A DNA stretch of 49,024 nt from Candidatus Stoquefichus massiliensis AP9 (GTDB lineage: Bacteria; Bacillota_I; Bacilli_A; Erysipelotrichales; Coprobacillaceae): NCBI RefSeq assembly GCF_000455285.1, contig NZ_HG005289.1, positions 255,026 through 304,049 of the forward strand, read 5' to 3'. The translations under genes and the position numbers were made by a program. Below the pieces are notes generated by a model. The model saw only the letters and a list, made by a program, of their open reading frames with translations, was not told where the DNA came from and ran no database searches. Shown in pieces: positions 1 to 49,024 of this stretch; within the stretch, counting starts at the first letter, position 1, and each line of letters starts with the position of its first letter.

Positions 1-2659
1 GATTATATGTAACTGTTGCTGTTTTTGTTCCTGCTGCTGAAGTATTGAAATTAGTTACTGTATAATCTTTTGAGTCAATGTTTTTTTCACTTCCATCACT
101 ATAGACACCTTTTACTTCCAATCCGCCTAAATCAGTCTTATCTCCAACATAATATGTTGTTTTTGCTGGCTGTTTTGTAATCTTGATTGAATTTAAAGTA
201 ACAGGTTTTGCATTTACTGTATAATTAAAGGTATTTGATTTTCCTCCATAACTAATAGTCGCGGTTTTTGTTCCTACTGTTGAAGTATCAAATCCTGTAA
301 GTTTATAATCATTATTTGTAAGTTCTTTTGAACCCTTTGTATAATTTGCAACAACTTTTAAACCATCTGTATTAACGCTTTGCCCTTGCATGTAATTTAT
401 TATCTTAGGTGGTGTAATTGACAAAGATAACAATTCATTAGAAACTTTTTTAGATTTTACTTTAATCTGATTTTGTGAAGATTCTACATAAGCAATATAT
501 AAATAATTATCAGAAGAAGATAAATTTAGATAATTACTTGCATTATCAACATCAATTCCTTCTTGTGTATAAGTATCATTTTTAATATCATATGAATATA
601 CTTGTGTTTTCCCACTACCAGTATTTGGAGTCACTAACATATATAAATTCCCCTGAGCAACAGCCAATTCTGGTGAAAAACTATTGATTGAACTTTCTTT
701 ACCAATTTTCCATGTTTGACCATCAAATATAGCCATTTTTGTCCTTGTATTACCCAAAGACAAATATATTTTATTTCCTAATGAAATCATATCATATGTA
801 TTTGCTGCCAAAGATGAATCAGATACTTTGGTGAATTCATTATTTCCTTTGTACTGACTAACTTCAATAATATTTCCAGAAGCATTTCTTACAGATACAT
901 ATATTTGATTATTTAGTTGACATATTTCAGGCTGACCACCCATTCCATCAAAATAATTTCCTAATATTTTTAACTGATGAGATTCAATCTTACCCAATAT
1001 AGCATGTTCATTTGTTGTATATACAAGATAAATTTCCCCATTAATACTTTCACATTGAAAAGAATTACCAAAATCATTAATGAGAGTTTCTTGTTCCCAT
1101 TGATTTGATACCTTATTATATTTCATCAAGACTAATTGTTCATTATTATTGTTATAATTCATATAAGCAAAATATAATTCTTGATTATTTATAAACAATT
1201 GTGCTTGTAAATTATTTTTTTGACTTATAGAATTACCAAATTTTTCCCATTTTTCCCCATCATATTGATATGATGAGTATTGTTGATTAGAATAACTGAT
1301 TAAATATTGGATATTATTATTTGAAATCATATAACATCCCTTATTATCAGACTGTCTATTATCATCAAACTGTGTATTTGTCCAAGTATCAAATAAAGAA
1401 TTTTCTGGTATAGATACCTTACATGTCATTTGATTTCCAGCATTACTCGAAACATCACTGATCACAATACCAGAATTTGAACCATCTGAATAAGTTAAAG
1501 CTCCATCCTCTAATGTTTTATTTAGATCAGAAACCCCTATAGTGGTTTTACCACTTTCCTTAGAAAGTGCTGCATTATTTACAGATATTCTCTCACTCTC
1601 ATTATATCCTGTCTGTCCTTTTTGAGGTCTAAAAACATAAATACCCGTTTTTCCATGATAATCACTTAACCCATCGACTGTAGTATCCACACGGTAAACA
1701 ATAATTCCAGAGTCACCTATCTTAGAATCTAATTTATCTTCTTTTATTGAATCAGTTTTCTTTCTAAATTCAATAACAAATACTTCATGTTCATTAAGTG
1801 GCGATTTGAGTATGTATGCTTGATTTCCATCTTTATTATTTTGCATATCTAAAGTAAGGGTTTGTGATGATGTAATTTCATCTATTGATAACCAATTAGA
1901 AAAACGCATTCTTGTATAAGCCAAAGGATAATTCACATACTGAGAAGAACTTGCCATTATATCCCAGCAAAATACTGGATTAGTCTTACCATCATTTGTA
2001 TATAAATCAGGATAACCTAAACTATGGAGAAATTCATGAGCAACTAAACCAGATTTTTCTGGTAATGTTCCTTCCATCATTCTTCCAGTATTTAATATAT
2101 TGTAATTCCCAATTTTTTTATTTGACCATTTTTCATCACCAGCATAATAAGCCTTATGTGGATATAACGTAGGTGTAACATTGCTTCTTTCTCCGTCATT
2201 TCCACGCAATACAATTGTTAAATTATCAATGATTCCATCATTATCATAATCAATAACCTGATTAGAAATTGATGGAATATTTTTAATTATTTCATTAATG
2301 ATTGAATAATCTATATCACTTGACTGCGCCTCATTACTTGTATAAGGCAGAGTATATGCGCCAATTTTATTTCCATCATCTTGAGGAAAAATATTTTTTA
2401 CAGAGAACTGATTATATGAAATTGTTTTCATATAATTTGTAAAAGATCTTCCATCTGTTCCATTATAAATATCCAATATTGTCTGTCTATTATTTGCATT
2501 ACCAAAGAAATCATCTTTATCATCTGAAAACTTTGCAAACAAAACAACATTAGCAAATTCTTTTACTTTCTGACCTGATGCTTTTGCCTCTACATTCCAT
2601 GTATTCATCGTTATTAATGAAATTATCATAGAAGCTATTATTACTATTTTCTTTATCAT
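1..2659 (-). CDS. Secreted M6-family metalloprotease with Ig-like domains (3' end outside window)
   Basis: The frame is open from an ATG at 2659 to the window edge (about 886 residues seen). The SD GGGAGGAAG lies just upstream. Residues 1-27 form a signal peptide (MIKK, hydrophobic core, then VEAKA). Residues 208-218 read HEFLHSLGYPD, a zincin HExxH motif with the GxPD extension typical of M6/immune-inhibitor-A peptidases. A typical WDIMA stretch follows, which in this family lies just after the active site. Residues of about 430-735 are rich in repeated 'xxLYLVY/IYVS' strands and look like a beta-propeller. From about 740, two Ig-like repeats (PNxxxYxxGxxxDxxGLxVxAxYxDG type, as in bacterial Ig-like group 3) begin; the second runs off the edge. 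I infer a secreted or wall-attached protease acting on host or dietary protein. The C-terminal anchor cannot be seen. Confidence 0.85.
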   Translation of the reverse strand, partial: MIKKIVIIASMIISLITMNTWNVEAKASGQKVKEFANVVLFAKFSDDKDDFFGNANNRQTILDIYNGTDGRSFTNYMKTISYNQFSVKNIFPQDDGNKIGAYTLPYTSNEAQSSDIDYSIINEIIKNIPSISNQVIDYDNDGIIDNLTIVLRGNDGERSNVTPTLYPHKAYYAGDEKWSNKKIGNYNILNTGRMMEGTLPEKSGLVAHEFLHSLGYPDLYTNDGKTNPVFCWDIMASSSQYVNYPLAYTRMRFSNWLSIDEITSSQTLTLDMQNNKDGNQAYILKSPLNEHEVFVIEFRKKTDSIKEDKLDSKIGDSGIIVYRVDTTVDGLSDYHGKTGIYVFRPQKGQTGYNESERISVNNAALSKESGKTTIGVSDLNKTLEDGALTYSDGSNSGIVISDVSSNAGNQMTCKVSIPENSLFDTWTNTQFDDNRQSDNKGCYMISNNNIQYLISYSNQQYSSYQYDGEKWEKFGNSISQKNNLQAQLFINNQELYFAYMNYNNNNEQLVLMKYNKVSNQWEQETLINDFGNSFQCESINGEIYLVYTTNEHAILGKIESHQLKILGNYFDGMGGQPEICQLNNQIYVSVRNASGNIIEVSQYKGNNEFTKVSDSSLAANTYDMISLGNKIYLSLGNTRTKMAIFDGQTWKIGKESSINSFSPELAVAQGNLYMLVTPNTGSGKTQVYSYDIKNDTYTQEGIDVDNASNYLNLSSSDNYLYIAYVESSQNQIKVKSKKVSNELLSLSITPPKIINYMQGQSVNTDGLKVVANYTKGSKELTNNDYKLTGFDTSTVGTKTATISYGGKSNTFNYTVNAKPVTLNSIKITKQPAKTTYYVGDKTDLGGLEVKGVYSDGSEKNIDSKDYTVTNFNTSAAGTKTATVTYN

Positions 2660-2697
2660 TTCTTCTTCCTCCCAAGCAAAAATCCCTCTCTATTCAT

Positions 2698-2726
2698 ATT
2701 ATATATTTTTCATAACCTAAACACAA
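2698..2726 (-). promoter_or_regulatory. Predicted sigma-A promoter of the M6 protease
   Basis: On the minus strand, TTGTGT (2726-2721), a 17-bp spacer, then TATAAT (2703-2698). The protease ATG lies about 40 bp downstream. The -10 is perfect; the -35 is 4/6. Confidence 0.45.
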
Positions 2727-2802
2727 TAAAACAATTATTAAAATCAAACAAGAATGAGTCGTTTATAAGTGATTCTTGAAAACTTTAGAATACAAATATA
2801 AA

Positions 2803-2857
2803 TATAAAAAAAGAAGAAGTAAATTCCCTATAAATTTAGGGATATTATTTCTTCTTT
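2803..2857 (-). terminator. Rho-independent terminator after the deaminase gene
   Basis: A long imperfect hairpin pairs an AAAGAAGAAGT...TCCCTA arm (2810-2830) with TAGGGA...TTTCTTCTTT (2837-2857). On the minus strand it is followed by a U run (A run 2805-2812 on plus). It lies 75 bp past the stop of the deaminase gene and before the protease promoter. Confidence 0.7.
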
Positions 2858-2930
2858 CATTTTTATGATTTTAATTATTTATCCATTATAAAGCTATGAC
2901 CTTATTAAAAGTATACTCCTCTATTCACCA

Positions 2931-3536
2931 TTATATTTTCTCTTCAGAAGAAACATTTACATCTTCTTTATTACTATTCTTAACTATCTTTTTTATATTT
3001 ATGTTCGTTATTAATTCTAGTTCATCTTTATAAGCAATTCTTTGAGAATAAAGTTCCATATATGCATGGCCAATTGCTCCATAGAATAAATGCATCTCTG
3101 GTTTATCTTTTATATTATAAGAAATAATATGTTTATTAGAAATACCAGGGTATGGGTCAATATAATATATTTTTTTAATTCCTAATTGAAATGACTTTTT
3201 AGAACATAACTCACAAGGACTTGCAGTTACAAATAAATATCCACCTTGGACTTTACTTCCACCATATTTTGAAATTTGTAAAAATGCATTTTCTTCAGCA
3301 TGTAAAGACCTTGTATAAACTTGATTTTTATCTCCTTTGATTCCATTATAAACATCTTTAAAACAGTATGGAAAAGATTGATCAGATATCTTCTTCCTTG
3401 TCTCTATGCATATTTTTTCCATAGCACATCTAAACTCTACTGATTCCAATTCATATTTACTATAGGTAATTAATTTATCAAAATTATATTCCTTTGCACT
3501 CTTAAAAACATTTTCTAAACCTGTTTTTAATTTCAC
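2931..3536 (-). CDS. Cytidine/dCMP deaminase-fold protein, similar to the C-terminal domain of AvcD-type anti-phage deaminases
   Basis: The protein has 201 residues with the zinc-dependent deaminase signature: HAEENA at about residues 79-84 (zinc His and catalytic Glu) and SPCELC at about 106-111 (two zinc Cys). Then come YYIDPYPG and an LFYGAIGHAYMELYSQR tail. By recollection, the 'TRSLHAEENA' and 'IDPYPGIS' regions resemble the deaminase half of long two-domain dCTP/dCMP deaminases used in phage defence (AvcD-like), which carry an N-terminal P-loop kinase-like domain. No such domain precedes it here. The start is uncertain: the frame opens with a GTG, no SD is visible, and an in-frame stop lies just upstream at 3558-3560. 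The gene lies directly after a truncated response-regulator remnant, so it may be a 5'-truncated gene. It may be active on free deoxycytidine nucleotides, or a remnant. Confidence 0.7.
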   Translation of the reverse strand: MKLKTGLENVFKSAKEYNFDKLITYSKYELESVEFRCAMEKICIETRKKISDQSFPYCFKDVYNGIKGDKNQVYTRSLHAEENAFLQISKYGGSKVQGGYLFVTASPCELCSKKSFQLGIKKIYYIDPYPGISNKHIISYNIKDKPEMHLFYGAIGHAYMELYSQRIAYKDELELITNINIKKIVKNSNKEDVNVSSEEKI

Positions 3537-3554
3537 AATAAAATAATAGGTATT

Positions 3555-3789
3555 TTATAATTTTGTCTTTTTAATATCCTTAAGATATTCTATAATATTA
3601 CAATTACCAACTTGAATATCAAAAATACATCCACTTACTTTATCTAAATCCAAAGATTGAGTTATAATCATGATGGACACCAACAGTCACTAAAAAATTT
3701 GTATAATGAAAATACTGAATAACTATTTGTTTTAATTTCTCTGAAAATTCTATATCATCTTCGATACATATAAATTTTAAACGTTGCAT
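3555..3789 (-). pseudogene. Truncated, frameshifted AgrA/LytTR-type response regulator (receiver remnant)
   Basis: It starts at ATG 3789 (SD AGTGGAA), 13 bp after the kinase stop. The first frame gives MQRLKFICIEDD, a receiver beta1 with its acidic pair, and runs out at 3640 (reading ...HHDYNSIFGFR). Shifting frame near 3665-3680 restores the expected receiver continuation, SLDLDKVSGCIFDIQVGN, where FDIQ holds the phospho-acceptor Asp region, then IIEYLKDIKK. A stop follows at 3555-3557. The alpha4-beta5 part and the whole LytTR DNA-binding domain are missing. The gene is therefore broken twice: a single frameshift and a 3' deletion abutting the deaminase gene. The cognate regulator of this agr locus is thus absent here. 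Confidence 0.75.
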
Positions 3790-3802
3790 ATGATTATTCC
3801 AC

Positions 3803-5074
3803 TTATTCATTATCTTTATATAAGATACACATATGTATAAAATATCCATCATGAATATCTATTATATCTTGCCCATGATATTGATTAACAATATCTCTAA
3901 TATTTTTTAATCCAAACCCATGCTTTTTGGAGTTCGTTTTATGTGTTTTCAATATTTTTTCTCCATTTTTTAAATGTGTTTTATTTTTAACCTCAAATAT
4001 TGCCTTCACATCTTCAAATCGTATGTATAATTCAATATCTTGACCACCTACTAATTTTGTTTCTTCAATAGCATTGTCTAGTAAATTCCCTAATAAAATA
4101 CTATAATCTACATCACTTATAAAATCAACAACTTGACCTACAACTACACATCCTATTTCAATACCAAAACTCTTTGCAAAAGTTATCTTATCATTTAATA
4201 AATAATTTAATATTATATGATCAATATAAATCAAATCATTACTTTTTTTCTTTTCTAAATCATCAATATAACTTTCAGCTTCTAAATTATGATTATCTTT
4301 AACCATGTATCTTAAAACATTAAGATGATGTTTATAGTCATGTTGGAGTTTATTATATTCTTTTGTTTTTTCATAAATCAAATCTATATATTTTGATTTA
4401 TATTCCTCAGCTTCCAATTTCAATGACTGCTCAAGAATTTTTTCATAATATTTTGAATTAGATATAGTTAAATAAATCGCTAAGTATAAAACAATGATAG
4501 AAGCAATAATTAAATAACAGCACATTTCCCAAGATATCACATCATATACAAATTCGTGAAGTACATAACCGATTGTAATAAATACTAAAATTAAATATAC
4601 ACATAATATTAACATTGACTGTTTTGATAATGTTGTTTTAATATCAATAAAATATTCCAAAACAAAATATTCTAAACTTAAGAAAAGAATACTTAAACAA
4701 GTCATAAAATACATAATTGTATAATTCATAGTAATATTATTCAAATCAATTTGTGTAAAATAAGTTATAAACAATATAACTAATCCTTTAATTAGAATTA
4801 AATTACTAAAGCATAATCCTAGACAGAGCATATTATGAATCCATTTTGATTTTTGTACATATGTAGAAAACACAAATAAAGTTAAAGCAGGAAATAACAA
4901 ACTTATAATTTGATTCACTTCTAAACAAGCAAGTACGAATGCCTCTAAAGTTAAAAAAATTGTCATTATAACCGAATAATTTCTATTGATTTTATGAAAA
5001 CATAAATATTGAAAAATACCTGCTAAAAAATAATTTTCAAATAACACTATGCAATTTAATAAATTCCTAATCAT
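3803..5074 (-). CDS. agrC: AgrC-like sensor histidine kinase (HPK10 family)
   Basis: The start is placed at ATG 5074 because GGTGGTG lies 9-16 bp upstream; the longer frame from 5101 has no SD. The N-terminal half (to about residue 205) carries about six or seven hydrophobic membrane segments, as in AgrC peptide receptors. Then come a coiled linker and the DHp motif LQHDYKHHLN (predicted phospho-His near residue 245). The CA domain has an N-box, LLGNLLDNAIEE, and a G-box, KHGFGLKNI. It should sense the cyclic peptide made by AgrB from AgrD, both encoded divergently. Its normal partner, the response regulator immediately downstream, is broken, so the kinase may signal to another regulator or be idle. 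Length (423 aa) is normal for AgrC. Confidence 0.88.
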   Translation of the reverse strand: MIRNLLNCIVLFENYFLAGIFQYLCFHKINRNYSVIMTIFLTLEAFVLACLEVNQIISLLFPALTLFVFSTYVQKSKWIHNMLCLGLCFSNLILIKGLVILFITYFTQIDLNNITMNYTIMYFMTCLSILFLSLEYFVLEYFIDIKTTLSKQSMLILCVYLILVFITIGYVLHEFVYDVISWEMCCYLIIASIIVLYLAIYLTISNSKYYEKILEQSLKLEAEEYKSKYIDLIYEKTKEYNKLQHDYKHHLNVLRYMVKDNHNLEAESYIDDLEKKKSNDLIYIDHIILNYLLNDKITFAKSFGIEIGCVVVGQVVDFISDVDYSILLGNLLDNAIEETKLVGGQDIELYIRFEDVKAIFEVKNKTHLKNGEKILKTHKTNSKKHGFGLKNIRDIVNQYHGQDIIDIHDGYFIHMCILYKDNE

Positions 5075-5125
5075 ATGACAAACCACCACCCATTTCACCA
5101 TATTATATCATCTATGTGCAAAAAG

Positions 5126-5164
5126 ATACTATAAAATGTGTAAATTTATAGTATTTCTACACAT
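5126..5164. promoter_or_regulatory. Two interleaved perfect inverted repeats in the agrB/agrC divergent promoter region
   Basis: ATACTATAAA (5126-5135) is the exact complement of TTTATAGTAT (5145-5154). ATGTGTA (5136-5142) is the exact complement of TACACAT (5158-5164). Order A-B-A'-B'. The pair lies midway between the kinase and agrB starts, where an AgrA-type regulator or another operator-binding protein would act. The identity of the binder is unknown. Confidence 0.5.
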
Positions 5165-5215
5165 AATTTAAATTTTCAGTTAGAATACGCTATAGTTTAG
5201 TAATGGAGGAATTTT

Positions 5216-5746
5216 ATGCACAACTTAACTATTAAACTAGCATCTTTTATTTCAGAAGATCCTAATAATAAAGACTCAATACAAATGATCAGTTATAGTC
5301 TTGAAGCAATCTTTACAACTTTATTAACAACATTAACTGCATTAATACTATCCTTTATATTTCAATATACGAAAATATTTGTAACTTTTAGTATCTGTTT
5401 TATAAGCATACGAATGATGCATAAAGGTTTTCACTTTAAAAAATTTATATATTGTTATATTTTTTCAAACATTATGATATTCATTTCTTGTATTATTATT
5501 AAATACTATTCTATCAATTTATTTGAAATGATTTTATTCTACTTTTTAATTATATTTCATTTTTGGGTATCAAACGAAAAAAACATTCAACTTTCATTAA
5601 TAATCACACTACTCTTCACACTATTTCTTAAAATCAACATTGAAATATCTTACACATTATTTATATCGGTTTTATTAGACATATTATTAATTATAGGGAG
5701 GAAAATACAATGGATAAATTCACAAAAGGAATCAAAAAAACATTAA
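5216..5746 (+). CDS. agrB: AgrB-like peptide processing and cyclising protease
   Basis: A 176-residue integral membrane protein with an AATGGAGG ribosome site. The AgrB cysteine-protease signature is present: IRMMHKGFHFKKFIYC, with His73 and Cys80 spaced exactly like the catalytic His77/Cys84 pair of staphylococcal AgrB. Several hydrophobic helices surround it. It is expected to cut the C-terminal tail from AgrD and form the lactone or thiolactone ring. Its 3' end overlaps the agrD start by 37 bases, so the two are translated from one message. It is slightly shorter than typical AgrB (about 190 aa), but the catalytic core is complete. Confidence 0.88.
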   Translation: MHNLTIKLASFISEDPNNKDSIQMISYSLEAIFTTLLTTLTALILSFIFQYTKIFVTFSICFISIRMMHKGFHFKKFIYCYIFSNIMIFISCIIIKYYSINLFEMILFYFLIIFHFWVSNEKNIQLSLIITLLFTLFLKINIEISYTLFISVLLDILLIIGRKIQWINSQKESKKH

Positions 5747-5844
5747 CTAAAATATTAACAAACATGACATTTGGAATAGATATTCTTCCATCATGGGTCT
5801 GGATTTATGAACCAGAAAAACCTGAATTATTAAAAAATAAATAA
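5710..5844 (+). CDS. agrD: AgrD-like autoinducing peptide precursor (predicted Ser-lactone AIP)
   Basis: A 44-residue ORF starting inside the agrB 3' end, with its own SD AGGGAGG 8 bp upstream. The layout is that of AgrD: an amphipathic basic N-terminus (MDKFTKGIKKTLTKILTN), a core with LPSWVWI, and an acidic, Pro-containing tail YEPEKPELL. The tail aligns position by position with the DEVEVPKEL tail of S. aureus AgrD. In that alignment the ring residue that is usually Cys is Ser28, so the predicted pheromone ring is Ser-Trp-Val-Trp-Ile, a lactone like those known for E. faecalis GBAP and S. intermedius. The exact N-terminal cut is unknown. There is no other Cys in the peptide that could form a thiolactone. 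Confidence 0.85.
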   Translation: MDKFTKGIKKTLTKILTNMTFGIDILPSWVWIYEPEKPELLKNK

Positions 5845-5872
5845 ATTCATTAAGAAATAGTGTGACTATGTC

Positions 5873-5914
5873 AAAAAGGTATATCATCTCAGCATAGAGA
5901 TAATATACCTTTTA
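5873..5914. terminator. Bidirectional terminator between agrD and the MerR-methyltransferase gene
   Basis: AAAAAGGTATAT..CATCTC pairs with GAGATAATATACCTTTTATAA. There is an A run on the left and a T run on the right, so it can end both agrBD (plus) and the convergent gene at 5996 (minus). Confidence 0.75.
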
Positions 5915-5995
5915 TAATTAACACTTTTAATTATCTTATTTTATGACAATAACTTCTCTATTATCAGGTAAGAATACCTAGCACATTATTTAGAA

Positions 5996-7153
5996 TTATT
6001 TTCGACAAATAAACATCCCTGCATCCTTTGTAATTCTCAATTCCTTATGCACCTTTCTATTCATGTAATTCTTAAAAGATTGATAATCTTTTAAGATATA
6101 ATCACTTTGATTACCATGACAAGATAAAATATAATTAATAATATCATCAGCATGATCAACCAACAAATAATCATCATGTCTACGAAGTTCAATATGATGA
6201 AAGTAATCTTGTAAAATATTCTTACCATTTTCTAAACCAAAAATATCATAGAGTTTAATATTAGATAAAGTAATCTTAGGATCAAATTCTTTAACTAAAT
6301 CCGTAATCTCTTTCATATGTTGACAACCATAAGTACTACAATAAAAAATACCATTTGGTTTTAAAACACGATCAATTTCTTTAAGAACTTGATGTATATC
6401 TTGTACATAAAATAAAACATGATTTGCTATAATGATATCAAAAGAACAATCATCATAAGGAATATGATGGCAATCAAAACATTGATAATCAATGTTTTTT
6501 ATATCTTTCAAATTAGATTTAGCATCTTCTAACATTCCTTGCGAGATATCAGATAAAACAAGATCAATATTTGGTACTGTATTTCTTTGCCATATTTCAC
6601 CATTACCACATCCAATTTCTAATACTTTCATTTTATCTTTTATTTCATATTGGGAGAACATCCATTCAAACCAATGAATAGGATTCATTGAATATTTTTC
6701 ATGAAGTTTGATACGTATATCTATATTTGTTGAATTCTTATATTGTTCTATTAAATCTTTTTCCATTGTATTAAAGTTAATATTATCTAATATTGCTTTC
6801 CAATCTATATTTTGACTTCTTGTAATTAATTCTTCTGTTTTCTCTAATGACTCTTTAATATTTTGTAAATGTTCTATCTTCTGATCAATCATTTTCTTTT
6901 GCAAAGAAAGTGATTCTTGAAGAGTCAAATAGCTATCATTAATTGTCATAGAAAAAATATCATCTAAAGAAAATCCTAAATACTTTAATGAAAGAATTTT
7001 CTGTAACTTAATAAAATCTTTATCACTATATAAACGATAACCATTATCCGCAATTTGTGATGGCTTTAATAAACCAATCTTATCATAATATCTAATCGTC
7101 CTTATAGAAAGATTAGACATTTTTGCAAATTCACCTGTTTTATAATATTTCAT
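5996..7153 (-). CDS. MerR-family regulator fused to a class I SAM-dependent methyltransferase
   Basis: The start is placed at ATG 7153 (SD AGGATG); the longer frame to 7201 would run back through its own promoter. Residues 1-70 are a MerR winged HTH (YYKTGEFAKMSNLSIRTIRY, then RLYSDKDF). Residues of about 80-115 form the dimerisation coiled coil. From about 170 there is a Rossmann methyltransferase: motif I VLEIGCGNGE, an acidic LVLSDIS, then FDIIIANHVLFYV and VLKPNGIF. Such fusions put the effector enzyme on a one-component regulator; the methyl acceptor cannot be told from sequence. The MerR-type promoter just upstream argues for autoregulation. The gene stands alone and ends at the shared terminator. 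Confidence 0.85.
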   Translation of the reverse strand: MKYYKTGEFAKMSNLSIRTIRYYDKIGLLKPSQIADNGYRLYSDKDFIKLQKILSLKYLGFSLDDIFSMTINDSYLTLQESLSLQKKMIDQKIEHLQNIKESLEKTEELITRSQNIDWKAILDNINFNTMEKDLIEQYKNSTNIDIRIKLHEKYSMNPIHWFEWMFSQYEIKDKMKVLEIGCGNGEIWQRNTVPNIDLVLSDISQGMLEDAKSNLKDIKNIDYQCFDCHHIPYDDCSFDIIIANHVLFYVQDIHQVLKEIDRVLKPNGIFYCSTYGCQHMKEITDLVKEFDPKITLSNIKLYDIFGLENGKNILQDYFHHIELRRHDDYLLVDHADDIINYILSCHGNQSDYILKDYQSFKNYMNRKVHKELRITKDAGMFICRK

Positions 7154-7170
7154 ACAATCACATCCTAAAA

Positions 7171-7201
7171 AAATTAAACCATTCCCAACAGGAATGGTCA
7201 A
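7171..7201 (-). promoter_or_regulatory. MerR-type promoter/operator with 19-bp spacer
   Basis: On the minus strand, TTGACC (7201-7196), exactly 19 bp, then TAATTT (7176-7171). The spacer contains a perfect dyad, ACCATTCC-5-GGAATGGT (7178-7198). An over-long 19-bp spacer holding a dyad is the hallmark of promoters that MerR proteins twist into an active form. The MerR fusion starts 18 bp downstream. Confidence 0.85.
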
Positions 7202-7238
7202 GTTCTTTTACTATTTATTTTAATAATGTTATTGAGTA

Positions 7239-8884
7239 TTACTCCATGCATGATGCTTTCATTATATAGCATTGTTTTTTATAAAACGATATACCATATC
7301 CTACAACATGTAAATATCCTTTATTTTTTATACCATCAATATACTTCTTTTCCTTAATCTGTTCTGCTGCCCTAGTAGCATCTTCTAACAATTCTGTCAC
7401 GCTTGATGAATGCTTGCATTCAATCACTATCACCGTTTCAAGCATGGTTGGTGGCAATATACATATATCAAATCTCCCATCCCCAAATTCTCGATTTGAC
7501 TCTACTGTATAATCACTAAATAACCCTACCAAGAATCCATAATAGAAGTTCTCCTGATTATCATAATAACTGATACTGTGATTTAAGATATCATTTAAAA
7601 TGATATTTGCCTCTTCACTCTTTCCTTCTACTAATTTTTGATATAACTCTTTTTTTCTTGATTTTGCATAGAGTATAAAGTACTTCATAAATGACTGCTC
7701 ATAAATCTCATACACTTCTTTGTTTGGTATAATTAGTGAATAGATATGATGGCCTTTATTCTCACTGATTTTCATATATCCTGTCAGCAGTAAAAAACTA
7801 TAAATATTATCTATATCATCCATCTCTCTATATGTTAATTCAAGATTAATATGTTTATCAATAGTTTGACACTGCATTAAGATTCCAATCTCATCTCGTA
7901 ATGTTCTATCTAATCGACTGATATAATCATAAATAATTTCATTACTACTGATATTGGCCCAGAACGATTCAGCATCTGATGATCTGTTTTGAAGTTTTCT
8001 ATGAACATACTTTAATGTGCTCCATGGATTATAGATTTCTGTATTTCCAAACAGATATCCATCATACCATTCCTTCACTTCATCATAAAACTCTGATAAC
8101 TCATAATCATCTAGCATTGTTTTAACTTCATCTTCTGTAAAGCCAAAACATTCACTACTTTCATAGTCAAATATAGAATAGACTATATAGTTATTAAAAC
8201 CTGTAAAGATACTTTCATTGGAGATTTTCAGACATCCTGTCATGATTCCCATTTCTAGAGAGTCATTCGTTTTTAATGCTGAACTAAAGACGCTTGTTAA
8301 AAATTAACCATTACATCATAGTAGTTATTCGCATAGGCTGACTGTAATGGCACATCATATTCATCTATGAGAATAATGACTTCTTGATGATAATATTTAT
8401 ATAAACAATCCAATATCATTTTTAGACTATTTTCAAGTTCAACAAGTGTACTTGTATCATCTCTATACTTTATAAGTCTGTCAATTTCACATTCATTAAG
8501 AATATCACTTTCAAACAATTCACTATACTCATTAATTATATTTGATATAAGAGAAGCAAATTGTTGCTTCTGTTCAGAAAAATTCATAGATTTCATATCC
8601 TTGAGTGTAATAAATATTGTTGGATATTGATTCTGATGTTTCATGGCATTATAATCTTTTGTAATCTTTAATCCATTAAACAAATAAGCATTATCCTTTT
8701 CCTTGTTGGAAAAGAAATAATAAAGCATACTCATGTTTAATGTCTTTCCAAATCTTCTTGGTCTTGTATATGAGATAACCTTTTCATTTATAACACCAGA
8801 AATGAATTGAGTCTTATCAACATAATAATATTTCTTATCTATCATTTCCTTAAAGTTTTCAATTCCTATAGGTATTTTCTTCAT
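7239..8884 (-). pseudogene. AAA-ATPase-like/PD-(D/E)XK nuclease family protein, frameshifted
   Basis: One gene is split by a single-base frameshift. The N-terminal frame (8884-8297, SD AAAGGAA) carries KKIPIGIENF, VDKT, the family's variant P-loop RPRRFGKTLNMSML and the Walker B region IILIDEYDVPL. It then hits a stop at a T5 run (A run 8299-8303 on plus). Adding one T restores VNFLTSVFSSALKTNDSLEMG, which runs straight into the second frame (ending at 7239). That frame carries the nuclease core GRFDICILPP...VIVIECKHSS. Together this is the full AAA-ATPase_like plus PDDEXK_9 architecture, about 548 aa, common in many copies in gut bacteria; function is poorly known. The break could be real, a read error, or a slippage site. 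Confidence 0.8.
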
Positions 8885-8911
8885 AAACAAGATTCCTTTC
8901 TATTTAGAAAA

Positions 8912-8940
8912 ATTATATCACAATAAGCAAACATCATCAA
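8912..8940 (-). promoter_or_regulatory. Predicted sigma-A promoter of the AAA/PD-(D/E)XK gene
   Basis: Minus strand TTGATG (8940-8935), 17 bp, TATAAT (8917-8912), with an extended -10 TGA in front. The ATG is 28 bp downstream of the -10. Confidence 0.6.
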
Positions 8941-9006
8941 TGCTATAAGCAAATATATTTCATAAAATATTTGACAATACTCACTCCCTTATGGAAAATG
9001 AAACGA

Positions 9007-9037
9007 ATAAAAAATGACAGATATTTCTATCCGTCAT
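9007..9037 (-). terminator. Terminator of the VanZ-like gene, overlapping its stop codon
   Basis: ATGACGGATA and TATCTGTCAT (9037-9014 on minus) form a 10-bp stem with one G-U pair and a 4-nt loop, followed by T6. The TAG stop codon of the gene lies at the stem-loop boundary. Confidence 0.8.
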
Positions 9038-9560
9038 AAGCACCTTTAATTAATCCTTTATGTTTCTGATATTTTGTCATAATTGTATAAAGAATACAAT
9101 AAAGAACCAAAGCTGCTATAATTCCTAGTAATGCTCCAGATGTATCAATCATACAATCAGTAAAACTTGCTCCTCTGCCATCTACAAACATTTGATGAAA
9201 TTCATCACTTAATGCATATAAGAAACAAAATAAAGCAGATATAAACATACGTAATGACATTTTTATATTAAATGTAAACAAAACAATCATAACATTAATA
9301 CTTAATACAAAATATATACTCATATGTGCTAGTTTTCTAAAAAAGAGTTCAATAAGTGCATAATGTTCTGGTGTAATTGAGATTGTTAAATCTTTACCAG
9401 TAAAGTGATAGACAGCTTTATTAAATATTTGTACACACATATCACTTAATTCATGGGATGATGTTCCTGTATCCATAGAAAATCTAAAAATAACAATCAT
9501 CCAAATGAGTGTTGTCAGTATCGCTATAATTCTTAAACGAAATTTAATTTTAGGATTCAT
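9027..9560 (-). CDS. VanZ-like family membrane protein
   Basis: 177 residues with an AAGGAGG site directly upstream. Family features are visible: WMIVIFRFSMDTG near the start, then FFRKLAHMSIYFVLSI, and ALSDEFHQMFVDGRGAS followed by DCMIDTSGALLG. This ordered set of conserved residues defines VanZ-like proteins. Four or five membrane helices. VanZ gives low-level teicoplanin resistance in enterococci, but most homologues have no known function. It is a single gene with its own promoter (9584-9612) and terminator, so no operon partner is indicated; the next gene upstream encodes an LCP wall-assembly protein. Confidence 0.88.
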   Translation of the reverse strand: MNPKIKFRLRIIAILTTLIWMIVIFRFSMDTGTSSHELSDMCVQIFNKAVYHFTGKDLTISITPEHYALIELFFRKLAHMSIYFVLSINVMIVLFTFNIKMSLRMFISALFCFLYALSDEFHQMFVDGRGASFTDCMIDTSGALLGIIAALVLYCILYTIMTKYQKHKGLIKGAYDG

Positions 9561-9583
9561 ATAAACCTCCTTATTTTAATAGC

Positions 9584-9612
9584 ATTATAAACATCTTGTG
9601 GTATAATCTCAA
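9584..9612 (-). promoter_or_regulatory. Predicted sigma-A promoter of the VanZ-like gene
   Basis: Minus strand TTGAGA (9612-9607), 17 bp, TATAAT (9589-9584); start codon 24 bp beyond the -10. Confidence 0.65.
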
Positions 9613-9635
9613 GAAATAAATTCTTAATATTTTCT

Positions 9636-9663
9636 TAAGAAAAAGGATGCTGGTTGCATCCTT
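9636..9663 (-). terminator. Terminator of the LCP gene
   Basis: Minus strand AAGGATGC, 5-nt loop, GCATCCTT, then TTTCTT; six bases after the LCP stop codon. Confidence 0.8.
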
Positions 9664-9668
9664 AAATA

Positions 9669-11093
9669 TTATTTTCCATTTAAAACATTATCAATTCTCT
9701 CTTTAACTGCTTTTAATTCACCATTATTTGGATAAAAATAATATAAATAATTAGAATTCACTTCATCATTATGCCATTTATACTCACCCTCAATAGAATG
9801 ATTTTCCATAGTTTGAAGTTTTGGCAACAAATCTAAAACAATCTGATATGCTTTAACAAAATCTTCTTTAGGAAGATTTGTTGTAAAATTATTTTCCAAT
9901 GAATTGATAACACTCATTGCATGATCATAAGTTGGTTCTTGAGCAAATTTTGTAAAAATACCTTTAATTAATTCCATTTGCTGATAACCTCGAGATCTTT
10001 CATTCAACGGTAACATCTTACGTGCTCTAGCAAACATTAAAGCTTTAGGACCATCAACATCATTATATCCCTTCACAAACTTATATCCACCTGCATTATA
10101 TGTATAATGACTATAGACTTTAACACCACCTAATGCATCAACCAAATCAGTTAATCCTGTAAAATTAATTTTTGCATAATAATTAATTTCAACATCCAAT
10201 GCCTTTTCAATACTTGCAATAGAGGATTGAATTCCTCCCCACCATCCACTATAAGATAACTTACTGCTTGCATCTTTACATGGAATATAAACAAATAAAT
10301 CTCTTGGAACAACTTGCATATTCACTTGTTTCGTCTTAGGATTCACAGTTAATAAAATATTCACATCACCTCTACCTACAGAGTTAATATTATCTCCTGA
10401 AGATAAATCTGCTCCCTGAAAGTAAATAGTAAATGGTTCTGATGAAATATTAACACTTTTTGCATTGACACTATCAAAAGGATAATCCTTAGATAAAATG
10501 ACTTTAATTTGGTCATTATAATTTTCATCTACAGATGATAAGTCACTTTTACTTAAATTTGTTAATACTAATAAATCAATATCTTTATTCTTTAAATCAG
10601 TATATGCTTTTTCCATATTCTTATATGGATATTCTTTCTTTACAGTTTTATTATTTTCTTTTAATATTTCAGAAGAACGTGTATAAGCTGTATCATCTTC
10701 CTGTAAATAAGCAATAGATAACTTATTAAAATCTTGTTCTTTTGTAATTGATGAATCTTTTAATGCAACAATTTGAACTGTTTCTACTTCATTTGTTTCT
10801 GTTACTTTATCTGTAAAAGTTGTCACCTTATGAGTTGCAAAAACTCCTGCGATTAAACATCCACAAACAATCATTTCCAATACTATACTTACTTTTGGAA
10901 TCTTATAATGACTTAACCATAACAATCCCAATACAACAATAAATACTATCAATCCAATCATTAATATATTTGTAGGAATATAAATGTACAACTGAAATAA
11001 ACAGTAAATTCCTAGAATAACAATGATAGCCAATAATGCTAATGTAATCTTCGCCCAAATAGATTCCTTTAAATAATCTAAATATTTATTCAT
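9669..11093 (-). CDS. LytR-CpsA-Psr (LCP) family phosphotransferase
   Basis: The start is placed at ATG 11093 with SD GAGGG; a GTG 12 bp further up is less likely. Three N-terminal membrane helices (to about residue 87) lead to an outside region. Residues of about 95-210 are an extra domain I cannot assign. The LCP catalytic domain follows: FQGADLSSGD with GRGDVNILLTVNP, VVPRDLFVYIP, KINFTGLTDLVDALGGV, and FARARK...NERSRGYQQ (the conserved Arg residues that bind the polyprenyl pyrophosphate). LCP enzymes attach wall teichoic acids or capsule from lipid carriers to peptidoglycan. The capsule operon starting near 33 kb would provide a substrate. Monocistronic. Confidence 0.88.
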   Translation of the reverse strand: MNKYLDYLKESIWAKITLALLAIIVILGIYCLFQLYIYIPTNILMIGLIVFIVVLGLLWLSHYKIPKVSIVLEMIVCGCLIAGVFATHKVTTFTDKVTETNEVETVQIVALKDSSITKEQDFNKLSIAYLQEDDTAYTRSSEILKENNKTVKKEYPYKNMEKAYTDLKNKDIDLLVLTNLSKSDLSSVDENYNDQIKVILSKDYPFDSVNAKSVNISSEPFTIYFQGADLSSGDNINSVGRGDVNILLTVNPKTKQVNMQVVPRDLFVYIPCKDASSKLSYSGWWGGIQSSIASIEKALDVEINYYAKINFTGLTDLVDALGGVKVYSHYTYNAGGYKFVKGYNDVDGPKALMFARARKMLPLNERSRGYQQMELIKGIFTKFAQEPTYDHAMSVINSLENNFTTNLPKEDFVKAYQIVLDLLPKLQTMENHSIEGEYKWHNDEVNSNYLYYFYPNNGELKAVKERIDNVLNGK

Positions 11094-11162
11094 GATATCC
11101 CTCACTTTCTAAACATACATACTTTATCATATTTAGACAAAATATACAAATCATTCTCAATG

Positions 11163-11193
11163 AAAGAAAAGTCAGAAAATTATTTTTCTGACT
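11163..11193 (-). terminator. Terminator of the DUF2325 gene, containing its stop codon
   Basis: AGTCAGAAAA, 4-nt loop, TTTTCTGACT, then TTTCTTT on the minus strand. The stop codon (11180-11182) lies in the loop. Confidence 0.8.
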
Positions 11194-13495
11194 CATACTT
11201 TTCCATTAATATTTGCGCAATAACTTGTTCAGACTTTTCAAGATTTGTATACGGTATATAATCCCAAGGAATCTCATTTTTAGATAAAACACTGATTGCT
11301 CTATTATACATATCATGTGTCATAAACTTATAATAAACAAAGACATGATCAGCATTCACTAATACAGCACTATTAATATGAGAAGACTGAGATAAAATCT
11401 TTAATGAAGGATATTTCTGTTTCAATTTCTCTCTTGTATGAATATGTCCTCCAATAATAACTATATTTTTATCATTTATAAGTGTACTAATATCTACTGA
11501 TTCATTAGTCTGAATCTCGTCTCCTTGCTGCATTTCAAAAATTAAATTTCGGAGTTTAAATAACTCATCTTGGCTTCTTTTCAATTCTTCTATTTCTTGA
11601 CTCTTTTGAGTTAATTGTTTATTTAATGATGAAATCTCTTGTTTATAACATTTTAATTCTTGTTCAAGAAGTTTTATATCTTTATCATGATTTTCTTTCT
11701 TTTTTGGTTTCTTTGAAGAAATACTTTCTATTTGCTGATTCTTTATTTGAATGATTTCATCTTTCTCCTGAATGATTTGATTTAAAGATTCAGCATAAGT
11801 ATCATGTTGAATCTGTTGTCTAAGTGGCATAAATTCTTGATAACAAGTAACATCTTCAATCATATGAAAAATACAGCTTACATAGACTAATTCATCAATC
11901 TGATCTTCTAAAGATTGTTTAAAGAAATCTTCTTTACCAACCATATACATATATGTAATCAACTTATATCTATTATCATGTAAAAGAATATCAAAATCAC
12001 TTGGTGACATAAAGAAATGAAGTGACTTCCCAGTTAAAAGGAATAATGCTTCTAACTGCTGAAAACGTTTAAAAAACAAATGATCTTTTTGTTGATTATA
12101 GTAATCCATTAAATCATTATATTTCTTTTCAATATCAAAAATCTGTTTTTTAAATTTATAATCTACATCTTCAATATCATAATGATTTAAATAACATATA
12201 ACATCACTCTCAACATTAGTCAAAACTATCTGATATGTCCTATACATATCTTCAAAATTTCTAATAAATGGAGAATATCCTGCAATACCCTTCGCATCTT
12301 TCAGATAACTCATCACAAATAAATCAGCCAATTCACATATATCATACATATTAAATAGAGTAATTCCTGTTGTTTCATACATCTTAGTCATTTCCAGATT
12401 CATTTGAATGAAATCAAAATGATCATAATCAGCTAAAATCACTTTTTTTACTCTTCGACTAACAGCTGGATTATCAATCTTTAATAAAACAGCTAAAACA
12501 ATATCATTATAATACTGATCTTTTGGAGATAATTGAAATAAATCAGATGACATATCTAAATAATCCTCATTAATTGGATCTTCTCTTAACTCAAGAAATT
12601 GCTGATAACACTCTGGAATTTCTTTCATAATAGACTTAAAATCATTGATCCTTGTATATTGCAATATCTGAGTTTTTCTATGCCATAAATAGAATGCTAA
12701 TAAATTAAGAAATTCAATGGCTATATCATAAGCCTCATTATATTCATCTTCAACTTCCATTCCAGAAAAAACACTTCCATCTATTTCTAGATCACTTGCT
12801 TCAAAAAAACGCAGTGTTAAATATTCTACAATATCTACCTTTTTCACTTTCTTCATACCAGTTACAAAATGATAAGTCATCTTAATTTTATCATAATATT
12901 CATAAAACTTATTTTCATCATACATAAAATACTTCTTGTAAATAGGCTTTAATTGATTTATTATTTTTTCTTCTTTTTGATTTATTTCTTCATCTGTATT
13001 AATTGAAGAAAGAAAATCAGCAAATTCTTGTTCACTAACATCTTGACTATCTTTATCGAACATTTCTGCAGCTGCTTCATAAAGAAAATTTTCTATTTTT
13101 TCATTTTCTTCAGACCACTCCTTATGATATTCTTCATCTTCTAAATCATCTAATTCTTGGCTAACTTTTTGTATTTTATCATCCAATGTTTTTTCGTTTT
13201 CATCAAAACGTTTATTTACCTCATCATTTGATAATAAAAATAAATCCTGTATCTCTTTTTGAAGTTGTAAACATCTCTCTTCATCGTCTAATGAAATAAT
13301 ATACTTCGCATGAATCTTCTGATATAACTGAAAACGACGATAATCTTTTTCATTGATTTCATCTATCTTTCCATCAAACAAAGGCTGAAGAATAATCATA
13401 ATCATTTGCTTAAATTCCTTTTCCAAATGTTCTTCATCAACACTTTCCTCAAAAATATCCATATATTTTTCTTTAAATATATTCTGATGACACAT
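11180..13495 (-). CDS. Large coiled-coil protein with C-terminal DUF2325 domain
   Basis: 771 residues. The first about 600 are mostly helical, acidic and Lys/Glu rich, with no domain I recognise. Residues of about 600-665 form a coiled coil (KDIKLLEQELKCYKQEISSL and on). The last about 95 are a DUF2325 domain: NIVIIGGHIHTREKLKQKYP, ...SAVLVNADHVFVYYKFMTHD, and a C-terminal IPYTN. DUF2325 is a small Rossmann-like fold of unknown function, usually found in much shorter proteins. Start: the SD is weak at both ATG 13495 and the internal ATG 12 codons in. Twenty-one bases separate it from the upstream small gene, so both probably form an operon. Cytoplasmic; no signal peptide. Confidence 0.8.
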   Translation of the reverse strand: MCHQNIFKEKYMDIFEESVDEEHLEKEFKQMIMIILQPLFDGKIDEINEKDYRRFQLYQKIHAKYIISLDDEERCLQLQKEIQDLFLLSNDEVNKRFDENEKTLDDKIQKVSQELDDLEDEEYHKEWSEENEKIENFLYEAAAEMFDKDSQDVSEQEFADFLSSINTDEEINQKEEKIINQLKPIYKKYFMYDENKFYEYYDKIKMTYHFVTGMKKVKKVDIVEYLTLRFFEASDLEIDGSVFSGMEVEDEYNEAYDIAIEFLNLLAFYLWHRKTQILQYTRINDFKSIMKEIPECYQQFLELREDPINEDYLDMSSDLFQLSPKDQYYNDIVLAVLLKIDNPAVSRRVKKVILADYDHFDFIQMNLEMTKMYETTGITLFNMYDICELADLFVMSYLKDAKGIAGYSPFIRNFEDMYRTYQIVLTNVESDVICYLNHYDIEDVDYKFKKQIFDIEKKYNDLMDYYNQQKDHLFFKRFQQLEALFLLTGKSLHFFMSPSDFDILLHDNRYKLITYMYMVGKEDFFKQSLEDQIDELVYVSCIFHMIEDVTCYQEFMPLRQQIQHDTYAESLNQIIQEKDEIIQIKNQQIESISSKKPKKKENHDKDIKLLEQELKCYKQEISSLNKQLTQKSQEIEELKRSQDELFKLRNLIFEMQQGDEIQTNESVDISTLINDKNIVIIGGHIHTREKLKQKYPSLKILSQSSHINSAVLVNADHVFVYYKFMTHDMYNRAISVLSKNEIPWDYIPYTNLEKSEQVIAQILMEKYESEK

Positions 13496-13516
13496 AACAC
13501 AAACTTTCAGAATAAT

Positions 13517-13855
13517 TTAAGCAATAAATAACCCAATCATTTTATTGGTATAACTCTGACTAAAACGCTGAAAACAACCTTCTCTCTTTAAATCTTTTAT
13601 AAAATATCTTAAGTATGTACTGCGCAATGCCTTGCTTGCTCTTTCTTCAAAATTATGAAAATATCTTGCATAACTTTCTAATTTCTTATTCATAAAATCA
13701 TAACTATCTATATCTTTATGATACTTTCCAAAATAATCATCAAGTTCCTTTACACCTATTTGAAAATCTTCAAATAAAAAATATGTTGTTTCAAGAAAAC
13801 TTGATTCATCATTAACTATTTCTTCTGGAATATTATCTTTTTCTATTATATTCAA
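13517..13855 (-). CDS. Small helical protein of unknown function, upstream partner of the DUF2325 gene
   Basis: 112 residues, acidic at the N-terminus and basic at the C-terminus, with helical stretches (FLFEDFQIGVKELDDYF, NKKLESYARYFHNFEERASK). I recognise no domain. The only in-frame start is a TTG at 13855, since an in-frame TAA lies five codons upstream; the SD is a weak AAGGTAG. Codon use matches the neighbours. Tight linkage to the DUF2325 gene suggests a joint role. It may be the N-terminal piece of a once longer reading frame. Confidence 0.6.
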   Translation of the reverse strand: MNIIEKDNIPEEIVNDESSFLETTYFLFEDFQIGVKELDDYFGKYHKDIDSYDFMNKKLESYARYFHNFEERASKALRSTYLRYFIKDLKREGCFQRFSQSYTNKMIGLFIA

Positions 13856-13938
13856 TGTCAGCCATCTACCTTATATACAGAATATCATAACTCAATCCTT
13901 AATTCTACGTTTTCTCATTTCAATATCATAATAATTTT

Positions 13939-14745
13939 TTAAACAAAACACCTCATTAAATCTTTATATGTATCCCTTTCATCAATCAATTCATCTATTT
14001 CATACATTTCTTCTTCATTAAAATTCATTAACCAATGACTTGCATCTACATGATATTTTCTCATGATTCTTTTTTGTATCATGTTTCATACTGCTTCTTT
14101 TTTGCTTTCTTCCATTTTCATCTGATCCAAAGATTTCATAATTCACTTTCATATAAGTTACCATTCCTTCTTTTTCTTCATAGTCAATACCTTCTATATT
14201 ATTGTTTGCCATTAAATAAATCACTCCTTCAAATTCATTGAGCTTTCTTTTGCTATTCTATTGATGTTTTTTAAGATTCACGAGACGAAGATACATAATG
14301 CAATGGCTAATTTTTTCATCCTTAACATATCGAAATGATATATGACTGATAAGTTCATCACTATTTTTCTGATTGATAAACAGTATCAAATGAAATTCTT
14401 TAATCTTTTGATAATCCTTTTGATTGTCTATCATCTGTGAAACTATATTCTTGCACAGATAATACTGAAATATCTTGCTTTGACAGATATTAAGGGTACT
14501 TTGTACATCTCCGGATCTAGAAAATAATTATCATGTATAATAAAAGTATCAATGATAATCTTCTTATCAGTAGATATAAGAACGACTGGTTCCCCATTAC
14601 CTATTCTTATACCATCAGTAATGAGATAGGTAATATTTTCTATCAGAGACCTTCTAAAGTTCAAACTTTCATCACCTACCTTTCCACAGTAAAACTTAAA
14701 GAACAAATCATCTTTATAATCTCATTTTGTTTTTTCTTTTTCTAT
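13939..14745 (-). pseudogene. Decayed Rpn-family/PD-(D/E)XK putative transposase
   Basis: A good SD (AGGAGG, 14758-14753) precedes an ATA where an ATG would be expected (14745). The frame then runs KEKTK-stop-DYKDDLFFKFYCG..., with a TGA at 14724-14722, and continues RRSLIENITYLITDGIRI...DKKIIIDTFIIHDN to 14443. A frame change gives VSQMIDNQKDYQKIKEFHLI and SHISFRYVKDEKISH (to about 14265). A third segment (14224-14018) reads EKEGMVTYMKVNYEIFGSDE. A last shift gives HVDASHWLMNF...LIDERD to a stop at 13939. The order matches Rpn-type proteins (PF12784): RR..LIE, DK.iiLD, DY..ik..i.I, ISHYSFR. Assignment from memory; the decay itself is plain. Confidence 0.6.
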
Positions 14746-14838
14746 AAATTAACCTCCTACTTCTTATATACGCTTTTTTTCAAAATTTTTTATGAAAACT
14801 TCAGACAATTATAATTGCATAAAGCAACTATCAAATAT

Positions 14839-14863
14839 AAAAAGAAAGTACCATCTCTGGTAC
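14839..14863 (-). terminator. Terminator at the end of the polysaccharide operon
   Basis: Minus strand GTACCA-GAGA-TGGTAC then TTTCTTTTT. It lies about 145 bp past the wzx stop. Apart from this hairpin I see nothing coding in 14746-15008. Confidence 0.65.
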
Positions 14864-15008
14864 TCAAATATGAATCTTCATATAATCATTTCTTGGATTT
14901 TTGCAATTAATATTTCTTCTTGTTTGATATTTGATACATGAGTATAGATTTGTGTAATAAAAATGAAAGCATCAAGTTATACTTTTTTTAGAAGATTCTA
15001 TAATTTGA

Positions 15009-16472
15009 TTATTTATATAAATATTTTTTAAAAATTAATACAACATTACTTAATATAAGCATTAAAACTATTTCAAAAATAAAAACTATTATTCCATATA
15101 TAAGAAAATCAATGAAAGAATAAATTGGAAATTGAATATAGAAATAAATTATAAAATTAATAACAAACACATTTATCGATATTATTAATAGAGTAATTGT
15201 ATGTCTTACGTTTAATTTAATTATATGATTTTTTAAATAAACTATAAAATATATCAATCTATAACTAATAGCAACTAAAGTTCCTATTGCTACACCTTCT
15301 ATTCCAAAATTTAACAATAATATTATAGAAATAACAATATTCAATATTGCTTCAATTATTGATCCAAAATTTGTTTCTTTAAATTTTCCACCCGCTAGAA
15401 CCAATAGTCTATATGATTCTCTCCCACAGTATACAAATTGTGCACACACCATAACCCACGCAAAAATTGGTCTATAATAATTTACATCATTTATTCCTGA
15501 TGTATATAATTTTACAAAGGGATTTATTAATAGAAGACATGTTGCAAATAATACACAACTTACTTCCCATAATCCCATTTCAAAAGTTTGGAATTTCTTT
15601 CTCAATAATTTTGTGTTTTCCAAAGCAATATATTTTCCAAGAACACTTTGATAACTATTAGACACACTAGCAATTATAGTTCTCATTGCATTTAATGCAA
15701 GCATATATACTGAATACACACTTACTTCTTTAAGTCCCAAACAAAAAGTGATTAAAATTACATCAGTATTCATATTAATAAAATGAGCTAAATTTTGTGA
15801 AAAACCACTCCATCTGTTTTTTAATAATGATGTATCTATATTTGTGTCTTTTATAATTGTATAGTGTTTCTTTACATACCAATTAAATATAAACGGTTGA
15901 ATTAAATATACAATACTGGAACCTAGCTTAACAATATGTATATTAGGTAAAAATTTAATAATTAATATACTTAATATCAAATTAATTATAATTATTAAAA
16001 TCGAAACAATATTACATATATATATTTTCTGATCAGCTTGCAAAAATAATTTATTTGTTATTGAAAATAAATATTGAACTAAAGTAGTTATACTTAGTAT
16101 TAAAACTAACGAACAAGTATATTGATACGAGAATTGATTGAGAGTATAAAATGGATAAAGAAACATTAATAAAAATGTATATATTAAAAATATGATTCCA
16201 ATTTTATAAAAGAAATTTTCACATGCTGTTAATATACTACCTATTAATTTTATATTTCGTTTTTCAATAGGTTTATAAAGTTCAGCAAGAACCACTGCTC
16301 CTAACCCACCTTCCAACAATGAAATAAAACTTAAAAGTTGTGTTATTGATGATATTAATCCATTTACCTCTGAGCCAAAAGAAGAAATAATAAGTCTAGG
16401 TAAAATTAATCCAGCTACAATACTACTAAGCTGCAAAATAAGAGATGTTATAAAATTTAACTTAATTCTCAT
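15009..16472 (-). CDS. wzx: Wzx-type polysaccharide repeat-unit flippase
   Basis: 487 residues with about 12-14 hydrophobic helices spread over the whole length. The start reads LNFITSLILQLSSIVAGLIL-PRLIIS-FG, the usual beginning of Wzx/MATE-like polysaccharide transporters (PF01943/PF13440). It would move undecaprenyl-linked repeat units across the membrane for polymerisation by Wzy. It is the last gene of the operon, 4 bp after the epimerase gene. Confidence 0.85.
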   Translation of the reverse strand: MRIKLNFITSLILQLSSIVAGLILPRLIISSFGSEVNGLISSITQLLSFISLLEGGLGAVVLAELYKPIEKRNIKLIGSILTACENFFYKIGIIFLIYTFLLMFLYPFYTLNQFSYQYTCSLVLILSITTLVQYLFSITNKLFLQADQKIYICNIVSILIIIINLILSILIIKFLPNIHIVKLGSSIVYLIQPFIFNWYVKKHYTIIKDTNIDTSLLKNRWSGFSQNLAHFINMNTDVILITFCLGLKEVSVYSVYMLALNAMRTIIASVSNSYQSVLGKYIALENTKLLRKKFQTFEMGLWEVSCVLFATCLLLINPFVKLYTSGINDVNYYRPIFAWVMVCAQFVYCGRESYRLLVLAGGKFKETNFGSIIEAILNIVISIILLLNFGIEGVAIGTLVAISYRLIYFIVYLKNHIIKLNVRHTITLLIISINVFVINFIIYFYIQFPIYSFIDFLIYGIIVFIFEIVLMLILSNVVLIFKKYLYK

Positions 16473-16476
16473 TTAC

Positions 16477-17568
16477 TCAATTTCTTAATATTTCAACTAT
16501 TTTTTCACAAGCAAAACCATCACCATATGGATTAGATGCATATGTCATCTTTTCATACACCTCATTATTCTCTAATAGTTCTTTAAATGAATTGTATATT
16601 CTATCCTCATCTGTTCCTACTAGTTTTAGTGTTCCAGCTTTAATTCCTTCTGGTCTTTCCGTTGTATCTCTCATGACTAATACTGGTTTTCCTAATGAAG
16701 GTGCTTCTTCTTGTATCCCTCCACTATCTGTTAATATCATATAACTTTTTGCTAAAAAATTATGGAAATCTATCACTTCTAACGGTTCAATAATATGCAC
16801 TCTATCACAATCACCCAATTCTTCATTTGCTGCTTTCCTAACTTCAGGATTCATATGTATTGGATAGATAACTTTTACATCATTATGTTCATCTATAATT
16901 CTTCTAATCGCTCTGAACATACGATGCATTGGTTCTCCTAAATTTTCTCTTCTGTGAGCTGTCAGCATAATCAATTTAGAATCACTAGCCCATTCAAGTT
17001 CTGGATGTGTATAATCATCCCTTACTGTTGTTTTTAATGCATCTATTGCAGTGTTCCCAGTTACAAATATGGTTTCTTCATTTTTTCCTTCATTGATTAG
17101 GTTTTGTTTACTCATTTCTGTAGGTGCAAAATTATATTTTGCAATTATACCTACTGCCTGTCTATTAAACTCTTCAGGATATGGTGAATAGATATCATAA
17201 GTTCTAAGCCCAGCTTCTACATGTCCTACAGGAATCTGTAAATAAAAACAAGCAAGAGCTGTAACAAAGGTAGTGGAAGTATCTCCATGTACCAATACAA
17301 CATCTGGCTTGACTTCTTCAAGAACAGATTTAATTCTTTTCAATATATTTGTTGTCACATCAAATAAAGTTTGCTTATCTTTCATAATAGAAAGATCATA
17401 ATCAGGTATTACATTAAATACCTGTAATACCTGATCCAACATTTGTCTATGCTGTCCTGTAACACAGACAATTGTTTTTATTTCATCATGTTTCTTCAAT
17501 TCATTTACTAATGGACACATCTTAATTGCTTCGGGACGTGTACCAAATACTAACATTATTTTTTTCAT
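16477..17568 (-). CDS. wecB: UDP-N-acetylglucosamine 2-epimerase (non-hydrolysing)
   Basis: 363 residues, full length for the family. Key stretches: VFGTRPEAIKMCPLV, TGQHRQMLD, VLVHGDTSTT, GHVEAGLRT, TAHRREN, TDSGGIQEEAPSLGKPVLVMRDTTERPEG. These cover the UDP-GlcNAc binding and catalytic residues of WecB/MnaA. It makes UDP-ManNAc. The next gene upstream is a UDP-glucose dehydrogenase rather than a ManNAc dehydrogenase, so ManNAc itself may enter the polymer or feed wall teichoic acid linkage units. Confidence 0.93.
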   Translation of the reverse strand: MKKIMLVFGTRPEAIKMCPLVNELKKHDEIKTIVCVTGQHRQMLDQVLQVFNVIPDYDLSIMKDKQTLFDVTTNILKRIKSVLEEVKPDVVLVHGDTSTTFVTALACFYLQIPVGHVEAGLRTYDIYSPYPEEFNRQAVGIIAKYNFAPTEMSKQNLINEGKNEETIFVTGNTAIDALKTTVRDDYTHPELEWASDSKLIMLTAHRRENLGEPMHRMFRAIRRIIDEHNDVKVIYPIHMNPEVRKAANEELGDCDRVHIIEPLEVIDFHNFLAKSYMILTDSGGIQEEAPSLGKPVLVMRDTTERPEGIKAGTLKLVGTDEDRIYNSFKELLENNEVYEKMTYASNPYGDGFACEKIVEILRN

Positions 17569-17753
17569 ATTAACTTTACATTCCTTTCATCCTCTGACTT
17601 TAGAACATATATCAATTGATAATATCTTGTTTATAAAATCTAATATTTACTTAGATTAATCTTTTAATATTAATCAATCTGTTATTGTGAGTCTTTTCAA
17701 ATTCTACAAATATAATACTAATATTAATATAATCTTTTATTTTTTTAATTAGA

Positions 17754-18920
17754 CTAGTCTCTTTCAAACAAATCTCTCGTATATATCTTGCACTCTACAT
17801 CTTTCAATTCGTCTGTAACTCTATTCACAACAATAACATCACTAATCTTTTTAAATTCTTCCAAATCTTTTATAACTCTGCTCTTATAGAATTCATCTTC
17901 TTTTAGTGTTGGTTCATAAACAACAACTTCTATACCTTTTGCTTTTATTCTCTTCATAATTCCCTGTATTGCACTTGCTCTAAAGTTATCTGATCCTGAC
18001 TTCATTGTTAGTCTATAGATTCCTACTACTTTAGGTTGTTTATTAATAATTTCTTGTGCTATATGATCTTTTCTTGTTCTGTTGCTTTCTACTATGGCAC
18101 TGATTAAGTTCTCTGGCACATCCTGATAGTTAGCCTTTAACTGTTTTGTATCCTTTGGTAGACAGTATCCTCCATATCCAAATGATGGATTGTTGTAATG
18201 ACTGCCTATTCTAGGATCTAAACATACTCCTTCAATAATATCCTTGGTATTTAATCCTTTCATTTCTGCATAGGTATCTAATTCATTAAAGTATGATACT
18301 CTTAATGCAAGATATGTGTTTGCAAACAACTTAATGGCTTCTGCCTCTGTACTATCTGTAAACAGCATTGGTATATCTTCCTTGATTGCTCCTTCTGCTA
18401 ACAGATTAGCAAATTCTCTTGCTCGTTCACTCTTTTCACCAACAACTATTCTTGATGGATAAAGGTTATCATATAACGCTTTTCCTTCTCTTAAGAATTC
18501 TGGTGAAAAGATAAGATTATCTACTCCATATTTTTCTTTCATCTGTTTTGTAAATCCAACAGGTATTGTTGATTTGATAATCATAATAGCTTTTGGATTA
18601 ATTTCTAATACTGATTCAATAGTCTCCTCTACACTAGATGTATCAAAGTAATTCTTCTGCTCATCATAGTTGGTAGGTGTACTAATGACTATAAATTCAG
18701 CATTTTTAAAAGCAACCTCTTTATCAAGAGTTGCTTTTATGCTTAAGTCTTTATTTTTTAAATAATCTTCAATTTCCTCATCCTGAATAGGTGAAATATG
18801 ATTATTAATCATATTCACCTTTTCTTTTATAATATCTAAAGCAACAACATCATGATGCTGTGCCAATAATGTAGCAATACTTAATCCTACATACCCTGTT
18901 CCTGCGACTGCTATTTTCAC
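17754..18920 (-). CDS. ugd: UDP-glucose 6-dehydrogenase
   Basis: 388 residues, closely resembling the short E. coli Ugd type. Features: N-terminal [10 protein letters not shown] Rossmann motif, [43 protein letters not shown], and the catalytic Cys loop [15 protein letters not shown], then [16 protein letters not shown]. It oxidises UDP-glucose to UDP-glucuronate using NAD+. The start is a GTG at 18920 behind AGGAAAGGAAT; the nearby ATG is out of frame and stops at once. A 185-bp non-coding gap with no clear promoter separates it from the epimerase gene. Confidence 0.93.
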
Positions 18921-18958
18921 ATTTTTATTCCTTTCCTAAATAGAATTTTACTATATAA

Positions 18959-20079
18959 TTATTTTTTTATATACATAACTAAATGAAATATAAACAGAAA
19001 TGTAATTGGTATCATTCTAGTAGTAATTAACTCTAAATTCTCAAACATTGAAATAGAAAGCCATCCAACAAAAAAATTTACAAATATAATCTTTTTATTA
19101 TACCTATATAATAACTTCTTTAGTATTAAAAACATTAATAAACAAAACACAAAAAACGAAAAAAAACCGAAACATCCTAAAATTTGTAATAAGGCATTAT
19201 GAGCATCAAAAGGCAATCCACTCACTGTTATTCCTGCATAATCTTTTAGGTAATATATACCATTACCAAACAAACTAGCATTATTAATAGTGTATTTCCA
19301 TATATCGCTTCTACCAGAAGTTAAATCCTCATTTCCCCATTTATGAAAAAATATGTTATTAAAAAACATAGAGATATCATCAAAAAATATTAAACCAAAA
19401 ATGACCACTATCATTAATATTATAATTTCTTTAAATGATTTCTTCTCATTAAAAAAAAGATGAACATAAGTGATTACAGACACTATCAAGAAACACATCA
19501 TTGAAGTTCTCGATCTAGTTATAGCCAATAAAAAAATTATAAATAAGTTACAAATAATAAAAACAAAAAATTTTTATCTTGTTTTATACACAATCTATTC
19601 ATCAGTAATATTCCCATAAAAGCAATTAGCACACCTTGAGAATTAGTACTTACTACACCATATAAAGAGAAAGCTATAATCATAGCTGTAAAATATGCAT
19701 AACAAATACATAAGTATATAGTATCCATATTTTTAAAAGAAATTTTAGACAGTAAAAATATACTAATTATAAGCAAAACAGCTGATAACAAAGAATTTAT
19801 ATCAATCTTGATTATTGAGATAAATACAATAAAAACAAGAAAAATTAATATTGTATTTAAAATAAGTTTATTTAAATTATCTACTTTGTGATTTGATATT
19901 TTATTAATTAATAAAAAAAGTATTATTATATATATAACTGGAAAAAATCCTCTTACTTCAAATTTTATAGCTAAATTTCTAGAATTAAATGATATCAAAA
20001 TCCCCACAAAAAAAAATAAAATTGATATTAAATATATTATAAAAACTCTTAACTTATAAATATTCATCTTAAATTTCAT
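18959..20079 (-). pseudogene. wzy: Wzy-type O-antigen/capsule polymerase, frameshifted
   Basis: Two adjacent frames, 20079-19537 and 19528-18959, together make one multi-pass membrane protein (about 10 helices, about 370 aa). At 19565-19575 the minus strand reads GAT-A5-T6-G. Adding one A there turns the first frame into ...DKKFFVFIICNLFIIFLLA, joining directly to ITRSRTSMMCFLIVSV in the second frame. The RSRTS motif is typical of the Wzy/WaaL family (PF04932), and the second half has the large outside loop (FHKWGNEDLTSGRSDIW). As sequenced the polymerase would be cut off after 180 residues. Either a real inactivation or switch, or an assembly error in the A/T tract. Confidence 0.8.
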
Positions 20080-20218
20080 TCAATTTATAATCCTCCTATA
20101 TTCATTTGTTTATTATTCAATAAATTAATTTTAGTGTTTTGCATTTAATTTAGTAAAAAGAAAAAATTTATAATTAAATAAAAATCTAAAATTAAGGTTG
20201 AGTCTCATTTCAATTGTA

Positions 20219-21334
20219 TTAAAAGTTAGAAGGTATTAATTTAATTTCTTTTAAAATAGTATTATTAAAAGAACATTGATATTGAATTCTTTTAGATGCA
20301 CTCTCAGACAATTTCATAAAAAAATCACTATCATTCAATATCAATTCATATGCATCTACAAAAGTAGATATATCATTATTTTTACATAATAATCCATCTT
20401 TTTTATTAGTTATAAATTCAGGGATAGCTGTATTATATGATGTTATCGGCACTAAGCCACTACTCATAGCTTCACACATTGAAACACCTTGTGCATCTTG
20501 TCGAGTAGGACATAAAAATACACCATATTCCTTATGTATTTTAGCTACTTCTTCCTGTGTCATAAATTTATTACATACATTTACATTATTAAATTTAGTA
20601 ACTTTTTGTGTTAGTTTATCAAAATATTTTCCAACACCATAAATAGTTATTGTTAATTCATTAAAATAACTTTTTTTACTTAATTCTTTAATAAACTTAA
20701 TTGAAATGTCATTTGCATATTTTCTATTTTCAAAGCTTCTAACTATTAATATTTTTTTACGTTGAGAAATATCCTTATTATTATAATTAAAAATGGAATT
20801 ATCTATATAATTTGGTATTATGCAATAATTATCTATACTAGATTTTATATCATGACATGTTATTCTATACATCCAATCAGAAACAAATATAAATTTAGTA
20901 TCTGAGTGATGGTTAATATAATTTCTAAAGCATTTCAGTTGTTTATTGTTTTGATATATATATAAGGGAAAATGCAGGTTTAAATTAAATAATCTTCTTT
21001 TCCAACTTAACGCTTCAAAACCATGAACCCATACATAACATTTATTTTTATCATTAATAACATCCATAATTTCTTTATTTAAAAAATGTATAAAAATAGA
21101 ATCATAAATTTTATTAGTCAAAATTTGCTTTATATTGTTTAAATTATCATTATAGACATTAACTGTCTCAAAAATATACTTACTTTTATTATTTGAAATA
21201 GTATAAACATCGATTTGAATTCCCAATCTCTGATATGCACGTACTCTGCTATGTATAAATGCCATCATATTTGGCTTTTTATATGATGGATATGACGGCG
21301 CTAAAACAGCAATTTTTAAATTTTTATATTCCAT
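20219..21334 (-). CDS. GT4-type glycosyltransferase
   Basis: The start is placed at ATG 21334 behind TAGGAG; the 28 extra residues up to 21418 have no SD. 371 residues. N-terminal KIAVLAPSYPSYKKP (GT-B first strand) and the C-terminal nucleotide-sugar site: CPTRQDAQGVSMCEAMSSGLVPITSYNTAIPEFI, i.e. the E-x7-E type motif. It would add one sugar to the lipid-linked repeat unit on the inner face of the membrane. The sugar and linkage cannot be told. Confidence 0.85.
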   Translation of the reverse strand: MEYKNLKIAVLAPSYPSYKKPNMMAFIHSRVRAYQRLGIQIDVYTISNNKSKYIFETVNVYNDNLNNIKQILTNKIYDSIFIHFLNKEIMDVINDKNKCYVWVHGFEALSWKRRLFNLNLHFPLYIYQNNKQLKCFRNYINHHSDTKFIFVSDWMYRITCHDIKSSIDNYCIIPNYIDNSIFNYNNKDISQRKKILIVRSFENRKYANDISIKFIKELSKKSYFNELTITIYGVGKYFDKLTQKVTKFNNVNVCNKFMTQEEVAKIHKEYGVFLCPTRQDAQGVSMCEAMSSGLVPITSYNTAIPEFITNKKDGLLCKNNDISTFVDAYELILNDSDFFMKLSESASKRIQYQCSFNNTILKEIKLIPSNF

Positions 21335-21499
21335 TACTTTTCTCCTAATATTTACTGATTTTTCCCTTTTATTTTCAAGAATACACTTTATAAATTTATT
21401 TAAAGTAAATTTATTCACTTAAACATTTTAATAGTTACTATATCAAAAAGTGTTTATTTATCTATAAACAATTTATATGGAATAAACACATGAAATATA

Positions 21500-22441
21500 T
21501 TACTTTTTAATTCCTTCATAACCAAATGATTTTTTTGTAATTATTCGATTTAAAAGATAAAAAAAATAACTTATTATATATTTTATAGAAACATGATTAT
21601 CTTTAAGAATTTTAAATCCTTTTATTATTTTTCTTTTATATAAAGCAATTCTAAATCTTTCTAAACTTATAACTGATATAACTTTTCTTTTATCCTTAAT
21701 TGATAATTTATCAATTCTTTCATTAAATACCTTTAAATAATATTTAGAAATTTCTTCAAGTTCTTCAAATGTTCTTTCTTTACTCCTATTTTCTTGATGA
21801 ATAATCAATTCTATTGAATCAATATATTTTAATTTTGTCTTTTCTAAAACTCTAACTAAGAATTCTATATCCTGATTTCTGACAAATGATTCATCATAAC
21901 CTCCAATATCATCAACAATGCTCTTTAATAGAAATAGATTAGAACCTGATCCTAAATATAACGTCCTCATCAATGCACTTAAATATAAATTACCACTTCT
22001 TTTTTCAGATGATAATTGAATCTTATTTTCTGACTTTATCAATTTATACCCTGTGTAACAAGCACCAAATTCATCATTTTTTTCTAAACAATTTACTTGT
22101 TTTTCTATTTTACTGTTTTTAATCTCATCATCATCATCTATAAAAGTTATATATTTCCCATTTGCATGTTTCCATCCTGTATTACGTGCTGACGACCCAT
22201 TTCTATTATATTTGTGTTTAATATATTGTATTTTATGATTATCAATATATTTACTCATAATTATTTCAGTTTCTTTACGTGATACAGTATTTGGATTATT
22301 ATCATCAACTATAATAATTTCTATATTTTTATAAGTTTGTGTTAATACAGATTGAATCGTTCTATCTAACATCGTTGGTCTATCATAAGTAGGAATTATG
22401 ATAGATACAAGTGGAATTACTTCATTATTGCTTTCTTTCAC
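21500..22441 (-). CDS. GT2-type glycosyltransferase
   Basis: 313 residues. N-terminal GT-A fold: PLVSIIIPTYDRP, IQSVLTQTYKNIEIIIVDD, and the metal-binding acidic motif KYITFIDDDDE, then a GSGSNLFLLKS segment and NQDIEFLVRV. The C-terminal about 70 residues are basic with a hydrophobic patch (YIISYFFYLL), as in membrane-associated capsule transferases. Start overlaps the end of the preceding GT4 gene by 4 bp (ATGA), so translation is coupled. Confidence 0.88.
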   Translation of the reverse strand: MKESNNEVIPLVSIIIPTYDRPTMLDRTIQSVLTQTYKNIEIIIVDDNNPNTVSRKETEIIMSKYIDNHKIQYIKHKYNRNGSSARNTGWKHANGKYITFIDDDDEIKNSKIEKQVNCLEKNDEFGACYTGYKLIKSENKIQLSSEKRSGNLYLSALMRTLYLGSGSNLFLLKSIVDDIGGYDESFVRNQDIEFLVRVLEKTKLKYIDSIELIIHQENRSKERTFEELEEISKYYLKVFNERIDKLSIKDKRKVISVISLERFRIALYKRKIIKGFKILKDNHVSIKYIISYFFYLLNRIITKKSFGYEGIKK

Positions 22442-23523
22442 ATTCTCCCCTCCATTTGATAAATATTATTCATAATTTTATTTACTACATTTATATCAAA
22501 TTTTTCAATTTTTTTTGATTTATATTCTTCTTTTATTGAAACCCTTTCTAAATTATCTTTAATTAATTTAGTTATTACTTCAATATCATCAACTTTAAAT
22601 AGATATTCCTCCTCAAGAAGATCTTTACAACCTCTAATATTGGATGCAATACATGTTTTATTACATGCAATTGCCTCCATTAATGATACTGGTAATCCTT
22701 CTCTATATGAAGGAAATACAAACAAATCAGAACATTTTAAAATCTCAATAACATCATGGCGAAACCCAATAAGTTTTAAGTTCACATGATAACGCTTTGC
22801 TAACTGATATAACTCATCTTTTAATGGACCTTCGCCACATATTAAAAATGTGTATGGCACTTTGATATTCTTCAATGCTTTTAGTACAATTTTATGGTTT
22901 TTATTCTTATTAAGTTCTCCTACCGAAACAACAATTGGTTTAGTAGAACTAATACCTAACTCTTTGCATTTTTCTTCTTTATTAAAAACTGTTTTATTTA
23001 TTTCATTAATGTTAATTCCAATTCCAGGTACATATTCTAATCTTTTCATATAGAAATTTTTATTAGCTCTTGCATAATCTTCAGTATTGATAGTAATTAA
23101 TATATCAGTGTATTTAGATAGCCATTTTTCAATAGGATAATATATCAACCAATTCAATAATGGTGCACCTTTATAAAAATGAAAGCCATGTGCTGTATAA
23201 ATACAAAACTTACTTGTTTTATATGCAACCAGTCTTCCCAGAACTCCACCTACTGGTGTATGACAGTCAATTATATCTATATTTTTAGAATTAATTAATT
23301 GAATCAATTCTTTATATGCACTGTAATTCTTTAAAGAGAAAGGGGTTCTTTGGATTGATAAATAATGCATTTTCACATATGAAGGTATTTTATTTTCAAG
23401 ATCATGTACTGAACCAACTGCAGCATGTATTTCATATCCTAACTCATGCAGTATTTCAAATTTATTAACCATAAAGGCATTTAAAAAACTTGGTATTGTA
23501 GCTATAAATAATATCTTTTTCAT
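22438..23523 (-). CDS. GT4-type glycosyltransferase (EpsD/PglA-like)
   Basis: 361 residues. N-terminal acceptor domain with ILFIATIPSFLNAFMVNKFEILHELGYEIH and CHTPVGGVLGRL. The C-terminal domain has VSVGELNKNKNH, LICGEGPL, LIGFRHDV and FVFPSYREGLPVSLMEAIACNK, the GT4 donor-binding site with the EGLP..LMEA motif. The pattern 'HTPVGG..GR' is common among transferases acting on Und-PP-linked bacillosamine or galactose early in repeat-unit assembly. Both ends overlap the neighbouring genes by 4 bp. Confidence 0.88.
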   Translation of the reverse strand: MKKILFIATIPSFLNAFMVNKFEILHELGYEIHAAVGSVHDLENKIPSYVKMHYLSIQRTPFSLKNYSAYKELIQLINSKNIDIIDCHTPVGGVLGRLVAYKTSKFCIYTAHGFHFYKGAPLLNWLIYYPIEKWLSKYTDILITINTEDYARANKNFYMKRLEYVPGIGININEINKTVFNKEEKCKELGISSTKPIVVSVGELNKNKNHKIVLKALKNIKVPYTFLICGEGPLKDELYQLAKRYHVNLKLIGFRHDVIEILKCSDLFVFPSYREGLPVSLMEAIACNKTCIASNIRGCKDLLEEEYLFKVDDIEVITKLIKDNLERVSIKEEYKSKKIEKFDINVVNKIMNNIYQMEGRM

Positions 23524-24998
23524 AGTAACATCTCCTCATTTAAATAACTTATTTTATCCCAGCCTTCTGCAGGTATAAAGTAATTATTTCTATCAAATGA
23601 AATATTCTTAATTAACTTCAAATGATATCTTTCTTCATTTGAAAACACTTTTACATCATCTACATTATTACCCATAAATGGAATTTTATATTTTTCCAAT
23701 GTATTGATATAATTAAGAACAGGAACCATCTTAATATTTAATCCCATAAAATATACAAGAAAATAATCAAATGCAATCATATTATCCGAACATAGTATTC
23801 CACCAACATATTTAGGAGTGGGAGCCAATGGCCCATTCTTTTCTCCAGATATGATCATATCTCCAATCGTGAAAATATTTCTCTGCGGTTCATTGCTTAG
23901 ATTACCTTCTTTATCAGCATATATAACAGCTCGATCAATATCTAATATAGATCTCCAAATTGTATCATTTCTGTACCAGTTCCCAGTTCCTTGATATTTC
24001 TTATGAGTTAATCTTCTGAAAATAAAAAAAGGTATTCTCATTACCTTAATTAATCTTCCCATCTGATTATTGCCTTTTTTCAAGTACATTAATTCCTGAT
24101 CTCTTAATTTTGTTTCTGTACCAAATATGATTTTAGGACCGTTAAATTCATCTCCACCATCATTCATGCTTCCAACAACTGTATGCGGGATAGAATTCTT
24201 ATGAAAACTTGTACCTATAAAATTTTTTAATGCTCCTGTATATCCTGCTTTCCTATGTGTCTTTGGCTTACATAGATTGATTATACAATCTGCTTCCAGA
24301 ACTTGCTTGCTTATTGAACAGATATTATCAACTTCATTATGATACTTTCTATTCATATCATCAAAATCAACAATTCCATTCCTATATCGACCAATTTTAT
24401 TACTTATTTCATAAAAGTAGGAACTATTCTTTAAATTAACCTCTATTTCTTCTGATTTAATTTCATCTACATTAATTTGATTTTCGAATCCTGATACAAT
24501 ATTTCCTCTTAAATCTACAACCTCAATTTCAATATTTCTTTCCTTACACGACTGAAAAAGTTCATTATAATGAGCACTGATGAATAATTCTTTTAAATTG
24601 CAATCTGGCATAGGACTATCACCAACAATAATTTTCCCACTATCATTTAATGCTATATTGACATAATCGATAATGCAGCGAATTACTGATGCATGCGTTA
24701 CTAAGCAATCTATTCCTCCTTTTCTATTTTCATTTTTTTCTTCTACCCAATTTGGTTTTATTAATACTGTATCTCCTTTCTTTATCAAAGATTTAAAAGG
24801 ATTCCATTCTTTCTTTCCATAATTTTCTGAATCCAATCCAAAATTATACAAACAATTTCTTATCATATCATAAACTTCATTTTCTTCATTTGAAATATCG
24901 CTATATTTATATTCTGGATACTTCTTACTAGGAGCATAACCATACTTACATGATGGATAATGTACATTTTTCCTTTTTTCAAAACTAACCTTTTCCAT
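23520..24998 (-). CDS. DUF362 domain protein in a polysaccharide operon
   Basis: 492 residues from ATG 24998, chosen because GGAGG lies 5 bases upstream and the ATG overlaps the preceding stop by one base (TAATG). DUF362 features: VLIKPNWVEE, LVTHASVIRCIIDYV, VGDSPMPDCN, KTHRKAGYTGALKNFIGTS. Many DUF362 proteins carry ferredoxin-type Cys clusters; none is seen here. Function in capsule synthesis is unknown to me. Its tight coupling to the CapK-like enzyme suggests the two act on one substrate. Confidence 0.75.
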   Translation of the reverse strand: MEKVSFEKRKNVHYPSCKYGYAPSKKYPEYKYSDISNEENEVYDMIRNCLYNFGLDSENYGKKEWNPFKSLIKKGDTVLIKPNWVEEKNENRKGGIDCLVTHASVIRCIIDYVNIALNDSGKIIVGDSPMPDCNLKELFISAHYNELFQSCKERNIEIEVVDLRGNIVSGFENQINVDEIKSEEIEVNLKNSSYFYEISNKIGRYRNGIVDFDDMNRKYHNEVDNICSISKQVLEADCIINLCKPKTHRKAGYTGALKNFIGTSFHKNSIPHTVVGSMNDGGDEFNGPKIIFGTETKLRDQELMYLKKGNNQMGRLIKVMRIPFFIFRRLTHKKYQGTGNWYRNDTIWRSILDIDRAVIYADKEGNLSNEPQRNIFTIGDMIISGEKNGPLAPTPKYVGGILCSDNMIAFDYFLVYFMGLNIKMVPVLNYINTLEKYKIPFMGNNVDDVKVFSNEERYHLKLIKNISFDRNNYFIPAEGWDKISYLNEEMLL

Positions 24999-26305
24999 TA
25001 TTTCCTCCACTCATTAGATATATACCTTCTCTTCCCAGAACTCAATACAGGAATTTCATCAACAAATTCAACCGCTATTATAGCGTCCTGACCTACAATT
25101 TCCTTTAATTCACTTTCTATTAAAGCCACATCAATATTATTGGATATATTTAAAATTAACTTATATTCTTTTTCATCAGACTGGATGAATTGAAATTGTC
25201 TTATGTTTGGATAGTCCCACATCATATTCGTAATGCTGTGTGGCGATATAACTTCCCCTGTAGTTTTATAAATAATATCAATCTTTCGACCTCCAAATTG
25301 ATCAATGACTCTTTTTGCTATTCCATTATGATCTTTTCGATAACTTATTCTACCAATATCACCTGTATCATAGCGAATCATTGGCATTGCATAATTATAT
25401 AAATCCGTAACAACAATGCGCCCAATCTCACCTTCATCTGCTGGTTTATCTTCATTCAATTTAAATATCTCAACATAATAATTTGCCTCATTTAGATAAA
25501 AAACATTATTTTCTAATTCATCCTGTCCTATTACGCCATTCTCTTCATTAGAATACCTTGAATAACAACGACACTGAAATGTTTCTTCAATATTTTTTCT
25601 TACATCATCAAATAACATATCAGATCCACTCACTACTCCTGACAATTTAATATTTGGTAGATTATGATTGTTCTTAATATATTCACTCAAAACCTTATAT
25701 GTTGATCCATACCCTAATAGCATTGCTTTGCCATTTTGGCTATACTTTATTATCTTGTTTAATAAAAACTTTAATTTATCATTTGATAAATTGTTACAAT
25801 CAAGCGTAAACTGATTTTGCATCAATTGCTTATAGTATGGCTTTTTACTTCTATTTGACAATGATCTTAAATAAATAAGGTTATTTCCAATTTTATATCC
25901 AACTTTTTGACTGTAAAAAATTATTTCGGAACTTACTTTTTTCTTTTTATATGCATTTTGATAACATATAAACGGTGTTCCAGTTGATCCACTTGTAGCC
26001 ATTTGGAATAATTGTTCATGTTTGTAATCTGAATTCATAATTTTTTCTTGATTATCTTTTATGATATTTTTATTTATTAATGGAAAATCCATAAAATCCA
26101 TTCCCTTGTTTATCGAATAAAATTCTGTTTTATTCGTTGCAGTTTCTATTAACCTCTCTATGTTTTTCTTTCTATCATTTAGTAACCACTCGTCATTATA
26201 ACTTAACTTATCATATTTATTTAAAATCATTAAATTATTTGTAATTATCGAGCCTTTCAGTTTATCCAATAAAAAGAAAACTTCTCTTCTTAATTTATTA
26301 AACAT
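24998..26305 (-). CDS. CapK/PaaK-like adenylate-forming enzyme
   Basis: 435 residues. The P-loop of the ANL superfamily is present as MATSGSTGTPF. SRYSNEENGVIGQ is the substrate/acetyl-like core, MIRYDTGDIGRI the ATP-ribose motif with its Asp, and GRKIDIIY the hinge; SSGKRRYI carries the C-terminal catalytic Lys. This is the phenylacetate-CoA ligase-like subfamily often found in capsule loci (CapK). It should activate a carboxylic acid as an acyl-adenylate, for transfer to a thiol or amine. The acid is unknown. The neighbours (ATP-grasp, two GNATs, a PLP enzyme) suggest an N-acyl decoration of an amino sugar. Confidence 0.82.
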   Translation of the reverse strand: MFNKLRREVFFLLDKLKGSIITNNLMILNKYDKLSYNDEWLLNDRKKNIERLIETATNKTEFYSINKGMDFMDFPLINKNIIKDNQEKIMNSDYKHEQLFQMATSGSTGTPFICYQNAYKKKKVSSEIIFYSQKVGYKIGNNLIYLRSLSNRSKKPYYKQLMQNQFTLDCNNLSNDKLKFLLNKIIKYSQNGKAMLLGYGSTYKVLSEYIKNNHNLPNIKLSGVVSGSDMLFDDVRKNIEETFQCRCYSRYSNEENGVIGQDELENNVFYLNEANYYVEIFKLNEDKPADEGEIGRIVVTDLYNYAMPMIRYDTGDIGRISYRKDHNGIAKRVIDQFGGRKIDIIYKTTGEVISPHSITNMMWDYPNIRQFQFIQSDEKEYKLILNISNNIDVALIESELKEIVGQDAIIAVEFVDEIPVLSSGKRRYISNEWRK

Positions 26306-26308
26306 ATA

Positions 26309-27274
26309 TCAAATTCCTTTCTTTATGGATATATCCAAATACTTCATCATATAGATATCTTTATCATATTTACCTATCTGGGATTGATTGATTATACCGT
26401 TCATGTTATTCATCATATATTTAGGAAAATTACACCCACATTCATACGCATGTGGATATCCTCCGCCAAATCTTGGATTAACTTCTGATACGTAAAATTC
26501 ATCATTCTTCTCAAATACATCTATATCTATCTGTCCAATAAATCCCATCTTTTTTACAAACTCTTCAACTAGTTTAAATAATTTATCATTCTTTACAGAA
26601 ACAGATTTATCAGTTTCTCCTGCACGCATCAATAATTTTTTCTTAATAAAAATAGATATTATCTCTTTTGAAATAACATCTACATAAACATCCACACCGT
26701 ATTCAAACCCATTCATATATTCCTGAATCATAAGGTTATCATATTTTTTCATATTGAACTCTAAATCATCAATATTATTAATCAGTTGTATATTCATGCT
26801 GCAGCTGCCATTATATGGCTTTACAAACACTGGAAAATCAATCTTTCTACTCATATAATCTTCTTTAAATTCATTAAAATCGACATAGCTCTTTACTGTT
26901 GGAACATCTAATTCTTTACATGTTTCATACATTCTATATTTATCAAAGCAAGCCTCTACTATTTCATAGTCAGATACAAATGGTATAATTCCCTTTTCAA
27001 TAAATCTTTTTTTGTTTTTTGATATTAACGACAGTTCAGGATCTATCAAAGAAAATACTCCCTCTATCTGTTCCTTATCACAAATTTCAAATATACAATC
27101 TAGATATTTTGAATCATCAATTCTAGGGACTATATAATACCTATCAGCTGTATACAACGTTGGTGCCAATGGATTGCAGTCTGTACATATAACCTTTCCT
27201 TTTCCATTGATTTCCTTTTTAAAATATTCTACAATCTTATTTCTCGTTCCAGAACTTAATATAAGTATGTTCAT
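26309..27274 (-). CDS. ATP-grasp ligase (carbamoyl-phosphate-synthase-like family)
   Basis: The start is set at ATG 27274 because GGAGGG lies 5 bases upstream, inside the end of the preceding gene; only one base separates stop and start. 321 residues. MNILILSSGTRNKIVEYF is the pre-ATP-grasp Rossmann domain; then TDCNPLAPTLYTADRYY, FPVFVKPYNGSCSMNI (ATP-binding Lys and glycine loop), IQEYMNGFEYGVDVYVD, and YVSEVNPRFGGGYPHAYE (metal-binding Glu/Asn). Such enzymes form amide bonds through acyl phosphates. It probably links an amino acid or other carboxylate to an amine during polysaccharide decoration; the substrates are not visible. Confidence 0.85.
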   Translation of the reverse strand: MNILILSSGTRNKIVEYFKKEINGKGKVICTDCNPLAPTLYTADRYYIVPRIDDSKYLDCIFEICDKEQIEGVFSLIDPELSLISKNKKRFIEKGIIPFVSDYEIVEACFDKYRMYETCKELDVPTVKSYVDFNEFKEDYMSRKIDFPVFVKPYNGSCSMNIQLINNIDDLEFNMKKYDNLMIQEYMNGFEYGVDVYVDVISKEIISIFIKKKLLMRAGETDKSVSVKNDKLFKLVEEFVKKMGFIGQIDIDVFEKNDEFYVSEVNPRFGGGYPHAYECGCNFPKYMMNNMNGIINQSQIGKYDKDIYMMKYLDISIKKGI

Positions 27275-27275
27275 T

Positions 27276-28685
27276 CTATCCCTCCAATTCATTAAAAAAC
27301 AATGGTGTCCCTCCTGTATGAATAAACAGAATATTTTTATTTTCAATATGATTTGCCTTTATATACTCCATCATTCCATAAAACGCTTTTCCCGTATATG
27401 TTGTGTCCAATGGGATTCCATACTTAAAAAAGACATTATTGATCATTGCTTTTATTTTACTATTCCCTGAACCGTAACAATCTCCTGTATAATCATCAAC
27501 GAATACTGTTTCTTCTTCAATAACTTTACAGTTCAAATTAAAGCCATTTTCTTTTAGATATGTATTCATGCTATTGATTACTATATCTCTGCCGTAGGGA
27601 TATTTTCTTGCTATGCTAATGCCAACTACATGAGCATTATCATTATATAGAATCTTTCCCAGAACCAGCCCTGCCTGTGTTGTTCCAGTTCCAGACGCAA
27701 AAAAGATATAGTCAAAATGAATATTTTCCTGCATTTCATAGTCATATATTTCCTTATAGCAGTCAATCATAGCCTTGGTACCTAGATTTCCATGTCCTCC
27801 ACCCTCTATAAAATAGGGATTAAATCCTTGGTTTTTTAGTCTTTCTATTTCTCTATTAATAGTGTCATTAATATCACTGACTGATGCCACCACTACTTCA
27901 GCATCCAGTAATTTTATGATCTTCTTATTGTATGTTTCCTTTTCCTGCTCAATCGGACTAATTATCAAGCATGCTAGATTTACAGACTTTGCAAGATTTG
28001 CAACTATTCGGCAATGATTGGAGCTTGAAGTTCCATATGTAACTATATAGTCACTCCCTCTGCTTTGAATATCTTCAAAAAACAAAATAGCTTTTCTTGC
28101 CTTGTTGCCACCAAAAGAAAAAGGTATAAGATCATCTCTCTTAACAAATAACTGATTTGAACAGTCATTTAAAGCATAAATAGGTGTTTTTATGCAATTC
28201 CTATTATGTAGTTCATAGTAATACCTATCTCTATAAGCACCATCACGTAATACATCCTTCTTTTTGATTCCATATCTAATAAATCCCACTTTATCAAAAA
28301 GAGCCTGTGCTGATAGGTTATCTATTTCTGTGACCAGTATTAATTTAGAAAGATTCAAGGTTTCGAAAGCATAATCCTTCAATACTAATAATGCCTTTTT
28401 AGCTATTCCTTTTCCCAAATATTTTCTTTCGCCTATTGTAATATACAGTTCAGCACCATACTGATTAATATTCAGCAATCCTATAATTCCAACTGCAATA
28501 CCATCACACTCTATAACTAAATCAAGTCTATCCTTTTTATCTTTTATATTTGCAAACCATCTTAATGTATTCTCTTTTTTTAGTGGTAAACTGTAATGTA
28601 GATATTTGTTATTGAGAGGGTTGTTAATCCATTCGATTTTTTTATCTATATCATCTTCATTAAATCTTCTGAGGAGTATTTTCAT
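27276..28685 (-). CDS. Fusion: N-terminal GNAT acetyltransferase + C-terminal PLP enzyme of the D-cysteine desulfhydrase/ACC deaminase family
   Basis: 469 residues. Residues 1 to about 155 are a GNAT (LRRFNEDDIDKKIEWINNP, ELYITIGERKYLGKGIAKKA with the acetyl-CoA loop, TEIDNLSAQALFDKVGF). From about 160 a complete fold-type II PLP enzyme follows: LFVKRDDLIPFSFGGNKARK (Schiff-base Lys in GGNK), VTYGTSSSNHCR, EGGGHGNLGT, FASGTGTTQAGLV, and a C-terminal IHTGGTPLFF. Relatives remove sulfide or ammonia from small D-amino acids to give 2-oxoacids. The fused pair inside a capsule operon suggests the PLP reaction supplies, or edits, a building block. The SD CAGGGAG lies in the end of the previous gene, whose stop overlaps this start (ATGA). 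Confidence 0.85.
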   Translation of the reverse strand: MKILLRRFNEDDIDKKIEWINNPLNNKYLHYSLPLKKENTLRWFANIKDKKDRLDLVIECDGIAVGIIGLLNINQYGAELYITIGERKYLGKGIAKKALLVLKDYAFETLNLSKLILVTEIDNLSAQALFDKVGFIRYGIKKKDVLRDGAYRDRYYYELHNRNCIKTPIYALNDCSNQLFVKRDDLIPFSFGGNKARKAILFFEDIQSRGSDYIVTYGTSSSNHCRIVANLAKSVNLACLIISPIEQEKETYNKKIIKLLDAEVVVASVSDINDTINREIERLKNQGFNPYFIEGGGHGNLGTKAMIDCYKEIYDYEMQENIHFDYIFFASGTGTTQAGLVLGKILYNDNAHVVGISIARKYPYGRDIVINSMNTYLKENGFNLNCKVIEEETVFVDDYTGDCYGSGNSKIKAMINNVFFKYGIPLDTTYTGKAFYGMMEYIKANHIENKNILFIHTGGTPLFFNELEG

Positions 28686-29275
28686 ATATACACTCCCTGA
28701 GAGTGAATTATGTTATAGAATTCATACCCCCCCCCCGAGATTTTCGGGCTTAATTTTTCCATAATGAAAAGTGAACAGTAATGTCCATCTATAAATCTCT
28801 CTTCATGCAATCTGCCTGCTTCAACATATCCTAATGACTGATACATCCTAACTGCTCTGATATTTTCCTCAACTACAGACAACTTAATTTTTCTTAGATT
28901 CAGATAATCAAATGCGTAATTCTCAATCAGTCTGCATGCTTCCTTTCCATATCCAGAACCCTGTAATTTGCATTCTCCTATAAAAACTCCTAACTCACAA
29001 GTTCTATTGATCCAGTTTATTTCATATAGTCCGATCATTCCAATGGCCTCATGCTTATCATCTGATTCAATAATAAATCTTTTATTACTTCCTGTAGTAT
29101 TCATCATATTTTCCATCCATTTTTTTTGAATATCGATAGATGTTGGAAGAAATCCTCCTCCTAGATACTTATAAACCGACTCGGTATTTTTCCATTTATT
29201 TAATAAATATACATCATCATAAATAATGGGACGTAACTTTACTTTATCTCCATTCATTATTGTCATGATTATCAT
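28682..29275 (-). CDS. GNAT acetyltransferase (PseH/RimL-like), probable amino-sugar N-acetyltransferase
   Basis: 197 residues as read with ten Gs. DKVKLRPIIYDDVYLLNKWKN, then ELGVFIGECKLQGSGYGKEA (acetyl-CoA loop) and VEENIRAVRMYQSLGYVEAGRLHEERF mark a RimL/PseH-type GNAT. Next to PglC- and PglE-like genes, it is a good candidate for acetylating the 4-amino group of a UDP-sugar, the step done by PglD in Campylobacter. The catalytic domain ends near MEKLSPKIS. What follows is encoded by a G10 run (28727-28736) and a short tail to 28682. One G more or less would replace the last about 18 residues and move the stop 30 or more bases away from the next start codon. Confidence 0.82.
   Translation of the reverse strand: MIIMTIMNGDKVKLRPIIYDDVYLLNKWKNTESVYKYLGGGFLPTSIDIQKKWMENMMNTTGSNKRFIIESDDKHEAIGMIGLYEINWINRTCELGVFIGECKLQGSGYGKEACRLIENYAFDYLNLRKIKLSVVEENIRAVRMYQSLGYVEAGRLHEERFIDGHYCSLFIMEKLSPKISGGGYEFYNIIHSQGVYI
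28727..28736 (-). repeat. G10 homopolymer tract at the GNAT 3' end
   Basis: Ten Cs on plus, that is G10 in the coding strand, followed by TATGAA. Long G runs are not expected by chance in DNA of about 30% GC. Length changes would alter the GNAT C-terminus and its 4-bp overlap with the next gene. Confidence 0.85.
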
Positions 29276-29278
29276 CTC

Positions 29279-29872
29279 CTATTGATTGGCATAAATATTT
29301 TTTGAACTAAATACTGCCCACACTGTTTTCAATATGATTTTTACGTCATTTATAAAACTGATATCTTGTACGTATCTTACATCATATTCGATTCTTTCAT
29401 CCCATGTTGCTGAATTTCTTACTTCCGATTGTGCAAGACCTGTCAATCCTGGTCTTGCATCAAATCTCCTTTTTTTAAAGTCATCATATTCTCCTATCTG
29501 ATATGGATGATATGTAACTGGAGGTCTTGGTCCAATAATTGACATATCACCTTTACAGATATTAAACAGCTGAGGCAATTCATCTAGGGAGGTTTTTCTT
29601 AAGAATTTTCCTATTCGTGTAATTCGTGGATCACTTCCCTCCTTTACCTTTAAACCATCTCCAATATGCTCTGCATTAACAATCATTGTTCTAAATTTTA
29701 TAATTTTAAATACATTTTGATGAATACCGACTCTTTCCTGTAAGAAAAAGATTGGTCCCTCTGAAGTTGATTTAATCAGAATACAAATAATTATAAACAA
29801 TGGACTTAGAATAATAATAGTTACCAGTGACAATATAAAATCAAGCATTCTTTTTATATACTTTCTATACAT
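29279..29872 (-). CDS. pglC: PglC-like initiating phosphoglycosyltransferase
   Basis: 197 residues, the short single-domain type. One N-terminal hydrophobic re-entrant helix (LDFILSLVTIIILSPLFIII), then FFLQERVGIHQNVFKIIKFRTM, SDPRITRIGKFLRKTSLDELPQL (catalytic Asp-Glu pair of the family), GDMSIIGPRPP and RPGLTGLAQ. It transfers a sugar phosphate from a UDP-sugar to undecaprenyl phosphate, starting the repeat unit. With PglF- and PglE-like genes upstream, UDP-di-N-acetylbacillosamine or a close relative is the likely donor. Confidence 0.9.
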   Translation of the reverse strand: MYRKYIKRMLDFILSLVTIIILSPLFIIICILIKSTSEGPIFFLQERVGIHQNVFKIIKFRTMIVNAEHIGDGLKVKEGSDPRITRIGKFLRKTSLDELPQLFNICKGDMSIIGPRPPVTYHPYQIGEYDDFKKRRFDARPGLTGLAQSEVRNSATWDERIEYDVRYVQDISFINDVKIILKTVWAVFSSKNIYANQ

Positions 29873-31004
29873 GATTCCACAACCCTTTGATAATACTACA
29901 GATTCTTTCTAAGTCTTCATCAGTCATCTTTGTGTCACTTGGCAGGCAGACTCCATGTTCAAATAATCTCTGTGATGTTTGATTATCATCAATATAGTCA
30001 CATTCACTAAAGACTGGCTGCATATGCATTGGTTTCCACACTGGTCTTGATTCTATATCATTCTCTTCTAATGCTATCATGATATCTAATGGCTTTACCT
30101 TACAGTTATCATCTAACTGTATTGTTGTTAGCCAGCAGTTGGAATAGGAATTATATAAATCTCTAGGCATAAGTGTTAATCCCTTAAGTTCTGATAATTC
30201 TCTTTGGTAATACTCATAAATGTATCTTTTCTTGGATACTCTTTGATCTAATACCTTTAGCTGCCCTCTACCAATTCCTGCGACAACATTACTCATGCGA
30301 TAGTTATATCCTATTTCCTTATGTTCATAATGCCTTGCATTCTCTCTTGCCTGTGTTGACCAGAATAGTACCTTTGATGCTTTCTCTTTTGCATCATCAG
30401 TATTAAAAAGAAGCATACCACCACCTGATGATGTAATGATCTTATTTCCATTGAATGAAATAATTCCATAATCACCAAATGTTCCTGTATACTTCCCATT
30501 GACTGTTGTTCCTAATGATTCTGCCGCATCCTCTATTAAAGGAATATCATATTCATTGCATATGCTTTTGATTTCTTCTATCTTTGCCGTTAATCCATAT
30601 AAATGAACAACTATAACTGCCTTAGGTAAATTATTCTTATACTTTTCAAAAGCTTCTCTTAATGCCTTAGGTGACATATTCCAAGATTCATCACTATCAA
30701 TGAATACTGGTATAGCCTTTTCATAAGTAATTGGATTGGCAGAAGCACTGAAAGTCAGACTCTGACAAAAGACTAAATCTCCCTGTTTTATTCCAACACT
30801 CTTTAGAGCCATATGAATAGCAGCTGTACCACAAGACAAGGCAACTGAAGTTTTAGCACCTAGCTTACTTTTCATTTCATTTTCAAATTCATTCACATTC
30901 TTACCTAAAGGAGCAATCCAATTGGTATCAAATGCTTCCTGTATATATTCTTTTTCATAGCCTTCATCACTCATATGTGGTGAAGCTAAAAAGATATGTG
31001 ACAT
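29865..31004 (-). CDS. pglE: DegT/DnrJ/EryC1-type sugar aminotransferase (PglE-like)
   Basis: The start is placed at ATG 31004 with GGAGGG 7 bases upstream; 379 residues. Features: LASPHMSDEGYEKEYIQEAFDTNWIAPLG, ALSCGTAAIHMAL, LVFCQSLTFSASANPI, EDAAESLGTTVNGK (PLP-binding Asp) and FNGNKIITSSGGGML (Schiff-base Lys). Such enzymes aminate the 4-keto sugar made by a PglF-like dehydratase, giving UDP-4-amino-4,6-dideoxy-GlcNAc. The stop overlaps the pglC start by 8 bases. It lies just beyond a weak terminator hairpin, so LoaP probably controls its transcription. Confidence 0.9.
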   Translation of the reverse strand: MSHIFLASPHMSDEGYEKEYIQEAFDTNWIAPLGKNVNEFENEMKSKLGAKTSVALSCGTAAIHMALKSVGIKQGDLVFCQSLTFSASANPITYEKAIPVFIDSDESWNMSPKALREAFEKYKNNLPKAVIVVHLYGLTAKIEEIKSICNEYDIPLIEDAAESLGTTVNGKYTGTFGDYGIISFNGNKIITSSGGGMLLFNTDDAKEKASKVLFWSTQARENARHYEHKEIGYNYRMSNVVAGIGRGQLKVLDQRVSKKRYIYEYYQRELSELKGLTLMPRDLYNSYSNCWLTTIQLDDNCKVKPLDIMIALEENDIESRPVWKPMHMQPVFSECDYIDDNQTSQRLFEHGVCLPSDTKMTDEDLERICSIIKGLWNHV

Positions 31005-31037
31005 TATCAATCCCTCCAAACATATATTTTTGTATAC

Positions 31038-31065
31038 AAAAAAAGCCATAGCATTCACTATGAAC
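31038..31065 (-). terminator. Weak intrinsic terminator between loaP and the pglE-like gene
   Basis: Minus strand TCATAG, 6-nt loop, CTATGG (31063-31046, one G-U pair) followed by C and T7. It lies 15 bp after the loaP stop and inside the operon, where an antiterminator would be needed to read through. Confidence 0.55.
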
Positions 31066-31080
31066 TTTCATATACCCTCA

Positions 31081-31605
31081 TTAACTTTTACTAATGACTT
31101 CAAGTCCAACTTGAACAGTTGTGATTTGACCAAACAATGAAACATCAACATAAGCCACTCTCTTATGCCTATCAATTTTCATTATACTTCCTTCTTGTCC
31201 CATCAAAGGACCATTTGTAATACAAATACTATCACCTTCAATATATCCACAAGAAATATCTACAACATGTTCACTTCCACCAAACCTTGCAAGAAATATA
31301 GCCTCATCTTTATATATGGGATAAATATTCTTCCCATCATTCCCTAATAGTTTCGTTAAATCAGGTATCTTCTTTAACTCATTAAATAAGTCATCTATAT
31401 GATCACTTATCATAAAGACATAACCTCTAAATAAAATTTCCTCAATGTTATGCCATTGACCTCTTATTTTCCTCATCCTCTTACATCTAGGAATAAAACA
31501 TTCAATCAAAGCATGATTATCAATAATCATATCACATGCTCTTACGATTTCATCTTCTCTGCCGCACCTCACTTGTACAGCATACCAATTATCATACACG
31601 TTCAT
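31081..31605 (-). CDS. loaP: LoaP-type NusG paralogue, operon antiterminator
   Basis: About 174 residues. Start uncertain: GGAGG lies 1 base before ATG 31605 and 7 bases before an in-frame GTG at 31599; an ATG at 31632 has no SD. The NGN domain is visible as NWYAVQVRCGREDEIV...FIPRCKRMRKIRGQW...LFRGYVFM, and the C-terminal KOW as GYIEGDSICITNGPLMGQEG and VGLEVISK. NusG paralogues of this size at the head of polysaccharide or antibiotic operons are LoaP in Firmicutes and work as processive antiterminators. Upstream in the leader is a bulged hairpin; downstream is a weak terminator. It would let RNA polymerase traverse the 16-kb operon that follows. Confidence 0.88.
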   Translation of the reverse strand: MNVYDNWYAVQVRCGREDEIVRACDMIIDNHALIECFIPRCKRMRKIRGQWHNIEEILFRGYVFMISDHIDDLFNELKKIPDLTKLLGNDGKNIYPIYKDEAIFLARFGGSEHVVDISCGYIEGDSICITNGPLMGQEGSIMKIDRHKRVAYVDVSLFGQITTVQVGLEVISKS

Positions 31606-31681
31606 TCCTCCATTTGGATATGCTTCGCCCATCGAAATATGAAATAAATATACTTCGACTTGGCTTAGTTATAACAAATTG

Positions 31682-31715
31682 CTTGAGTAACGCGACCACG
31701 CGACGATTACTCAAG
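31682..31715 (-). promoter_or_regulatory. Bulged RNA hairpin in the loaP leader, candidate LoaP recognition element
   Basis: The RNA (minus strand) folds as a perfect 9-bp stem CUUGAGUAA/UUACUCAAG, a 4-nt bulge UCGU on the 5' side, then CGCG/CGCG closing a UGGU loop. The GC-rich tip is unusual in this AT-rich region. No U run follows, so it is not a terminator. It lies about 75 nt upstream of loaP and 20 bp past the dehydratase stop. Confidence 0.65.
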
Positions 31716-31735
31716 GACAATTCTTTTTCAATTAA

Positions 31736-33652
31736 CTAAACAGATACTTCTTCTACCTGTTCTTTCACTTTTCTTTTCACACCTTGTTTTTCTTTATCAT
31801 AATGATATGTTGGCACAAGATGCTTAACCGCCACTCTCATATCACTTTCTTCATCATAAGCGATTTTATATAAATCTTCAAGTTCTTTTAAGAATTTCTC
31901 AGTATTGATATCTATTGGCTGTCCTATATGAATCAACTTATTAGGTGTTGTTCTTAATCCTTCTTCTTTCATTAACATTTCTTCATAAAGCTTTTCACCA
32001 GGTCTTAACCCTGTAAACTCAATCTTAATATCAACATCAGGTTCATATCCAGACAACTTAATAAGATTTCTTGCCATATCAACAATCTTCACAGGTTCAC
32101 CCATATCTAAGATAAAAATTTCTCCTCCCTTAGCATAAGCACCAGCCTGTAAAACAAGCGATACTGCTTCTGGAATCGTCATAAAGAAACGAATAATATC
32201 TGGATGTGTAACTGTCACTGGTCCACCATTTTGAATTTGCTTTTTGAACAATGGAATAACAGAACCGTTTGATCCTAGTACATTCCCAAATCTCACAGCA
32301 ACATATTCAGTCTTAGACATTTTGTCATATGTTTGTACAACCATTTCACATAAACGTTTAGAAGCTCCCATAATATTGGTTGGATTGACTGCCTTATCAG
32401 TAGAAATAAGAATAAATTTCTTTGCTGCATATCGATCACAGGCTCTCACAACATTTAATGTTCCAAAAACATTATTTTTAATAGCTTCATGTGGTGCATC
32501 TTCCATCAATGGAACATGTTTATGTGCAGCAGCATGATAAACAATATCAGGATGAAACTCAGCAAACAATTCATTCACTTTATTAACATCTCTCACTGAT
32601 GCTATCATAACCTTTAAATCTAATTTAGGATACTTACGTTTTAATTCTAATTGAATATCATAGGCATTATTTTCATAAATATCAACAATAATCAATTGTC
32701 TTGGACCTCTTTCAGCAATTTGTCTACACAACTCACTTCCAATTGATCCGCCACCACCTGTAACCATAATTACTCTATCATACACATATGACATAATCTC
32801 ATCAAGATTCACACGAATAGGATCTCTTCCTAATAAATCCTGAATCTCTACATCCTTTAATTTATTGAGAATGATTTCACCAGAAATAAACTGATACATA
32901 CCAGGTAATTTCTTTAATTTACATTTTGTTTCTTTACAAATATTTAAAATTTCAGAAACTTGCTTATCATCAATAGATGGTAAAGCAACAAATATTTCAT
33001 CAATTTTATATTTTTGCACACAATCAATGATTGCATCTCTGTTTCCTACAACAGGTACACCATGAATAGATCTTCCCATTTTATTAGGATCATCATCAAT
33101 AAAACAAATAATTTCTCTATTTAATCTTGATGATACTAATATTTCCCTTAAAATCTTTTCACCAGCTGATCCTGCACCAATGACCATCACTCTTGATTTT
33201 GGTGTATCACTTCTGCCAAATAAATGATGACGACTCGCATACAATCTCAATAATCGATAACCAAATCGTGTTCCACCAGTAATCATTGTCACAATCATAA
33301 AATAAATAAAATATGTACTTTCAGGGGGATTAAAACCACTCAATTCACAAATCAGTACATTCACAATCGTGCTTGCAGCCGTTGCAATAACAATATTCAT
33401 CAATTCAGTGATAGACGCAAATTGCCATAAACTCGAATAAAGTTTCATGACAGCAAATAAGCCAAGACTGACAGCGAGGAGTACCATTGCTAGTGGTAAA
33501 GATCCCTGAATAAATCTTGACTCTATAGGTCCATTAAAATAGAGGGCTAGTGCACCATAGAAAGCAACAGTAATACTTATAGCATCAATAAAAATTAAAA
33601 TTAATCTGCGCATAAATAATTGCTTTCTATCTTTAATACTATTCATTTTCAT
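31736..33652 (-). CDS. pglF: PglF/WbpM-like UDP-N-acetylglucosamine 4,6-dehydratase (membrane)
   Basis: 638 residues from ATG 33652. Four N-terminal membrane helices (to about 125). A CoA/NAD-binding-like domain follows (RVMVIGAGSAGEKIL), then the catalytic SDR domain: VTGGGGSIGSELCRQ, YHAAAHKHVPLMEDAP, STDKAVNPTNIMGASKR (PglF-type Thr-Asp-Lys catalytic set replacing Tyr) and RFGNVLGSNGSVIPLF. It makes the UDP-4-keto-6-deoxy sugar for the PglE-like enzyme. An upstream ATG (33677) with SD AAAGGGAG reads into the same frame only if the intervening G run is 9 or 12 long; here it is 10, giving the dead-end MKKTVGGGYENE. From 33652 the G run itself would have to serve as SD. Expression is therefore likely phase variable. 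Confidence 0.92.
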   Translation of the reverse strand: MKMNSIKDRKQLFMRRLILIFIDAISITVAFYGALALYFNGPIESRFIQGSLPLAMVLLAVSLGLFAVMKLYSSLWQFASITELMNIVIATAASTIVNVLICELSGFNPPESTYFIYFMIVTMITGGTRFGYRLLRLYASRHHLFGRSDTPKSRVMVIGAGSAGEKILREILVSSRLNREIICFIDDDPNKMGRSIHGVPVVGNRDAIIDCVQKYKIDEIFVALPSIDDKQVSEILNICKETKCKLKKLPGMYQFISGEIILNKLKDVEIQDLLGRDPIRVNLDEIMSYVYDRVIMVTGGGGSIGSELCRQIAERGPRQLIIVDIYENNAYDIQLELKRKYPKLDLKVMIASVRDVNKVNELFAEFHPDIVYHAAAHKHVPLMEDAPHEAIKNNVFGTLNVVRACDRYAAKKFILISTDKAVNPTNIMGASKRLCEMVVQTYDKMSKTEYVAVRFGNVLGSNGSVIPLFKKQIQNGGPVTVTHPDIIRFFMTIPEAVSLVLQAGAYAKGGEIFILDMGEPVKIVDMARNLIKLSGYEPDVDIKIEFTGLRPGEKLYEEMLMKEEGLRTTPNKLIHIGQPIDINTEKFLKELEDLYKIAYDEESDMRVAVKHLVPTYHYDKEKQGVKRKVKEQVEEVSV

Positions 33653-33653
33653 A

Positions 33654-33663
33654 CCCCCCCCCC
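33654..33663 (-). repeat. G10 homopolymer tract at the start of the first operon gene (candidate phase-variation switch)
   Basis: Ten Cs on plus (G10 in the coding strand) lie one base before ATG 33652 and eight codons or fewer after ATG 33677. The upstream ATG has the better SD (AAAGGGAG, 9 bases away). Frame arithmetic: 9 or 12 Gs join it to the dehydratase frame; 10 gives a TAG after 12 codons; 11 gives TGA after 9. Confidence 0.85.
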
Positions 33664-33807
33664 ACGGTTTTTTTCATTTTTGTTAACTCCCTTTCACGAT
33701 TACTCATTACATTTTTTAGAGATATTTCTGCTAAAATAGCGGATAAAACTTGATTTTTTTCGCTCTTTAAAGCATAATACACTAAGAAATACATTTTTGT
33801 CATGCAT

Positions 33808-33836
33808 ATCATAACTTGTTTTTATCCAAAATTCAA
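33808..33836 (-). promoter_or_regulatory. Predicted promoter of the polysaccharide operon
   Basis: Minus strand TTGAAT (33836-33831), 17 bp, TATGAT (33813-33808). The leader to ATG 33677 would be about 125 nt. Confidence 0.5.
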
Positions 33837-33895
33837 GTCGATATGACTAATTTATGATATTTCTAACATTTTATAAAATTGACAAGGAGGTCCTT

Positions 33896-34588
33896 ATGAC
33901 TGATAACGAGATAGTAAAAAACGAAGAAGAGATTGAAATTAATTTAGGTGAATTATTTCAATTATTAAAATCAAAATATAAAATGATTGTTGTTTCTGTT
34001 TTGGTTTGTGCCATTATTGCTGGGGTTATCACAATATTCTTTATCAGCAAAAAATATGAGTCAACTGCCCGTATTTATCCTAAACCAGAAGTTACTGAAG
34101 GGGTTGTTGATTATACTCAAATCAATGCCAATAATTTGATGGTTAATAACTATGTTGAATTACTAAAAGGTAATAACATTCAAACACAAGTTGCTGAAAA
34201 ATTAGATATTGAACAATCTCAAATTAAAGGTTCTGTGACAATAGCAAATGAAACAAACACACAAATCATTTCTATTACTGCTAAAACAAATGATCCTGAA
34301 TTAAGTAAAAAGATTGTTGATCAAATGGTTGCAGTATTCAAGAAAGAAGCAAAAGACACATTAAACATCAACAATATCACAACCGTTGATCAAGCAGTTC
34401 TTGCTGAATCACCAGTTTCTCCAAGTTTAAAAATGAACTTATTGATTGGTGCTTTATTAGGGGCATTCATTAGTGTTGGTTATTTATTTATAAGATTCAT
34501 GTTAGATACACATGTTCATAATAAAGAAGAAGCTGAAAAATATTTAGGTATTCCTTGTTTAGGTTCTATTCCATATTTTGAGGATTAA
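33896..34588 (+). CDS. cpsC: Wzz/CpsC-type chain-length regulator and kinase activator
   Basis: The start is placed at ATG 33896 behind AAGGAGG, giving 230 residues. Two membrane helices flank an outside domain: IVVSVLVCAIIAGVITIFFI (about 28-47) and LIGALLGAFISVGYLFI (about 183-200). The outer part carries ISITAKTNDPELSKKIVDQM, and the segment before the second helix reads AVLAESPVSPSLKMN (Pro-rich motif of the Wzz family). The cytoplasmic tail ends GIPCLGSIPYFED, which in this family activates the tyrosine kinase encoded two genes on. It controls polymer length with CpsB/CpsD and is divergent from the biosynthesis operon. Confidence 0.9.
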   Translation: MTDNEIVKNEEEIEINLGELFQLLKSKYKMIVVSVLVCAIIAGVITIFFISKKYESTARIYPKPEVTEGVVDYTQINANNLMVNNYVELLKGNNIQTQVAEKLDIEQSQIKGSVTIANETNTQIISITAKTNDPELSKKIVDQMVAVFKKEAKDTLNINNITTVDQAVLAESPVSPSLKMNLLIGALLGAFISVGYLFIRFMLDTHVHNKEEAEKYLGIPCLGSIPYFED

Positions 34589-34592
34589 AACT

Positions 34593-35375
34593 ATGCAATT
34601 TATTGATATTCATGGACATTATGCATGGGATATAGATGATGGTATTCAGACTAAAGAAGATGCTATTAAAGCCTTAAATGTTGCAAAGGCCAATAACATC
34701 ACATCTATCGTTGCTACACCCCATGTTATTCCTGGAGCGCATACAAAGAAAGATATAGAACATCTTAAAGAACGAATTCAAGAATTAAAACAACTTGCTC
34801 AAAATAATCATATTGATGTTTATCAAGGATGTGAACTCTTTTTAAATCATGATTGTATTCAATCGTTACAAAATGGTTTATATATTCCTATCGAAAACAC
34901 ATCATATTTACTTGTAGAATTTGATGTTAGAAAAGAGTTAGGGAGTCAAGATGAAGTAGAAGATTATCTTTATGAAATTGAAGTTGCTGGATATACGCCA
35001 GTCATTGCTCATGTTGAAAGATATTTTAAAGATGAACTTGATATAGAACGTATATCAGATTTCGTTGAAAGCGGATATGTTATTCAAGTCAATGCTTCAA
35101 GTTTATTAGGAGTACATGGTAAAACTGTTAAAAATAACGCTTATCGTTTAATTGATAAAGGATTAGCTCATATTATTGCAACAGATACTCATCGCTGTGA
35201 AGGGCATCGTATACCACGCATGCAAGAAACCTTTGATATTCTTTCTAAAAGTTATCATTATCAGGTTCTTAAAACATTAATGTTTGATAATCCTCAACAT
35301 ATTTTACATAATGAAGAAGTTGAAGAAATCGAAATCAAGAAATCATTTTTAAAAAAATTATTGACAAGGAGATAA
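34593..35375 (+). CDS. cpsB: PHP-type protein-tyrosine phosphatase (CpsB/YwqE-like)
   Basis: 260 residues from ATG 34593 (the preceding in-frame ATG lies inside the cpsC end). PHP metal ligands are visible: DIHGHYAWDIDDG, VATPHVIPG, QGCELFLN, VIAHVERY and ATDTHRCEGHR. It is a manganese-dependent phosphatase that removes phosphate from the Tyr tail of CpsD, so resetting capsule synthesis. The stop lies 3 bp before the kinase gene. Confidence 0.92.
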   Translation: MQFIDIHGHYAWDIDDGIQTKEDAIKALNVAKANNITSIVATPHVIPGAHTKKDIEHLKERIQELKQLAQNNHIDVYQGCELFLNHDCIQSLQNGLYIPIENTSYLLVEFDVRKELGSQDEVEDYLYEIEVAGYTPVIAHVERYFKDELDIERISDFVESGYVIQVNASSLLGVHGKTVKNNAYRLIDKGLAHIIATDTHRCEGHRIPRMQETFDILSKSYHYQVLKTLMFDNPQHILHNEEVEEIEIKKSFLKKLLTRR

Positions 35376-35378
35376 GAA

Positions 35379-36092
35379 ATGGTACAAAAGAAACATAGAT
35401 CAAGAAAAACATTAAATATTCTTGATAAATCAAAAAAACATAGTCAATTTGACTATACTGAAATATTCAGACATATTCGTACAAATATTGAATTTTCAAC
35501 TGTAGGGAAAGAAATCAAATCTATTTCTATTACATCGACTCAACCAGGAGAAGCAAAAACAACAACATCAATTAATCTCGCTTATATCTTTGCAACCAAA
35601 TATCAAAGAGTCTTATTAGTTGACTGTGACTTAAGAAAAACCATGTTACATAAATACATGAAAATGTCCAATCAACAAGGTTTAACAGATGCTTTAATAG
35701 AATTTGGGAAAACACATCGTTATAACCCAGACTATATCCAAAAGAAAACTGATCCATCATTCTTAGGAACTTTATCTATTTTAACTGGTGGCGTTCATGT
35801 TCCTAATCCATCAGAAATACTTGGTTCAGATGTTTTTAAAGATTATATGAATGTTTTAAAACAAAACTTTGACTTTATTATTGTTGACTGTGCTCCTGTT
35901 GGAACAATCTCAGATGCTATTCCTGTAGGTAATGCAGTAGATGGAACATTATTCATTATTTCAGCCCAAGATACAAATCGTAAAGATGCTGCCAATTGTA
36001 TAGATTTATTGAAACGTAATAATGTTAATGTCTTAGGAAGTGTTCTTACAAAATCTGACAGTGGATCTGGAATCTACTCTTACTACTATTAA
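35379..36092 (+). CDS. cpsD: Bacterial tyrosine kinase (CpsD/YwqD-like)
   Basis: 237 residues with a GACAAGGAG-type site just before ATG. P-loop TSTQPGEAKTTTSINLA, Walker A' VLLVDCDLRK, Walker B FIIVDCAPVG; the C-terminus is a short Tyr cluster, YSYYY, the autophosphorylation site. The residue before the catalytic Lys, usually Gly (PGEGKS or PGAGKS), is Ala here. It works with the Wzz-like activator encoded upstream and is dephosphorylated by CpsB. It controls export and length of the polysaccharide. Confidence 0.9.
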   Translation: MVQKKHRSRKTLNILDKSKKHSQFDYTEIFRHIRTNIEFSTVGKEIKSISITSTQPGEAKTTTSINLAYIFATKYQRVLLVDCDLRKTMLHKYMKMSNQQGLTDALIEFGKTHRYNPDYIQKKTDPSFLGTLSILTGGVHVPNPSEILGSDVFKDYMNVLKQNFDFIIVDCAPVGTISDAIPVGNAVDGTLFIISAQDTNRKDAANCIDLLKRNNVNVLGSVLTKSDSGSGIYSYYY

Positions 36093-36093
36093 A

Positions 36094-37092
36094 ATGAAAA
36101 AAATATCTTTTCCACTTATTGTGGCTCTACTGCTTTGTATCATTTTTACATTGATTGGTTATGATACACTCACAACGCGAAAAGAAAGTCAAAAATATCG
36201 AGAACAAAAACAAGACAATTCATCTGAAACTGTCACATCAGTCTCTTCAAATACACCTGTCATTTATTGCATTGGTGATAGTTTAACGTTAGGAGAAAAG
36301 TCCGCATCTTATCCAACTGCCCTTTCTTCATTAACTGGTTTTTCTGTCAATAAATTTGGTGGTGCACAAGATCAAAGTATTGATATATCTATTAGAATGG
36401 GTAAAACAAAGGTTTATGTTGATAATATAACAATTCCTAGTGAAACGACACCTGTTCAGATTCAACTCTTTGATAAAGATAAAGACAAAATAGATGCATT
36501 AAAAGGTACTGGTTCAAATTTTACAACTGTTGAAATTGATGGTATTGCAGGTAAACTGAAATATAATAGTGAAAAGAAAACTCATACATTTACAAGAGAA
36601 CAAAAAGGTAATGAAAAGAAAATCACAAAATTAACGCAAATCAAAGCTGATTTTCCAACCTTTGATAGTCAAAGCATTGCTATAATCTTTACTGGAACTT
36701 ATGATCCAAGTTCTGAAAATAGCATCTTTAGAACAATTACATATCAACGCTCTATTATTAGCCAACTGAAAACTAAGAAATATATTGTCGTTTCATTAAC
36801 ATCTAAAAGAAAATTTGATATCGTTGATTCAATGAATACAGTTCTTAAAGAAGAACACAAAGAACATTTTCTTGACTTTAGAAAATATTTATTAAATAAT
36901 GGCTTAAAAGATGCCAATATAACACCAACTAATCAAGATAAAAAAGACTTACAGAATAAACTCATTCCATCAAGCCTTTTAAAAGAAGATAAACTCAATG
37001 GTAATTCAAAATTCAATCAATTACTTGCTGAACAAATCATACAAAAAATGATAGATCTCAAATATATCACTGAAAAAGATATACAATCTTAA
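36094..37092 (+). CDS. Membrane-anchored SGNH/GDSL-like protein with altered catalytic residues
   Basis: 332 residues; starts at ATG 36094 one base after the cpsD stop with no SD of its own, so probably read by coupling. One N-terminal helix (FPLIVALLLCIIFTLIGY), then VIYCIGDSLTLGE, the block I nucleophile Ser of SGNH hydrolases. An extra about 90-residue domain follows the first strand-helix (ITIPSETTPVQIQLFD...). Block III, normally GxND, reads GTYD, and the usual D-G-x-H of block V reads DKLN before GNSKFNQLLAEQI. Two of the four family residues (Asn and His) are therefore replaced. I infer a polysaccharide-binding or modified esterase role; full O-acetyl esterase activity is doubtful. Confidence 0.75.
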   Translation: MKKISFPLIVALLLCIIFTLIGYDTLTTRKESQKYREQKQDNSSETVTSVSSNTPVIYCIGDSLTLGEKSASYPTALSSLTGFSVNKFGGAQDQSIDISIRMGKTKVYVDNITIPSETTPVQIQLFDKDKDKIDALKGTGSNFTTVEIDGIAGKLKYNSEKKTHTFTREQKGNEKKITKLTQIKADFPTFDSQSIAIIFTGTYDPSSENSIFRTITYQRSIISQLKTKKYIVVSLTSKRKFDIVDSMNTVLKEEHKEHFLDFRKYLLNNGLKDANITPTNQDKKDLQNKLIPSSLLKEDKLNGNSKFNQLLAEQIIQKMIDLKYITEKDIQS

Positions 37093-37118
37093 TCGCTATT
37101 CCTATAGCGATTTTTTTC
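37092..37118 (+). terminator. Terminator of the cps regulatory operon
   Basis: ATCGCTAT, loop TCCT, ATAGCGAT and T7. It starts at the last base of the SGNH stop codon. In 37119-37350 I see no gene or clear signal. Confidence 0.9.
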
Positions 37119-37350
37119 TTCTCATAGTATTTGCGAAAAAGAATCACAAATACACTTGAAAAACAATATTCATAATTCAAGAAATATCATAAATAATCAT
37201 TGCAGCAGAAAGAACATAACACCATATGATTGAGATAACTTACAGATAATGTATATAAATTATAGATAAATCAGTAGAAAAAACAACATGATTCAATCAT
37301 AGATGAATGGGATGATGACATTATTTTTCTTTCACACATTAATTATAAAT

Positions 37351-37378
37351 AGAAAAAGATTCACCGTGGTGAATCTTT
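37351..37378 (-). terminator. Terminator of the XRE/LytTR pair
   Basis: Minus strand AAAGATTCACC-AC-GGTGAATCTTT followed by TTCTATTT; the first arm overlaps the XRE stop codon. Confidence 0.8.
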
Positions 37379-37586
37379 ACTCGTCTTCATCTATAAATTC
37401 AACGATATCTTCTATACGACAATCCAATTTTTCACATAAATCAGCTAAAGTTGTTAATCTTACATCTAAATTATGTCTAAACTTATGGACAAGACTATTT
37501 CGAACTCCCATTTTATTAATAAGAATATATTGGTTAAGTCCTTTCTTCTTTAGTGTTTTCCAAAATGGTTCATAACTTATCTTCAT
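37377..37586 (-). CDS. Small XRE-family (Cro/CI-like) HTH regulator
   Basis: 69 residues from ATG 37586, chosen for the AGGAGG 8 bases upstream. A complete single HTH: FWKTLKKKGLNQYILINKMGVRNSLVHKFRHNLDVRLTTLADLCEKLDCRIEDIVEF, like the HTH_26 group of short regulators (YozG-like). It follows the LytTR gene by 78 bp on the same strand and may be co-transcribed with it. Target unknown; the dyads upstream of the LytTR gene are candidates. Confidence 0.85.
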   Translation of the reverse strand: MKISYEPFWKTLKKKGLNQYILINKMGVRNSLVHKFRHNLDVRLTTLADLCEKLDCRIEDIVEFIDEDE

Positions 37587-37664
37587 AAAAACATCCTCCT
37601 CTATATTACTATAAAAGGAATTGAAAATATTCATATTGTCTTTATAAAGATAATATTAAATAAT

Positions 37665-38168
37665 TTAGTCTTGATGCTCTTTTTTATGTGTACGACTGAT
37701 TTCTTCATATCCAATAAAGTCCTTATCATCAATTAACTTTTCAAAACCATCTTTATAATGTCGACTTGAAATCAGCATATCTCCATTATCTAAAAAAAGT
37801 TTACGACGACTTCCTCTTTGTTTTTTATATTTTACAACATGACGTGTATTAACTAAAGTTCGAACATTAATCTGATAAAAACCAGCTGATTGAAATAACT
37901 CTCTTAATTTAGCCATGGGTATACAACGTAATCGAAAAACATCCGTTTCTGTATATACAAATATTTTATGATCAATAACTTCAAAATAATAAACACCTAG
38001 CAATGGTATCGGATATTTATTTCGATATTCATCATAAACCTCTATTTCACCTAAACTCTCAGTAAACTGACTAACCAATAATTTAGCAAGTTTCATGTTT
38101 TTAGGATGAGCAATGAGTTTAATTTCATAATGACTCACTCTCGGATCTTCACAATAAGTAATTTTCAT
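37665..38168 (-). CDS. Stand-alone LytTR DNA-binding regulator
   Basis: 167 residues, SD AAAGGAGG. Residues 1 to about 55 are a small alpha/beta segment with no phospho-acceptor receiver. Residues of about 60-150 are a LytTR domain: GVYYFEVIDHKIFVYTETDVF, AGFYQINVRTLVN and SRRKLFLDNGDMLISSRHY. Such receiver-less LytTR proteins often repress their own operon together with a membrane partner; none is encoded here. It is the only complete LytTR protein in the window, while the agr locus has lost its own. It lies beside the cps module, which it might regulate. Confidence 0.85.
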   Translation of the reverse strand: MKITYCEDPRVSHYEIKLIAHPKNMKLAKLLVSQFTESLGEIEVYDEYRNKYPIPLLGVYYFEVIDHKIFVYTETDVFRLRCIPMAKLRELFQSAGFYQINVRTLVNTRHVVKYKKQRGSRRKLFLDNGDMLISSRHYKDGFEKLIDDKDFIGYEEISRTHKKEHQD

Positions 38169-38225
38169 ATTATTTCCTCCTTTGATATACGAAATTTACC
38201 TTTTTTTTCATATTTTTCAATATAC

Positions 38226-38297
38226 AGAAGTAAAATACTTCTAAAAGGATGAAAACAATTAATATTTGTCTTTTATTCTACATTATTCGACAAATAT
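38226..38297. promoter_or_regulatory. Two perfect dyads upstream of the LytTR gene (candidate operators)
   Basis: AGAAGTA (38226-38232), 3 bp, TACTTCT (38236-38242). Further upstream, ATATTTGTC (38262-38270), 18 bp, GACAAATAT (38289-38297). Neither is followed by a U run. They lie 58-130 bp in front of the LytTR start, in the only promoter region for the LytTR-XRE pair. Confidence 0.45.
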
Positions 38298-38345
38298 CTT
38301 ATTATAAATATACTATTTTTACCAATTTTATAGTTATTTTTACAC

Positions 38346-38373
38346 AAAAAAAAGATCTCAATTTATGAGATCT
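38346..38373 (-). terminator. Terminator of the SNF2 helicase gene, containing its stop codon
   Basis: Minus strand AGATCTCA-5-TGAGATCT then T8. The stop codon at 38363-38365 lies in the loop. Confidence 0.9.
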
Positions 38374-41300
38374 CAAATAACGCTTTCATTTCATCAATAT
38401 TCATTGAAGATATTGTTCCCTGGTTTCCTTCAACAAATGTATCTGCTAAATTCTTCTTTTGCTTCTGTAATTCCATAATTTTTTCCTCTATACTATTTTT
38501 CATAATTAAAGAAAAGACTTGAACTGATTCTTTTTGACCTATACGATGTGCTCTATCTGTAGCTTGGTTCTTAGCTGACATATTCCACCAAGGATCAAAA
38601 TGGATAACAGCTTGAGCACTTGTAAGATTAAGTCCAGATCCTCCTGCCTTTAATGAAATCAGAAATAATGTTGTTTGGTCTTTTTGAAAAGCATCTACCA
38701 TTGCTTTTCTTTTTTCCTTTGGTGTACTTCCATCTAATAAATAATAAGTGATATGTTCTTTATGACACTGTTCTTCAATTAAATGCAAAACACTTGTAAA
38801 AGATGAAAACAATAATATTTTTTTATTATTTTCAGCTAAAGAACGTATCAATTCCATACATCCTTTTAACTTAGAAGATGGTTCTTCAATAGTATCATAT
38901 AATAAACGTGAATCTTGACATAATTGTCTTAATCTCGTCAACATTGCTAAAATATCCATACGTCCTAATTGGTTCATATTTAGCTTCTCCTGCAAAGATT
39001 TATTGACTTGAACTAGATTACCTAAATAAAGTTTTTCTTCTTCCTCGTTAAATCTAAGGTATAAAGTCTGTTCAATCTTATCTGGAAGTTCTTTCAGAAC
39101 ATCTTTTTTATTTCTTCTTAAAACAAATGGTGAAATCATTTGTTTTAGTTTTTCCTGTTGATCTTCATTATGATCCTTGACAATAGGTCTTTCAAAATGT
39201 TCTAGAAAATATGCATAATGATAAAGATAATGAGGCATTAAGAAATCAAAAATAGACCATAATTCAGCCAATGAGTTTTCTATTGGAGTCCCTGTTAAAG
39301 CAAAACGCTGTTTTGAATGAAGACGTTTTACACATATCGCATTTCTTGTTTTAGGGTTCTTAATATACTGAGCTTCATCTATGACAACAGTATGAAACTC
39401 CTTATCCTCATAATGTTCAATATCCCTTCTTAAATAATCATAAGAAGTTATAATAACATCATAATCATCCATAACATCAATCAACTCATCACGATGATTT
39501 TTTGTACCATAGATACATAAAACATTCAAATGTGAAGAAAACTTATTGATTTCATCTTGCCAATTTAACAATAAACTTGCTGGTGTAACAACTAAATGTG
39601 TTCCCATATTTTTTACACTTTCCAAATAAGCAATCATTTGTAATGTTTTACCAAGTCCCATATCATCAGCTAAAATACCACCAAACCCATAATGCTCCAT
39701 TAAACGTAACCATTGATATCCATCAACTTGGTATTCTCTTAAAATAGACTGATATCTTTTAGGAACCATAAAATCATGATTCTTTTCTATTAAATCCTTA
39801 GTCCATTTTTCAAATTCCTCACTACGAGAATACTCAATTAAGGAATCCTTATTCATTATCTGATCAATTTCAAACAAACGATAAGCTGGTATTTCGACTT
39901 CACCGTTGACAATATCTTGAGTCTTTAACTGTAAAGATGAAGTCAATTCATCTAATTCCTTAAATTCTCTATTCTCTAAAGAAACAATCTTCCCATTCTT
40001 TAACTTATAGAATTTTCTCTTCTTTTTATAAGCTTTTAAAATGTCCATTAATTCATCTTTATTAACATCAAAACTATCAATATTCATTGATAATAAACCA
40101 TGACTCATATGAACACCAACTTGAATTTTCATAGATTGAATTTTTGACAATCCTTTCAATGCATCTGTTACATAAATCTGACAATAATTAGCTAAATAGG
40201 GTAATCCCTCTTTCATAAAATGATAAGCAAATTCATGGTCATAACGCAAATAAATCAAATGATCATCAATATCTTCTATATAAGGTCGCAAATAATCTTC
40301 AATGAGATCTGCCTCTTTTGATTTATGTATATTCGTTTCATCAAATCCATAAGCAATTCCATCATCATAAATATATTCTAACTGTATACATATCTGATCA
40401 TCATTTGTCATATCCCCATAAAGATTAATGACATTTTCCTGACGATAATGATCAAAAAGATATGTCTTTAAATCAATATCATCTATCAAATCAACCAGAA
40501 TATATTTATAAAAATCCATCAATGATTCTTTGGAAATATACATTCCTCCACGTATTTCTAATAGTTTTCTTATAAAAACCATCATTTTAGCTGGTTCATG
40601 AAACTGATAGCGATACAATATATCATCCTGTAATGTATAAAAATATGATGATGTTATGATAACATGTTCAAATTCCTGATAATCTTTAAAATCTAAAATA
40701 TAATTATGAACTTGTTCAGTGACTTCTAAAGGAATCCGATATTCTTTAAAACCAAATCCAATATCACAACAGGCTGATGGTAATGCATTCATCATTTCAA
40801 AAAAATCATCTATATGTTCATCACTCATGATTAAATATTTCATAACACCCTTTTGTAAAAGTTGATTTTTAAGGAAACATTTCTTTACAAAAGAAAGTAT
40901 CTCTATAGAATCATCATCAAAAGCATCTTCACTATGTATAAATTCAAAATTCTTCCCATATTTTAAATTCTCATGATGAACAATAGCATTTAAAAATGTT
41001 TCAATATTCTTCACTACATAACTTTGACCATCATTATAAACCTTTAACATCATAAAAAGTTTATCTTTTTTACGCTGTACAAAAACCTTTAAACTGTATT
41101 GCTTTGAAGATAAAGGAATCATTGATTCACGCATCAACTGATCTTTATATAAAGAAATAAGATCCAAAGATTCTTGTTGTTTCTTTGAAAGAATACGCTC
41201 TTTTCTTTGTCTCTCTATTTCTTTTAGTTTCATTGTCTTACTTTCTTCATTATTCATTTCATAACAATAAGGAAAAGATGTAATTTTTAACTGGCGTAAA

Positions 41301-41572
41301 TAAAATAAAATAGCTGCAATATGATGACAGTATGCACGTAATAGGCACGAACATGTTGCTTGAAGTATTTCACCATCTTGAGATATTTTTATAGATACAA
41401 TCATTCTATTATTGTTCTCTGTCAGTCGTGCATTAATACGATAACAACCACTACTTTCATCCAATGATATTGTCATTCTTTCTAAATGAGTTCGTATATC
41501 AATAAATCTCCCCAATCGATATTCTTTCTCATCACTTACAATTCTCCTTATTTCACGGTCTTGTATATGCAT
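38363..41572 (-). CDS. SNF2-family helicase-like ATPase with SWIM zinc finger
   Basis: 1069 residues; ATG 41572 is preceded by GGGAGGG. The N-terminal SWIM finger has Cys74, Cys76, Cys82 and His84. Then about 450 residues of the SNF2-associated region. The motor lies from about 605: GGILADDMGLGKTLQMI (Walker A), TSYDYLRRD, VVIDEAQ, LTGTPIENSLAELWSIFDFL. The second lobe has LDGSTPKEKRKAMV, SLKAGGSGLNLTSAQAVI and QATDRAHRIGQ. Bacterial relatives (RapA/HepA-like and SWIM-SNF2) move on DNA or displace stalled RNA polymerase; the exact job of this subgroup is not settled. Single gene with its own terminator. Confidence 0.92.
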   Translation of the reverse strand: MHIQDREIRRIVSDEKEYRLGRFIDIRTHLERMTISLDESSGCYRINARLTENNNRMIVSIKISQDGEILQATCSCLLRAYCHHIAAILFYLRQLKITSFPYCYEMNNEESKTMKLKEIERQRKERILSKKQQESLDLISLYKDQLMRESMIPLSSKQYSLKVFVQRKKDKLFMMLKVYNDGQSYVVKNIETFLNAIVHHENLKYGKNFEFIHSEDAFDDDSIEILSFVKKCFLKNQLLQKGVMKYLIMSDEHIDDFFEMMNALPSACCDIGFGFKEYRIPLEVTEQVHNYILDFKDYQEFEHVIITSSYFYTLQDDILYRYQFHEPAKMMVFIRKLLEIRGGMYISKESLMDFYKYILVDLIDDIDLKTYLFDHYRQENVINLYGDMTNDDQICIQLEYIYDDGIAYGFDETNIHKSKEADLIEDYLRPYIEDIDDHLIYLRYDHEFAYHFMKEGLPYLANYCQIYVTDALKGLSKIQSMKIQVGVHMSHGLLSMNIDSFDVNKDELMDILKAYKKKRKFYKLKNGKIVSLENREFKELDELTSSLQLKTQDIVNGEVEIPAYRLFEIDQIMNKDSLIEYSRSEEFEKWTKDLIEKNHDFMVPKRYQSILREYQVDGYQWLRLMEHYGFGGILADDMGLGKTLQMIAYLESVKNMGTHLVVTPASLLLNWQDEINKFSSHLNVLCIYGTKNHRDELIDVMDDYDVIITSYDYLRRDIEHYEDKEFHTVVIDEAQYIKNPKTRNAICVKRLHSKQRFALTGTPIENSLAELWSIFDFLMPHYLYHYAYFLEHFERPIVKDHNEDQQEKLKQMISPFVLRRNKKDVLKELPDKIEQTLYLRFNEEEEKLYLGNLVQVNKSLQEKLNMNQLGRMDILAMLTRLRQLCQDSRLLYDTIEEPSSKLKGCMELIRSLAENNKKILLFSSFTSVLHLIEEQCHKEHITYYLLDGSTPKEKRKAMVDAFQKDQTTLFLISLKAGGSGLNLTSAQAVIHFDPWWNMSAKNQATDRAHRIGQKESVQVFSLIMKNSIEEKIMELQKQKKNLADTFVEGNQGTISSMNIDEMKALFEIS

Positions 41573-41632
41573 TCATGTTCCCTCCCATCAATTTCTTTAT
41601 TATATCATAAAAGTTCTTGTATGTTGAGATAA

Positions 41633-41663
41633 AAACAAAAGATAAGGGAATTTATCCCTTATC
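41633..41663 (-). terminator. Terminator at the end of the division/PBP cluster
   Basis: Minus strand GATAAGGGA-5-TCCCTTATC followed by TTTTGTTTTT, just past the PBP stop at 41666. Confidence 0.9.
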
Positions 41664-41665
41664 AT

Positions 41666-43585
41666 CTAACGAATACTATTTTTATCTCCTAGCATAATCT
41701 TCACTTTTTGTCCATCTTCTATTGTATCACCTACACGAGGCAATTGGTCTATGACATAATCACCACTACCTAAAAATTCAAAACCATATTGATCATTCTT
41801 GACTTCTTTTTTCGTCATCCCTATATAGTTTTCAACTTCGTAAGTTTTTACATCCGTCCAGACATAAGCTTTTTCTCTTTGTTCTGAGACTTTTTTAATA
41901 TTTAGGGCTGGTAAGACATCCATAAGTATCTTTCTTGCTATAGGAGCAGCCGTTGTTCCACCATATTGTACACATTTTTTAGGATTATCCATCGCAATAT
42001 ACAAAACAATTTGCGGATTATCAATAGGTGCTACTCCTAAAAAGGATAAAATATATCCATTTCCAGCATAAGTTCCATTAATAGCACGCTGAGCTGTTCC
42101 AGTCTTTCCACCTATACGATAACCATCAATATATGCATTTTTCCCTCCTCCATCAGTAACAACGCCTTCTAAAGCATCTCTCACTTTTTCTGATGTTTCA
42201 CTACGTATAACCTGGCGAATCTTCTGAGGCTGATTTTCAACAACAATTTCATGCGTCTTCGCATTATAGATTTTATTAACAATATATGGTTTATACAATG
42301 TCCCACCATTCACACATGCACAAACTGCTCTTACTAACTGAATGGGTGTAATAGAAATTCCTTGTCCAAAAGCAACGGTTGCCTGTTCAACTTCATTAAA
42401 GTTTTCATAAGAAAACATAATCCCTGATGACTCCCCTGTTAAATCAATACCCGTTTTTTCAGTTAATCCAAAATCTTTAACATACTGATATAGTTTTTCT
42501 TTTCCTAAACGTCTACCAATTTCTACAAATCCAGGGTTAGATGAGTTTTGTAAAACTTCACGAAATGTTTGAAGTCCATGTCCACCTTTCTTCCATGATT
42601 TAATTCTTGCTCCTTTTACAATCTCATACCCTTTATCATAATAAGTATCCTTATCCATATCAAACAGATTTTCATTCAAAGCACTACTAAAAGTTAAAAT
42701 TTTAAAAGTTGAACCTGGCTCATACGATTTCCAAATAGGTAAATTACGATTATAAATTTCACTATCCGCATTTTTATAATCATTAGGATCATAATCTGGT
42801 TTAGAACACATAGCCAAAACTTTTCCATTGCGTGGGTCCATTGCTAAACAAAGAATAGAATCAGGATCATAAGTATTATAAGCATTATTTAATTCTCGCT
42901 CCACAACATCCTGAACACGTGTATCTATCGTTAACTCAATATCCATTCCATTCGTTGGATAAATATAATCAGCTGGGTAAATATTCAAATTTTGACTCTT
43001 AGCATTCATATAATAATTGATGCTACCATTGACACCAGATAAATATTCATCATATTTTAATTCAAGTCCTATTAACCCCTGATTATCAATACCAACAAAT
43101 CCTAAAGTTTGAGCCAAATAGTTCTTATGAGGATAATAACGCAATGTGTCCTGCACCAAATACACACCAGGCAATTTTAATCTATCTATTTGATATGCTT
43201 TATCTTCAGTCAATTGCCTTCCTTCTGGCTGTATTCTTTCCACTGAAACCTTTTTCTTTACCTTCTCTAATATTTTCTCTTGTGTACAGCCTAATATCTG
43301 TGAAAGCTTATATGCAGTATCTACTGCATCCTTCACTTGGCTCGGTACAATGATTAATGAAGATGTTGTCAAATTGTCAACCAATACTTTTTGTCGACTA
43401 TCATATATTTTACCCCTCGCTGCTTCGATCGGAAAACCTCGTTGCCATGATTCTGTTGCTTTTAAAGATAATTCTTGATATGCATAAAATTGACTATAAG
43501 CTAATCTCACAACAATTGCTGCAACAATCAAAGTCATGACAATATTCACCCATTTAATTTTTTTAGCCATCTTCGTAAAGATCAT
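41666..43585 (-). CDS. Class B penicillin-binding protein (SpoVD/FtsI-like) with C-terminal PASTA domain
   Basis: 639 residues. One N-terminal helix (IVMTLIVAAIVVRLAY), then the pedestal (ARGKIYDSRQKVLVDN) and the transpeptidase domain. The catalytic S-x-x-K is STFK in YEPGSTFKILTF (about 291), SxN is SSN (about 347) and KTG is KTGTAQ (about 494). The last about 60 residues (YIGMTKKEVKN...GDYVIDQLPRVGDTIEDGQKVKIML) form one PASTA repeat. It cross-links peptidoglycan during division. It is the last gene of the cluster, 63 bp after a second class B PBP and separated from it by a hairpin terminator. Confidence 0.92.
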   Translation of the reverse strand: MIFTKMAKKIKWVNIVMTLIVAAIVVRLAYSQFYAYQELSLKATESWQRGFPIEAARGKIYDSRQKVLVDNLTTSSLIIVPSQVKDAVDTAYKLSQILGCTQEKILEKVKKKVSVERIQPEGRQLTEDKAYQIDRLKLPGVYLVQDTLRYYPHKNYLAQTLGFVGIDNQGLIGLELKYDEYLSGVNGSINYYMNAKSQNLNIYPADYIYPTNGMDIELTIDTRVQDVVERELNNAYNTYDPDSILCLAMDPRNGKVLAMCSKPDYDPNDYKNADSEIYNRNLPIWKSYEPGSTFKILTFSSALNENLFDMDKDTYYDKGYEIVKGARIKSWKKGGHGLQTFREVLQNSSNPGFVEIGRRLGKEKLYQYVKDFGLTEKTGIDLTGESSGIMFSYENFNEVEQATVAFGQGISITPIQLVRAVCACVNGGTLYKPYIVNKIYNAKTHEIVVENQPQKIRQVIRSETSEKVRDALEGVVTDGGGKNAYIDGYRIGGKTGTAQRAINGTYAGNGYILSFLGVAPIDNPQIVLYIAMDNPKKCVQYGGTTAAPIARKILMDVLPALNIKKVSEQREKAYVWTDVKTYEVENYIGMTKKEVKNDQYGFEFLGSGDYVIDQLPRVGDTIEDGQKVKIMLGDKNSIR

Positions 43586-43625
43586 TTATATCACCACTTT
43601 ATACTATGATAAATATCTCTAAAAT

Positions 43626-43650
43626 ATGAAAAGAACCTCAATGAGGTCCT
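43626..43650 (-). terminator. Possible terminator or attenuator between the two PBP genes
   Basis: Minus strand AGGACCTC-ATT-GAGGTTCT then TTTT; 8 bp with one G-U pair. It overlaps the stop of the upstream PBP gene. Partial read-through would lower expression of the second PBP. Confidence 0.65.
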
Positions 43651-45808
43651 ATTTTGCATTCACTTTTACAGTCTGTCCTGTCTTTAATTTTGTTCCTTTC
43701 GCTACACTTTGTTTATAAATCGTCCCTATACCATCAAATTCAATTTGAATATTTGTCATAGATGCAAAGGCTTCTGCTTCTTTACGTGACCATCCATCCA
43801 TTGATGGCATTGTGATATTTGTTCCATTTGTTTGAAGAAATACACGTGATTTAGAAGAAACTTCTGTTTTAGATTTAGGATACTGATCTAAAACAGTATC
43901 ACCATCACCAATGACTAAAGGTGTTAACTGATTTTGAGTTAACGATTTTTTCACAAAATCAACACTTTGATTTGTATATGAATCTAAGATATAAGTTGAA
44001 GTTTCTACTTCTTTTACAGACTGTTCATTCAACTTATTCAACGATGCACGAACAACGGATTTAATCAATTCAGAAGAATTCGCATTTCCACTGACTTTTC
44101 CCTGATACCAGTATGCAATAACAATTTCTGGATCATCATAAGGAGCTAAACCTACAAAACTATGTGTATAATAACCATCACTGCGGTATTTACCATCCTT
44201 GGCTACCTGCCCTGTTCCTGTCTTACCTATTAATCGGATATCATCCATATGGAAAGAATACCCTGTACTGCCTTTAATATTAATAACGCCACTTAATAAA
44301 TCTAACATCTGTTTCACAGCTTTTGATGAATAAATCTGTTTAGAATATTGTGATTTTGCTTCATAAATGGTTTGTTTCGTTTCACTGTTAACAATTTTAT
44401 CAACAAAATATGGTTCAACAGTCTTTCCATCATTTGCAAATGCACTGTAACCACGGATAAGCTGTAAAGCTGTAACTGTTGATCCTTGCCCATATCCTGT
44501 TGTTAGAAATTCAAGATCACGATTTCCTGAGCGCTTATATCCAGCAAAACCAGCAGCACTACTTAAACCATCAATTTCACTTTCTTGATAAAAACCTAAA
44601 TCTTCATAATCCTGTTTTAACGTTTCTTTATTGGAAATTTTTGTAATCATATTACAGATAGCAGTATTACTTGAATAATAGAACCCTTTTTCATAAGAAA
44701 TAGTTCCCCATCCTTTACCACTATTATGGTCATTAAGAGTTGCTACAGTTTTCCCATTAACCTTATAATGATACTGTCCTGAAGGATATGTCGCATTCAA
44801 ATTCAATCGTTCATCTGTTAATGCATTGGCATAAACAAATGCCTTATAAACTGAACCAGCTTCCACAGGTTCATTCAAAAAGAGATCAACATAATTATCT
44901 ATATCTCTTTTATTAGGATCAAAAGATGGATAATTACTGACTCCTAAGATACGCCCTGTTTTTGCTTCCATAACAACACAAGTGGCTTTATCTGAAACTT
45001 GGGCGTCAGTAAATTTTTTCATTTGTAAATCTAATTCTGTTTGAATATCAGTATCGATTGTTAAATAAATATCATTTCCGGATACTGGTGCTGTTTCACT
45101 AATGACTCCATTTGGAAGAATATAATTATTATTATCAGCCAAATAAATTTTTTGACCATTTGTTCCACTCAATTCTTCATCAAATACTTTTTCAATACCC
45201 ATTTGACCAACAATAGCATTTGTTGTTTTTCCATTAATTTCTTCAGTTAATGCTTGAGCATATCCTATCTCATAAGATGCAAAATCACCATAACGATAAT
45301 TCCTAGTTGTAAGTTCTGTAAACTCTAGTCCAGGTAATTTTAATGCATCAATTTTATCTTTAACCAAAGATGACAAATTGTTTCCATAACTTCCAAATTC
45401 CACCTGATATGTGTCTTTACTCAGACGTTCTAATAATTGATCTTCATCCATCCCAATAATTGGAGCTAATTTTTTAGCAGTATCTGCCTTATCAACAACA
45501 TAAGCAGGTTGTTTATCAATCGTGAGACGTGTATTAGATAAAATAGCATATAGTTTATATTTTTTGACATCACTTGCTATCACTTCATTATCACTCGAAT
45601 AAATTGTTCCTCGTTTTGCATAAAGTGTTTCAACTTTTTGTCGACCACCACGTTTATCGGCATATGTTCTCATATCGTTACCACTAACGAGATGTTTTCC
45701 AGTTACTCCCAAGTAAACAACATTAACAACTAATGAAACAACAATAACCATCATGATACAAATCACAATCTTTGCACTCTGGTTATTATTTTTCTTTTTC
45801 ATAGCCAT
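43649..45808 (-). CDS. pbpB: Class B penicillin-binding protein (PBP2X/PbpB-like) with two PASTA domains
   Basis: 719 residues. N-terminal basic stretch and one helix (IVICIMMVIVVSLVVNVVYLG). Pedestal starts AKRGTIYSSDNEVIA. Catalytic motifs: SVYK in VEAGSVYKAFVY (about 317), SSN in YYSSNTAIC (about 380), KTG in LIGKTGTGQ (about 529). Two C-terminal PASTA repeats: one near SYTNQSVDFVKKSL...VLDQYPKS, and one from ITMPSMDGWSRKEAEAF to GQTVKVNAK. Its place directly after ftsL marks it as the septal transpeptidase of the division complex. Overlaps the ftsL stop by one base. Confidence 0.92.
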   Translation of the reverse strand: MAMKKKNNNQSAKIVICIMMVIVVSLVVNVVYLGVTGKHLVSGNDMRTYADKRGGRQKVETLYAKRGTIYSSDNEVIASDVKKYKLYAILSNTRLTIDKQPAYVVDKADTAKKLAPIIGMDEDQLLERLSKDTYQVEFGSYGNNLSSLVKDKIDALKLPGLEFTELTTRNYRYGDFASYEIGYAQALTEEINGKTTNAIVGQMGIEKVFDEELSGTNGQKIYLADNNNYILPNGVISETAPVSGNDIYLTIDTDIQTELDLQMKKFTDAQVSDKATCVVMEAKTGRILGVSNYPSFDPNKRDIDNYVDLFLNEPVEAGSVYKAFVYANALTDERLNLNATYPSGQYHYKVNGKTVATLNDHNSGKGWGTISYEKGFYYSSNTAICNMITKISNKETLKQDYEDLGFYQESEIDGLSSAAGFAGYKRSGNRDLEFLTTGYGQGSTVTALQLIRGYSAFANDGKTVEPYFVDKIVNSETKQTIYEAKSQYSKQIYSSKAVKQMLDLLSGVINIKGSTGYSFHMDDIRLIGKTGTGQVAKDGKYRSDGYYTHSFVGLAPYDDPEIVIAYWYQGKVSGNANSSELIKSVVRASLNKLNEQSVKEVETSTYILDSYTNQSVDFVKKSLTQNQLTPLVIGDGDTVLDQYPKSKTEVSSKSRVFLQTNGTNITMPSMDGWSRKEAEAFASMTNIQIEFDGIGTIYKQSVAKGTKLKTGQTVKVNAK

Positions 45809-46116
45809 TATTCTCTTGTAACTCCTTTAACTGCAGCAGTTGATGCATTTGGTTTATATGTATATCCCTTTTTCTCTGCAATGGATTCAATACGAGGCAA
45901 AGCAGCAAGTTCTAATTGTTTGATATCTAATCCATCTATGTCTGATTCAATTGTTGCTATTTCTTTTTCAAGATTTTGACAATTAATATTTAATGTTGAT
46001 TCATAAGAATTTAATGCAACAATACCTAAAACAAATATAAAAAAACTAAATATTAATAAACGTCTTGAAAATCTAACAAATCTTGTTTCTTTTTTCTTAC
46101 TTTTCTTCATCCTCAT
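45808..46116 (-). CDS. ftsL: FtsL-type cell-division protein
   Basis: 102 residues: basic cytoplasmic start, one helix ([19 protein letters not shown]), then a short coiled coil ([40 protein letters not shown] is its span). That layout and its place between rsmH and the PBP gene identify it; sequence similarity in this family is low. It overlaps the 3' end of rsmH by 20 bases. It acts with DivIC/FtsQ-type proteins to recruit the septal PBP. Confidence 0.82.
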
Positions 46117-47044
46117 ATATCCTTTCTACAATTCTTAATTTTGCTGAATGTGAGCGATGATTTGATGCCAATTCATCTTCACTAGCAATAATTGGTTTAC
46201 GTGTAACTTTTTCAAATTTTGGTTTTAAATACTCTGGAACAATGGGCATTCCCATTGGTAAGTCTGGTTGCTTTGTCACTTCTTGAAAAGTATACTTACA
46301 AATTTTATCTTCTAGTGAATGAAATGTAATAACTGCAATTCGTCCATGTACATTCAATATATCCAAAGCATCATCCAAAGCCTTTTCAAATACATTCAAC
46401 TCATCATTCACAGCAATCCTTAGTGCCTGAAATGTTCTTTTAGCAGGATGCCCACCTTTTCTTCTCGCCGGTGCAGGAATAGCTTCTTTAATGATATCAA
46501 CCAATTCAAAAGTTGTCTCAATTGGTTTTATAGTTCGATGTCTTTCAATAGCACGAGCAATCTGTTTCGCAAATTTTTCATCTGCATATTTATATAAGAT
46601 TCTCACAATATCATTATAGTCATATGTATTGACTAAATCATAAGCTGAAAAAGATTGTCCCTGATCCATTCGCATATCAAGTTTAGCATCATAATTATAA
46701 CTAAATCCACGTTCACCATCATCAAATTGAGGTGAAGACACACCCAAATCAAAGACAATACCATCAACATGATGAATTCCTAACTTAGCAAGTTCACTCT
46801 TCAAATAACGAAAGTTTGAATAAATGATTGTAAAATGATCTGAAATTTGACTCAATCGTTCTCTTGCTGCTGCGATTGCCACTTGATCCTGATCAAAACA
46901 ATAAAGATGTCCAGTTGTCAATCTTTTCAATATTTCCTGACTATGTCCACCACCACCAAGTGTACAATCCACATAAATACCATCTTCTTTAATATTTAAA
47001 CCATTTATTGTTTCTTCTAATAAAACACTTATATGATGAAACAT
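46097..47044 (-). CDS. rsmH: 16S rRNA (cytosine-1402-N4)-methyltransferase
   Basis: 315 residues, full length. [16 protein letters not shown] start, SAM-binding [61 protein letters not shown] and [15 protein letters not shown], then the C-terminal [10 protein letters not shown]. It methylates C1402 in the ribosomal P site. It is 11 bp downstream of mraZ, in the normal order. Confidence 0.97.
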
Positions 47045-47055
47045 ATTTTTCTCCT

Positions 47056-47487
47056 TTACAGTTCAAAATCATCTAAATCTTCAGCAATATCATCAAAATT
47101 ATCTTTGTTATCTAAATAGAATTCATCCCATGCCTGACTATTCCATATCTCTACATGATCTCCAACTCCAACAATAACACACTCTTTTTCTAATTGGCCT
47201 TCTTGTCTTAAAACAAGAGGAATATTAATGCGCCCAAGTTTATCAAAGTCACATTCACTTGCTCGTGAAGTCACCAAACGTATAAAAACACGTGTTCTTT
47301 TCTTTTTCTGTGGTAAAGACTGCAATTCCTGATAATAACTTTCCCAGCCTTCTTGTGTGTATAAAGCAAGGCAGCCATCATTTCCACGTGTGACAAAAAC
47401 GCTTTCTCCACATTGACTTCTCATCTTTGCAGGAATGCTTAAACGTCCTTTTGCATCTATATTGTGTCTAAATTCACCAAAGAACAT
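47056..47487 (-). CDS. mraZ: MraZ transcriptional regulator
   Basis: 143 residues from ATG 47487 (SD GTGGGTGAT); the frame extends 11 codons further but the family starts at [16 protein letters not shown]. Two SpoVT/AbrB-like halves: [14 protein letters not shown] and [15 protein letters not shown], the DNA-binding loops of each half. It forms a ring that binds short GTG-containing repeats in its own promoter and controls the division cluster. Such repeats are present upstream here. Confidence 0.95.
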
Positions 47488-47525
47488 TTTTATCACCCAC
47501 TTTATAACATTTCTATACATTCTTT

Positions 47526-47583
47526 AACACTTCATGCCACTATTATATAACATTTCATCCACCTTGTATAGAGAAATCACACT
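47526..47583 (-). promoter_or_regulatory. mraZ promoter with GTG-containing repeat boxes
   Basis: Minus strand TATACA (47570-47565), 17 bp, TATAAT (47547-47542). GTG-type boxes (AAGTGTGA, AGGTGGAT, TAGTGGCA, AAGTGTTA) occur at about 47583, 47563, 47541 and 47531, spaced 20, 22 and 10 bp, i.e. multiples of a helical turn. A fifth, AAGTGGGT, overlaps the SD. This resembles known MraZ boxes. Confidence 0.55.
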
Positions 47584-47603
47584 TCATTTTTTTATTTTTT
47601 GTA

Positions 47604-47630
47604 CAAAAAAAGTAGCAGATATCTGCTACT
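47604..47630 (-). terminator. Terminator of the transglutaminase-like gene
   Basis: A perfect 20-bp palindrome (AGTAGCAGAT/ATCTGCTACT, 47611-47630) followed on the minus strand by T7. Confidence 0.85.
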
Positions 47631-47657
47631 ATTCAATATTTTTTCAATTTTTTCCAT

Positions 47658-48770
47658 TTAATAATATAATTCTATTACTTTCAATTCATCCATACAGTAA
47701 TAAAACGAATGATCACTCCAGCATTTATTTTTTGTTAATAAGCGATATCCAAGATAATCTGACTTTAAATTTCTCTTAACCCTTTCATAAACAGCCTGAT
47801 TCTCGCATTTAATCTCTGCAATACGTGTTTTATTCTTTAAACCCTGCTGAATAGCTCGAGACAGAACATTTTCATCATATCTCCCCATATATCCATCAAC
47901 ACTACGAAAATATGGATTTCCTAACTCACTTGTCTTTTCATAAGCACTATCAGGCTGATAACATTTTAACATATCTTCACTATCCATTAAAAAATAAGCA
48001 TAACATGTATGTTCCATATCGTCATCGACTGTATCACCCCAAGTTGTATCACAATAATAGTAATCACCATTTATCTTTACCATATTCCATGCATGTCCAT
48101 CATATCCAGGCCTGTTTTCAGTTTCAATTTTCGAATCTCCCGTTATATAAGCACATGATATATTCACTTGATGCAAAAGATATTGATAAGCTCTGGCATA
48201 CCCAGCACAAACACTCTTTTGATCAAGTAAAGCACTCGGTATCTTCTGATCATCACCCACTTGTTCTTTATATTCTACATTTTTGATAATATAATCATAT
48301 AAAAGTTTGGCTTTTTGAATATCATCCTTTTGTTGTGTTGCTTCATGAATAATTCCACTTGTTTTCTGCTGGATAGCCTGATTTGTTTTCTCAACTTGTT
48401 CTTGTGTAAGATCAAATTTAGGTATAAATATAAATTTGTGTGTATCTGTATATTGAAATTCAGAATTAATATAATATATCTCTGGGTGGTCATCTAAGAC
48501 ATTTTGAAAGATATTTGATACTTTATCAGAGTTGCTTTCTTCTAATGGTATCGATCTGCTAAAATTAACAAATGTATAATAAATTCTACGATAAGTTTCT
48601 TGATCTTTTTCATTTAATTTTGAATAGAAATATTGTGAATGATTATCTTGTTGATAAATTTCTAAAATTTCCTGACTATCAACTTTATCACTCTGGGACT
48701 CTAAAAATCGGTAACCAAAAAAAACAATTAAAAAAAAGACAATAATGATTAATAGGAATTTCTTTATCAT
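47658..48770 (-). CDS. Membrane-anchored transglutaminase-like protein
   Basis: 370 residues; one N-terminal helix (FLLIIIVFFLIVFFGYRFL) with the rest outside. The transglutaminase/protease core triad is visible: Cys in QKSVCAGYARAYQYLL, His in GYDGHAWNMVKI, Asp in YYYCDTTWGDTV. A helical region precedes the core (residues 60-170) and a helix-rich tail follows. Family members act as proteases or cross-linking enzymes, and some serve in wall or cell-surface maturation; the substrate is not evident. Single gene upstream of mraZ, ended by its own terminator. Confidence 0.85.
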   Translation of the reverse strand: MIKKFLLIIIVFFLIVFFGYRFLESQSDKVDSQEILEIYQQDNHSQYFYSKLNEKDQETYRRIYYTFVNFSRSIPLEESNSDKVSNIFQNVLDDHPEIYYINSEFQYTDTHKFIFIPKFDLTQEQVEKTNQAIQQKTSGIIHEATQQKDDIQKAKLLYDYIIKNVEYKEQVGDDQKIPSALLDQKSVCAGYARAYQYLLHQVNISCAYITGDSKIETENRPGYDGHAWNMVKINGDYYYCDTTWGDTVDDDMEHTCYAYFLMDSEDMLKCYQPDSAYEKTSELGNPYFRSVDGYMGRYDENVLSRAIQQGLKNKTRIAEIKCENQAVYERVKRNLKSDYLGYRLLTKNKCWSDHSFYYCMDELKVIELYY

Positions 48771-48819
48771 GCTTTCCCCTCACTTTTCTATATCATAACA
48801 AACCATACCTTAAAAATAA

Positions 48820-49010
48820 AGATTTTTTATTAAAATCACAATCAGATATAATTAATGACTTACATATTACCTCAAGCAATGTTTCTGATTGGGTAAGTGC
48901 AAAAATATCCACAAATAGATAAAGTACAGATGATTGCCGATTATTTACATATTTATCAATCAAATCTTATAAAAAATAAAAATGATGATGAATATATACT
49001 CACAAGCTGA
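48820..49010 (+). pseudogene. XRE-family HTH regulator remnant
   Basis: Plus-strand reading KSQSDIINDLHITSSNVSDW, then VSAK (48833 on) matches the second half of an XRE helix-turn-helix. One frame change near 48899 gives KYPQIDKVQMIADYLHIY, then QSNLI, the usual end of that domain, with a stop at 49008-49010. No start codon or SD is visible. A decayed or frameshifted gene at the window edge. Confidence 0.45.
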
Positions 49011-49024
49011 TATTTCTTATACCC

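Follow-up and report, generated by a model that had tools for sequence, protein, structure and literature searches.

How does a NusG paralog of the LoaP family reach RNA polymerase at the head of a capsule operon? This question is raised by a 49,024-nucleotide stretch of Candidatus Stoquefichus massiliensis AP9 (the window), where loaP adjoins a long capsule/polysaccharide gene set. An earlier account made from the letters alone (the sequence-only reading) had proposed that a hairpin in front of loaP is the element that LoaP recognizes. Our analysis supports this proposal, corrects the structure of the hairpin and adds to it a second, ops-like module.

The loaP Operon

The genes and signals of the operon are arranged as follows:

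31736–33652, minus strand: pglF-type nucleotide-sugar dehydratase (PF02719 and PF13727), upstream of the element
31607–31611, minus strand: ribosome-binding site of loaP, GGAGG, 7 nt before GTG 31599
31081–31599, minus strand: loaP (NusG paralog, NF033641), the open reading frame being called from 31632
15009–31058, minus strand: capsule/polysaccharide genes, downstream
14846–14865, minus strand: terminator-like hairpin and U tract after the last gene

The window protein reaches 183 bits with the curated LoaP model NF033641 (cut-off, 125) and remains far under the cut-off with the NusG, UpxY, and RfaH models. Its genome carries seven NusG-like genes, one of which passed the LoaP search. Because GGAGG is present at 31611–31607 and the starts of relatives align there, loaP probably begins at GTG 31599, and the stretch from 31632 is therefore leader. 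The downstream genes encode an aminotransferase, a sugar transferase, glycosyltransferases, a Wzy-like protein, a UDP-sugar dehydrogenase, and an epimerase. The hairpin at 14865–14846 is the probable end of the operon, and the terminator scan of the window found no strong terminator inside its 16 kb. This anatomy fits the predicted polarity, according to which the genes from loaP onward would depend on LoaP and pglF would be exempt.

A Hairpin with a Conserved, Bulged Tip

The hairpin and its immediate surroundings comprise the following parts:

31677–31722, minus strand: putative LoaP recognition hairpin, full extent, delimited by fold, covariation, and conservation beside loaP
31722–31718 with 31681–31677, minus strand: distal helix AAUUG/CAAUU, which lengthens the main stem
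31715–31707 with 31690–31682, minus strand: main stem CUUGAGUAA/UUACUCAAG
31689–31708, minus strand: conserved core AAUCGUCGC-GUG-GUCGCGUU, with pairs C2-G16, G3-C15, C5-G14, G6-C13, and C7-G11
31706, 31703, and 31695, minus strand: bulged core bases U1, U4, and U12, respectively
31670–31675, minus strand: GUUAUA, a GUYAUA-type motif just 3' of the hairpin

The hairpin announced between the dehydratase and the NusG-paralogue gene is real. It is intercistronic and belongs to the minus strand, where it follows the pglF stop (31736) and lies upstream of the loaP-linked operon, 77 nt before GTG 31599; on this strand the pglF-loaP interval reads ...AATTGTCCTTGAGTAATCGTCGCGTGGTCGCGTTACTCAAGCAATTTGTTATAACTAAGCCAAGTCGAAGTATATTTATTTCATATTTCGATGGGCGAAGCATATCCAAATGGAGGAATGAACGTGTATGATAATTGG. 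Its perfect 9-bp stem corresponds to CUUGAGUAA/UUACUCAAG. The extent first given to it, 31675–31735, does contain the hairpin but has to be redrawn, the stem being longer (AAUUG/CAAUU) and the element running 3' to 31622. The minus-strand leader folds better than its shuffles (z = −2.3, 5/200), as does the plus-strand stretch (z = −3.2, 0/200). Moreover, the core motif is present as a single copy in the window, where shuffles predict none even with three mismatches, and the genome contains one hairpin match, both by pattern and by covariance model.

Such a GC-rich hairpin within a leader could be an intrinsic terminator or an attenuator of the operon. The sequence bears out the lack of a U run after the stem that had been noticed at the outset; the hairpin does not appear in the terminator scan list, and in several relatives a terminator-like hairpin distinct from it stands further downstream. 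Among 44 clostridial and coriobacterial loci, 20 have one in the interval from the element to loaP. We give this explanation next to no weight, and with no U run directly after the stem its intrinsic-terminator form is rejected.

On the other hand, the apical part of the structure had to be revised. The 4-nt bulge and the CGCG/CGCG tip closed by a UGGU loop, as originally drawn, do constitute the minimum-energy fold of the window alone (ViennaRNA, −14.1 kcal/mol versus about −11 to −12 for the conserved fold), but they are not the tip conserved among 54 sequences. The latter follows the frame AA-U-CG-U-CGC-NNN-G-Y-CGCG-UU and contains single-base bulges (U1, U4, and Y12) between the pairs C2-G16, G3-C15, C5-G14, G6-C13, and C7-G11, which hold in every lettered cell of the 54-sequence alignment. 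Compensatory changes from C-G to U-A are seen at C2-G16 in four sequences and at C5-G14 in three. The CGCG/CGCG tip was rejected as the functional fold: it shows zero compensatory changes, and 48 of 52 sequences cannot form its last (closing) pair. The conserved fold also outscores it in 50 of the 71 loci. We prefer the fold with single bulged bases because of this comparative evidence, despite the window's own lowest-energy fold.

The covariation check that had been suggested for both helices of loaP-linked leaders gave a split answer: the outer helix passes it and the tip helix as first drawn fails. Indeed, the outer helix covaries strongly, with up to six pair types per position across the 54 distinct sequences, and both-side changes in the outer helix and the conserved tip amount to 172 cells versus 63 in shuffles. 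Some details of the tip can be drawn in more than one way. The alignment is fitted equally well by G6-C13 (Y12 bulged) and by G6-Y12 (C13 bulged). RNAalifold proposes a U4-R14 pair, and one sequence (L034, with C5 facing A14) fits only this pair. The loop is C-GUGG-U in the window and UUCG, UUUG, AUUG, CUUG, and others in relatives, G11 being invariant.

Distribution of the Hairpin and Linkage to loaP

The loci examined were family orthologues plus 80 named ones obtained by scanning genomes of Erysipelotrichia, Lachnospiraceae, and Coriobacteriia. The motif AAUCGUCGC-NNN-G[UC]CGCGUU adjoins loaP in most of the gut Bacillota loci among them, and most Erysipelotrichia and Lachnospiraceae loci have the hairpin on the upstream side of loaP. 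Coriobacteriia have a divergent form that is one base shorter, and more divergent versions were recovered by the model and a relaxed scan. Within 43 family genomes, the core pattern gave 31 matches versus one for the reversed control pattern; a few of the 31 sit inside coding sequence and look like chance. When the hairpin model was applied to 395 genomes of the class, 10 genomes matched and all of them were LoaP-positive (10/10). The matches are weak, or seen in the relaxed scan only, in some LoaP genomes of the order, and the distant LoaP-like genes of other families of the class have no hairpin recognizable by model or relaxed scan.

An mRNA processing or stability structure guarding the pglF or loaP transcripts, independently of LoaP, would also be expected to have a strong stem and an intercistronic position such as this one, about 20 nt past the pglF stop. 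Against it, the loop-proximal sequence and the bulges hardly change from phylum to phylum, in contrast to the freely covarying outer stem. Besides, the hairpin is found in some leaders without pglF and, in two genomes, directly after loaP, and its presence tracks LoaP. We consider this explanation improbable.

The sequence-only reading had staked its proposal on conservation of the fold in related loci, and the fold is conserved there. The LoaP model score of the window protein, the covarying fold, the 10 LoaP-positive genomes out of 10, and the hairpin frame shared with a Bacillales-type locus (see below) all argue that the hairpin is a cis-acting RNA signal recruiting LoaP to RNA polymerase, a reading to which we assign a probability of roughly 0.85. 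The support gathered at this locus comes from comparing sequences, namely conservation, covariation, loaP linkage, and the co-occurrence and order of two modules; LoaP binding to the hairpin and the need for it in antitermination would follow by analogy with Bacillus velezensis (PMC12691694). A one-hairpin guess would in this way become a family-wide, testable LoaP recruitment signal in gut-bacterial capsule operons, and the corrected structure is the one for binding assays. The pattern could also guide the prediction of operons under LoaP control, even where loaP is not close by.

Four hairpins (L062, L068, L077, and L079) have no loaP directly downstream; they precede other polysaccharide-type or transporter genes or, at L079, lie beside a transposase-like gene, and are candidates for trans-controlled or decayed operons. 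We also observed that a cassette of about 665–705 bp, made of the hairpin leader and loaP, is duplicated within one genome, with 98–99.9% identity and unrelated flanks: L096/L098 (Beduini massiliensis), L174/L193 (genome G116), L040/L050 (genome G002, 1758954 and 1826125), and L093/L094. The two copies are in inverted orientation in three cases, and inversion of a capsule cluster could make use of such a cassette as its inverted repeat (compare Eggerthella lenta, PMC13174815).

Relation to the LoaP Hairpins of Bacillus

In B. velezensis, the dfn and mln leaders contain a hairpin, described as "UNCG-type", to which LoaP binds; deletion of this hairpin abolishes antitermination, a downstream pause helps, and NusA antagonism is part of the system (PMC12691694). 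As in dfn and mln, the leader RNA hairpin of the window is linked to loaP and to an extended biosynthetic operon. The window differs from them by its loop (GUGG, which is not a UNCG tetraloop), its capsular operon, and the intercistronic location of the site.

The loaP genes obtained from the class and phylum genome draws included no recognizable Bacillus locus, and the dfn leader was represented by a stand-in, L199 (CP079755.1, 102347–114853, a plasmid record labelled Klebsiella grimontii pNY3A). Its loaP gene, next to a polyketide/peptide synthase (PKS/NRPS) cluster, scores 201 bits with the LoaP model. The leader contains CTAATCGATGTTTCGGCACGTTAG, in which the 20-nt frame of the window recurs with its bulges in matching places (AAUCG-A-UGU-UUCG-GCACGUU); its loop, UUCG, agrees with the UNCG type published for dfn. 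Next comes GTCATA (GUCAUA in the RNA), a motif of the GUYAUA type whose loose form occurs in 45 of the 71 elements. The pattern AATCGNYGYNNNGNCRCGTT fits both AATCGATGTTTCGGCACGTT of L199 and the window. The hairpin model R1 misses the L199 hairpin, which was recovered by eye, by pattern, and by relaxed scan. L199 departs from the window by a U5-A14 pair where the latter has C5-G14, and by having no GGCGAAGC, the ops-like module described below. Together, these resemblances make a good but indirect case for placing the dfn hairpin in one family with the window element, dfn being compared through L199 and its published description. We file the window element as a variant because its own loop is not UNCG. 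As for the record itself, a Bacillales-looking loaP under a K. grimontii label suggests that it is possibly mislabelled or chimeric.

A Second Module Composed of a Hairpin and an Ops-Like Sequence

Downstream of the hairpin, the leader contains two further features:

31631–31659, minus strand: second hairpin, P2 (GUCGAAGUAU/AUAUUUCGAU), 10 pairs and a 9-nt loop
31622–31629, minus strand: GGCGAAGC, ops-like, directly 3' of P2

An exact GGCGAAGC is found in 58 of the 71 elements, 45–133 nt downstream of the hairpin (median, 56). It occurs once in the window and 149 times in the 2.5 million nt of fetched loci (both strands), many of these occurrences being the elements themselves; the extended pattern occurs once in the genome, at this leader. 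The mean stem score of P2 is 6.4 in the 58 leaders versus 3.1 for shuffles, with a minority of weak stems, and its two arms change together among aligned relatives. The 13 other elements, which include the Thomasclavelia-type clade and some others, have the hairpin without GGCGAAGC.

The ops12 element of E. coli RfaH is GGCGGTAGCGTG; its small non-template hairpin has C3:G8 as the closing pair (PMC5995543). The window has GGCGAAGCATA and not GGCGGTAGCGTG; the loop of GGCGAAGC is one base shorter, and P2 and the LoaP hairpin precede it. By analogy, GGCGAAGC could form a small ops-like hairpin with one fewer loop base. The surrounding alignment columns read GGCGAAGC-N-Y-R-Y-C-C, and a consensus pause (G-10, Y-1, R+1) would be predicted at GGCGAAGCAU, with U31620 as Y-1 and A31619 as R+1.

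This second module could be unrelated to LoaP, the hairpin alone being the signal and P2-GGCGAAGC serving, for instance, in translational control of loaP or as the site of another factor. Indeed, GGCGAAGC sits in the window just before the loaP ribosome-binding site, and both the Bacillales-type L199 and 13 of 71 elements dispense with it. However, GGCGAAGC is kept where loaP lies upstream (L036 and L039) or does not follow (L062 and L079), in many Lachnospiraceae a long distance separates it from the start of loaP, and it forms the end of RAGATH-28 as well, where the neighbours are phage NusG paralogs and, downstream, terminase genes. Since it persists without a downstream loaP, the module probably belongs to the cis signal and not to loaP translation control. 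We regard a role for the hairpin alone as rather unlikely and lean towards a composite, bipartite loading site made of the hairpin and P2-GGCGAAGC.

According to this bipartite reading, polymerase would pass the end of pglF, the hairpin would emerge, and LoaP would bind it. About 50 nt further on, P2 and GGCGAAGC-N-Y followed by R would cause an ops-like, hairpin-assisted pause, giving bound LoaP time to dock on the polymerase, possibly with a contact to non-template DNA at GGCGAAGC. Once modified, the polymerase would read through the sites of termination and pausing that it meets in loaP and in the roughly 16 kb of capsule genes, and loaP itself would be subject to positive feedback. The ops-like half could explain why a pause helps LoaP.

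Two other occurrences of the module deserve mention. L038 carries on its minus strand two LoaP hairpins in tandem (at 246 and 1434), each with a GGCGAAGC module, the first preceding what looks like a broken second loaP copy. L243 (about 1490–1590) presents CAUA, a hairpin, and GGCGAAGC just upstream of a TrmA-like methyltransferase gene, and no LoaP hairpin was found at that place; the CAUA-hairpin-GGCGAAGC module may be used by other operons too.

RAGATH-28 and the NusG Paralogs of Phages

RAGATH-28 (Rfam RF03052; gathering threshold, 45.3 bits) is an orphan RNA. The window gives no match to its covariance model even at E 1. In a permissive Rfam scan, a Lachnospiraceae leader matched RAGATH-28 over its full length with a low score, and more leaders matched in the same register. 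The 3' end of the family consensus reads CAUA...hairpin...GAUGGCGAAGC. Scanning 47 LoaP genomes gave weaker matches of 17–37 bits and one above the gathering score, and a LoaP-like gene was also present in 13 of the 20 match loci examined in these genomes. The above-gathering locus and a second one (from 299 genomes) each have a NusG-paralog gene immediately upstream and a terminase large subunit gene downstream; the LoaP model gives the two paralogs 94 and 115 bits, under its cut-off.

Viruses show the same association. All nine viral loci that were fetched by protein and scanned carry RAGATH-28, with 52–63 bits. Starting from the RNA, a pattern scan of viral contigs gave 80 loci, and a LoaP-like NusG paralog lies near the element in 60 of the 75 informative ones; 58 of these 60 genes end at most about 320 nt upstream of the element, most of them at most 45 nt. 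The control, a strict pattern of LoaP hairpin plus GGCGNAGC with similar specificity, matched 25 times in viral contigs; these matches are treated as chance, and none (0/25) had a NusG paralog nearby. In phages, all four bases (A, G, U, and C) occur at the N position of GGCGNAGC. An enclosing terminator around P2 was considered as a general phage feature and rejected, being clear in a minority only (mean, 5.9 versus 5.3 for shuffled sequences).

RAGATH-28 thus resembles the window element by its 3' half, with the CAUA motif, a second hairpin, and a terminal UGGCGAAGC, and by its location beside a NusG paralog close to LoaP. It differs by its 5' hairpin (GGUUGAUNCGUCC), which is unlike the LoaP hairpin, and by being phage-borne, downstream of the paralog and between the terminase small and large subunit genes. 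Read most simply, the signal would be modular, a paralog-specific RNA hairpin being combined with a shared ops-like pause. More broadly, we find it somewhat probable that a two-part loading code is common to the LoaP-family NusG paralogs of gut bacteria and of their phages: each would have its own hairpin, then P2 and GGCGNAGC, and RAGATH-28 would be the phage version of this code. If so, these phages would possess an antitermination system based on a NusG paralog, the orphan RAGATH-28 would have a candidate function, loading a NusG-like antiterminator, and the shared code would join the RNA-hairpin recruitment of LoaP with the non-template-DNA recruitment of RfaH. The literature that we covered, which is partial, contained no published account of the ops-like half or of the RAGATH-28 link, whose novelty is provisional; RAGATH-28 is named in none of the papers covered.

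UpxY Leaders and Other NusG Paralogs

The UpxY leaders of Bacteroides capsule loci (PMC7819879) are comparable in that a NusG paralog stands at the start of a capsule operon and acts in its own leader. UpxY nevertheless represents another paralog family, its model giving the window protein 56 bits for a cut-off of 100.

Other NusG paralogs occur in tandem pairs, in a genus-mate (G001, about 1258–1495; L009, L010, L011, and L013) and in the window's own genome (G000, contig C5, near 82 kb and 267 kb). The four G001 pairs have inverted repeats of 26–32 nt (TTCGCAGAA...TTCTGCGAA), 133–163 nt apart, before the first gene, an arrangement that resembles the phase-variable invertible promoters located before Bacteroides upxY/upxZ. 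At L014 and L043–L045, a tyrosine-recombinase-like reading frame lies just upstream of the NusG paralogs.
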